NCBI GenBank assembly: GCA_026874595.1
Contig: CM049316.1
Location: forward strand, 19,677,839-19,741,838
Source of the DNA: Sipunculus nudus
Taxonomy: Eukaryota > Annelida > Sipuncula > Golfingiida > Sipunculidae
Reading direction: 5' to 3'
DNA length: 64,000 nucleotides
The stretch's first letter is position 1; each line of letters opens with the position of its first letter. Shown one piece after another: positions 1 through 64,000 of this stretch. Both the position numbers and the translations under genes were made by a program. The notes beneath the pieces are model-generated. The model did not search any database. It was not told the origin of the DNA and saw only the letters and a list, made by a program, of their open reading frames with translations.

Positions 1-1905
1 CTGCCAGGTAGCCATTTTAGAAATCCTTTTGCCAGGACAGTTTCTGTGATTTTTTTATGATGTTTGGTCCCTTTTAGAGGATGTTTGTTGTTCAATTTCC
101 GACCTGTCAGAAATCCAATATGGCCACCAGGACGCCATCTTTAAATTCCTTTAGAACATATTATCTCAAGAACTATTAAAGTGAATGCAGTGGAATGTAT
201 ATTAATGTAATCTTGCATTGGGTCAAAGATTTCTTAATAAATATGACCATCATTTATGAAAGCTCAGTACAGTTGGCTTGTATTGAATAAAGATAAATAT
301 GGAAGCACCCGTTTCACAATAATTCTTGCATGGATTTCCTTGATCTTTTGCTATATTTTGTGTGGTATTCATTTTGAGACTGACAGGTATCAAGCAAGCT
401 GTGGGATTAGTTCCTGATAGCTCAACAACCATACATTTTGCCTCAGACCATCATTCACACTATTTTAACCAGACATATATGATAAGAATTTATGGCAATG
501 TAGAAAGTTAAAACAAAATTGGCATATAGGTTCTGCAACAATTTTACTAGAAGTTGTGAATTGCAGCCCATGATGTCGCAGGTCATGCTTGGCAGCTGAG
601 CGTCATGACCCATGAGTCACTTGTTCAGTTGCAGAGGCAGACCCAAAATTTTTTTAAGGGCAGGGTCCAACCCAGGAAAGCTAAAAAAAAAAATAAAATA
701 AGTTCACTTGTCTGGAAAGAGTCCACATCCCCTGGACCCTCCTCTGGACCCGCTACTGATTTGGGTTCCAGTTTTTGCATCTTCATGATACAAAAATCTA
801 AACAGAGTATTATAATTATGTATGAATTATTTTGGTCAGGGGGGAGGCCAGAATGCTTGAATTTTAGGAAGTTTAGTCAGTATCCAATTAAACATTTAAC
901 AAGTGGAATTTTCTTTTTCATAACCAACAGACAATATAATTCAGCTGATATAGGGAAAATATTAATAATATCAATATTATCATTTATGATATCTCTTGTT
1001 TGCCTTTAGACTTCCAATACTATGTGCATAGATATCCTATACTTAATGGGACATAATCAGGCACAATATAATGCCTATTCTTTCACACTTTCAGTTCAGT
1101 TTTGCTTTATACAAAAGTTTCCCAGCAAAACCATCACCGGCACACAGTCTCAGTACCTCACATACCGCTGTTTAAAACCTTTTTGTGGCTCTGCGTGTTA
1201 ATAAACACAGTCTATGTAATTCTGTTTACCATAACAAAGCCACGTGACTGAAGGTCGATCTGTGATCCTCAACACGCTGTGTTTCAGCCAGTTGGAATAT
1301 GTATAACATTTTTGGGCCAAGTCAGTCAGGGCATCTCCTGATTGACACATGTTGTGGCTCCACGATGCAGATGGCCCCATGTGCTGTGTTTATGGTGACA
1401 CCTGTGATTGAGCCCAGTCCACTGTTTTTAACACTTGTTTACAGGAATAAGCAATTTGCTTCAAGGCAATATTTTGGCAGGTACAGATTTATTTCAAAGG
1501 GGAGAAGGTATTTTCGTGTTAATTCAACATGTGTGATTGGGCCCCTTACAGATGCTGGTGAATCTGTTTACCTTTGTTTATGGGCATCTTATTCATGCAA
1601 GTATCATTACATTTTCAAGAATATCACAAAGTGATATCCACACAAACATAAGGCCAGCCACATTTCAATAAAGGGTATATTATATACTGAACACTTGATT
1701 TCTCACTGCATTGATGATCATTTTGATCTGCATTTATCTTGACACTTAATTGATAATTCTTCAGCTAAACTGGACTAATGTTAACTTGGAAAATTTTATC
1801 TAATTGTTTTCCAGGCCTGCTTTTTCAAAAACTGTTGTTTTGATCCTGTTCCGGCTATAGACTGAATTAAGATGGAAAACATGTATCTTATTTTGCAGGT
1901 TTCAT
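1..1905. other. upstream region without a recognised gene
   Basis: No open frame here has splice sites plus a recognisable protein. Its longest frames (about 60-134 codons) lack family motifs. Near the end, a pyrimidine-rich tract followed by an AG at 1897-1898 looks like a splice acceptor just before the likely BPHL start codon. A 5' exon of that gene may therefore lie somewhere in this stretch or further upstream, but I could not identify it. Confidence 0.5.
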
Positions 1906-4900
1906 ATGTCAGCAGCAGCAGCGCAAGTGCCTCATGAATCGCCAAGGTAACCATTTATAATTTACTTCCTCCCTGTCAGTCACAGCCTGTAAACATAATG
2001 TTATACCTATTTTGTGTACCTCATCACTGTGTTTATGTTCAAATAAATACATTTATTTTACAAAAATTGAAAATTTTATTGGAATTTGTGTTTTATATAT
2101 ATTTTAATGTTTCAGGGATAAAAGGTCTCGGTACATTGAAGCTAATGGGGTCCGGTTTCATTACGAGCAGGCAGGTGGTGGAAACAATGTTGTGTTACTG
2201 TTACCGGGTGCCATGGGGTGTGCACAAACTGATTTCCATTACCAGATGAACACTGTCAACCGGGACTTGTTCACTCTGATTTCATTGGACCCACGTGGTT
2301 ACGGCAAAACGAATCCACCAGAGAGAGACTGGCCCCTACATTTCTTGGAGAGAGATGCCCATGATGCTGCCAGAGTCATGCAGGTCAGTAGGCCCATGAT
2401 TACACTTAAAATAGCAATGTTAACATAATGCAATGAGAGGATTAATATTCATTAGCTTAAATGTTTTGGCATTTTCATTGTTTTTGAAGGGTTTCCATTT
2501 TCTGGATTTCTCTATACTGTAAAACAACAAAGTGTATATCCACTGTTAATTAAAATCTATTTAAAATTGTTAATTATAATTTATTTATTAATTTTTAAAA
2601 TATTTATAAATTTTGATTAACTGAAGGGGACACGTTCATGGAAGTGGAAATTCTTGTGAATAATTGGCAGATTATAGAATATTTCTATCATATTAATAAT
2701 ATCAATCTGTGATTTATTGATAACAATAAAGATCTGTTATTATTTATATATTTGTTGAAAAGTGAAGGTGGTACACCCCCTCCCCCCCCCCCCCCCCAAA
2801 AAAAAAAAAAAAAATTCTTCACTTAATTATGCCCATGAACACATGTGTATCTGAATCCAGCTTGCTCTATCCGAAAAGGACGTTTCACTTCTTTTTCCAA
2901 CCCAATCTATTCATGCACAGGATGTGCAGCACTTGTACAAAAATTTGCCATCTAATCTATATATAAATTTACAAAGATAATGTGCTGATGGAATAAAGTT
3001 GAAAGGAATATTCCAGAAATAAACCTTTGAACATGGGGTTGTTAGCTTGGAGTACAGCTGTTTTTTTTCTGTTACATCAAAAGGAGTAGTACAGAAAATT
3101 ATATGATATTATTGGGATTACAAATAATGCTTCAGACAACCCCCTCATTTTGGTTTAATTGTGCACTCATTCAAATTCCATTTTAACTGTATGTTCCTTG
3201 TATGCCTCAAAGTAGGCTGAGCAAATAACATGACATGTTGGACACAGCTTCCCTTCATATCATCAGTCTATTGTTACATGGACATGGTAATACTGATACA
3301 GTGGTGGACATTGTGTCACTGTGTATCAGTGCAGCAGGGTCTTGATATATCCAAGTTAATGTGTCTGTCAGCTGAGGAGGGTCAATTTTCAGGACAGCCA
3401 AATCATAAATACAGCTGGCCAGATGGTGCTACCATCTAGTGAGTACAGTATGTACTTTTACATAGTAGGGCAACCTTTGACCAAAACAGTCAGCAATCAA
3501 TAGTCTTTATTGTTTGATAAACAGATCAAGTGTTGATTCTGAATGCAACTAGAATTGAATTGGAATCGAATGGACAGTTGCATATATTGGTATTGAATTA
3601 AAAGAACTAAGAATAAAATGCCACCACTGGAGCCATTGAGTGTGCCTTGATTAGTTATAATAACCATTTGCACAATCTAAGTAAAATAAATAAACTTCAT
3701 TGTTTATAATTTAATGCTCCCTCTCTCTTGTTCTAAAGTTTAGCTTCTTAGAAATTGCTCTTTTTTTAAGGTTCTTTTTTAGATCAACCATGCACTGTCT
3801 GTTTTTATATGTCAACCTAGGTGCCCCTAATGGGGTCACAAGGAGCTGTTAAGATGCAGCTTTATCCCACACACTTAACTTTAATCCAACACGCTTACCA
3901 CAGAAATGTCGTGATATAAAATTAGTACAACATTTATTGAAATGCTGACTGAATTTAAGTGATCCTTGGCAATTCTGTCAAAAGTGAAAAAGTGAAAAAA
4001 TTTCCATGTATCCTTGGGTTTTGTATGTTAAAGATTGTTAAGATTTTGCATGCATGTTGAATTATTCATTTAACAGTATTTTCAGTATTTCCATTGTGGT
4101 AAAATATGAACTTTTATTTTAAAGAAAATCTTAAATTTACTACTACTAAATGGTCAGCAGATTATAGTCAGTTCCTTGGTTTCAGAATCTTGATTACAAG
4201 AAGTTCTCAGTGGTAGGATGGAGTGACGGAGGAATCACCGGAATGATACTAGCTGCCCGCTACCCCCAACATGTCAGCAGGTTACTCATCTGGGGCAGCA
4301 ATGCATTTGTGACGAAGGAAGATATGAAACTCTATAAAGGTGCGATTTTTTATATGTAATTTAATCACAAAACAGGTGCACTAGATGCACTAAATGAAGC
4401 CCGTAAAAACTTTTTATTTGTTCCCTCCATGAATTATTATTTTAAATGCCTGTTATGGTTAAAAAAACTTGCAAAATTAATTATACATATTTTTATGTAG
4501 TTGAAAGGGTTATGCTGACAGTATGTTTATAGAATGGTGTGGTACGATTTACATCTTTGAAACGTTGTTAATTTCTGTGTATTTGTCACATACATATTAA
4601 CAGATCATCTTATCCAGTCTGAGGCCAGTCTTCAACTATGGAAATTTTGAAATAAAAAAATTAATAAACTGTGGGAATCAATTATTCTTTAAAAAATTGT
4701 GGCCGGGGCATATAGTTTTACCCATGTCTGTCATTCCGTCCTTCCGTCATTCCAAAATCAAACAGTTGTACGGACTTTTTTCGCAATGCCTGCAGATATT
4801 GGCCTGATTTTTGGTGTGTGTCCAGATAATGACCAGTTACAGATAGAGTTCACATTTCGTCCGGATTGACAAACTTTTGACCGTTTTAAGGCTCCTAAAC

Positions 4901-7900
4901 TTAGAAAATTTCATGAAAAATAGAAATTTTCATGACAAATACACATAAACGGATTTTTTTTCGCAATGCTTGCAGATTTTGGCCTGATTTTTGGTGTGTT
5001 TGCAGATAATGACCAGTTACAGATCGAGTTTGCGTTTTGTCCCAGTTGACCTTCTTTTGACTGTTTGACTGTGCCCTAACATAGAAAATTTCATGAAAAA
5101 TAGAAATTTTCATGACAAGTGCACATGTATGGACTTTTTTTCGCAATGCCTGCAGATACAGGCCTGATTTTTGGTTTGTCGGCAGATAATGACCAGTTAC
5201 AGATTGAGTTTGCGTTTTGTCTCAGTTGACCTACTTTTGACTGTTTGACGGTGCCCCTACATAGTATATTTCATGAAAAATATAAATTTTCATAACAAGT
5301 GCACATGTACGGACTTTTTTCTCAATTCCTGCAGATAGGGGCTTGATTTGTGGTGTGTTGGCAGATAAAGACCAGTTACAGATCAAGTTCACCTTTGCCC
5401 CAATTGACCCACTTTTGACCTTATGACGGCTCCTGAACATAGAAAATTTCATTAAAAATAGAAATTTTCATGAATAATGCACATGTACAGACTTTTTTCG
5501 CAGTGCCTGCAGATACAGGCCTGATTTGTGGTGTGTGGGCAGATAATGACCAGTTAAAGATTGAGTTTGCATTTTGCCCAAGTTGACATACTTTTGACCG
5601 TTTGACGGTGCCTTAAATAAATTTTCATGACAAGTGCACATTTACGGACTTTTTTTTTGCAAAGCCTGATTTTTGGTGTGTTGGCAGATAATAACAGATT
5701 GAGTTCCTGTTTTGTCCCAGTTGACCTACTTTTGACCATAAGACATCTCCTGAACTTACAAAATTTCACAAATATCTAATTTGCTCCAGGCTGGGGCACT
5801 TGTGTCATTCTGACACATCTAGTTCTTTAAAAAATTGCCATAATAAAACTTTATACAGAATATTTTGAATTGATAATTGATAGGATGAGTATAGTCAGTT
5901 ATCATATCTGTAAGGTATGTATACATTGTATCTTTAAAAAATTATTAATCTCTAACTAAGTATGTGTACCATCTGTTGATGAAACTTTATCTTGTTACAC
6001 ACCTTTCTCTGTTCTCTCCATAGGCATCCGTGATGTAAGCAAGTGGAGTGAAAGAATGAGGAAACCCTATGAGGATGTGTACGGTCAGGAATACTTTCAA
6101 AAACACTGGTCAGGCTGGGTGGATGCTTTCGATGCTTACTTGACACAAAGAGATGGTTTGTATCATGTTACGTTCATCAATTACCGTGGCCAAGGAGGTT
6201 ATGTTTTCACCTATGTATCTGTTTGTTTTTTGTCAGCAGAAGTGTACAAAAATGACATACATAACTAATTTCCTAAAATTAGTCAAATAAATGGGACATG
6301 TACCAGGGAAGCCCTCTTTGTATTTTAGTGCATATTCAGATAAAAGGGGATACCTTGTATGATTGTTTTACCCTGGCAGAAGGGTGCACTGTAAGGAGAG
6401 CCATGTTAATTTATTTATTCAAGCTTTTCTAATGGATCTGTTATATTGAGTGTTACTACGTGATAATATGGTAAGGGAAATTTGAATTTTCATTTTTGCA
6501 GTACGTAATTTTCCAGCTTCATGAGCAAATATATTATTCACTTTCAGAATTGCTGACAGTTAAAATAATATAAAGTGTGACTGCAAAAGTAGAAGTTTTT
6601 AGCTCGGCTGACTGAAGGTTATCTGAGCTATAGCGTTCACTCTTTGTCTGTCCTCCATTTGTCTGTCTATCTGTCATGCTGTCCATCCATCTGTCCATTA
6701 ACAGGGCACAAATCATGACTGCTAGACCTAGAAACTTCTAACTGAAAACCCTTGGAGGTCCATAAAAAAATCTCTTTAGAAACCTGGATTTTCAGGCATG
6801 GCATCAAACTTTACTGTTGGACCTTGAACCTTCTTATATCACATCCAGGGAGGTCCTTGGCAAGTCTCCTTTGAATTCAGAAATTAGGTCACTGTGACCT
6901 ATATTCTCTGATCTATGAGCAGAAAACCTGATTTTGAGCACCCAGAAAGTCAGACAGCTGACAAATCTTAACTGTTGGCTCTAGAAATTTCTTTCTTAAT
7001 ATAAAGGGGGGTCATTGTTATGTCTCATTTGACATCCAAAATAAGGTCACTGTGACCTGTATTCTTAGAGCTGTGTGAAACAACATGATTTGAGTACCCT
7101 ATAGATCAGATGGACACAAGTCATATCAGTTTGACGTAGAAACTACTAACTTTGCACCTGGGGAGTTCCCAGTAAAATCTTCTTGCTGTTACCTTTTTTC
7201 TAAGGACTAATGGCAAAAAAACATATTAAAACATAAAAGGTTCCTTAACAATAATTTTGACCAGGTCATTACATCAATAATTATTACATGCATCACCTGT
7301 ATACACATCAAATTCAGCTCAGTGTCATGACCGATGGATCACTTGTTCACCAATATAAAATATATATCAGAGTCAGATTTTTTATTTGGAGAAGTATGTA
7401 TGATGATATTACACATGATATGAATGATTATAAATTACTTATATTTTACACACAATTAAGTATTATTACATATATGCAAGTAATGTATGAACTTTGCGTT
7501 CAGGTTGAAAAATTGTAATTTATTAGATGGGCAAAGGATCCTTTAGGTGTTAGTTTAGATACAGCTTTTATTATGATATGTTTTGTTGCACATTTCAGGA
7601 GATATCTGTAAAGAGGACTTGAAAGACATAAAGTGCCCAACCCTCATCATCCACGGAGAGAAGGACCCACTAGTTGTCCAAAGTCATGCGGACTACATAC
7701 ACAAGAACATTCAAGGCTCAAGGTTTGTATCTGTGATATGAATAATCTATCAATAGCCATAAACTGCAAGTATAAAGGTAACATTAGCATTTATATCTAG
7801 TTTACTATTCTTCAGAGGACAAGTAATGAAATGAGTATTTACTGAATTGCATCTCCATGTTATCCATACTTTTTCTGTATGTTTGATATAATATTTTACA

Positions 7901-8240
7901 TTATCTCAAGAAGGCTGCAGCTATCAGTGCCAAAATTTACAGGCATATTGATCATCTGACTGTCATGTAGCTGTAAAGTATAGCTGGCGCAACTTGTGCT
8001 GGGCTTCATCTGAAATGGTATTTTCAGTTTTCAGTGTTTTATTTCAAATGCTTGCCTGCCTTTTAATTCACGATGATGCAAAGTCTTATCTAATCTTATC
8101 TTAGTGTGAATGTAAGACCCCCTGGTCTCCTGTGTTGCAGGTTGGAGAAGATCCCTGAAGGTAAACATAACGTGCACATGAAGTTCCATCATATATTCAA
8201 CAGTATGGCAGAGAAATTCTTATTGGAACCAACAGAGTAA
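1906..8240 (+). CDS. BPHL: valacyclovir hydrolase / biphenyl hydrolase-like protein (alpha/beta hydrolase), six exons
   Basis: Six exons join in frame with GT/AG borders: 1906-1946, 2116-2383, 4186-4339, 6024-6155, 7599-7722, 8141-8240, giving 272 residues. Seen: an N-terminal strand region with IEANGVRFHYEQAG, an oxyanion turn LLLPGAMG, DPRGYGKTNPP, the nucleophile elbow VVGWSDGGITG (Ser116), HGEKDPLV (Asp221) and EGKHN (His249). Asp117, next to the nucleophile, is also kept; in the human enzyme that Asp is known to bind the substrate alpha-amino group. Known for the family: hydrolysis of alpha-amino-acid esters such as valacyclovir and of homocysteine thiolactone. Length is near the human protein (about 291) but the N terminus is shorter. 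The chosen ATG starts a 14-residue low-complexity leader. An acceptor-like AG lies 7 bases upstream with no in-frame stop between, so an upstream exon encoding a mitochondrial leader is possible. Confidence 0.93.
2384..4185 (+). other. BPHL intron 2
   Basis: AT-rich intron of about 1.8 kb between phase-0 junctions (donor GTCAGT, acceptor TTTCAG). It holds a poly-C run followed by poly-A near 2776-2814. I see no other structured element or coding sequence. Confidence 0.8.
4685..4699. repeat. left 15-bp direct repeat (target-site duplication)
   Basis: TTCTTTAAAAAATTG here is repeated exactly at 5823-5837 and brackets the tandem-repeat element in BPHL intron 3. Removing the element and one copy gives a continuous intron sequence, as expected for a target-site duplication. 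Confidence 0.8.
4700..5822 (+). mobile_element. transposed tandem-array element in BPHL intron 3
   Basis: About six head-to-tail copies of a monomer of roughly 178 bp, each with a run of T, a TGCAGAT-type motif, GCCTGATTT, GATAATGACCAGTTA, ACTTTTGACC and an imperfect inverted pair around TTTCATGA. The first starts near 4766 and the last, shortened, near 5646. A unique 5' part begins TGGCCGGGGCATATAG. The 3' part begins GGCTGGGGCACTTG, so a GGCYGGGGCA motif occurs in direct orientation at both ends. It closes with a hairpin, TGTGTCA-TTC-TGACACA at 5801-5817, then TCTAG. The 15-bp direct repeats show that the whole array arrived as one unit. A central array with a terminal hairpin recalls Helitron-like, HINE or bivalve pearl elements, but a 15-bp duplication is not typical of Helitrons. 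No coding capacity. Confidence 0.8.
5823..5837. repeat. right 15-bp direct repeat (target-site duplication)
   Basis: Exact second copy of the 15-mer at 4685-4699, starting directly after the CTAG that ends the element. Confidence 0.8.
6156..7598 (+). other. BPHL intron 4 with a dispersed repeat
   Basis: Between about 6600 and 7200 lies a repeat that starts with TAGCTCGGCTGACTGAAGG and a run of GTCTGTC-like blocks, followed by repeated phrases such as GGTCACTGTGACCT. Related openings occur at about 15990 and 57875. No coding sequence is seen in the intron. Confidence 0.55.
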
Positions 8241-11200
8241 TGATCAACATATACCATACACTCTGTGTGTCAGGAGCATTCTGTGAGACTGGATGTATTT
8301 GGTAAAACTACTGACACAATTAGTGATTACTGATATTAATGGTTACAGGTTCTCATCTCCACACAAGTGGGAACTGTTCATGGGTTTTATGCAAACCAAT
8401 TGATTATGCATTGGATGGATCTGTCACTCTAAAACTGATGTTCTTATCGTATCAAAGATCCATTTGGTTTTGCCAGAATATGCCTTATTTTCTAAAATTC
8501 TTTTACATGTATTTTGTATCATCTTGATTCTGTTTTGTGATGTGCAATTTGATGCATGCCTTGCTGGGTCCTTTCTTTTAGTGTTATATTAGGTCTTTTA
8601 TAACATTTCCATGGTTCATGTATATAATGGAGATTAGATATATGAAAGATCACCATTTGTGCTTGATCGTTACTGTATAAGTATGACTGATTTAGGGGTA
8701 AAGTCGCATGGCTAAAATCAAACACAAAGAAATAAGACTTCTTGCTTCATAGGGCAGTGCACCATATGGCTGTGGTTACCTGTTTGTCAAATGGATTATG
8801 TAGCAGTAGATGACAAAAAGTGCTGCTGGTCATACAGTTTAGATATCTGTAAAGTACTATAGACCAGCTTCAGAATGCAGCACTAAAACTACAGGCCAGT
8901 CTCATGATAAGGTCACATGGTATTGACATAATTTAAACAAATAACATGCCGTCACTGAGGTATGTTGGCACACTTTAGTTGTCAGTGTAACCTCGCAGCA
9001 CCCTCATGAAATGTCTTTTGACACAGTATTGAGGTAAATAATATGAAGGCCAGTATCTAGTTTTATTGATTGTGTATGGATGTCTGTAAAACTACAGGTC
9101 AACACTAAGTGTCTGTTGACATTAGATTGTTCTCAGTTAAACATTTAAGCCAAACTTCGTAAGTTCTGGAGACTTGGAATTGATGCCAAAATATTATAAA
9201 ACACTACATACCAACAATATGACCAACATCAAATGGATGTAGAAATGTTGTTGGCAGTAAAACAAATATACAGGTCAACAAGTTGTTTATATATCGTGTT
9301 TTTGTTAGTATAAGGATTCAGGTCAATATCATGTGTCTGTTGAAATCATTTGATGTTCATGTCAAAAAGTGCTACAAACAAACATGATTAATATGGATGA
9401 GACTTATATTTTTCAATAAAACACTATCTAGCGACCAACACCAAATGTATAAACATTTACAGTGTTGTTCAACATTCACTACAAGCCAACATGAGGTGTC
9501 TGCTGACATAGAGGATTGGGAATAACGCTCTTGACACAGCATCATGTGCCTTTGTAATAAGTGACTTATTAATTTTACTCCAGAGGTTGTACATACCCAG
9601 GCAGTTTTGCTGTCCATTCTAGGGCTAGACTTAAAATACTGATATGATAAATAAATCAGATATTCTTTGTATTAAACTTTGGTATACAGGTAAAAACTAG
9701 TTGATCACCAGTAACAGATGTGCTTCCTAGGGGCATAAATAAGGCCAAAACAAAAAGTTGGGTTCTCAGGCATTTTTTTCAGAAATCAGTGCGCTAGAGC
9801 AATTTTTGTTTACCTTTTCTTTTTGTTTTGATAAAAATGTCATATGATCAGGGAAAAGCATGATAACAACAGAATTGTTTTGCTTAACAGGTTAAGGCAC
9901 TACATAACAAAATACACTACATAAGAAAATCTTATAAAATTGTATTATTTTATCTTCTTGAAAGAAATGTCTGGGTGGCTGGAGCTCAAAATTGGTAAGT
10001 TTCTATTGAAAATTAAAAACAAAATGTTTGATCTGGGGTGTGGCTAAAATTGACGCATGCGGTGCCTGAGAACCATACCTTTTTCTTTTTTTTTTTGCCA
10101 AATAGATGGGTTTTTAGTCTTTCTTTATTCTGCATGGTTAAAGATATAAGATGGATTTTGAGGGCCATCATTTCAGCTACTGGTTTGCTTTTACCTCAAC
10201 AATACATAGACAAGAATATGGATAAGGCAACAACATATCAATACATTTGTTTGAGGCTTACCATGCAATAAATAGAGTGTGGCATGTGAATGCTGAAGAA
10301 TAAGAATTTAAGGATCGGAGCATCTTTAATTACACAGTTCTATTTATACCATGGCATTAGTGTTTGTATATTGTATGTATGTATATGCATCCTGTCACAA
10401 AGGTACAACCCAGATATTGCTGTGCTTTATATCTTTCAGTGAAATGATGGTATGATCAATAATCTCCAAGACATTAAGACACAGTTACTTATAAATATTC
10501 AAAAAAATATTCAGGCTTGATACTGAGAAGTGCCTTGTTGAGTATGCATTTCAGGAATATGCAAAAGTTCATTTTTCTGTATATGATGCTGTTTATATGC
10601 AGCTGATTTTATATATGTATTATATAAGAGTTCAGATTGGGCCATTTTAATAGAGAAACTATTTGTGTATATTAGTTTTTTTGATCTCAGGAATCTATTA
10701 TTACCAGTGGCAGTGAATCCATCAGGCTTTTCTGTACCCATATAATTTTTCCATTGTGCATCAACCACCAAAAGTCTAAGCATTAGGGACTTGATATAGT
10801 CTTATGTGTGGAGAATTGACAAATCTGTTTCTCAAGATGATGTGGAATAACTGAAATGAAAGCTAATGGAAGATATAACCTTAAAGTTGAAGGGACCTAT
10901 TCTCATACTATAAGTTATAGGGACTTATTCCCATACAAGGTATGTTGAATATACACAAGGTATAGTGTTTTTTCCTCAAAATATTATGGTATCCACCACT
11001 ATTTCATTCTAAAATGGTTTGTTGACTCCTTTGTACAAGTGAAGGTCAACTTGCACAGGGTGCCATAAGTGGTGAAAAACAAACATAGCATGCCATGAGG
11101 TGGCTGTACTGAACTATGCATGCAAACAGTGTTTCTTCTATGCATCTTCATGCTTGTATCTTCCCCTTGTTTGGTAGTTGTCATACATGCACGAGATTTG

Positions 11201-13430
11201 ATCTCTAGTCTAGTTATTGTAAACTGACGCATGTGGCCTATGTTGACTCACTCATAGAATTATAAACCATATAAACAAGAAACAAGTACACACAGTAAGA
11301 CTGTGTGTATGGCTGCAACGAAAACAGTGGTTCAAGGATACATCACAATACAAAGTTAAATATCAGATCAGTATCATCAGTTCAATACATTCATGATATT
11401 TGATCATCACATGGATAGAGGCATCCTATATTTAATTGAAGTGAGACACCACACAATGAAATTGTATTACCCAAAACAAGTATGATGGCATCTAATTAGC
11501 CAGTTGTTTGGAATTAAATTTTATGTTACAGTTTGGACATGAGAGGATCCTGTGAGAAATGTTATCTAAATAACAACGGGTGGATCCAGGATTATGGAAA
11601 GGGGAGGGTCCAGCCCAGAAAGACTTAAAGAAAACCTTAAAAAGGTCCTTTGATCTGGAAAGGAGGGGGTCCAGGTCATAAAAATTGATTTGTACCCCCC
11701 CCCCCCCCCCCCCAAATAAAAGAAAAGGGGGGGGGGGGGGTCCGGACAAGGTAGTATTTTGACCCTGATAGTAAAATAAATATACTTTATATGTGTTGTA
11801 TCATGTATTATATGGTGATTGCAGTACCGTGAAACATATCATGGGGCGAGATGATGTATTGTTTCATTTTAGAGATGATTTTCTGGCAATCATTTGTATT
11901 CAGATAAAATCAACTAAGAATATGAGATAATACACATTATTACAAATATTTAAATACCTTTCAATTAAATTTAAGGCCACATCACTTTTTGGGACTAAAT
12001 CTATTTTTAATCAGGATTGTAAATTACATTATTTAATTTTAGAGCTATAATGGTGTTTATCATTGTAACCCTTATAGAAAAATCTTTCTGATAAAATTGA
12101 TGTTAGTATTGATTATAGTGTAAGAATGTGATTAATGGAAGAAAATGTGTACAATTATTTAAGTCTGTTTATCATTGACATCTGTTTATCTGCATGGGCT
12201 TTGGATAGATACATACATAAACAAATATATCTAGAATAACACATAAAGCCACCTACTGCTGTGATGTAACAAAGTCTCACTGCATATGTAGCATTTGTGT
12301 ATATAACCTGCTCAGAAGACGTTGTGTGATTGTAGTCATCGGGGTTCCTAACATTCATGCAATCAAACCTTTTGCTCAAACTGTTTATTTAAAAAAAAAA
12401 GAAATTTACAGGGTAACTTCGTAGCAGAGACAAAAATTGTTCTTATAGTCTATTTGTTTCTTTAACTGAATTAATGATCAACCTGTTACCCGTATGATTG
12501 TGGTGATATTTTATTGTTTTTGTCAGGTGATTAACTTGTGCTTCTTTGTATTAGAGAACAGTTTAAAAGGAACTCTGTCCTATGGGTTTCAACTTTGCAA
12601 AATCTTGTTAAATTGTTATTAAAACTTTGAAGACACCCCCCCCATATGAATTATACATTAGCATTGATTTTTACAGCGGATCACTCGTGAAATGTCACAA
12701 AGTATTAAACCCATGAGATGCTTTATAGGATGTCCTTTTTTATCCATATGGGGGTAAAGTTTCAAGGAGCATTTATCAAAAGCTGAAAGATAATTTCTGT
12801 TATAACTTGGCCAGTGTTCACTTTGCACTTGGCAGCCATGGAAACAAAGTGAGCGACATGTTCATGTCCAGGTTACCATGTTAATGATATTTTGTTAAGT
12901 TGAACTTGTTAAGGTTCTCTTGCACTCCTGAAGCATTGTTCGTGCTACATTAGTTTTACAACTCGTTTCATTTAACCACTGCAGGGATTTGTGCTTATGC
13001 AGGGGTTTACAGGATTTGTCAGGGAGTTAGTGCAGGACATGAATGTTCAGACCAATGAGAGCAGATATTGCAGGCCAAACATGGTTAAACCCTGTGACAC
13101 CAAGCTCTCATTGGACAGGAAATTCATGGTGCTTAGCAGTTCCCTAGTACTTATATGCCGTAATTTCTGTTTTTGGAAACAGTCATGAAGTGGAAGGAGA
13201 TGTAGAATTAATATAGCTTTACTCCATCTTCGCAGGAGTGTAAGGTTCTCTGTGTTTCAAATGGGCATAAATCCACTTTTTGGATATTTCAATGTTATGT
13301 AGATTTTGAATCTTCAGTTTCATTTATTCATTAATTGATAAGCGAATCATGGGTATTCATTTATTAGGAATGTTCATAATTATTCCTTTTGTAGTGATGT
13401 AAAGATGAGTTTTCAGACATGTTGGTTATT
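8241..13430. other. BPHL 3' flank, no second gene seen
   Basis: The first AATAAA after the BPHL stop codon is at 9415-9420, with others at 9650 and 10266; any could be the polyadenylation signal, which would make a 3' UTR of 1.2 kb or more. A poly-C / poly-G interruption lies at about 11695-11740. I see no open frame with recognisable motifs and no RNA gene. Confidence 0.4.
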
Positions 13431-13439
13431 ATGCCACTC

Positions 13440-15470
13440 GTATGTTTATTTTTTTTTATTATTTTCATACAATTTAAAATATTACTGAAAAGAGAATTTT
13501 TTCCCGGTGATCACATAAAATATTCATTTGTCACTTCATTTAATGCATTTTCTTCAAATCTTGCTTTTAGTGCTTATCTTAAGATGAAATCCCCATAGTT
13601 ATCCCTGTGAAAAGATAAATCGTGAGTATGAAGTTGTATTATGCAGTCTTTAACTCACGGTTATATTTTGTATTTATCTTGTACCTAGTGCGTGTTCTGT
13701 CATATGATGACGTGTGTTTATATAAGCCAAGCTGTACTGTAGGGGATAAATCAGGAAGATAGCTTTTGTTAATTATTTGTGAATGAAATAAAGATAGTCC
13801 CAAGAAACTGCGTGAACGTACGGGCGTTTTGTTATGTGTATTGTGTCTGTTTACTTTCAAGAAATCATGTATGAAACAAAGTCAAACAAATTATAATTAG
13901 ATGCCATGTATGTTCTTAAACTGTTATCATATTTTGGACTTTTGCACTCGAGCTCTGATTCGGACTGGAGTACTTACAATGATGATAATCTGACTCTGAC
14001 TCAAGTTCTCGTTGCAATGACGACAATCTGCTTGGGAACATTTAAAGAACCACATTAAAATTTCTGTATCATACGGTAAATATAAAAACAAAGTATCCAT
14101 ATTTTTTAGTGAATCCGAAATACATATGCACCCTGACGAATTGATCTTTAGTCTTGAATCCGACAAAACAGCAATACTTCAGATAGGGTGCAGGCTGATA
14201 TTCCAATTACTGATTTTTACGTTAGCTTGCGTATTTGCTCCAACCTCTTGCCTGTTCATTAACGTAGCACCCTTGGCAAAGACTAAAAAATTGTTTTAAA
14301 TTTATTTCAGATGCCATATTTTTGTTTAATCAATCGAAGTTTTGTTTTATAATAAAATATCCGGCTCAGTTTTCTATATAATAAAATGGTATGTGTTTTT
14401 AATGAATGCACCTTTTTACTTTTGTGTGATATCACAAATATTGACGCAAGTGGACTATTTTAGGTAACCAGACTAAACCACTTTATAACGGGGCTAATAT
14501 TAAACTGCATGACAATATCTTTAAAAAAATTCTGAGCTATCGGAAATGCTGAATGGTAAACGATAGTTCTGTGTTCAATGACTTGTCCTTCCGCCCGGTC
14601 GTCCAACTGTTCGACCGCATCGTAAAAGGCAAAAATGTGGTCAAAGGTCAAGGTCACAGAAACGACTAATTTAAAAAGATTATGGATGAATTTTATGCCA
14701 AACTGTTCATCCCAAACCTTCCATCTTCCATATTTTCTCCCCTGACAATAACGGATGAAATTTATGGATTTTGGGGGGTCACAAGCGCAAAGGTCAAGGT
14801 CACAGGGCCCATCCATTCACATATTAGTTAACGGATGATAACTCCAGTTTAGGAAGACAGTTTGGCTTCAAACTTGATCACAGGATCCACATTTTGGATC
14901 CTTGTTCTTCTTTTGCATAAATATCCCTCTATATGCTTCTTACAGACATGCCAGAAATTAGGTCAGTATTGTGTGAATTCTTAAAGATATGGGCCTGCAA
15001 AAAATCAGGAAAGAAATTTTCTCAATTTACATGATAATTTTTGAAGCTAGAGACTTTTTTTTTCTTGGTTAAACTTTATGTAATCAAGATTCAATTGTAT
15101 AACCTAAATTAGATCTGAATTTTGTAAATTTTTAAAATTATTATAGTATAACTATAAAATCAGTACCTAAAATTTTTCCCAGGTTGGGACCATGGCATGT
15201 TTTTCCCTGAAAATACTGTGGACTTAATTTTCAAAGCATGCACTTGTAAGTATTCAATCTGTTAAAATCTGAATTATGTAAATAAAAGCTAAAAAAATTT
15301 GCTCTACTGTATTCACTTGAATTATCAAGATGCAGGCAGCCCACCTCTGGTCACTGGAGGTGCAGCTGTGCGAGGGTACCTGCTTTTTAATGGGTTACTG
15401 GGGGAGATCCCCCCGCTGTCACAGGTATACAGTTATTTCATATCACCCCCCCCCCCCCCCGCCAACCTAC
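13440..15470. repeat. duplicated block C, copy 1
   Basis: Collinear with about 56540-58690. Shared landmarks are the CGGTGATCACATAAA region, the GGACTTTTGCACTCGAGC region near 13935, CTTGTCCTTCCGCC near 14582 and the CAGCCCACCTCTGGTCACT region near 15340. The copies are diverged by substitutions and indels. No intact coding frame is shared between them, so this looks like an old mobile element or segmental duplication and not a gene pair. Confidence 0.6.
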
Positions 15471-15803
15471 CAACCACTGATAACCGCAACCTACTGATGA
15501 AACATTATAAATAAAATAAATTTACTTATAAATAATTTTAAATTAAATTATAATTAAACTAAGCATTATGCAAAGATTGATAAAACATGAGCCAAATTAT
15601 GAGTAGATAAGGTGAAATTTAGAATTGTGAATTATGAATCAAGTTTTATTTTTAGATATTTTAGTTTTGTTATAAGATATAAATTTGTGGTAAAAAAAAA
15701 ACATTTTTATATGCATAATGTGGTGTTATCTGACAAAATTAGGGATATATGATGATGCGATTGAGCATTGTGAATTAACATATGCAAGTGTTATGTATCT
15801 ATA

Positions 15804-15807
<4 letters not shown>

Positions 15808-15861
<54 letters not shown>
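15808..15861. repeat. (TA)n microsatellite
   Basis: Perfect TA dinucleotide tract of about 54 bp. Confidence 0.95.
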
Positions 15862-15863
<2 letters not shown>

Positions 15864-15989
15864 GTAAATTGTAATATGTTCAATCTTGTAAATGATTTAT
15901 TAAAACCATGATTAAAATGTTTTTGATTTGCATTAGGAAATATGTTTAACCTGTCTTTAGAATTATTTATTACATTACACATTTTTTTT

Positions 15990-16570
15990 AGCTCTGCTTA
16001 CTATAAATCAACTGAGTAATAGTGATGGTCCTTTGTCCGTAGGCTGTCCGTCCGTTAAACTGACACGTTTGAAACCGTTGGACTGAAGCATCTAAAATTC
16101 GGCCTACATTTAGATGTCCCCGAAATCTCCAACCATACCAAAAATTGGATCACTACGACTTCGTTCCTTTGAGATATTAAGAAAAAACCTAAGTTTTCTA
16201 TTAAAACCCAACCGTTGTCATACTTCAAGACTGCATAATTTCAAACCCCCTGATCTGATATTGATCATATTTTACATAAAGATGCCTCCATATATTTATT
16301 ATGTACATACCAGAAATTAGTTCAATATTGTGTAAATATTTGAAGTTATGAGCCCAAACACAATGCCCTTTGTAAAAAAATTAGAAAAGAAATTTGCTCA
16401 CTAACTGTTGTAGTTAGACACTCTTTTTCAAGCTTTAATTTAACAAAGATCTAATTGTATAACCAAAATTAGATCTGAATTTTGCCTTTTTTAAAGTTAT
16501 TAGCATAAATGATATAAAATCAGTACCTTACATTTTGCCCAGCTTTGGCCATGACACGTTTTTTTCCCTG
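15990..16570 (+). repeat. dispersed repeat family R1
   Basis: Opens TTTAGCTCTGCTTACTA with a GTCCGTAGGCTGTCCGTCC block and ends near GCCATGACACGTTTTT. Related copies lie at about 57875-58450, 54090-54530 (truncated) and 14900-15215 (3' part). No coding frame is conserved. Probably a non-autonomous mobile element of unknown class. Confidence 0.55.
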
Positions 16571-17644
16571 TAAGTACTGTTAATTTTAATATTTAATCAT
16601 GCAAACATCAGGATTTCAGCTTCTGAAATTGGAAAGGAATTGGCCAGAAACTGTACCTTCTATTAAAGTTTTTATGAGACCATTTCATACTTAAACCTTG
16701 GCTATACTGAAGCCCCTCTTCAGTCACCTGTATGTCAACCTTGTTGACCTTTCAGGGTAATTATACAAGCATTAGGCGGGGCTACTGGGCAGCCAGTCAG
16801 CTCTTGGGAGGTCCCACGTGGTGGAACCCCCTACTCTTGTACTTGTTTTGGCCAACAACATAACAATAAACAATAATGAAATGAATTTTTATTGGTTTAT
16901 AATAACAACTTTAAGATGGAATTTATAGTTAATGAGTAACAGGGAATAACTTTGCAATCACTGACGTTGAGTTGATCTTGTATGGATGGCCCGAAATGTA
17001 TTCCAAATGACACCATGGGTATTTTCATTTCAGTTTTAATAATGAAGAAAAAAATAATTAAATAAAATTGTTCTATACTATAAGGTTTTATTTGAAGCAA
17101 ATTAATGATAGTCAAGGATGCAGTTCATTTTATTAAATTTATCTTAATTTAGAAATTTTCATTCAAATGTTTCAGTTTGTTAATTTACATTTATTGCAAA
17201 AATTAAAAAAAATAAAACATGTCAAAAATTTAAAATACTAGCCAGACAAGTACTCAAGAAAGATGTCAATATGGTTGATTAATGACATTAAGAACCGTGG
17301 CTGTATCAGCTATTACATGATTCTATGTAATTAATCAAATTTATATTACTGATTTATTTATTTCAGTTAAAAAATTAACATACCCATATCCAGTGTGCTC
17401 CATGTATAATGTATTAGTTTATACTTTTACACATGTATAAGTTTCACAGCTGAGATTACTTTTCATTTTTTTTCTTATATATGTATTAAAAAATTAAAAG
17501 TATATAAATGTGATTAAAAAAAAGACAGATCTCAGACAAGTTCTCATTATGTATCTATAATGTTAATAGTTTTCATAAGACTCTTCCTATGTTTAGTGTG
17601 TAGATTGATGTGAAAGTATTCAAAAGTGAATATAATAGTTTTAT
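16571..17644. other. AT-rich stretch, nothing recognised
   Basis: No gene, RNA or clear repeat was found apart from homopolymer and AT-rich runs. Confidence 0.5.
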
Positions 17645-18725
17645 TAGCAAACCAGTGAGCTCATGCGATGGCGCAGCGTCGTTCGTCCGCTGTCCGGCGT
17701 CTGCCGTCCATAGTTGTGAGAAGGTAAATTAACCCCTGCTATCTTAGAAACCGTCGGAGCTAGCAGCTCCTCATTGCATGTAAATATCAGTCACATGGCA
17801 AACTTTATCGGATTAAGCTTATTTTATGGTATATGAATTAAGTTTGAATTCATAAGGGAAAAGCTTAAAGACTTCTAAAAATCTTCTTCTTCGAAACTGT
17901 CAAGCCAAATTGTCCGATATTTCAAAGAAATTATCCCAGAAATGATCCTTATCAAGTTTGTTCGAATGGTTCCAGTTCGGTGATTTTTGGCCGAGTTATA
18001 GGAAGTTGAACTTAGTCATTTGTCCAAAAAAGCCTACTAACATCAAAATCTCAGAAACGGCTGTTGCTATCATCACCAAATTTTATGCCAATGTTAGTCA
18101 TACTCGTCCCATCTGAAATTGAGGTATTGGTGGCGCCTCCTGCATCGGCCTTTTTTTGTACGGGGGTCATCGGTGCCTGAAATATACTGAGGGCTACAAA
18201 AAACTTCTTCTCTGAAACCATATGGCCAAATTGTTTAATATCACAATTTTAATCATATAATATCAGAAATGATCCTAGGGTAGTGTTATCTGAAGTTTGT
18301 TCAAATGGTCTCTGTTCAATGACTTTGACCGAGTTATGGGAAGCTGAATTTAGTCAAATGCCATAACAGCCCATTTTGGCTCAGTGGCTACAAAGATCTT
18401 CTAAAAAACACTGGGCCAAATTCTTGAATCTGACAAATTAATGATCCTCAGATGTTGGTAATTCAAGTTTGTTCAAATGGTTTTTGTTCATTGATTTTTG
18501 GCTGAGTTATGGGTAGCTGAACTTAGCAAGTATGATGTATTTTCCTATATGAGATATAAACCTGCAAAACATTTTTCGACTGACGCTTCTAAAGCCAGTT
18601 TGTTTAATTTTCTTCAAGAATAATCCCCATAACATATTCTTCTTATATCTGAATTTAATGGTTCCACATGAATGATTTTTGGCTGAATTATGGAGCCTGA
18701 ATTGAGTCGTTTTACCATACATGTT
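17645..18725 (+). repeat. dispersed repeat with internal degenerate units
   Basis: Opens GAGCTCATGCGATGGCGCAG, then GTCGTTCGTCCGCTGTCC, a style common in dispersed repeats of marine invertebrates. Phrases such as TTCAAGTTTGTTCAAATGGT followed by TTTTTGGCYGAGTTATGGG recur about every 170-180 bases from about 17955 to 18690, so the body is a degenerate tandem array of about four units. No coding frame. Confidence 0.55.
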
Positions 18726-19379
18726 AGCTGTGTGAAGCTGTCACATCTAGCATGGCACAAATTTATTCGTTTCTATTACATCATGCCAACAGACATTTAG
18801 ATTTCAGGTTATCTATGGATAATATTGACAGGTATGATTTTAAAAGCTTTTTAAAATTTAGAATTATGATTTAAAAAAGTCATCATACCAGATAAATATT
18901 AACTAACATGGGTACTCAACTCTCTGTGGCTGTATAAAAATGGTTGTTCATTGATTATAAATATTAGGTATCAGTACTCAATGTAATTCAAGATTTTACC
19001 ATCAGTGAGATGTTTCTGTAATAATTTTTTTTTGCATTCAGTATGCATATGTAAAAGTTTTCATATATACATTTCTTTTTATGAAAAGTCAGCTGAAAAA
19101 CATTTTGTATTGGGAACATTTATTTCAAAGCTATTTTGAGTAGGGATCATTTCTGTGTACAGATGGCAGCACTGGGTAGTGCCTGGATGTCCAGGCCAGG
19201 TGGCAAGATTGTGTAAGCTCTATTAATAGTTTTGGCACAGTGCCAGGATTTGAAGAAGCCTGTGTGCTGCAGTCTGACTACTATAACAGTTTGAAGTGGT
19301 GTTGTAATGGTAATTCATTGTATTGTTTTAAACAAGTCATTGCAAGCCTGTTTATTTCAAAGTTATTTCATTAGGTGAA
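18726..19379. other. stretch without recognised features
   Basis: AT-rich and without an open frame, RNA gene or repeat that I can define. Confidence 0.4.
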
Positions 19380-21900
19380 AATTGGTCATATCTCAGGAGT
19401 GGGTCAAGGTATTGGTCTGAAATTTGGCATGTTCATCCATGTTGAAAAGTTGTCACGTATAGCAGGCAGGGAGCGCCACCTACCTACTTTTTGTAGAATA
19501 AATTAATGCCCTTTCAAAGGAGTGTATTTTAGTATCGGCCAAAAATTGTGCATATCCATAGATCTTAGGCTCCTCCATCTTGTACCCAGTGGTGCCATCT
19601 GTAATTGTTTTCCTTTGGTGGTGTATATATCACAGGAGTGGTTCAAAATATTGGTCTGAACTTTGGCATGTCAAGAGTTTTCTCTTAAACCAGACATGTT
19701 GCGACAGGTGTTTAAATAAATAAATGCCCTTTTAAGCTAAGCCTAATTTATTGTGTCCGCAAAGTGATTTATTGCTATTAAAGTGTGGATGTTCATACTA
19801 TGAAAAATTCCTTACTTTTTTAAGATGTGTGAAATTTAATATTAATTGTATCCACCAAAACAAAGTTTTGACCGGGTTTTGCCGCCGCCACCGCTGCCGT
19901 ATTCGTTTCCGTAGAACTCCTCTGAGACTACTGAACCGATTTTTCCGAAACTTAACCCAATTATCGGGTCACTTTTGAACTAACCATTTCGCGTTGACCT
20001 CTGACCTTTCTGTGTTTACACATTAAACCACATATCTTCGGACTCGTTTGACCGATCAGGCTGAAATTATGTACCAGTGTAGCTTTTGGGACGCTTTATC
20101 ATACAAATAACTGGTGGCGCCAGCTGCAACCATTTTTGCACAGTGTCCATCTGTTCGTCTGCCTTGGATTAAAATCACTCTTATCTCTGCAGTGGTTTGA
20201 CTAATACATCTAAAATTTGGCATGCATATATATCCTGGATAGCTTTTTTTTTGTTTTATGACAGGTTGCGCCACCTAAATTCATGTTCCTGCTGCAGATA
20301 TCCATGCTAATATATCCGAACTGGTTTGGCTTATTTTCCTGAAATTTTGCATGTGTTTAGATCTCACATAACTCTTTATCATACACAAAACCTTTAGCGC
20401 CACCTGCAACCTGAAATTTGAGGCGCCGTCTATTATTATTTTTCTTGTTTTCGTGCCGTTTAATACCCCCACCATTGCCACCTAACATTACTGTGAGCTT
20501 TATAAGTCAATAACTTATTGACAGATTTCTTTCATATTATGCATATACATACTCATGGGTTACTGGATGTTGTATATTTAAAGTATGATCATGACCTTTT
20601 CTATGATAGTGGCCTTGACTTTGAAAATTGCCATATGTGGTGAAAATCACACCAAAAAAATCTCAATAAGGGAGGCATGGATTGGTCCAAAAATAACATT
20701 CACTGAAGATCTTGGATAGCTTTGTCTTCTGCGGTAGACAGGTGGCGCCACCTTCTGTCTTTTTCTTGTTTTCGCGCCTTTAAATGCCCCATCATTGCCA
20801 CTTGACAATACTGTGAGCATTATAAGTATAAAACTAATGGACAAATTGGGCTGTAATTGTGCATGTCCATTGATCTTGGATACCTACATCTTTTATTCAA
20901 GACTGGTGGGCCATCTGCAATTGTTTTGCGGTGGCGTTCATCTGTACATGTGTTTATATCCGGAGAGGTTCAAGGTATTGGTCTTAAATTTGGCAATACC
21001 ATCCATCGTAAAACCTACCTTCCCGTTTTTGTTTGATAAATTAATGCCTTTTTCAGGAGTGATTTGCCCCATGGCCTGATATTCTGTATTCGATAGATCT
21101 TAGACTGCTTCATCTTGTACTCAAGACTAGTGGTGCCAACTGCAATCGTTTTGCCGTGGCGTCCATCTGTACAAGTGCTTTTGGAGGCAAATTGCTCATT
21201 TCCCCGGTGTTGTTCAAGGTATTGGTCTGAAATTTGGCATGTCCATCCATCTTGGAAAGTTTACCCGTAAACCAGACAGGTGGCGCCACTTACCTTCCCG
21301 TTTTTGTAGAATATATTAATGCCCTTTTCTCCGGAGTGATTTGGCCTGAAATTGTACCTATCCATAGATCTTCGACTCCTCCCTCTTGTAATCAAGACTG
21401 GTGGCACCATCTGCAATCGTTTTGCAGTGGCGTCCAGCTGTAAATGTGCTCGGGGTGAAAATTGCTCAAATCTCCGGAGTTGTTCAAGGTATTGGTCTTA
21501 AATTTGGCATGTCTACATCTTGAAAAATTTTCTCGAAAACCAGACAGGTGGCGCCACCTACCTTCTCCTTTTCATTAGAATATTTTTATGCTCTTTTCTT
21601 AGGAATTGTTTGCCGTATTGTTCTGAAACTGTGCATGTCCATAGATCTTGGCTTCCTCCATCATGTACTCAAGACTGGTGACGCCATCTGGTTTTTATCG
21701 TGTTATGTACATCAAGAATTTGTTTAGGTGAAAATTGCTCATATCTGAGGAGTTGTCCAATGTGTTGGTCTCCAATTTGGCATGTACATACATCTTAGAG
21801 AGTTTTCTCATCACCCAGACAGGTGGCGCCACCTACCTTACCTTTTTTTATAGTGTAAATTAATCCCATTTTCTCAAGAGTGATTCACGGTATTTGCCCC
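19380..21900 (+). repeat. degenerate tandem array centred on GGTGGCGCCACC
   Basis: Units of roughly 270-310 bases share a fixed phrase order: ATTGCTCATATC, GGAGTTGTTCAAGG, TATTGGTCTGAAATTTGGCAT, then CAGACAGGTGGCGCCACCTA, then TTAATGCCCTTTT and ATAGATCTT. The clearest GGTGGCGCCA cores are near 21278, 21546 and 21822, with weaker ones near 20112 and 20746. The 12-base core is a perfect palindrome. Divergence between units is high, so the array is old. No coding frame runs through the units. Confidence 0.65.
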
Positions 21901-22880
21901 CATATTTGTTGTGAAAAATATTGTTTCACATGTTGATAGATGGAAGAAACCTTAGTTGCTTGCCAAGTGTCAGTATATGCTGCTGAAGGTGGGGGCCTAT
22001 TCCTCAGGGGGAGGTGATTAATTACCTTGGGATATTATGGCTCCTGCGGTGCCAAGAAATATCAAGTATAAGCTACAATAATAGCACTCCGAGGTAGACG
22101 AACATTAATCGAGTCCTAATGGTAGAAAATGCCTATTTTTATTTATAATGCCTATCTTGATATGCCTTTAACTTTTGTCCTGCGGTTTGGCCTTTGACCA
22201 ACATATTCGTGTCTATAATATACTAATTATATATACACTTCAGTCTATGATAATACATCTCATACACTGATAAATATTAGAAAAAGAGCCCTGAATCTGT
22301 CCTGTCTGCCTGATCCGATGTAACTTGAACTTTCGAAACACTCTTATTCCACAAAAAAATAGCTCCATTGTTTGAAATTGAATGGACAGTGGGCGAGCTA
22401 ATTGTCTTCTTGACTTAGGATGCGCTACAAATTCTATTTAGGGTCTATGTCTTAGGAATTAAACACCAAGACAGATGATTACAGTATCAGTCTTGTCAGG
22501 TTTAGGTTATCCTGTCATTTTTATCTATCCCGATTATATATTGCTACAAAGTGCAGGCATCTGATGCTACAATATGCACAAAAGCTGACAATATACAATT
22601 TATATTCTAACATTAAATATGGAGGAAATAATTTTTGCTTGTGATCTTGTAAAAATCTGTTTAAGTCAATTCATATGATTAAAGTTTCTAACTGAAATGC
22701 TATTTTTCCAAGGAAATCCTTCCTTTGTTTAATAAAATAAAAAAAAACACTTAAAATCTATAGTTCTGTTTAAATTAATATACATAACCATGTCTTGAAA
22801 AATATCATGATAAATTATTAATAATGGCGAAGATTATCTTAAAGTATTTTTCGATGGTCTTTTAACAATCTTAGCCATGA
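21901..22880. other. stretch without recognised features
   Basis: I see no gene, RNA or clear repeat here. Confidence 0.4.
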
Positions 22881-23690
22881 AAACCTAGTTTATTAAGTTT
22901 GACCGGTTACCATGGTTTCAAACTGAAATATTTAAGAAAGAGGGTCTGATCAATGCATGTTAAATTTTTAAACACGAACTGAACATATGTTAACATACTT
23001 TTTTTTTGAAGCTTTAACAATGAAAACCTAAGTCTAGATACAGTGTTTGTTACTACTGATATATTAAAGAAAAAAAGAATCTTGCACCACGGCTGCCCTA
23101 ATTTGCATATTTACATTTAAAATATGGACTTAACCGTTGCTATTATGGTTTTGTTTGAATCTTAGACCATACAAACCTAGGTCTCGACACAATGACTTTT
23201 CATCAATGGCGGCCTTAATTTGCATATTGAGATTTTAAATACGAAATAAATCGTTGTTAACATTGTTTCATTTGGCTCTTTGACCATGAAATCCTAGGTC
23301 TAGACACAATGTTTAAACAATTATGTTGGATAGTCCTGGCGAAATCGAAAAAGGTGGAGTTTTCAACAATGGCGGCCCTAGTTTACATAATAAAATTTAA
23401 AATACGAATTAAACCGTTGTAGAAATGTTTTCATTTGAATCTTTCATCATGAAAACACAGGTCTTGACACAATGTTTGATCAGTTATCATCAGTTACTGA
23501 GATATTGGGGAAGGTAGAATTTTCATCAAGGCCGGCCCTAATTGGCATATTGACATTTTAAATACTGACTTAACCGTTGCCTTTATGGTTTTATTTGAAT
23601 CCTTAAGCATGAAAACCTAGGTCTAGACACAATATTCGACCAATTATCATGGTAAGTTCTTGAGATATCAAGACTAATTTGCATATTACA
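22880..23690 (+). repeat. degenerate tandem repeat with CCTAGGTCTAGACACAATG
   Basis: The phrase AAACCTAGGTCTAGACACAA or a close variant recurs near 23027, 23177, 23293, 23455 and 23617. Between occurrences are GGCGGCCCTAATTTGCATAT and a TTAAATACGA-ACCGTTG segment. This gives about five or six units of roughly 115-165 bp with indels. No coding frame. Confidence 0.6.
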
Positions 23691-24936
23691 AAAGTTGCCA
23701 AAGGTCGTCTTGAGGACAACCCAACTCATATTAGTCAATGGACCCCTACCTTCACAAATCCATAAAAAAATTTTATACTATAGACAATTCATTCGTCCGC
23801 TGTGGAATATATATAGGCGGCAACTCGACTACAGTCAGGCGAGATATTGCCAAGGTGGTCACAGCAGCTGATATCCAGCGGGTGATTCTTAAACTAAATC
23901 AGAACCAAAAGCATAGTCACGAGTATTGAAGCTATTAGACGTTCTGTCACATAAATCATTTCAGCACCATTACTTCTAATATTCTTGTTTGTATGCTCTG
24001 TGAAAAAAGACAGAAGGCATTGTACCATGAATAAGGGCATACAAAAGTAGGCCTATATATGTGTGGTGATCGGAGAACGTATGGTGACATAAATCTCATA
24101 AAAGAGAACTCTCCACGGTCTGTTGCGCCACGATTCTATATTCCTCATGGTTTCACACATGACCTGGCGAAAGTCCAAAATTACGGCAACTGCGCAATGG
24201 CCTAGGTAGCAAATAGGACTGTACTCCATTCCTTTTGAGACTGGCGAAATGACGATAGGTTATATAAAGTCACAATCAGTTGGCAGTAGTTGAATGGATG
24301 ATATCATGTAAACATTCTAAAAATATGACTAGCCAAAACAAAGATTTCTAGGCCTGCTTCTGCAAATACACATCTGGTATGCCAGATCATTGTTAAGAGT
24401 CCAAAATGTTATGTTATATAACCTGGAGACTTATTTCAAATTTCTTGTTTGTCACATACATAAATAGTTTTCTATGAAATGAGAAATATAACTTTTTAAG
24501 AAAGGTATCCCTAAAAACAGGTTGGCATAGGGGTTGATGAAACAGAGCAGCCAATGCACAGCCAGTGAATGAAGTACAATGAAGTGTCATGGTTTATATA
24601 TTTATCCCGGATAGGACAAAACCAGAACAAATCGATAATGATCACTACCAAACTTTTCTCATTTGTTCTCAAGATATAGTTTCCCGATTTCTGTGTAAGA
24701 TAGTTTGGTAGCGTGCATGTTTGATTAGATAATTTGCATATTTGAATATATTAGGCAGTTATTTATGTAACGAATATATCATCATTATTCAAATTTATTA
24801 GCACACATTAGGAGAAATAATTAAGGAGTACATGACAGATTTGTGTTTTGGTAAATTTTTGCCGATAGTGACTGGATACTTTATCCCAGTCATATGTAAT
24901 GATATTTGCAGTTTTACGTGTGGGCCTGATTATGGT

Positions 24937-24940
<4 letters not shown>

Positions 24941-24993
<53 letters not shown>
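24941..24993. repeat. (TA)n microsatellite
   Basis: TA tract abutting the left end of the inverted-repeat element at 24993. The homologous block near 61306 also has a TA tract at this place. Confidence 0.95.
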
Positions 24994-24996
<3 letters not shown>

Positions 24997-25394
24997 GAAA
25001 AACAACACTGTTAATTCACGACAGTCTGTTTCACGGGATGCGACCCGATCATCAGGTGAATGTGTTCTACTGATATGTTCACTGTTTCCAGGACCCTATT
25101 GCTAATCAGTTTACTATAATAACTGAGCATCCTGGCAATATATCTTTGTATTATATATAAACATTAAAACTACAACAAACCTCTTTGCTCTGTTATGTTC
25201 CAGTATCGCACGTGTAGCCCGACCAATCCTATTGTGCCCCCGAATCGCACAAAGCATAATCTCGTAATCTCGTAAACTTGAAGTCTCGGCCTTTCAAACC
25301 ACGCCGTTAGCTTCATTCTAACCACATTCACCTGATGATCGGGTCGCATCCCGTGAAACAGACTGTTGTGAATTTACAGTGTTGTTTTTCTTCA
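24993..25394. mobile_element. 402-bp MITE-like element with 72-bp terminal inverted repeats
   Basis: Left arm 24993-25064 begins TGAAGAAAAACAACACTG; right arm 25323-25394 is its reverse complement with only two mismatches that I can count. About 258 bp separate the arms and there is no coding frame. It sits at the edge of a TA tract. The homologous block at 61.3 kb lacks it and has a different small insert, so this insertion postdates that duplication. TIR identity of about 97 percent suggests a recent insertion. The superfamily is not recognised. Confidence 0.82.
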
Positions 25395-25962
25395 GAGTTA
25401 TACCGCTCTGGCTCAGTCTGTAGGCCATAGAGCACTTTACAACGGAGTGTAACTCTACCTTCTATATATATATATGTGTGTGTGTGTGAGGGTGTGTGCA
25501 TGTGTGTATACGAAACCTATGGATGCATGTGCTTTACGTTCAATAAACACAAAAGGATACAATTACCTATACTTTGACCCGTTGCTCATAATATATGAAA
25601 AGTAGTAAATTGTATATATTTTTGACGACAAGAGGGGAAGATTTCACACGTAGCACCTAATCAAACAGGCAAACCACTTTATTCACACTAAGGCATCACT
25701 TTTTTATCTTTTCCAATTAGCATTATTTTTCCTATTGATTATGTGCATATATAAAAATGCAAATTAATGTGCACAATCACAAACATGTGTAAAGCAACTC
25801 ACAAAATGAGAAACAGAATACACCTGAAATATGTGAAAGATCAAGGACCAGTGGTTTCTTTGTTATTGTGTTTTTATAAAAAAGAAATCCTCTAGTAACA
25901 GTAAACTTTAAAAATTGCCTAATTTGCATATTAGTGTATCTGCAATTTATTATCTAAACACA

Positions 25963-25980
25963 CACACACACACACACACA
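25963..25980. repeat. (CA)n microsatellite
   Basis: Short CA dinucleotide tract. Confidence 0.85.
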
Positions 25981-26109
25981 TATTAACCCTTTGTTTGTTA
26001 AGTGAAAACTGTGGGCGTTCATAATACTAATGATCGTTGGCTAATAGTTACCCAAGAAAATACAAAAATGATAACCAGTTTTGTCAGTAAAAGGAAGGTT
26101 TACTCTCTG

Positions 26110-26410
26110 AATATGATACCGTATAATAGAAGCACCTCGTTGTTTTATGGTATTATTCTCGCAATATGATGATAACACCGAGCGGTCTTATAGTATTATT
26201 GTCAGAAAATGATGAAATAACACCTTGTGGTTTTATGGTATTATTTTCTTGACATGATGAAAAGGTACCGTATGGTTTTATAGTATTCTCTGAATACGAA
26301 GAAGTAAAATCGTGTTTTCTTGCAATATTATTCTCCGAATATGATGTTACAGCACCGTATGATTTTATAGTATTACTCTCTGAATATGATGAAGTTGAAC
26401 TTATGCTGTA
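26110..26410. repeat. minisatellite in block A, copy 1
   Basis: About five imperfect units of roughly 55-60 bp of the form TCTGAATATGATGAAATAGCACC, with GTGGTTTTATGGTATTATT. Homologous units recur at 44250-44510 and, shortened, at 62160-62205. An open minus-strand frame across it (26153-26434) only reflects the repeat, giving a recurrent SYSENNTIK-like phrase. Confidence 0.75.
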
Positions 26411-26984
26411 AACAGTATAACCCCTCAAAAACACCCTAAATGTTGCTGAAGCTTTTCCTTGGTAACAGCAACAGTTGCATTACATGTGAACCCTGTGTAC
26501 AAGCCAAGAGAGACATATGCAAAACTCGTTTGGCTGAGAGTACATATTTTGGGGGTTTAAATTTGTAGCTTGCGTCCGTGTCTTTTAACGTTTTATCGAA
26601 TTTTCAGTGTCCCTTATCCTACCGATAAGAGAAATATGCTGCAAATGTCACTAGGTTAGTTAACTTGAAGAAGCCTGAATTACATTTAAGCCTCCTTGGA
26701 TACGAATACATTCATATGGGCGTATTATGTGGCAGGTCTGCTACTGATGTCGTTAGTGAGGTTTGTTTCTCTCTGACGTTACCGCATGTCTGCAATCACG
26801 TCATGAATGCCCCACGTGACCATCGCACTCATTTACTCACCTAAAATTATATAAAGAAAATGGGTCACAGAAAATATATTGTGGATCATCAGTCATCAGT
26901 CAAGTCATCAAGGAATATTCACAAATGAACAGTCACTGGTGCACGAATGAACCTATCAATGTGGACCGAATAAGTGAATGCAAA

Positions 26985-27480
26985 CCACGACGTTCAGCGT
27001 GTTGGCAACTTAACAGTGGCAAGACTTTCATGTGTAACTTGAACACTAACAAATACACAGTACAAAATCGATGCGACATTGTCTACAATGCACTTTAATT
27101 TGCCCTATGGAACGTATGTTCGAACAGCAGAGATATATCATAGGACACGAAGGTCCACGTGTTGACTTTCTGAAAACATGCATGATTTCAGTGCGAATGT
27201 TACCAAGCGGGTTGAGCTGTCTATTGCCTATGGGACACTGCTATCTTCCTCTTAGCAACGATGCCATTCACAGCTGGCCAGGCGGCCTGATATGGCATTT
27301 GGGAGGGAATCGTCAGGAGCCTTGTGACGCCTTGGTATGCAAATATCAGGGATTCACCATACGGACTTTATAGGGCTTTAGTGATAAGAGCTAGAACTGA
27401 GTTACATCGCGTCTATCGGTACATGGAAACACGTTTCATTTGAAGCATTTTAGCAGTAAACATCAATTCACTTAAGCCCA
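26985..27480. other. copy-specific segment of block A, copy 1
   Basis: This interval has no match in the other block A copies. It holds a 100-codon plus-strand frame at 27071-27373 with several cysteines but no signal peptide or recognisable domain. I do not call it a gene. Confidence 0.4.
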
Positions 27481-27640
27481 GGCAGGGCGATCTTTGTATA
27501 TATTAATGAAATGTCGGTAACTGCTTTTCAGAAAAGTTCTTCCACGCCTCTGTGACGGAAGTATGACCTTGTTTAACTGCAAGCTCCGGGCTTTCAATAG
27601 AAAGAAAATTTGAGGAGTCCGGGACGCTGAGGAAAAAAAT

Positions 27641-28717
27641 TTGGGGAGTCCAATCTGCGTCCCAAGCGGAGATGATATACGAGTCCAAGTTTGAGGGGTT
27701 ATGCAAAATTGAATCTTTTTCGTATTTTATGTAAATATCATTTGTAAATATCATTATATGATTAGAATTCGTGTCACAACTGGTGGGTAAGCTTGAGGCA
27801 CACGGTACTAAACTCAGAGATTAGCGATGGCACGCTCAGAATTAGCGTCCGTAAGAGATTTTTTGAGCGTCAGAGAGACTTACCCCCGCGTTGCAGAAAG
27901 CCCTTACTTTAAGCAGTTAGTAAACACGGCAATGTGGGCAAACAGAAAAAATATATAACCTAAAGTAGTTGGTTGCACATGTGCGGAAGTTGAAAGGTCA
28001 CTAGGCCTATGCCACGTGTACATAACGTGTGGAGGGCCCGCCAAAATAAACCAAACACAAAAAGGACATCTGGTTGTGAGTCAGAATAACCAGGGTTTTT
28101 TTTTTTTTTTTTTTTTGCGAATGACATTTTGCGACCAGAAACGTCAAAACTTCTGCACATATGCGACAAATACAGCCTACCATGAATCTATCACTAAATA
28201 AAAATCGTTCAGTTAAACGGTTTATTTGTTGTCAAGGGCGGATTGGGGGGGGGGGCGCAGAGGGCGCCCCACCCCCTTTTTTGACCTAACCAAAAAATAT
28301 GGAGAAAAAACCGGCACGCTTCTAGTTACAATGTATGTCTTGCTTTATAATACATTTAAGCTACCCAAGATTGCACGATTACAACCTTAATTAAAAAAAA
28401 ATGTCTACACCTGTGGGGGGGGGGGGGGGATGCACCCAACCGCTCTCTCCTAACCATCCGCCATCCCAGGACCCCCCCCCCCCTCCCAGGAGCTTCCCCG
28501 CCTCCGCTCTTCAGACCTTGCAATATGAGTCCCCCCCCCCCCCCCGCCCCCATTCTAAATTCGTGTTTACGGCTCTGAGTTATAGGGTTATAATTTTATA
28601 GGCCTATAATGAAGGAGTCTAGTGCCATCACCGCCAATTATTGTATGCATAAGCCTAAAGTCTTAGTCACAATCGTACAATCGCAGGAAAGGTCTACGGC
28701 AGAATATCGGGGAAATT
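27641..28717. other. low-complexity stretch with homopolymers
   Basis: Contains a T run near 28097-28116, a G run near 28243 and G/C runs near 28416, 28479 and 28532. The segment near 28600-28635 (GAGTCTAGTGCCATCACCGCC) matches 45915-45935, so it marks the junction of blocks A and B. No gene seen. Confidence 0.5.
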
Positions 28718-29588
28718 CCTAGGATAGTTGTGTGTGGTTCTTGCGTGATTCAGGGGTTTTGCGACAGAAAACAACTGTCGTAGACTCTTGTCGTAGAATT
28801 TTTAACATGTTCTTATGACTCGTAGGACTTTCCTACGATAGCCAAACGATCGCCGCACGTTCTACAAATGACGGCCCTACCGTTGTAGGTCATTCATTGG
28901 ACTGCCGTGGGTTTGTCTTGAGCTTAAGTTGAATGCATCGCAAAACACATACACGACGGTCTACGACAGAAAATTGCGGACAATTTCTTATGTTCTACGA
29001 CCATCGTTGGGACCTCATACGACCTTCGTAGTAAGAGCGTACTATTAAACCAGTTTTCCCACGAGCGTCGCACAACACATATGTTATATGAGAACGTTAA
29101 CGCTTCTACGAAATTATACTTAAAAAAACAGACTTAAGTCACAAACAACCCACAATTTTGACTCTCTTACGATTTCAGCAGGGCTACGATAGATGGAACC
29201 GTCGTACGTTTGGGAGATTTTTTTTATAATTTCGTGGAAGCTTTCACATATAAAATCTATGTTGTACGATGGTCGCTTGAAAATTGGTCAGGGTTGCTTC
29301 AGTCTAATTGTACATATTCCCTACGGCAGTCGTAAGATAGAATTTTAGTCCTAAGATAAACCCCCATCTCTCACAGGAATATCCTACAACGGTAGAACAT
29401 TCGTAGGACCGTCAAATGTAGATCGTGCGGCAATCGTTGGGTTGCCGTAGGGCCTCACATAACCAAATATTCGTATGAAGGTCGTTTATTCATCTTAACA
29501 TGTTCAAAATTTAATGACAAGGGTCTACGACATTTTTTTCGACACAGAACACCTGTATTTCGTATGACACACACACGACTATCCTAGG
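28718..29588. mobile_element. foldback element with long imperfect inverted repeats
   Basis: Both ends read inward CCTAGGATAGTYGTGTGTG. The arms stay alignable for about 200-300 bp through GTCGTAGAC, AACATGTT, CGATYGCCGCACG and CTACCGTTGTAGG. The element is thus a large imperfect hairpin of about 870 bp. CGTAG or CTACG occurs many times within it on both strands. No coding frame. No certain target-site duplication is visible. Confidence 0.7.
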
Positions 29589-29987
29589 CATATCCAATTT
29601 TCTTTACACTGTAAAAACACATCGGTTAAAATCAACTGAAAAAACAGTTGATTCTAACCGATTCAATAGGTCAAAATAGCCCTAACCTAATTATCAGTTG
29701 ACATAACTGTTTTAAGATCAGTAACAATAACAACTGATAGGATCAGTTAACATTTAACTGATATTTCGGTTGACAGCAACTGATATTTTAGGTTGAATAT
29801 AACTGATTTATTAATAACCTATTTCAATAGGTTATCTTCAAACGGTTAAATTTAACTTATCTCTACAGTTACATGTAAAATATTTAACCGGTGGCTTTCT
29901 GGCTAAAAATATGACAATTTTTGCTAGAAGCGAACGAATACATTTGATTTACTTGATTGGTATATAAATTATATCTTACATTAACCA

Positions 29988-29990
<3 letters not shown>

Positions 29991-30021
<31 letters not shown>
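29991..30021. repeat. (TA)n microsatellite
   Basis: TA tract inside the CACT-ended transposon. Confidence 0.95.
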
Positions 30022-30025
<4 letters not shown>

Positions 30026-30039
30026 TATCAATATCATTT

Positions 30040-30043
<4 letters not shown>

Positions 30044-30099
<56 letters not shown>
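30044..30099. repeat. (TA)n microsatellite
   Basis: Second TA tract, about 20 bp beyond the first. Confidence 0.95.
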
Positions 30100-30100
<1 letters not shown>

Positions 30101-30454
30101 CCTTAAAAAGGATAAGGTCACAAGCAAAACTTAAAACCAAATTTACTAAATGTATCAAGCTAGGCCACCTTTATAATTTTAACAATAGCAAAATCAACCA
30201 CACTAAATTCCACATTCTTCATTTTTATGAAGAAACAACTGCTTCATCAGCAAAGTTTTATTATTTGTTAAAATAAATGTACACAACTTGTTTACATACA
30301 TGATCTATATATGATAAGATGTGGGTATCATATATATTAAGATAAAAGAAAAATGGGAAGTTATATCATATATTGATGTTTCTATATACATGCACTTTAA
30401 AAAATATATGCACACCTTCACACCATCACTCACTATTAGGTAAAAAACTGCAAA

Positions 30455-30720
30455 TGTGGATGGCTTCACACTCGATGTGAATGTGCCCACCTTCACTCCC
30501 CGTAAGATATCAAGAAGAAATGAGGTTGGCTTCACTCAGTATGTGCCTGCCTTCACTCACTGTTGGATATCAACAGCAGATGTGGCTGGCTTCACACTCG
30601 ATGTGAATGTGCCTACCTTCACTCACTATAAGATATCAAGAGGTTTGGTTGGTTTCACTTAGTATGTGCCTGCCTTCACATGCTCTTAGACCTCGACAGT
30701 AAATGTGACTGGCCCCACAC
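30455..30720 (+). repeat. minisatellite inside the transposon
   Basis: About four units of roughly 62-68 bp with GGCTTCACACTCGATGTGAA, TGTGCCTACCTTCACTCACT and AAGATATCAAGA, starting near 30461, 30529, 30588 and 30650. Alternate units are more alike than neighbours (first and third share CACTCGATGTGAATGTG), suggesting a higher-order dimer. Confidence 0.7.
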
Positions 30721-31473
30721 ACAAAATGCATGTTTCAATCTTCATTTGATAACAAAGCTCAGATGACTTCAAGAAGATAATAAATCTGGTCATATCCGTC
30801 AAGAACAACTGTAACCTATTATAGATAATCTTAAAACATTTCACAAACACTGCAACGGGTTATAAATAATCATAAAACATATAATAAATGTAAAGTTTAT
30901 GACAATCAGCTCAGCGCTGGTTTTCTTTTTGCTGGGATTTTTGTTGTTGTTTTTTTTTCATGCGGCATGCGTTTTGGCACTTTGCTTTGGTACTTACACC
31001 ATGACGAATTTCACTACGTGTCTTCAGCTCTTCATACCTAATATCTGGTCTTCTGCGTGTGCCATAGAGTATTCACTAATCCTGAAAATTTAGAACAATA
31101 TTTATTTAGATTAAGTGTGAATCGTTCCATATTTTTTTATATTTCAGTAAAGCAAGTTACCTACGAATCAGTATGTTTATTTAGATGTATATCTTGCCTA
31201 AATGACATGGAAATATGAAACCCATGGGTCATGACGCTCCATAAAATATTATAGTCTATCATTCACACAACTGTTTGTCACATTTTTGGAGAAATGTATT
31301 GCATATTTAAGGAGGATTTGAATATTTTTTTTGCATTAACCTTGATTAAATTTTAAACTTATACCCAAAAATCAGATCCTTAAGGAAACTACAGATTTCT
31401 TCTTTGCAAATATAACACATAATTAATCCCATTGTTGCAACTATTATTGGTGAACTTTCTGAGAAGCAGTTAC

Positions 31474-31582
31474 CTTCAAGTCCCAGTATCTGGTTAAAAA
31501 CTTTGCCCGGAATCCAATGGGTTTCGCAAGTTGCTTTATGAGATCGTCTGTTAGACAAACGCTTCTTCATCAATCCAGTTCC
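31474..31582 (-). other. possible orphan exon inside the transposon
   Basis: On the minus strand a CTTTTTCAG acceptor is followed by 109 bp open in one frame (TGLMKKRLSNRRSHK near its start) and a GTAACT donor. I recognise no domain. It may be captured host sequence, a remnant of a transposase gene, or chance. Confidence 0.2.
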
Positions 31583-32239
31583 CTGAAAAAGTGAGAAATT
31601 GGTTTCACACTTTGGCTATGTTACACCATAATGCTAACTAATATCTACCTCAATACTACAAAGCAGAAACTGCAAACAAGATATGATTGAATCTCAAACG
31701 TCTTATCGAATCCAATAAACATTGGAGAGATCAAAGGAGGCAGGTGAGGCAGCCATAAACGAGATGCATACAATTTGACAAGCTTGTAAAATGTTGAAGG
31801 AAAAAAACAGCAGTACAAACATGAATCTTAAAATAATATGAAAAATATATGTGAATCATTATAGTGCCCAGTGAACTGAGCAATAATTGTGTTGATATTA
31901 TATTATGTCCAGAAGTTAACAAGGGTAATTAAAAGATTTAAGGAGGGGAGTTCATGTGACTTAGAGGGGTCAGTCTTTGTCCAAAAGGAGGGGGTGTCCA
32001 CCGGCATTTTACAGGATAAGTCACGCTGAATCAAGCTTAAATAATATGAACTTGACCAAATGCTCAATTTTCAATCTGCAAAGTCATTAGATGTAATATT
32101 TCTTCAAATATCATACATTTATAGAAGGTTATAGGCTCCATGTTTGTGATTTCAATGGCAGTTGGTAGATGTAACCTGTGGTCATCTTATATTGCCCACA
32201 TGTCAGCAAAATGTCCAAATACGGAGTGTGTATAATAGG

Positions 32240-32255
32240 GGGGGGGGGGGGGGGC
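32240..32255. repeat. poly-G run
   Basis: Run of about 15 G inside the transposon. Confidence 0.9.
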
Positions 32256-32846
32256 TGATGGTGCATGCACACGTGTTTGGATTAGCGAGTCATATATGTC
32301 CAAAGTACACAATATATGTCAATATAAAAACACAAAATATGACACAATTATATATTTCTTAACCTAACCCCTTTTGAATGAGAAATTAAGATCTTTTCAT
32401 AGTCAACCTGCTGAAAATGTTATTCCGCAAGTAATTCATCCCTTCCTTACCAACACTTCGGGATCAAGGGGCCCACAAGCATTTCACCTCTCACTCTGAA
32501 ACTTGTACATACATGTACTTTAAGCTACTCGCATTATTTTATGTAAAATGTTTAAATCCAAAGTAAAAATGAACAAATACTCACCAGGCTTGTACAGTGA
32601 TACGTGTACTTGTGCATGGGTTCCTTCCAAAGACTGTCGCAGGAATGCTCAAACGTCCCGCTAAAATGTGACCTTTGACACAATCGTTGCTGGTTGCAGC
32701 CCCTTCTGGTGTAACATTATCACCATACAAACCGTACTGACTGCACCGGGTAATTTACTTGCTCGGATGTGTGAGATCACAAGTTGACAGCACACTTTGT
32801 ATACGCACACTGCATGTACACAGGGTGTAAATTCCTACCTATTGTC

Positions 32847-32898
<52 letters not shown>
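32847..32898. repeat. (TA)n microsatellite
   Basis: TA tract with one CA interruption, inside the transposon near its right end. Confidence 0.95.
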
Positions 32899-32902
<4 letters not shown>

Positions 32903-33376
32903 AAATGCGATGAACCACAATTATGTAGGATAATTCTGAAAATAAGATTATTAATAAGATCACCCAGGTATTGTGCTTTTGTCATCATTAAGTTGTTTGA
33001 GATTATTAAACATTGATCAGTTCAGTGTAAATAAGATCGACCTACATCTTATACTGGCACAATGAATGATCCACATTTCAACAGTGTATAGCATGTGTAT
33101 TACATTAACTGATATCAACAGTACCCCTGTTAACCGACCAATCAGTTAGAAGCCAACTGATATTTCAGTTAAAATCAACCGATTTCAGTCAACCTATTTA
33201 ATCGGTAACCATTTTAACTGATGTGTTTTAAGAGTGTAGCAGACCTGTTCTACATGAGTTAATGTGCGATGTATGTGACTTAGGCTTTTAATGTGAACAT
33301 CTTGTTAATAATTACTTACCCGCAGAGTGGAGTTGTTGTTATTATCTCTGCAGACCTTCTTGCCCAAACAACCCCG

Positions 33377-33692
33377 TCATCCCCCATATCCCCATCTGTA
33401 CCATCTGCCAAATCCGCCCATCTGTCTGTCCCTGTTGCTCTCCGCCTGTGTTTTATTTAGGAAGGCCTGACACGCCTCTCGACAAGCGGCAGCTCTCGCC
33501 GGGCCAGACATCGTGCAGTTAATACGAACCTTCTGCGGATAGCACGTCGTACCCGCCGGCGTTGTCATGTTGCATACACACCTATTTCCAAATATTACAC
33601 TTAACTTCATTCGGTTCTTCTCTCAATAAAGCTTGTTCGCGTTTCAGGTTTCAAGTCCTATTTCAAGCCCCAAGAATCAGTCAGAGCTGAAT

Positions 33693-33771
<79 letters not shown>

Positions 33772-35229
33772 TACACAAGCGACTAGACCCACTCACTCGA
33801 TGGCGCGTTGGATGGTGAGTTATCTCAACCACTCGATTTTCTATAATTTACGGAGCAGGTCCACTACGGGACAAACAGGAGTGCAGCCTAGTGTGCTACG
33901 ACTGGTCCTGAGTCTAGTACGAGCTTTTTTGAGCTTATTTCGAGTTAGAGCGAGTTCAGCAGGACTTCAGGGGGAAACAGTTGTGGATGACCTAAATTCC
34001 TTGCATAAAAAATCTGCATTGAAAGACTTCATCTTTATACCTCGGCTACAAATAGCCTTCCACCAGAGGTCGTTTCTCCTTAAAAGAATCCCATTCCATT
34101 TGGGTATTATTGGGATGACCAGGACTACTTGCCTCAACTGTCAAACTTTAAATCATTTTTTTTTTTATTTATATGAATCACCTTTTTACATTTCATATGC
34201 CCATGCTTACAAAATATTACAGATTCCGTTTTTACCACGAAAACATCCATGTTATTTTCCTTTATTTGCCATGAAACAATTATTATCCAGCGTATTTTAA
34301 CGGATAGCATTACCCATTTTACTACAATTCAACCTTCGCCGCTGGTGAATTTAGAATCCCAGATGCATTTTGGGATCGAGTTTCCATACCTTAAGCCTCC
34401 TACATTTGTCGTCCAAATTCGCACAGAGTGGGTTATAAATAAAGGGCATACTCCATTGCGAGTTGATCTGACCATAGGCATACTACGATTTGAGCCATGA
34501 AGGATGCAGAACCCGGCATTTTCTTTCAGTAATATATTAAGCTTGTTTTGTTCAATTTACCAAAAGGTTTATTGGAAAAGTGGCGAGGAGGGGGTCGGGG
34601 GGGCTACACCCCCCGAGATATATATGTAGGTCGATATCAAAACCAGTACCTGGTCCGAAATATCTTATATTTTCCCATTCTAAATAATAGAAGTACTTGC
34701 AATTATTTTTAAAAAAAACAATACCAGTATCAACACCATAGTTCTATGTATCGTAATTTGATAAACTGTTATAACCGAGTAATAGGGATGACACACACCC
34801 CAGACCCACAATAATGGTACACCGAACCTGGTTGATACCTGTCATGATGTCCGAAACCGGAATGGAACTCTGCATATGTACATAATACATAGTTAAGTAA
34901 GCAAAAAATTGAGACAATTACCTAAACCAAAAAAAGTAAGAGATAAAAAAAAAAATACAGTTAGCTGAGTAACTGGTGCCTGACCGTGTATATTAAATAT
35001 TTCTCTCATGGTTGAAGCTCCACCGCGTGCACTTAAAATTGGTTTATTTGAAGTGAAAGGTAGCTAGAGACTTGTTTTATCGAAAGCCTTGCAAATTTGG
35101 AAATTACGTAGCATCTGGTCTTGGCCATCGTCTACGGAACCATCCTGATCCAAAGAAACCGTCCGCTTGCGCAGTCAAGACCGCTACTCCAACAAGACAC
35201 ACCAGCAAGACTACCTTGACAGAGGGCAT
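33377..35229 (-). CDS. secreted cysteine-rich peptide, copy 1 (two exons seen, truncated)
   Basis: Exon 1 (35229-35108) encodes a 22-residue signal peptide with a VVLLVCLVGVAVLTAQA core, then a cationic aromatic start, DGFFGSGWFRRRWPRP. A GTAATT donor splits a Thr codon, and exon 2 resumes at 33581 after an AG acceptor in a weak pyrimidine context. Exon 2 carries CVC, TTC, INC and the CREAC helix-like motif, then the stop at 33379-33377. The homologous exon of copy 2 reads on for 19 more codons to a conserved GTAAGT donor, and this copy keeps that donor at 33319. The exon lengths (122 and 262 bp) are identical in both copies, so one nonsense codon is the main lesion. The product would be about 108 residues. 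I do not recognise the family. The features suggest an antimicrobial or other secreted effector, which is inference. Confidence 0.55.
33701..33773. repeat. (TA)n microsatellite
   Basis: TA tract of about 70 bp in intron 1 of peptide copy 1. I see no long TA tract at the matching place in copy 2. Confidence 0.95.
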
Positions 35230-36290
35230 CGTGCGGAATCTTGATGAAAAGATGTTAGAACAAGCCATATAGCAGTCGTATAATGCATAATTATTAGAAG
35301 CAGAGACTAAAATACAGAATGCCAAACTCTTCTCATTTACAGGAGAAGTTTCGGTTACACCCTTCCACCGGATGTCGTTCGACTAAAACAAAACCTCTTT
35401 ATGTTAGGGATTGTGGGATGGCCGGGACCACTTGTCCTAGCGGTCAAACTTGCCCTAGCTTTAGTCAAAGATTAAATAATCAGTCAGCTTCAGCGGCGGA
35501 TCCATAAATTCCAAAGCAGTAGGGCGCTAATAATTGGCTGGTGGCTTCTTAAATGTTTTCTTTTGTTAATTTTTATTAATATATGTATTTCACCATTTTT
35601 TTCCTTAATAGTTTATTATAGATACATGGGTGAGGGTATATAATAAGGTGTTGCTCTATTTTCCCATATTGGGAATTTTTGCAAATATGCAATGTAAAGA
35701 GGACATTTTAAAGCAACTGTTACAGAATATGAGGCTTTTCTGTTCCATAACTACTTCTTTCTTAAATTGTTTTGCGAATGTAATTTCAGGGGTTCTTCGG
35801 TGTTATGTACTAGCAGAGTGTAATAACGGAAAGACTTCATTTCTCGTTATAGAAATATTGGTATGCTATCTATATATGGAGTAAATCACAAAGCTGTTCA
35901 TTAATATTCTCAACATATTAATTAGAAAGTAATGATCAGTGGATAATTTTATAATATAATTGCTAGGAAATAAAAATCTGAAAAATAAAAATTGATCAAG
36001 AATAAATGGGAAAAGAAATAGAGAAAATGAGCGATGTTTTAGCTCAATGGAAAACAATGATTATTCAACATTCAGAACATTAGAAAGAAGTCCCTAATGC
36101 GCCAGTGTTTAATGTAAAATAAACTCACCTCCAGCGACTTCACCCTTTATCCGGCCTCTTCAACTAAAGTCCAATGATTGCAGGAAATATACTGCTGTTT
36201 GAGAGAATGCCTCCTACCAAAATGACTTAACAATAAACCCTTCACTATGTGTTTTATAAAGTATTTAACACGTTCAACGACCCGTGAATA
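35230..36290. other. flank upstream of peptide copy 1
   Basis: The first 280 bp match the region upstream of copy 2 (47611-47800), including the reverse complement of AAGCCATATAGCAG, a possible core-promoter area for the minus-strand gene. In both copies an in-frame ATG lies 39 bases upstream of the chosen start. The rest is AT-rich with no gene seen. Confidence 0.4.
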
Positions 36291-37231
36291 TAATCATTCC
36301 TCAACAGTTTACAGACAAGTTTTCAAGTTTGTTCGGCCACGATACAATACTTTTTATAAGTCTGAGTCTGGTAATTTTCGCATTAAAGAAAACTTTTTTT
36401 TTTAGAATTTCTCAGGGGGACTTTGTCAAAGTGCCATGACCCAGAGACAACTTATATACGATAATGAGAATAAGGATAAAACTTTTCAGTTCCGAAATTA
36501 TATCATAAGCAATCTTTCACGCTTGAAGCGACGATCGTGCGTACACGTCAGTGTCATATGATGCTCAAGTGCAATATGGATTCAGAGGGCTAATGTTCAT
36601 GGTGCTTGGATATCTTTTTTAACCTTTTTAGGACTTCAAGTCATTTTATTTTGCGGTCTAGACTTCCTCCCATGTGCGGACTTGATGACCTTTGTAAAGT
36701 TTTCTCTTTAGTCTGACTATTTTTGATCCCCTCCCCCTCTATACAAAATCCCGGATCCGCCCCTGCAAATGACTCATCGCTTTGCATTAACACAAATAGT
36801 GTTAAATCATTCGCGATATTTGTTGACTCCCTTCATCCTGTAAGGTGACTTCAGTCCTGTCGGTCAATCGGCATCTGTTTTTCCACTATGGAAACCAATA
36901 TATACATATATGACATCACAATGATAACAATGGTATTTAGGTTCGTTTCTGGGTTAAAGGTACATAAACAATTACAATCATAGGTGTGCAATTCGCTATT
37001 AGTTCATTTCGGTTGAATAAAAAATTTTGTTTAATACTGCCCAGAAGACCTGGCGCACCAACCTACGATCTTCAATTCACCAGTTTTATAGTTTGTTTTG
37101 GTTTCCTGTGCGAGTAAACACAGTCCACATGTTTCTCCTTAGCATATGAAGACTTAGTAGCCAGAGGTCATATACTGCTCTTGCGCTAAAACTCTCGAAG
37201 AACCACCGGATGGAAGCCTGAAAAATCTTGA

Positions 37232-37340
37232 TTGGTGAAGTTGTGCGGTAGTAGTTGTACGTTTGTGAAGTTGTACGGTAGTAGGTGTACGGTTGTGAAG
37301 TTGTACGGTAGTAGTTGTACGGTTGTGAGGTTGTACGAGA
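37232..37340 (+). repeat. 30-bp minisatellite
   Basis: Three to four units of TGAAGTTGTACGGTAGTAG followed by TTGTACGGT, with few differences between units. Confidence 0.85.
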
Positions 37341-37361
37341 TGGCGTGCGCGCTATGTTCGT

Positions 37362-37551
37362 TTTGCGCCAATGCTCGCACCAAGGTGCAAGTTGTTTTCA
37401 ACTTTGTTTACAGGTGAAAGCAAACGGTTTATAACGATATATTGCAAGATGCTCCATTGTTTTGCGCCAATGCTCACACCAAGGTGCAAGTTTTTTTCCC
37501 ACTTTTTTGTACAGGTGTAAGCAAACGGTTTATAACGAAATGTTGCAAGAT
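37362..37551 (+). repeat. tandem duplication of about 94 bp
   Basis: Two adjacent copies containing TTTGCGCCAATGCTC, CACCAAGGTGCAAGTT, TACAGGTG and AGCAAACGGTTTATAACG, differing by several substitutions. Confidence 0.8.
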
Positions 37552-37659
37552 ACGTCAGGTATAGTTCACATACCTAGTATGTGATAGGTTCCTTTTTTCC
37601 AGTAGGCCGCTAATGTTCATATAATCTTAAGGTTACATGTACTTCATGATTTTCCCATC

Positions 37660-37674
37660 ATAAATGAAATTTCA
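37660..37674. repeat. left target-site duplication of the LINE
   Basis: ATAAATGAAATTTCA, repeated exactly at 43742-43756 after the LINE tail. The first bases overlap the AAATA-type tail in the right copy, so the safe core is ATGAAATTTCA. Confidence 0.8.
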
Positions 37675-37770
37675 TACTTCCGGTTGACATGTCGAGGTGA
37701 TAGGACGGGAGTGTGAGGTCTCCGGAAAGAATTACATAAAAAAGTGAAAAGACCGAGATGATATAGTGTT

Positions 37771-38754
37771 ATGGATACCAGACAGAAAAGAAAACAAAAA
37801 GAGCAACCAGAGGGCACGTTGGATAAGTACATCATTTGTGAAACAGAGACCAGTGGCGCAGGTAAAACTCGCAAGGCAAGTGTCACTGAGAAAAACATGG
37901 CCTCCCGTGCAGACCACAAGGAGAGAGCACCTAAAGGTGAGCGTGAACATGACATTGAGAAAAAATTGAATGACTTTAAAGATACGCTGTTGGGGGCAAT
38001 AGACACTCTCAGAAATTCTTTGACAACTGAAATAGAAGTAAAGTTCAAAGTGTTAAAAGAAGATACAAACGCGAATGTGACAAAAATAGTAAAACTTGAA
38101 CAAAGCCTTGAATTCTCCCAGAAAGAAAACGCACACAGATGAATTGACAGAGGAAAACAAAAAAATGAAAGAGGAGTTGGCAAGAGTCAAGACATTTCAG
38201 AGTAAAATGGAGAAAGATTTTGAAGAAACCGAAAGACAATTGCTTGATAAAATGAATGAAGCAGAGCGGTATTCAAGAGAATTTAATGTTAGGGTTGCCG
38301 GGCTAACTGAAACTAATGGAGAAAACTGCGTGAAACTGGTGGCTCAAATAATATCTGAAAAAGAACTGATGGAAAGAAAATCGGTGGAGGAAATAGAGAA
38401 CCTGATTGAGAATGCCCATCGGACAGGCAAACGACTACCAAATAAGCAGAGAGGCAAATAATTGCTAAATTTGTGAAAAGAACTGATAGAAATACAATAG
38501 TGAAGAATGCAAAGAGTCAGCTGAATAGAGTAGAAGGCGCCAAAATTAAAATGTTCGAAGACCTTACAAAACCAGATTATGAGCTAAAGAAAAGAGCGCA
38601 ACCGCAGATTGATGCTGCCTATAATGACCAGAAGAAAGCCGTGTTCCGCCGAGGGAAACTAATAATAAATGGACACGTGGTGGCAATACAAGGCAAAGCT
38701 GGAGCGCGACTCGAAATGATAAGCCAGCGGAACGTGGCCCAAGCCCTGGATTGA
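37771..38754 (+). pseudogene. LINE ORF1 protein, frameshifted
   Basis: Start ATG at 37771; a basic, charged N-terminal part leads to a coiled-coil-like stretch (KKLNDFKDTLLGAIDTL). The frame shifts near 38100 to a second segment (38096-38461) with more coiled coil and VRVAGLTETNGENC, the start of an RRM-like domain, and ends at a stop. A return to the first frame near 38465 carries AKFVKRTDRNTIVKNAK and the C-terminal region ending at 38754. Known role in L1 elements: RNA-binding chaperone of the retrotransposition particle. At least two frame breaks inactivate it. Confidence 0.85.
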
Positions 38755-39386
38755 AGAATCGCCTAGAGACTGAACGGCCAAGGACCACACGCATGAATGC
38801 CCATGACTGCAGCTCTACCTGAGACGAGTTTGGGTGCAATGTTTTTGGACCTTGTTTCTTTATTTTCAGAGTCGTAAAATTGACTCGGTTAAATATTTAA
38901 TAATAAAGACTGAAATAATAGATACAATAACAGTTTATTTTTCAGATCAATAAGAAGACTTGAAAGTGCTGTAAAATAGTTATTTAAAATGTGTTTCATC
39001 TTGTTCTGTTTAATTATGTAAAATATCGGTGATCAGATCGAGGCCTCGCTGGTAATGTTTAACCGGATTACAGTTTTTGCCGTTTACTGTGTGGATAGTG
39101 ACCGAGCCTCTATTGTCGCTCATTACCAAGAGGTACGTGAGTTGTGAAAGACTAAGGGTTAGGTACTGTCATATTTGTGTGCTTTATAGTAATATGTCTG
39201 TATTTGTTATTTATGTTGATGTACATGTTACAACCATGAGTATTGTACGGGCATCATTTAGTATGTCATTAATTAGTTCACCTTTTGGTATATCCACCGT
39301 CACCTTTTATACGAAGGTTCGACCATACATTACGTTATTGGTAAAAAATAATATGTCACGAAGATATATTCCTTGAATTTACAGAA

Positions 39387-40196
39387 GCGACCCTCAATAC
39401 CAGAGGGATAAATAATACAAAGAAAAGGAGGACAGTGTTTACATCGATGAGGCGACAAAAGGCGAATGTTATATTTCTACAAGAGACGTATAGTAGTAAA
39501 TCATGCGAAGTACAATGGCGTAATGAGTGGGGAGGTCATATACTTTATAACCATGGAAGTAATCATAGTAGAGGTGTTGCTGTTTTATTCAAACCGGGAT
39601 TAGATTATCAGATTATAAGAATTAATATTGATGAAGAAGGAAGAATACTCATAGTAGAAACATTAATTCAAGATCAAATTATATATTTCTGTAATTTATA
39701 TGCCCCAAATGAAGAAAGTAAACAAATTGCTTTCTTTAAAAGGGTAAAAAATAAGCTTTTAGAATTTAGAGTGGATGAAGATAAAAATCTGATTATAGGG
39801 GGTGATTTTAATATTGTATTTTGTAATATTGATAAGGATGGAGGAAGAGAACAAATTAAAGTAAAAGCAGTAGATATAGTGAACGATCTGTCAAACTCTT
39901 TTAATTTAATTGATATATGGAGAACTCGGAATGAAACAACAAAAAAGTTTACCTGGAATCAAAAAGAACCTGAAATTCATTGTAGATTAGACATGTATTT
40001 CATTTCTAGTGCTTTACAAGATTTTGTAAATGATTGTGACATTATCCCAGCTGTAATGACAGATCACTCTGGTGTAGTTTTGAAATTTGAAGATACGAAG
40101 CAGACTGCAAGAGGGAATGGGTACTGGAAATTTAACAATGATTTATTAAATGACCCTCAATATGTTGGTATGATAGAAAATAAATTTGATGAATGA
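39387..40196 (+). pseudogene. LINE ORF2, endonuclease part
   Basis: Frame opens upstream of ATLNTRGINNTKKRR, the usual start of an L1/Tx1 endonuclease. Catalytic signatures are present: LQETYS, LYAPNEES, GGDFNIVF, RLDMYFIS and TDHSGV (Asp-His pair). An in-frame TGA at 40194 and a second stop at about 40221 separate it from the reverse transcriptase, although the frame is otherwise the same. Known role: nicks target DNA to prime reverse transcription. Confidence 0.88.
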
Positions 40197-40223
40197 TGTA
40201 AAGAATTGGCAAGTACAAATTGA

Positions 40224-41968
40224 AGGGAAAAATGGGAGTTATTAAAATATTTTATTGGAAAAGAAACCATAGTTTACTCAAAGAAAATTAAGAAGAAAAT
40301 AAATGATCATTATGATCAATTAGCTTCAAGATTTAAATATTTAGAGAGAGAAAACACAGATACTGAAGAATACTTCAAGCTAAAAGAAACACTGAACTGT
40401 TTAGATCTTAAAAAGGCTGAAGGGACAATTATTAGAGCCAGAGTTAGATGGAGAGAATGGGGAGAGAGGAGTTCAAGGTATTTTTATCAGCCAGAGAAAA
40501 GAAATGCAGTAAAGAAACATATTAGAAAACTTAAATCACAGGACACTGAAGACACAATATCTGATAATAAAGAAATACTATTAACAGTAAAATTATTTTA
40601 TGAAAATTTGTACAAAAGTAGATATCGAAAAAATGTTTTATCTGAAGGTCAAATAGTTTTTGATTACCCAAGTCTGGTCAAACTTACATATAAACAAAAA
40701 ATAATATGTGAAGGTCTACTTACTCTCGATGAATGTGAAAAGGTAGTTAATTCCATGAAAAATAATAAATCCCCTGGAAATGATGGTTTATCCATAGAAT
40801 TTTATAAATGTTTTTGGAAAAGGGTGGGGCCCTTGTTAGTTGATTCATTCAACGATACATATCATGTAGGGGAAATGTCACCATCTCAAAGACAGTCAGT
40901 TAAAAAACTCCTAGAAAAAAAAGGGAAAGACAGATTACTTATTAAAAACTGGCGCCCAATTTCTTTATTGAATAATGATTATAAAATTGCATCCAAAGCA
41001 ATAGCAGAAAGAATAAAAAAGTTCTGGCACATGTAATACATATTAACCAGCATGGCTTCGTAAACGGGAGATATATAGGAGAAGCAGTCAGGACAGTACT
41101 TGATTCTATGGAATATTTAAATATGCGTAGACACCCAGGATTATTAGTATGCGTTGATTTTGAAAAAGCTTATGATTCATTAGAATGGGAATTTATGTTA
41201 AATGTATTAAAACAAATTAATTTTGGAAATGATTTGATATCCTGGGTAAAAACATTTTACAATAATATCGCTTCATGTGTAACAAATAATGGATACAGTT
41301 CAGGCTATTTCAAAGTTGAGAGAGGTGTTCGACAAGGGGATCCCCTCTCACCATACTTATTTATCTTAGCAATAGAACCCTTAGCAGAAGCAATAAGACA
41401 AAATAATCAGATACAGGGCATTAAGGTAAATAAAGAAATAAAGCTAAAGTGTATATTGTATGCAGATGATTTGACAGCTATAATGAAAGATGGTGAATCT
41501 TCAGACAAATTATTAAGTCTGATTGAAGCCTTTTCCAGAGTTTCAGGCCTTAAAATTAACCAAGAAAAATCAGAAGCCATGTGGCTTTGTTCAAAGGCCA
41601 ATTGTAAGGAACAACCAATAAATGCTAACTGGGAGACATCTGTCAAAATATTAGGAATTAATATCTCACATGATCAAAATAAAATGATAGATCAGAATAT
41701 TCAACCAAAACTAAAAGATGCTGAAGAAACACTTAATGCTTGGAGAAGAAGAAATTTAACTTTAAATGGAAGGATTATGTTAGCAAAGTCATTGGGTTAT
41801 TCTAAGTTTCAATATGTAGCATCAGTAGTAGATATACCAGAAAATTATATAAGGGAAGTTGACCGTTTGCTGTTTAAATTTATATGGAAAGGGAAAAAAA
41901 GAGGACGGATAAAAAGAAGGATTTTAATGGATGAATATGAACAAGTGGACAGAAAATGGTTAATGTAA
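40224..41968 (+). pseudogene. LINE ORF2, reverse transcriptase part
   Basis: From 40224 the frame runs through a linker to NNKSPGNDGLSIEFYK and NWRPISLLNNDYKI, and stops at 41036 because of a frameshift in an A-rich run near 41013. The next frame continues with HGFVNGRYIGEAV, VDFEKAYDSLEW, RGVRQGDPLSPYLF and the catalytic ILYADDLT. All polymerase motifs are recognisable and the acidic residues are kept, but the frameshifts prevent a single protein. Confidence 0.9.
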
Positions 41969-43580
41969 AATGTATGATTGAGGCCCAAAGGATAAATTGG
42001 GTGAAAAGATATTTATATGGAAATAATATCCCATGGAAATCCCTAGTGGATTCACTGTGTAATCATTATGGAGGGTTTTCACTCCTTTTACAGTGTAACT
42101 ACTCTAAAGCAATATTACATAAACTACCATCCTTTTATAGAGAAATTTTTAAAATATCGAAAACTGAGAAGAAAAGGATCAAGAAATTATTTGGAATAAT
42201 TGCAAAATAACTTTTAATGGGAAACCTTTATTTATTGAAAATATGAAAAATGCAGGTTTACTTTTTATATCAGATTTGGTAGAACAAGGTAAAATAATAC
42301 CTTTTCTAGAGTGGAGGAATAGAGGAGTTAAAGTGAAATATTACATGTCTTGGAGAAGTATAATTAGTCAGGTATGGAAAGCCTTGAGGTTTATAAATTC
42401 TGCTGAATGTTCTAACAATGATGAATGGATTTTGAAATACACCAAGACAAATCTCTCAGAGGTTACCTCAAAGCAATTGTATAAAGTTTTATTAGATAAC
42501 ATCCCAAGGGACATGAAAAAATTAATGATTTATATCAGATTTGGTAGAACAAGGTAAAATAATTCCTTTTCTAGAGTGGAGGAATAGAGGAGTTAAAGTG
42601 AAATATTACATGTCTTGGAGAAGTATAATTAGTCAGGTATGGAAAGCCTTGAGGTTTATAAATTCTGCTGAATGTTCTAACAATGATGAATGGATTTTGA
42701 AATACACCAAGACAAATCTCTCAGAGGTTACCTCAAAGCAATTGTATAAAGTTTTATTAGATAACATCCCAAGGGACATGAAAAAATTAATGATTTATAT
42801 CAGATTTGGTAGAACAAGGTAAAATAATTCCTTTTCTAGAGTGGAGGAATAGAGGAGTTAAAGTGAAATATTACATGTCTTTGAGAAGTATAATTAGTCA
42901 GGTATGGAAAGCATTGAGGTTTATAAATTCTGCTGAATGTTCTAACAATGATGAATGGATTTTGAAATACACCAAGACAAAGCTCTCAGAGGTTACCTCA
43001 AAGCAATTGTATAAAGTTTTATTAGATAACATCCCAAGGGACATGAAGAAATTAATGATATACAAGACGGTCAGTGGACAGCTATATATAAATTACCCTG
43101 GATAACTTCCAACGATAAAAAACTCCAAGATTTCCAATACAAGATAATCCATAGGATATTGGTTTTGAATGATTGGCTTTATAAATGTAAATTAATTGAA
43201 AATGAAAAATGCACATTCTGTGCCAATGAGAGAGAGACATTAGAACATTTCATATATGAGTGATAAAGCAGACAATTTTGGGAAGAATTAGAAAATCATT
43301 GCAAGTTTTCAACAGTGAAAGATTGGAGTCGAGATGTAAAAAAAATATTATTTGGTATTATTAGAGATATAAACTTAAATAAGATCATAAATATCATTAT
43401 TTTGCTTGGTAAGAAATACTTATATGAGTGCAGGTATTATGGAACAAAACCAAAGGTCACAATATTTATGCATAAAGTTAAACGGTATCATGACATAGAG
43501 ATAGAGATGGCGAAGAAAGGTAATAAATTGACTGAGACTAGAGAGTTGTGGTCATGTCTAAACTTATCACAAAGTTGATA
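41956..43580 (+). pseudogene. LINE ORF2, C-terminal part with zinc knuckle
   Basis: After another frame change near 41960 the frame gives RINWVKRYLYGNNIPWKS, typical of the L1/Tx1 connector. A 265-bp triplication then disrupts it. Past the triplication a frame carries CTFCANERETLEHF near 43211, the CCH-type knuckle common at the end of these proteins, followed at 43261 by a stop codon. The last frame (43315-43578) may be the remaining C terminus. Confidence 0.8.
42271..43060 (+). repeat. 265-bp tandem triplication inside LINE ORF2
   Basis: Units begin CAGATTTGGTAGAACAAGGT at 42271, 42536 and 42801. The first two differ by about one base and the third by a few (for example CTTTGGAG for CTTGGAG). 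Since 265 is not a multiple of three, each junction shifts the frame and each unit appears as its own short open frame. The triplication is probably specific to this insertion. Confidence 0.92.
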
Positions 43581-43741
43581 TTTAGGTGACAATATTTCAC
43601 TCGTGTTGTATTTTTGATCCTTTTGTGCTATATGTTGTGCTTTTGTGTATTGAAATCGTTATGGTATTGTGTTATATGTAAATGTATATGAGATTGTATT
43701 GTTTTCTTTTGTTAAATAAATAAATAAAAAAAATTAAATAA

Positions 43742-43756
43742 ATAAATGAAATTTCA
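43742..43756. repeat. right target-site duplication of the LINE
   Basis: Exact copy of the 15-mer at 37660-37674, directly after the A-rich tail. Confidence 0.8.
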
Positions 43757-43867
43757 AAAGAATTATTATAGGTCAACTTTCTTAGTCGGCAGACCCTAGC
43801 TGTGAAATTATTACGCTTAGAGATTAGACAACGGGGGAAATTAGACAAACGTGCAGTATACCTATAA

Positions 43868-44100
43868 TTTTAACATGCTATCTGTGACATTCGGGTTCAA
43901 GTGTGTCCCAAAATGACAGCCCCATAAGCAATTTCGAGAACCTGCGGGAAATAAACACGTCAGGGTGCTCCACGGACGCGGAGATGTCACACGAAAGTAC
44001 TCCGTGGACAGCAACCAGGCGATATTCTAACTGCGGAGATAGTTTGGTGGAATAATAAATTATAGTAAGATAAAATGGAAATTTGTTCAATCATAATGTT
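43868..44100. repeat. duplicated block B, copy 1, distal part
   Basis: Matches 50400-50670 (GCCATCTGTGACATTCGGGT-like start, then AAACACGTCAGGGTGC and AGTACTCCGTGGACAGC). It continues the homology interrupted by the LINE-bearing insertion. Confidence 0.75.
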
Positions 44101-44130
44101 GATGTATATGACAGACTTTTTATAATGTCA

Positions 44131-45935
44131 ACACACATATGGTCTTTTAACAGAAAATGTGGTCGTTCATAATACTAATGATCGTTGCCGAATAATTCTA
44201 CAAGAAAATACAAAATTGATGACCATTTTTCTCAGTCAAAGGAAGGTTTATTCTCTGAATATGATACCATATAATAGAAGCACCTTGTGGTATTATGGCA
44301 TTATTCTCGCAATATGATGGTAACTCCGAGTGGTCTTATGGTATTATTGTCTAAGTATGATGTAATAAATCTTGTGGTTTATGGTCTTATTTTCTAAATA
44401 TGATGAAATAGAACCTGATGGTTTAATAGTATTCTCTGAATATGAAGAAGTAGAATCGTGTTTTCTCACAGTATTAATAATAAATATAGTGAAATAACAG
44501 CGTATGGTATTATAGTATATATATCTTAAACACCGTTAATGTTGCTGAAGCAATTGCTTGGTAATAGTAAAAGTCCCAATACATGTGAAACCTGTATGCA
44601 AGTCATTCATTATGTTGAAAGCTCCGTTGGCTCAGAGTACATTTTTTTAGGGTTTAGATTTGTAGCTTGCTTTAGTGTGTTTTAACATTTTATCGATTAT
44701 TCAATTGCCTTTATGCAACCGATAAGAGAATTATGCTGCAAATGTAAATTGCAACTAAGCATTCTTGGATATAAGTACATCCAGATAAGCATAAAATGTG
44801 GCGGGTTCATTACCGATGTCGTGAGGCTTGTTTCTCTCTGACGTTACCGCATGTCGGCCAGCACGTCCTGAATGCCCCATACTCACCTAAAATTAGACGA
44901 ATAAAAAAGGTTATGGAAAATAAACTATGGATCCGATTCAGGAAAGTCAACAAAGAATATTCATACATGCACAGTCACTTATGCACGAATGAACCTTGCA
45001 TTTTGGGCCGACTGAGTGAATGCAAATGCGTTTTTCGGGGAATGTCACAGAAGTGACCCCCCACCCCTTCCCCCACCCTCCTACATGGCGGAGGATTACA
45101 ATCATCGGAATGCAGATTTCTAGTTCTGGTCTTGTTATGTCATAAAATTTTCTTTATATTATAATGAACCTTGTGGTGACTTTAGACCAAGGCCACGGAA
45201 ATAGAATAAAAAGATGCTGCCCCTCATCAAAATAAGTTGAATTACCATAACAGCTTAACTGTCTAATTTGTAAATATGACACGAATTGTTCTTAAAAAGT
45301 TATACGTCACGGTCTCCTCGCATTATTAATGGAACACTTATTTATACTTTATAAAACATTGTAATCAGTGCAAAACCTGTCCAGCATATAGCATTTACTT
45401 ATATCTGCTTGCCACGTTGAAAGGTCGGTCTATCAAAAATGCTCATTATCTCAAGTAGTTTAGTTTTAAAGTGATTCTGCCACTTACCCAATATATTAAC
45501 CCTGCATATGCAAGCGAAACCTGTTGTACGCTGGTTGGGTACAGTTGATCACAACGGTCCCAATCGAGGCTGCACCGGGCGTGCTACATCTCTCTACATC
45601 AGATTTGACCCAGTAAGATATATCCGCCTAAAAGAATATAATACAAAATCGGTATCACAATTGAAGATAGGGCCACTCAACTTCCTTTGTGGCCACGCAT
45701 CGGAAATGCGTTTTTTTTTTTGTTTTGTCTTGAACTGTCGGGAACCATGCGAGGTGTGACTTAAGGAGGGGGGTGGGGTTATTTCGTATATTTAATATCG
45801 AATTTGACATCATTTCTCCTACCCATAATCGCAAAAAAAAAAAATTTTGTTTTACATGCTTTGATTGTTATAGGCTCATTATAACATACAATGCTATAAG
45901 GTCATAAGGATGGAGTCTAGTGCCACCACCGGTAA
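44131..45935. repeat. duplicated block A, copy 2 (partial)
   Basis: Matches 62040-63570 from GTGGTCGTTCATAATA through the minisatellite, the GTTTCTCTCTGACGTTACCGC region, exon 3 of the peptide gene and TCTCCTACCCATAATCGCAA. Most of the left half of block A is missing here. Confidence 0.75.
44250..44515. repeat. minisatellite in block A, copy 2
   Basis: About four to five diverged units with TCTGAATATGATG and GTGGTTTATGGT, homologous to that at 26110-26410. Confidence 0.65.
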
Positions 45936-47610
45936 TTTTTTGTTTAGCTTAGCGTTCACTAGCAGGTCTAGCAGGTTTTATACAATAGATGCCGACATTT
46001 ATTGTTATACAATAGATGCCGATGTGGACATCTTATAATTACTTACGCGCAGAGTAGAGTTGTTAATATTATCTCTGCAGAACTTTGTGCCCAAACAGCC
46101 CCACAATCCTCCGCAGCCCAATCTGAACCGTCCGCCAAATCCGCCCATCTGTCTGTTCTTGTTGATGTCCGCCTGCGTTTTGTTGAGGAAGGCCTGACAC
46201 GCCTCTCGGCATGCGGCAACTGTCGCGGGGCCAGACATTGTGCAGTTGATACGAACCTTCTGGGGGTGAGACGTCGTACCCGCCGGGGTAGGCATGTTAC
46301 AAACACACCTATTCCACAGATTTATATACTGAACTACATGCATTCCCTCCCTCAGTAAAGGTTGTTCGCGTTTTAGGTTTCAAGTCAATGCGTTTGTTGT
46401 ATAATTAACCTATTTTATGGCAGCAACAATTCTTAATTCAAGCCCTAAGAGTAAGTAAGAGTCGAAATGTGTTAATATATATTTGGTGAGTTATCCCGAG
46501 TACCCCATTTTCTCGAGTTTAAGGAGCGAGTACATTACGAGACAGACAATAGTGTAGCCGAGTGCGCTACGACTGGTACCGAGTCTAGTACGAGCTTGTG
46601 CGAGTTTATTTCGGGTAGCAGGAGTTCTGCATGACTTCAGGGGGAGGCGTTCGAGTATGCCCTGAATTTCATACAACATATCTGCCATGACTTCCTCGGC
46701 TTAACTTGTGTACAAATACACTACTATCAGAGGTCTTTTCTACAGAAAACAAACCTCTTCCAGTTGTGCATTATTGGGGTGACCGAGACTACTTGCCTCA
46801 ACTGTCAAATCCAATTTGTCCTGAATCAATTGTTATCCAGCGTATTTGAACGGACTACATCACCCTCTGCGTTACAATTATACCTACGCCGCTGGTGTAT
46901 TTAGAATCCCAAATGCAGTAGGGGATCGAATTTCCAAACCTACATCCCCTGACCTACTGATTCGTACCCTTGTGAGTCCGATCCTGCGCAGTGTGGGTTA
47001 TAAATAAATGGCATTAGGCGAGTTGATCCGACAATAGGCATACTACGATTTAAACTGAATGAATTAATGGGGGATGGTTCAAATCGGCGAAAACATGCAG
47101 AATCGGGCGCTTTCGTTCAGTATTAAGCTTGTATTGTTCGATTTCCCAAACGTTTATGTGGATGTGGATGGGGGGGGGGGGGGGGGGCTACACCGAGCCC
47201 TGAAATTTTAACGCATCTGATTAAGGAGAGATAGATATGTAGCTAAGGTCGATATCAGAACTATTCTCTAGCCGTCTTTTTACCCATTTTGAATAATAGA
47301 AGCACTAACAATTATTTTCAATAAAAACGAATTCCAATATCAACAATAATTGTATGTTACGTAATTATTATACAGGCAGCCGAGTAACTGGAGCCTGAAC
47401 ATATATTTGCACTGAAAATTGGTATATTTGAAGTGTAAGGTAGCTAGTGACCTGTTTATATCGAAAGTCTTACAAATTTGAAACTTACGTAGCATTTGGT
47501 CTGGGCCATCGTCTACGAAACCATCCTGATCCTGAGAAAAAACCGTCAGCATGCGCAGTCAAGACCGCTACTCCAACGAGACACACCATGACTACCTTGA
47601 CAGACTGCAT
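45496..47610 (-). CDS. secreted cysteine-rich peptide, copy 2 (three exons)
   Basis: Exons 47610-47489, 46308-46047 and 45627-45496 join in frame (GTAAGT donors, AG acceptors) into about 171 residues. Exon 1 is a 21-residue signal peptide (VVMVCLVGVAVLTAHA) followed by a Trp/Arg-rich mature start with GWFRRRWPRP. Exon 2 carries Cys domain 1: CVC, INC, the CREAC pair, then GC, GC and KFC in a Gly-rich tail. Relative to copy 1 the third Cys is Ser. Exon 3 carries a related domain 2 with CSTPGAA and VVINCTQPAYNRFR, then stops; the copy at 63.2 kb has two more Cys and no stop there, so this end may be decayed. Domains 1 and 2 share a C-x(n)-V-x-INCT core, suggesting internal duplication. Secreted and probably disulfide-bonded. 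No family is recognised; a role as host-defence peptide is inference only. Confidence 0.6.
47165..47187. repeat. poly-G run
   Basis: Run of G in intron 1 of peptide copy 2, interrupted once. Confidence 0.85.
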
Positions 47611-49700
47611 CGTGCGGAATCTTGATGAAATGATGTAAAAATAAGCCATATAGCAGAAATGCAGAATGCCAATCTGTGCTCATTTTTAGGAGCAGTTTTG
47701 GTTAAACCATTCCACAAGATGTCGTTGTACTCCAAACAAACCTCTTGCTGTTAGGGACTGTGGGATGGCAGGGACTAATTGTTCCAGCTGTCAAACTTTA
47801 AACTCAAAAATTTTTTACCTTCCAAGGAAACACCTGTTTACGTTTCACATGCGTATGGTTACAAAATATTACCTTTTCCATGAAGTCCTTAGCACAAACA
47901 CACATTTATTTTTTTTTCTTTTATTTTACCTTTCTGGTATCTCAGTAGCATAAATATTAATTTTCATGATCAACATTCAATTTCATATTTTTCATCATCG
48001 ATAGCACCTTTGGTTATTCTCTCAATTAACAATTTCCTTTGGATTTAAATCCATTTTCTTAATTACAGACTGTATATACAGATGAAAATCCAAGTCATGC
48101 AACACACATTTTATAATATCAGTAGGTGTTATCAACAGTACATTTATCTTTGCGTTCATCGGTGCCTTAAAAATTGCACATGTTATGATACTGATATATG
48201 TTAATAAATAGGAATATTAAGCCCAAGTGATATTTTATAACCCAACATCATATGTTTCCAACCTATACTTACCCTTAACGCACGATTTGCAACAGGCTCA
48301 ATCGATTTTACTGTTTGACAAAACACCCATTTATATTTTATTTGCCTTGACACAATTCTTACGGAACATGCCTGAACGGACACCATTACCCTCTTCACTA
48401 CATTTAAACCTAAACCGCTGGTATATTTAGAAGGCCCGGTGCATTGTACGTGGCAGAGTGTGACGCCCTCGAAGTCTGACCTGCAGAGTCGTACAGTTGT
48501 GCGTCCGATTCTACGCAGTGTGTTTTGACAATCAGACCAGCAAACAGACGTGTAAAAATCCCGCTTTACTGGATATATTTTGTTTGCATTTTTCATTTTT
48601 TTACACAAAATGGTTGAAATTTTGATTATAATAATATATAATTCAACCTATATGTTAACTAAACTTTGCCATTCATATACATTTTATATATATGTGTGTG
48701 TGTGTGTGTGTGTAATGTGAAACCTCGAGTCCCTGCAAGACTGTTAAAACCTTACAAATTAAACTCCTTTTGGGTCGAATTCGGATGTATGGAGATGTTT
48801 CGTTGGCCTCCAGCTAGTATTTCTATCGCTTAACCCGAAGATTGTCGCTTTAAGTTTTGGACAACAGTTGTGCACGGCCCGTCAATTGTGATTGGGCCGT
48901 GAGGACGAGATATACGTTAGTAATACAGGCAAGGCTGTTCCTCAGCAAGCACGATGACTCTGACGCTCGACTCGAGGTCATGTCTCTTTCATGTTTGGAT
49001 AAAAGCTGTGCACGCTCCATTAATCATACCAAAGGCCGTGATAACTAGTTATATAATTAATACTGACAAGGATCCTACTCATCAAGCGCGATGGTTACTC
49101 ACCTGGTATGTTTTTATCTGTTTGGCCAATTAATCACTCATGATCATGCATTTCTTTCTCGCCGACAAATCATTGATTCGAAATAATAAGCAATTAATAA
49201 ACCAAACATAATGGAATCCATTAGAGAGGCCCGTAAGATATGCCGCAAGCTGTGGCAGCTATTACAGTCGTCAGAGGGCACGAATTACTGCTTCAAATTC
49301 CTGTCAGGAATTGAGAACTTTGTTGCTGACTAGTGCGTTCTCCTGTGAAGTAAAGGACTGTTACTGCCTTTTAAAGAAGATCTGATGTGTTGAACTGTTA
49401 ATGATCTCATCCAATTATTTTATGATCTATGTGCTTTAATAGATGTATGTGGTCTTATTTAACTTTCCTGATTTATCTGATCTTTTTTGTGGTACTTATG
49501 TGCGTTTTTATTATTAATAAATAAATTTATTTTAAAAAAATGTTGTTCTATTACGCTAAGATTTGTGAGAACTAAAGAAAACATGTACAGTATTCATTGA
49601 TAATAATCAAGGCTGGAGAATATAATGAATATCGGTTATCTCGATCTCCGGTTGTGTCAAGGAAAATTCACTAGTCCCTTCGAATTCGACACAACGAGAG
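47611..49700. other. flank upstream of peptide copy 2
   Basis: Contains a possible promoter area matching that of copy 1, the diverged internal repeat near 48415, and a (GT)n tract near 48693-48712. No other gene seen. Confidence 0.4.
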
Positions 49701-49706
49701 TTTACT

Positions 49707-49709
<3 letters not shown>

Positions 49710-49771
<62 letters not shown>
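49710..49771. repeat. (TA)n microsatellite
   Basis: Perfect TA tract just before the TCAAGTTTGTTCGGCCA part of block B. Confidence 0.95.
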
Positions 49772-49774
<3 letters not shown>

Positions 49775-52364
49775 TACAGAGTACAAAATTATATGATCAG
49801 TCACCCAGGTCCTTGCCTGTTAAAGTGTTCAAGTTTGTTCGGCCATACGGAAACACTTTTCATAAGTTTGAGTAGCCATGTACCAGCGACACCTTATATA
49901 CGCAAAGAATGACAACAAACATAAAACGTTTCAGTACCTAAATTACATTGTGAGCAATCTTGAAGCAACGATCGTGTGAACACGTCAGTGTCATTTGTAG
50001 ACCAAGTTGTGGCTCTGTAGTAAACACAGACAACAGAGCCACAACTGTGTCTATGTCATATGATGCTCCAGTATAAAAGTGGATTCAGAGGGGGATGTTC
50101 ATGGTGTCTGGATATCTTTTTTCAACCTTTTCTGAATTTCATGTTCTTTTTTTGCGGTCTAGACTACCTCTCCTATTCCGGACTTGAGGAATTTTTTTTA
50201 AAGTTCTCTCTTTAGTTTGACCCCCTGCAAAGGACTCTTCGCTTTGGAATAACAAAAATAGTGGTAAATCATTCGCGATATTTTTGACAACTCCCAAAGA
50301 TGACATCTCAGTTCAGTCCTGTAGGCCAATGGGCATCTGTTTGTCCACTATGGAAACCAATATATACATATATGACATCACAAATATAACAATGGTATTA
50401 AGTTTGCCATCTGTGACATTCGGGTTGAAGTGTGTATCCAAAACGGCAACCCCATAAGCAGTTTCGAGAAACTGCGGAATATAAACACGTCAGGGTGCGA
50501 CACGGACGCGGAGATATCATACAAAAGTACTCCGTGGACAGCGACTATACAATAACTGCGGAGAGAGCTTGGTGGCAAGGAACGTATATCGTATGCTTTA
50601 GAACGCAATAAGGCTTCTTGAGCCTAACATTATAGAAAGACGAAATGGAAATATGTTCAATCAAAAAGTTGATGTATATTACAAACCTTTAAAACCAGCC
50701 GCATCTTTCACAATGCCCAAAGACCGAAAATAGTATTTATATCTGAATTGTTATGCTTTAGTGGTGGCCGTCGAGTGGGATGTCCCTGTCAGTTGTAACT
50801 TTTCTTCACGACATGCAAACTTGACTTTAAACGATTTGACTGTCCTGTATCCAAGAAATCTTCCGATTTCCTCAAAAGTGGCTTAAATAGACTAAAGGTT
50901 GACACAAAGTACGGAAAACAGTTCTAAATAGACAAACAGATGTAAGAAATCTTAAATATGGGTTATATGTACCGTATTTTTTCTGATTAAACGCCCGATA
51001 AATACCCCGCCCCTTTTTAGGCAAGGGGGATGGTCACTGTAGTCAACCCCCCCCCCCATTCAGAGAATAATATTTATATGTTGCAAATAAAATAATAATA
51101 ATAATGTATATAGAGTTTGCTAAGAATTATCTTATTTAATCCCGGTTTAGAATTAACTTAAACTTAAAACATGACACCTTATCCTCTAAAAACCGTTGTT
51201 ATTTGCAATATGATTATATAAACCTGATATGTGTCATACTGACGGTAATATATTTGAAATGCATCATATTATCGTACAGACGATACAAGGTATATATATA
51301 TAAAGGTGTGTGTAAGTCCCCCCTGATGGTAAATTGACGCCATTGGGGAAATAACAGCAAGGCATTTTGCTATCGTTAACAATTATCCGTCCGCGGAGCT
51401 ATCAAGACTATGTACCTTGAGTATCATGTGGCTATTCCGTTAACTGTGTACAGCATGCGTATGATCAATGTTGTATACTAGTAATTTATTCCCCCTGTGA
51501 TGACTAAGTCTTAATGAATAATTTGCCATGCCTTTGACAAGCTTATATATGTGTTAACAGATACATTACTGTCGACACGTACATGGGTTGCAGATGAGTA
51601 AGGAAGGTTGTCAGTGTTGTCGGGCTCTTGAAGGCTAAGGCTTTGGAAGCTTGGTGAAGTAATCTTAGATAAGCAGGTGTATTCCTATATACACATTCAT
51701 ACACATAACATTCATACACTATATACACATAACCTATATACACATTCATTGACTGACAGGAGACACCTAAATTACCCGATTAAAGTAGCTAAAAACTGTA
51801 ATGTATTTTGTAATTTGGTCGGCAATCATTAAATGAACAAAAGCCGAAACTCTTAATATTCTAGTACACGAAATGTCTCATAAAATTACATATTGATACG
51901 ATTTATTTTAAAGTACGTGAATACCATTACAAGCGCCTATGTCACTTTGAAGAAATAACTCGATCACGAGTACTGAGTGTTACTATACAAGAGTACTCAC
52001 TGGTACGAGTGATTTTGGACCCATCTCTATATGCAACACAGAGGCACGTACACCCTCATACACACACAAAAACACGCGAGCAAGGATAAATTACTTTGTG
52101 TGGAAGTGAGCTGCAAATGATAAAAGAAAACAAGCATTTGCTACCAGTTTTTTTCGACATGCTTTAGTGGCCTAATACTCGTGGAAATGTACGAAAGAGA
52201 GAGAGAGAGAGACATGAAGACTTGGGCCATCGGTAGTCAATACCAAATTATTTGGACCGTGGAAGAGTTGACAATAGTGATGAGCAAGGTTTCTATTGTG
52301 CATCGTGGTAATTAATAATACTTTCCCTGCTATAGTTATATATTCAAGCAGTGAAAAATCAAGC

Positions 52365-52391
52365 TATATATATATATATATATATATATAT
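52365..52391. repeat. (TA)n microsatellite
   Basis: Short TA tract. Confidence 0.9.
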
Positions 52392-52508
52392 TTCATATTA
52401 TACGTTCCTTTTCTTTTCTGAATCTATTTCTTTTATGTATATGCCGCTTATTATAGAAGTGCTTCTTTTCACAGTTAAAGAGCTCTCATTATATTTTCCT
52501 GAAGATTA

Positions 52509-52511
<3 letters not shown>

Positions 52512-52545
<34 letters not shown>
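52512..52545. repeat. (TA)n microsatellite
   Basis: Short TA tract about 120 bp after the previous one. Confidence 0.9.
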
Positions 52546-52550
<5 letters not shown>

Positions 52551-53526
52551 AATATGTTAAAAAGTATTTTGGTGGATATTAGGGGCGTTTATACAGAAAG
52601 AGCAGCTACTCTGCAGCACTGCAGCACTTAGAATTATGAGTGAGCCTATCACAAATGTACCAGTGTTTTATATCTCTCATAAATACAAATGGGAAAGCAC
52701 ATACTGCGTTTCAGAGTCTAGGCGCCACCTCTACTGGCTTCTAAGATTTTGATTAAGACTTCTCTAACAGTACCTTCTCAGTAAAGAAAATAATGTAGTT
52801 TTAAACGTTCTTTTATATAATGTTTCTAGATTTTATCTATCGGAGGCCGTATTCTCGAAATAATATCGATTTTATTCTTGATGTACCTTAATATAAAATA
52901 TCTGTAAATACAAATAATTTTAATGCTATCATAATACGGCTGCCTATCATTAGGAAACTCGTTATTTAAACATTTTCATAAGTTTGGCATATTTTCTTGA
53001 TTTTAACATTATAATTAATCCTGTGGCCTATCGATAAGTTTTTTATCAGTAACCCATTAGCAAATGGACATTGTCAATAAGAATACAGGTCGAAATAAGC
53101 CGGCTGTTATTCTGACATGATAATCTCCCAATCCATATTCAATGTACCTTTCGTGGACCCTCCTTTTTTTTTACTGCTGGGTTTGCACATCCTGGCCGCC
53201 TCGATAGGTGCATCCACCTCGTGAGCTTCTGATTTACTAATTTTGAAATCTCTTCCAAAATTGGTAAAACATAATAAAGGGAGTTAAGCCATGTGTGTTG
53301 GCCATGGACGAGCGCTTTTAACACGTGTATGTGTGTGTTGCCTGTCGCTTTTTGGGCATGAAATAGTCTTCAACAGTTGGTGCCACAAACCCTGGAAACT
53401 GTTGAACAGTTTAGTTATTACACGCAAAGTTTTGAAGTGAGACAAAGTGCACGCAGCTGAACAACACGTGTTTCGGACAAGCTGAACGAACTGGTAAGTC
53501 AAAAAAGTGTCGTTAGTCAATTTGAA

Positions 53527-53742
53527 ATGTCCGACGCTGTAGAAGAATTTGATCAGAGATTAGAGGCCCTCGGCAGAGATCAAAGAAACGTAGAGATGGA
53601 CATTCAGTGCCATGCCTTTGGTGGTGCATCAGAACAGGAGCATGGAGCTTCAGTCTTTCTTAGCATATCGTATTCGGACGGTTTATCTCTGGAATCAAAG
53701 GCAAAGGTTACACCGCTCAAGAAAGATACTTTGCCTTTTTAG
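53527..53742 (+). CDS. possible 5' coding exon of an unrecognised gene
   Basis: An ATG opens a 71-codon frame with balanced, non-repetitive composition: MSDAVEEFDQRLEALGRD, then NVEMDIQCHAFGGASEQEHG and SVFLSISYSDGLSLESK. Codon use is more gene-like than in the surrounding AT-rich sequence, and the first part could form an acidic helix. No domain is recognised and I cannot find the next exon. A GCAAAG-GTTACA donor-like site near 53706 could end the exon there. It could be a real first exon, a retrogene fragment or chance. Confidence 0.25.
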   Translation: MSDAVEEFDQRLEALGRDQRNVEMDIQCHAFGGASEQEHGASVFLSISYSDGLSLESKAKVTPLKKDTLPF

Positions 53743-54089
53743 TCACCCTGCTTAGTGCTTGACTATTGGAATTTGTATAACTTACAGGGGCCGGACAGAT
53801 TCCATTGTTGTCTTGGTTGGGATGAAGAGCTATCTGAATAAATAGAAGACCTTTGTGCAAAACAGTGATGAAATTCAGACCCTCACAAGTCACTACTGTT
53901 GGTACTATAGCCCAGGTAGAGAAAAACCAGCAGGCCTTATTACTAGAGGATTGTTTGCAGAGGACCTGGTTTTGGTCACACTTTGGTAAGATGGGCCTGT
54001 ATTTCTTTCTGAGAAAAAGGAACAATTCACCAAGAGTTGTATTTCTGTGACTCTTTATCACTTCGTAATTTTGCATACTGTAAGATCTC

Positions 54090-54530
54090 CTACCAAACCT
54101 GAAACTTGGCCACTGCAAGTTCATTCCTTTGAGAAATTAAGGAAAATCCTCTATTTTTCAAGTAAAAACCTATACACTTTATAACCACATACCATAAAAA
54201 CCACTGGTGTTAAACTATAAATATTTAAAATAATTATATCTTTATGCATTACCTACGTACATACCAGAAGTCAGGTCAATCTTGCATAAATCTGTAAAAA
54301 GCTATTTCGGCCCAAACATAATGCACTTGGCCAAAATCAGGAAATATTTTTACTTACTTAAGATGATGATTTTTCAAGTTAGAGAGCCTATTTCAAACAA
54401 ACAACTAACTTAATATAAAGTGTATACTAGAAATCAGATCAAACTCTTATAACTATCCTAAGATTATAGCATAAATGTAAAATCATTCCCTTAAATATTG
54501 CCCAACTTTGAAAATGACACATTTGACATT
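54090..54530 (+). repeat. R1-family repeat, truncated copy
   Basis: Shares CATACCAGAAGTCAGGTCAAT, AGCATAAATGTAAAATCA and TTGCCCAACTTTG with the copies near 16300 and 58200. No coding frame. Confidence 0.5.
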
Positions 54531-56539
54531 TTTGCTGGTCATTCATTCAGTTTTACTTTCACATAATGGTTAGATAATGTTTTCGGATAATATAACTGAA
54601 ATATGAAATAAATTGTTAGAAAAAAGTAGCTTTTCTTCAAGTTTTCATACACCAACCCAGTATAGGTCTATGAGAATTGTTATATAATTTTCACAGCTTG
54701 TACACATAAGGATTAATTTTTTTTTATGATCTGCATTTTTTCTGAAACTGCATGTATCCTTTATTAAATTTTTCAACCATCATGTCAAGTATTGTTTACA
54801 TCAGGCCAATCCAGTACAGTGTGGTATGCATGGCTGGTACTACAGTCTTGGCCTTCCCAAACTATCACATAATGCTGTTCTCTCCTGGCTCCCTTTGCCC
54901 AGCGGAGTCTGGGTGTTCCTGTGATGCACATTTTTGCCTGTAGGCTATGTTGATTTAATTTTATAGGATGCATTTGTATAGATAAAAGCTTTTAATTTTA
55001 AATTTGAAAGGAATTGATGAAATTTTTAACTTTGATAGATTTTAGAAGATAAGGTCATTAAAATATTTGCTTTTTTCATCAGACATAGCATATGCCATAG
55101 GTGTTGTGGCTGAGGATGTGACTGTTTAGGTAACAATTGACAGATCAAACAAAAAATTCATTTATCTTATAATTTTAATAATTAATTTTTGTTCATACGG
55201 TTGACCAAGGTTGGATTTTTTAACCAAATAAATATTTAGGTTTTGAATCCCAAGATTTACATATTGCAAATTAATGCTGATAATTTATTTTTTTAATATT
55301 TAAATGCGATAACACTTAGAATCATAAATGCTCATATGTTTGAATATATAATAAGATGTAAATACTTTGTAACATTGCATTCTTTTCTTTCAAAGTTGGC
55401 TAGACCTTGATATGATGAACACTGGTACACTAAATTAATCAGGAATATTATGCAAACATTCATGGAATTTAATTTATATATAATGGCCATATCTTTAACT
55501 ATTTCTTTCCTTATTTCATCATTAAATGGTATCCAGCTACAAGTTTCAAATATTACACAGTGACAGTGCCGATGCAGTGTATACATAATTTTTTGACTTG
55601 TTATAACTTACTTATCAAATTTAGTTTATGCTCATTTGAAAATGGAATATTTTTATTTTTTTACAGGATTTTATATTAGTTCATAAATAAAATATGTGTT
55701 ATTTTAGCTAATGTCATTTTTTTTTATAATTTATAGGGCTTAATAAGTTTCCAGTGGATAAATTTAAATGCATATAACAGGAACTTAGTTGAAATACTGA
55801 AACATTTACAAATTCATGTATGTGATTATGTAGTCCATAAGAGTGCACAGTCAACACAAACTGGGATTTTATACAAATATTTTCAGATTCAATTTTAAGT
55901 TAGCGCTAAGACCCACAGGTCCCTTGTTATTGCTGTGTTGCACGACACGAGAAGCGAAATAATTTAGTTATATTTACACAAGTTTTTTAGACCATAAAAT
56001 ACAATTGTTGTGACAGTAATAATGTTGTGCTCATTTTATTGACTCCAGCAGATAAGTAGTTCCTCTTGCAGACCTGTTTCCTGGTATATTGAACAAATTC
56101 GGGAGAAGCAGTTAAACAAAATATGACTATCAAAATGTCAAATTTCACTCAAAGTGGCTCTTGCAGTTAATATCCATCCTTAAGCTTAATAATTAGTTTA
56201 TGGATTGTAAGAAATGTGTTTGTTGATTCAGCTTGGTCAACTTTATTTGTTTTATGGGACCTGTTGAGCTGTAATTAATTGAATATTTTTACAAGTTCAA
56301 GCCTGATTTATAGGAATTTGACAAATATGATCTCCATTGAAAGTTACGTTCTCTTCTTATTTAAATGACTTTGATCATATAATTGATAAGAGAACTACTG
56401 TCAGACCTATTTAATTGTAATCATAACAAAACGGATATATCATTTTTAAAATTTGGATCTAAGTCCACTTGAGTAAAGAATCATAAAGGCTCCAATGGCG
56501 CCAGTCAAGGTCATGGATGTTGGTTATTATATTGTTGGT
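54531..56539. other. repeat-derived stretch
   Basis: No gene seen. Part of it (about 55750-55925, with GTCATTTAGTTGAAATA-like and TCAGATTCAATTT phrases) recurs at 59040-59245. The 56390-56525 part recurs near 59820-59965. This implies a larger tandem duplication spaced by about 3.3-3.4 kb. Confidence 0.5.
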
Positions 56540-58690
56540 TTTAATTAATTTTAGATTTTTTTCATACAATTTAAAATGTAACTCTAAAAGAGCATTTTTC
56601 CCGTTGATCACATAAAGTGTTCAAATTGCACTTCATTTAATGGATCTTCTTCAAATATATTTTAGTGCCAATATTAAGATGAATTCCCCTTAGCTTTATC
56701 TGCGCGCAAAAATAAATTATGAGAGTGAAGTTGTATTAAGCAGTCTTCAACTCAGGGCAATATTTTCTATAGATCTTGTATGTAGTGCTTTTGCAGGCAA
56801 CTGTTATATGATGACGTGTGTTTGTAAGCCAAGCGGTAGGGAATAAATCAGGGAGATATCTTTTGTTAATTAGGCCAATTTGTGAATGAAATAAATATAG
56901 TCCCAAGAAATTACGTAACGAGAGGTTTTGTTTTGTGTATTGTGTCTGTTTACTTTTTTTAATAATCCTATCTGAAACAAAGTCAAATGAATTATAATTC
57001 GATGCTGTGTATTTTTAAACGATTATCATATTTTGGACTCTGGCACTCGAGCACCTGATTCGGACTCGAGTACTCATTACCATGACAACAATATGACTCG
57101 GACTCAAGGACTCGTTACAATGACGACAATCTGTTTGGGAACATTTTTAGAACCCTATTGATATTTTCTTACGGTTGATTTTGAAAAATCAATACCGTTA
57201 TTTCTTCGAGAATTCTAAATACATGCTACAGCACAATCACTGTGACAAAAGTGATATTGACGTCTAAATTCTGATTAAAAAACAAAATTTCAGGTCGGCT
57301 GTAGTCCTATTTTTAATCACTTATTAGGACACAAGCTTGCATTTTTTAGACCATTTGCCTGTTCATTATTGAAGTATCCTTGGCAAACACCTATTAAAAA
57401 GTCTACATGACAATATTTAAAGTTTTGTTCTTAACTATCAGTGATGCTGATCCGTAAACAATGTCCTGTGTCCGAGGACTGTCCTTTCCGCCTAGTCGTC
57501 CGCCCAGTAACAAGGCTGACTTCGTAACAGTGGGACCTCAAAAGTTCTTACTTAGCACCCATACAGGTCCAGGTGAAATCAACTTGAAATGTGGAATATA
57601 TCATGGTGACATATTTTATGAGCTATGCAGGGAAAACAAGCCTATGAGCATTTTCATGTTTTTGTTTTTCTTATTTGTTTTTAGGCTGTTTCACAATACA
57701 AAAAAAGATTTTGGTTCATCCTATATATTAGCATGTAAAATCAGAATAAAATTAGCCAAACAAGAGCTTTAAAATTGACATTTATATTTCACATTTCCCT
57801 GTATAAAACGGTCAATTTTAAAAGAATCTCATTTAAAATCTCCAGTGTGACAGCAAAATTTCTGTATTATTTAGCTTAGCTTACTAGAAGTCATCTGAGC
57901 TAAAACGATAGTCCCTCGTCCGGCCGGCTGTCCTTCAAGCCGTCCTTTGACAAGGCACGTTTTGAAAGCGTTGAACCAACGAATCCGAAATTTGGCATAC
58001 TATTAGATGTCCTCAAGATTTTCTACTAAACTGAAAACTGGGTCACTGCGTCTTACTTCCTTCAAGATGTTAATGAAAAACCTCAATTTTCTATTAAAAA
58101 TATTGTTATACTTCAAGACTGCCCATTTTAAAAACAACTGGTGCTGTTGTGATCAAATGTGGTGTAACTATTCTGCTTAAAATTCCTATATATATGATAG
58201 ATGAGTAATGCATAACTTGTCATAGTTATTTGCCCGAACAAAATGCAATTTGTCAAAAATCAAAAACGTTTTTATTCACTTAACATGATTATAATTCATG
58301 CTAGAGACTTTTTTATGGTATAGCGTTATGTAATCAAGATACAATTGTTAACCAAAAATAAGATCTGAATTTTGTAATTTTTTTTAAATGTTTAGTATAA
58401 ATATATATAAATCATTGCCTAATTTTGCCCAACTTTTACCATGGCACTTTTTTGCATATTTCAATTTTCACATTATGTACATTGCATGTATTTAATGTTT
58501 AAATATTAAATTTGTAAATATAAGCTAAAAAAATGTGGCTCTATTGTATCCACTTGCATTGCCAAGCTGCATGCAGCCCACTTCTGGTCACTCGAGGTCT
58601 GCTACGCCAGGATACTGATTCGTAATGGTTACTCGAGGAGAACCCTGCTGTCACAGCAGTTCCGTAATTCTCATATCACCCCCTCATATC
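56540..58690. repeat. duplicated block C, copy 2
   Basis: Diverged match to 13440-15470 in the same order, with an R1-family repeat at 57875-58450 in the middle. Shared phrases include CAGTCTTCAACTCA and ATGATGACGTGTGTTT. No intact coding frame is shared. Confidence 0.6.
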
Positions 58691-59989
58691 AGTATTTTGC
58701 AATTTACTTAAGTAATTAGCACATAAATGTAAACTCATCACCTTAGATATTGCCCAACTATAGCATGGGCAATTTTTCGCGAAGCATTGTTGTTCATCAT
58801 TTTCACATGATTTACACATAAGATTTCAAGCTTTTATAATCTGAAATTTAAAATCAGTTGATAAAAATGCTTTTAAAATATCTTTAAACTTAGGCTTAAA
58901 CATTTCGTGATTTAAAAAATACTAAAATTTCCATGTATGCATAATTTGACTTGATTAGAGCAAAATTCAGGATAAATAATTATGCAACATTCAAAATTTA
59001 AATTAACTTATATTTTCATAATTTGTTTTTTTTTATGTTCCCATTGGATATATTTACATGCATATTACAGTCATTTAGTTGAAATATTGAAACTTTTACA
59101 AATACATGTTTGTGCTTATAGATGCTCCTACACTTTTCATGAAGTCCATAAAGTGCACTGTCAAGCCAACCACTAGGATTGATTTTATACAACTATTCTC
59201 AGATTCAATTTCAGTTGAGTGCCATGACCATCCAGGTCCCTTATTTTATTACAAAATATATTTTTGGGTCTTCAGTTCCATATTCTACATATTACCTAAT
59301 TTTTAATATTTAATTAAATAAAAAAAATATAAGTAGGTTCAAGGCTGCTTATCGAAGGTTGACAAAGAGATCTCTCTTGATTAGGTATATCAGTCAGTTT
59401 TTCAAAATCGTAACTTTAAGATGAAAATACATAAACGTATTGGTATATATCAGGATTTGCATGGTTTTTAAATGAAAGTAATATGATCACTCACTGCAAA
59501 GGTATGGCAGTTTTATTACTTATAAAAAGGAGCAAATTGAGACATATCTTTCCAAGAAACTCTGTGACAAGTTGGGTGGCCTTTAGTCGGCTGGCCACAC
59601 TATTTAGTCAACTATTTAGTGTGTCCCTACCCCACACTGTAGTGTGACTGCCAAATATTTATTTTCCTTTTGTTATTTATTTATATTTGACAATTAGAAT
59701 ATACCTTAAAAAAAGTTAATATTTTTTTATAATGTGATTTTTTTCAATGATTGATAGCTTAGTACTCTTCTTGTACATTTGATTTGTAAAACTGGACTTG
59801 TAAAATTTATTTGAGTACATCAGATTCTGTCAGCCCTATTTCCCGCTAACTATAACAAAACAGGTAAACCTTTTCTAAAATTTGAATTTGTATGTAATAA
59901 GTCCATTTGAGAAAATATTCATACAAAGCCCCGGTGGTACTGGCCAGGGTCACGGATGGCGCTACATGTTCATTCAGACCTAGCCCCGT
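58691..59989. other. repeat-derived stretch
   Basis: Contains the second copies of segments from 55750-55925 and 56390-56525 and a further R1 tail near 58715-58780. No gene seen. Confidence 0.45.
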
Positions 59990-61302
59990 CAGGCGCAGAT
60001 ATTGCCAAGGTAGACGCAACTTATATGATAGCTGCTGATAGCTAGCGGGTATTTCAAAAACTAAATCAGATGAGAATTTTATCAAAATAGGCCGGCTAAC
60101 CTGCTCACAATGATCCCGAGCTGAGTCACAAGAACTGGAGCTTTTAAACGTTCTGTCACATTAATCATTTCACATCATCATATATAATATTCTTGTAGGT
60201 ATGCTCTGTGACAAAAAGACGAGCTAGCCAGAACACCAGAAGGCACTGTACCTAGGCCTGTTGAAAACACAGTTAGGCCTACAACAAAGCCACAACTAGG
60301 TCTTGCACTGTACCATAACTTGGGCGTCAAAAAGTAAATTTTGTGATTGGTGAATGACATTAAAGAATGCTATCCACGGTCTGCTGCCAGACTTGTGTCA
60401 CGATTGTATTATCTTCATGGTTTCACACATGACTTGGCGAAATCCAAAAATACGGCTTCTGTGCAATAGCCTAAGTAGCTCATAAGAATGTACACCGTTC
60501 CCATTTTGAGACTTGCGAAATGGACATAGGTAATACAAAATCACAATCAGTTTACAGTTGCTGATTAGATATTGTCTTGTAAACTCTCTGAAAATATGAA
60601 CAGCTGAAACAAAGATTTCTAGGTCTACTCCTGCATGGACACATCGGTTGTGTCAGATCATTGTTAAAAGTCCAAAAAGTTATACAGTAATATAACCAAA
60701 AGGTAATATAACCATGAAACTTATTTTAAATTTCTTGATTGTCAGTGCCATAAGGAGTTTTATTCGAAATGAGTAATATAACATTTTAAGGAACGTATCT
60801 CTTAAAAACAGTAGGACATAGGGGTTGATGAAACAGAGTAGTCAATGTACAGCCAGTGAAAATTAATATGAAGTGTCAAGGTTTATATATTTTTCGCGGA
60901 TAGGACAAAACCAGAACAAATCTATTGTGGTCACTACCAAACTTTTCTCAGTTGTTATCAGGATATAATTTCCCGATTTCTGTATGAGACAGTTTTGGAG
61001 CGTGCATATTTGATTAGATAATTTGCATATTTGAATGAATAAGTAAAAATAATAATGGAATATATCATTGTTTTGACTATAAATAGAAGGAAAAATGTAT
61101 TTCGGGAATAAATTGTCAAGGTTTTTTGTGCAATGCATGGCAGTTAATTATGCAAGGAAAATTATCATTGTTATTCAAATTTATTAGCATAATCGAGAAG
61201 AAATAAGGATTGCCTGCCAGGTTTGTGTTCTGGTCAATTTTTTCTGATAGTGAATGGATACTTTATCCCAGTCTACGTGTCGGCGTGCTTATGGTTCAAG
61301 CA

Positions 61303-61305
<3 letters not shown>

Positions 61306-61363
<58 letters not shown>
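61306..61363. repeat. (TA)n microsatellite
   Basis: TA tract equivalent to that at 24941-24993 in copy 1 of block A. Confidence 0.95.
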
Positions 61364-61366
<3 letters not shown>

Positions 61367-61367
61367 G

Positions 61368-61451
61368 GCAAAGAGAAAGAGTGACGGCGTTCATTTACAC
61401 ACACAATAAACAAGTTTGTCTATCTCTAAAGGCGTAACTCTTTCTCTTTAC
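61368..61451. repeat. small inverted repeat between two TA tracts
   Basis: Arms of 21 bp (GCAAAGAGAAAGAGTGACGGC, of which 18 positions pair with 61431-61451) enclose about 42 bp. It occupies the place where copy 1 has the 402-bp MITE. It may be a tiny MITE or a foldback remnant. Confidence 0.55.
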
Positions 61452-61498
61452 TACATGTCTACTACAGACTAACACGAATACAGCACACACACAGACAC

Positions 61499-61500
<2 letters not shown>

Positions 61501-61561
<61 letters not shown>
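61501..61561. repeat. (TA)n microsatellite
   Basis: Second TA tract in block A copy 3. Confidence 0.95.
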
Positions 61562-61564
<3 letters not shown>

Positions 61565-62199
61565 GTGCATGTGCTGTACGTTCAATTCGCACAAAAGGAT
61601 ACGGCAACCTAAACTATGACCCGTTTCTCATTATATATGCTAAGTAGATAATTGTGAATTGTATATATGTATTTGACGACCTGAGCGGAAGATGATTTCA
61701 CACACGGCAACTTCTTGTAATCAAGCAGGCAAACCACTTTATTCACACTAAGGCATCACTTTTTTCTTTTCAAAATAGCATTACTTTTCCTTTTCATATT
61801 ATGCATATACATGTAATCATATGCAAATTAGTGTGCACAATGACAAAAATATGTAAATCAACTTACAAAATGAGCAGATGAATACACTTGAAGGATGTGT
61901 AAGAAAAAAGGAACAGTGTTTTTTTTTTGTAATTGTGTTCTTATAAAAATGAACTTGTGTATTAAAAGTAAACTTATTGGCTTCATTGCCTTATTTGCAT
62001 AGTGTATCTGCAATTTATTATCTAAAAAACAAACACACATATCAACCCGTCGTCTTTTAAGTGAAAACTGTGGTCGTTCATAATAACAATGACCGTTGCT
62101 GAATAATTCGACAAGAAAATACAAAAAATGAACATTTTTTTCAGTAAAAGGAATCTTCACTCTCTGAATATGATACCGTATAATAGAATGGTTTTACAG

Positions 62200-62228
62200 T
62201 ATTACTCTCTCTCTCTCTCTTTCTCTCT
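62200..62228. repeat. (CT)n microsatellite
   Basis: CT tract with one TTT interruption, next to the shortened minisatellite of block A copy 3. Confidence 0.9.
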
Positions 62229-63187
62229 CAAAAACATCCTTAATGTTGCTGATGCTCTTCCTTGGTAAAAGAAACCGTTCCAATACATGTGAACCATGTA
62301 TACAAGCCGAAGATATATTATGTGCAAAGCTCGGTTGGCTAAGAGTACATATTTTGGGGGTTTAAATTTGTAGCTTGCTTCGATGTGTTCTAACGTTTTA
62401 TTAAATATTCAGTTGCCCTTATCGAACCGATATGAGAATTGTGCTGCTAATATCACTAGGAAGTTAGCTTGAAAAAGCGTTGATTATATCTGAGCATTCT
62501 TGGATACGAGTACACCTAGATAGGCGTTAAATGTGGCGGGTTCGTTACCGATGTCGTAGGTGAGGCTTGTATCTCTTTGACGTTAACGCAGGTCTGCAAT
62601 CACGTCCTGAATGCCCCACGTGACCACCGTACTCACCTTAAATAATAATTCAATAAAATGGGTTAGAGAAAATAAACTGTGGATCCAGATTCAGGAAAAT
62701 CATCAAGGATGAACCTGGCAATTTGGACCGACTAAGTGAATGCAAATACGGTTTTCGGAGCGTCTCACAATAGTGCCCCCCACATGACGTAGGCTTGCAA
62801 TCAATAAAATGCATATTTCTAGTTTTGGTAATATGAATTCCTTTATATTATAATGAATGTTGTAACGACTTTAAACCCAGGCCACAGAAATACACCTTTA
62901 AATGCTGGCTAGCTGTCCGTCATCAAAATGCGTTAAATAACCATTACAGCTTGAAGGCCTAATTTAACAACCGGGAAGGAATAGGTAAGCCCTTTTTTAA
63001 AGGTTATACGTCACAGTCTCCTCGCATTATCAATGGAACCCTCATTTATACTTTATAAAACATTGTAATCAGCAAACCTGTCGAGCATATAGCTTTTAAT
63101 TATATCTGCTTGCCACGTTGAAAGGTCGGTCTATCAGGAATGCTCATGATCTCAAGTAGTTCAGTTTAATGTGATTCTGCCACGTAC

Positions 63188-63327
63188 CTGGCATAACAAC
63201 CCCAGCAAGACCAGCGAAACCTATTGTACGCTGGCTGGGTACAGTTGATCACAATGGACCCAACCAAGGCTGCACCGGGCGTGCGACATCCCTCGACATC
63301 AGATTTGACCCAGTAAGATATATCCGC
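63188..63327 (-). CDS. secreted cysteine-rich peptide, copy 3, exon 3 only
   Basis: A TATTATTTCAG acceptor is followed by 140 bp open in the frame used by copy 2: ADISYWVKSDVEGC, then TPGAALVGSIVINCTQ, and RFRWSCWGCYA, ending at a GTACGT donor. Four Cys are present, including two absent from copy 2. The donor position is conserved in copy 2 (GGGTAAGT), which argues for a fourth exon, not found. If the donor is not used the frame ends seven codons later. Exons 1 and 2 should lie beyond the right edge of the window. Confidence 0.5.
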
Positions 63328-64000
63328 CTGAAATAATATAATACAAAATCGGTCACAATTGACGGTAGGGCCATTCAACTTCCTCTATGGCCACGCATCG
63401 GAAATGCGGTTTTGTTTTGTCTTGAAATGTCGAGAACAATGCGAAGTGTGACTGGGGGGGAGGGGCATTTCGTATATTTTATTTCGAATTTGACATCATT
63501 TCTCCTACCCATAATCGCAAAAAAAAAAACATTTTTGTTTTACATGCTTTGATTGTTATAGGCTCATTTTCTGCTTCGGACAATCGCAGCGGCATCTGCA
63601 TGAGACAACGTGAACTACTTAAGTACTAGAAATACCATAGTGCTATAACATTGATCACACCCTAAAGTTTACATCGCTTGCTCAATGATAAATAATTTTA
63701 TAAGTGGACGGTTTCGCTTAAAGATCAAATGGAGTTGGACCGCGGAGCAGTAGGTCCCCGGTTCGAGCCCCAGCTGCGCCTTAAAGACATCTATTCACAT
63801 ACCCTTTTTATATAACTTTTGTGATATCTTGCTAACTCTTCGTATATATTAATGAAATGCTTCTTCAAACGCCTCTGTGATGGAAGTATGGGCTGGTTTA
63901 ATTGCAAGCTCAGGGCTTTCAATAGGAAGAAAATTTGAAGTGTCTGGGACGCTCAGGCAAAACTTTTGGGGAATCCCATCTCAGTTTAGAGCGACCCAAG

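Follow-up and report, generated by a model that had tools for sequence, protein, structure and literature searches.

The 64,000-nucleotide stretch of Sipunculus nudus DNA analysed here (C11:19677839-19741838; hereafter the window) carries a real but unnamed animal gene, gene A, which is predicted to encode a small, positively charged, disulfide-rich secreted protein. Gene A lies on the minus strand and consists of three exons of 122, 262, and 132 bp (window 47610-45496), joined in phases 2 and then 0. The original prediction of a three-exon gene had the coordinates, the phases, and the lengths of exons 1 and 2 exactly, without stating the strand. The predicted product of 171 aa comprises a signal peptide, a Trp/Arg head, a CVC module with eight Cys, and an AW module with two Cys. 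The exons, and a donor-like site that follows the stop codon, are as follows.

47489..47610, minus strand: gene A exon 1, 122 bp; signal peptide MQSVKVVMVCLVGVAVLTAHA and cationic aromatic head DGFFSGSGWFRRRWPRPNA; donor GTAAGT, phase 2
46047..46308, minus strand: gene A exon 2, 262 bp; CVC module, 88 aa including the junction codon, 8 Cys; phases 2 to 0; acceptor AG, donor GTAAGT
45496..45627, minus strand: gene A exon 3, 132 bp including the stop TAA; AW module, 43 aa, 2 Cys; acceptor TTTTAG
45482..45487, minus strand: donor-like GTAAGT 3' of the gene A stop, just after TAA

The head contains the motif GWFRRRWPRP and has 4 Arg, 2 Trp, and 2 Pro among its 20 residues. If cleavage after HA is assumed, at a site placed by eye, the mature protein of 150 aa has a net charge of +12, a pI of 9.7, 4 Trp, 10 Cys, and six N-glycosylation sequons. 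An exon related to exon 1 is present in four further copies and in the relative D, and exon 1 encodes a hydrophobic N-terminus in A, A', B, B', and C (by eye) and in D and E (hydropathy scan). The sequence thus supports the earlier proposal of a secreted, Cys-rich family with a cationic aromatic head. Structure prediction for exon 2 from a two-row alignment gave a strand, a second strand, and a helix with CxxxC at a mean pLDDT of 48.3; because of this pLDDT of 48, the predicted fold carries no weight.

Intact and broken copies of gene A

We searched the organism's own genome (1.4265 Gb, 153 contigs) for relatives of each exon. The exon 2 query gave 10 matches at E <=10, six of them with E <1e-24 and four with E 1.0-3.4; three of the four weak matches, at C11:72 Mb (E 1.0-2.2), turned out to be true relatives. 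The remaining one, at C1:5.33 Mb (E 3.4), differs in Cys layout and was set aside by eye. The exon 1 and exon 3 queries gave five matches each. Further copies and the duplicated block to which two of them belong are located in the window as follows.

35108..35229, minus strand: copy B exon 1, 122 bp, frame intact; donor-side sequence GTAATT
33320..33581, minus strand: copy B exon 2, 262 bp; donor GTAAGT; in-frame TGA at 33379-33377
63199..63327, minus strand: copy C exon 3 (AW module); extent as matched, frame continues past 63199
12115..52104, no strand given: block of about 40 kb that recurs at C15:15795096-15825755 and carries A/A' and B/B'; coordinates converted by hand

A second locus with the same exon lengths and splice sites had been predicted. 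Copy B does have the exons of 122 and 262 bp and the GTAAGT donor of exon 2, but it is not an intact gene: exon 2 is interrupted by the TGA, and no exon 3 is found, both window matches to exon 3 below E 0.01 belonging to A and C. Copy B is therefore a broken copy. Its partner on contig C15, B', carries no stop in exon 2 and includes exon 3, with nine Cys in total (seven in exon 2 and two in exon 3). Exon 3 had also been expected in a third locus, and there it recurs as copy C (63327), whose exons 1 and 2 lie past the window end at C11:19744441-19744322 and 19742945-19742685. Both head Trp are lost in copy C.

Relative D is located on C11 about 8 Mb from A. It aligns with A at the DNA level at all three exons (E up to 0.001) and contains at least four coding exons, which are a head, a CVC, an AW whose tail is Pro-rich, and another CVC. 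The A-D match agrees with the predicted boundaries of exon 2 to a few bases, covers part of exon 1, and at exon 3 includes ≈35 bases of the upstream intron. Three more blocks, from the 5' flank and intron 1 of A, fall on a single stretch of D; these look like an interspersed repeat, and the part from intron 1 is found on many contigs.

On C15, the ≈40-kb block may represent a genuine second locus or a wrongly placed haplotype. Aligned pieces longer than 1 kb are 93-96% identical to the window, and shorter pieces vary more. Near copy B, stretches of 1.6 kb (window about 26989-28587) and 3.6 kb (about 29606-33237) have no C15 match, and the 1.6-kb stretch corresponds to where B' has exon 3. Within C15, exon 3 of A' (C15:15801689) and of B' (C15:15810163) differ by a dS of 0.04 and a dN of 0, compared to a dS of 0.40 for their exon 2. 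Such near-identity of exon 3 beside a diverged exon 2 is suggestive of gene conversion affecting exon 3 on C15. An L1-type non-LTR retrotransposon with endonuclease and reverse transcriptase domains occupies window 37674-43742 on the plus strand, and its 3' part contains a 265-bp unit three times at 99% (42264-43059). The C15 copy of the block lacks this element, whose insertion thus probably postdates the duplication or haplotype split.

Elsewhere in the window, exons of an alpha/beta hydrolase gene lie at 2108-6265 on the plus strand. The Abhydrolase_1 match at 4168-4356 (E 5e-6) passes the cut-off, and that at 2108-2425 (E 6e-4) is below it. We take this gene, including 5960-6265, to resemble valacyclovir hydrolase (BPHL). 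A faint trace of a Pao retrotransposon peptidase was detected at 53461-53739 on the plus strand (E 0.0005, below the cut-off).

Selection on gene A

Judged by substitution ratios, exon 2 of gene A is under purifying selection, with a dN/dS of 0.17-0.20 against A', B, and B'. The A-A' comparison gives a dS of 0.10, a dN of 0.020, and a dN/dS of 0.20, and A-B' gives 0.49, 0.085, and 0.17, respectively, and third positions account for 22 of the 38 differences in that pair; A compared to the broken copy B gives a dN/dS of 0.19. Higher exon 2 ratios are found for A-D (0.42), A-C (0.73), and B-B' (0.72), and exon 2 of C gives 0.57-0.84 against A, A', and B'. The family is thus partly decaying, since B is broken and C has lost its head Trp and shows these raised ratios. 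For exon 3, A-D (30 codons) gives a dS of 1.07, a dN of 0.15, and a dN/dS of 0.14, and A compared to A', B', and C (36 codons) gives 0.39, 0.53, and 0.66, with at most nine differences each. Exon 1 of A gives 0.50 (A'), 0.21 (B), 0.25 (B'), 0.75 (C), and 0.51 (D). The close-copy ratios of exons 1 and 3 are higher (A-A' 0.50 and 0.39), with few changes behind them.

A and A' have all 10 Cys in common, and over GSGWFRRRWPRP their head does not differ from that of B'. A search of both strands of the window for CxC..C..CxxxC..C gave a single occurrence, compared to a mean of 0.05 in 40 Markov shuffles, two of which had one occurrence. This result and the exon 2 ratios of 0.17-0.20 agree with the original claim that the structure does not reflect chance.

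Two module types and the end of gene A

The family alignments comprise eight hand-chosen members, with the broken copy B excluded, and six Cys of the CVC module are invariant in all eight aligned sequences. Exons 2 and 3 had been thought to encode related Cys domains. This relationship found no support in profile-profile comparison of CVC with AW (hhalign), which returned probabilities of 0.13% and 0.15%. In a profile scan of the fetched stretches at i-E <0.001, 13/13 CVC rows (12 exons) and 12/12 AW rows were on the transcribed strand, where each profile was built from six sequences that match by construction; weaker rows, above i-E 0.001, fell on both strands. Where exon phases could be read, CVC exons run from phase 2 to 0 and AW exons from 0 to 2. 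With the phase-2 donor of AW exons in the relatives, successive CVC-AW pairs could in principle be spliced to one another without loss of frame.

The AW exon ends in phase 2 at a donor-like site in the relatives, GTAAGT in A', B', and D and GTACGT in C. In gene A, the TAA begins 11 bases upstream of the donor-like site, so that the protein would end at TAA with or without further splicing. In A' and B', the donor-like site, if unspliced, itself provides a stop. D has a further CVC exon in matching phase downstream of its AW exon; by contrast, tblastn and profile searches of the fetched stretches found no further CVC exon, or exon 4, near A, A', B', or C. As no such exon was found nearby, A, A', B', and C look like one-repeat forms of the family. 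Conserved stretches 3' of gene A exon 3 were considered as coding and rejected, with no common open frame in the three copies compared.

An array of CVC and AW modules at C11:71.79-72.26 Mb

An array of 34 CVC, 31 AW, and 3 signal-peptide exons is located at C11:71.79-72.26 Mb. A CVC module from the 72-Mb region, used as query, gave 43 matches at E <=10, 34 of them in the array (C11:71.787-72.254 Mb), where all 34 are on the minus strand and without stops; the nine outside it are A, A', B', D, C1:74050184, and four weak ones. Of the 30 matches to an AW module query, 27 fall in the array, and the others are at C11:75379354 (plus strand), C1:74049202, and C3:11129977. The array count of 31 AW exons adds to these 27 four from the profile scan, which covered fetched stretches only. 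AW exons of the E and F type may be undercounted, because the AW query found none of these four. The signal exon query gave four matches, three of them in the array. The three CVC modules at 72 Mb that the exon 2 query had matched keep the six invariant Cys and have loops rich in Lys, Gly, and Met.

Read in transcription order, the array consists of a signal exon with 9 CVC and 6 AW, a signal exon with 10 pairs, and a signal exon with 15 pairs. CVC and AW alternate in 61 of 64 neighbouring positions, whereas 10,000 shuffles averaged 32.5 and never exceeded 48. The three exceptions lie at the start of the first group, outside the fetched stretches, where three expected AW exons are missing from the listed matches. 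This alternation shows that the CVC-AW pair is the unit of duplication. The pattern is not perfectly regular, since some CVC domains of the array apparently are split over two exons (the E matches at 9143 and 9575). We infer that each array group may encode one very long modular protein, and that the window gene is a one-repeat, strongly cationic offshoot of such proteins. However, the same alternation would be expected if CVC-AW pairs had been duplicated as separate genes, and signal exons too diverged for the signal-exon query would escape detection. A hydropathy scan found no signal-like open reading frame directly before the second CVC of E, and hydrophobic reading frames detected upstream of the third CVC of E and in H bore no likeness to the signal exons.

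Two further sites lie outside the array. A lone distant CVC-AW pair is present at C1:74049202-74050381 on the minus strand (E 6e-5 and 0.006), its modules ≈0.9 kb apart, in the same order and on the same strand. A lone AW exon at C11:75379354-75379461 on the plus strand is 92% identical to the query, and no CVC is nearby among the 43 listed matches.

Comparison with known families

The Cys spacing had been described as unlike that of defensins, big defensins, macins, mytilins, and myticins. Searches gave no significant match in Pfam or the PDB sequences. At family cut-offs, none of the 24,736 Pfam-A models matched the A protein, the eight-member module set, or joined units. The best Pfam match of the whole A protein was DUF2116 (E 2.7); for the eight-member module set the best E was 0.034, and the four families listed included no defence family. 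Among PDB sequences, the best E values were 0.73 for A, 0.54 for the CVC profile, 1.3 for the AW profile, and 0.21 for a joined array unit, all at chance level. Sub-threshold Pfam matches (DUF2116, RET_CLD4, and others) and weak PDB matches (gp41, antibodies, RNase MC1, and others) were taken as chance, and von Willebrand type C, considered for CVC plus CC, gave no Pfam match. Motif strings of the A protein and descriptive searches gave no match in the open-licence literature. Judged from Pfam, the PDB sequences, and this literature, the family appears to belong to no known family.

Pfam models exist for defensin, big defensin, and macin. Defensins of the CS-alpha-beta type have the Cys order C..CxxxC..C..CxC, in which CxC comes last. 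In contrast, the invariant CxC of this family is N-terminal and precedes CxxxC in 8/8 aligned members, and no Pfam cut-off was passed. Like gene A, macins and defensins, which are disulfide-stabilised alpha-beta AMPs, are cationic and disulfide-rich in the part of PMC11767717 available to us, and a helix at CxxxC in A would be a guess. According to the same partial text, sea urchin strongylocins resemble gene A as cationic, Trp-bearing, Cys-rich peptides but have a six-Cys pattern, compared to 8 plus 2 Cys in gene A (PMC11767717). The crustacean arasins combine a cationic Pro/Arg-rich N-terminus with a four-Cys C-terminal region (PMC11767717, in the portion available). Gene A shares with arasins and type III crustins, so far as that portion describes them, a secreted product with a Pro/Arg-rich head joined to a Cys-rich part; unlike the four Cys of arasins, its Cys number 8 + 2 in two exon modules with a CxC..C..CxxxC..C core, and it has array relatives. 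The Mytilus CRP-I array follows C(X3-6)C(X1-7)CC(X3-4)C(X3-5)C, with all arrays in one final exon (PMC10138031, available in part). CRP-I knottin-like peptides, as presented there, are also clustered, secreted, and Cys-rich, with pseudogenes and multi-array members, but their C-C-CC-C-C order differs from the CxC..C..CxxxC..C order found here, where each module has its own exon.

Proposed function and alternatives

Our first choice, held tentatively and at somewhat less than an even chance, is that gene A encodes a secreted defence or mucosal effector. As part of this explanation, and with the same reserve, gene A would be functional and would represent a minimal form within a family of modular secreted proteins. 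In this proposal, the 72-Mb groups would be three very long proteins with 9, 10, and 15 CVC modules, and A, A', and B' would be one-repeat derivatives that terminate in the AW exon. Once the signal has been cleaved off, disulfides would stabilise the folded CVC core (CxC..C..CxxxC..C), and two stretches rich in Arg, Trp, and Gly would be exposed on it: the head at the N-terminus and the loop that precedes the last Cys. Both are Arg/Trp-rich in A, A', B', and D and Lys/Gly/Met-rich in E; the loop is likewise Lys/Gly/Met-rich in H, where no head exon was found. The A protein would then bind anionic surfaces, such as microbial membranes, wall polymers, or acidic mucus glycans, and act as a secreted defence or mucosal effector. 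Binding to anionic surfaces seems most likely, because of the net charge of +12 (pI 9.7) and the clustered Trp. The host-defence role proposed earlier is plausible.

The close rival, our second choice and a serious possibility at rather more than a third, holds that the whole family, A included, consists of cross-linking extracellular matrix, mucus, shell, or adhesive proteins, in which the Trp/Arg stretches would be cohesive or mineral- or polymer-binding segments and not antimicrobial ones. The alternating-module arrays with their Lys/Gly/Met/His-rich head and loops speak for it, as do the Pro-rich tail of D exon 3 and the odd count of nine Cys in B', which would leave one for an inter-chain bond. 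Because the distant relatives are arrays with Lys/Gly-rich loops, an extracellular structural role fits as well as defence; these relatives look structural rather than antimicrobial, which, like the lack of any known AMP match in Pfam or the PDB sequences, counts against the defence reading. However, A-D are short, and their charge and aromatic content are unlike those of the array. The odd-Cys argument fails for A (10), one CVC-AW pair of E (10), and D (16), where the AW exons of E and D were counted by eye. None of the quagga mussel byssal proteins in the available part of PMC6474901 appeared similar by eye, and a quagga byssal Dbfp12 query found no match in this genome, so that the byssal comparison may concern another lineage.

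It is improbable that gene A is a relic, a decaying duplicate without a product that persists through recent duplication. Copy B has a stop and no exon 3, copy C shows relaxed constraint, and the TAA of gene A starts 11 bases upstream of a donor-like site, all of which speak for such a relic. This interpretation is opposed by the exon 2 dN/dS of 0.17-0.20 against A', B, and B', by the intact splice sites, by the 10 Cys shared between A and A', and by a head that A, A', and B' share unchanged over GSGWFRRRWPRP. Another secreted role, as a gland toxin, pheromone, or fertilisation protein, seems slightly less probable still. A small, Cys-rich, tandemly duplicated product without known relatives would suit it, but exon 2 in A, A', and B' is constrained and not fast-evolving, contrary to an arms-race toxin or gamete protein.

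Within the preferred explanation of gene A as a secreted defence or mucosal effector, we consider a specific origin, which we regard as doubtful: an undescribed family of giant extracellular proteins with alternating CVC and AW exons would have shed one-repeat genes, and a change from Lys/Gly-rich to Trp/Arg-rich loops would have converted a module of structural material into a cationic defence protein that stands alone. Should the role prove structural, the window gene would still belong to a Cys-rich secreted family that has no above-cut-off match among 24,736 Pfam-A models. If single proteins of 9-15 repeats and a re-charged one-repeat offshoot do exist side by side, this genome would keep both ends of a transition from material to cationic effector, and the origin of a host-defence peptide would be directly testable in one genome.
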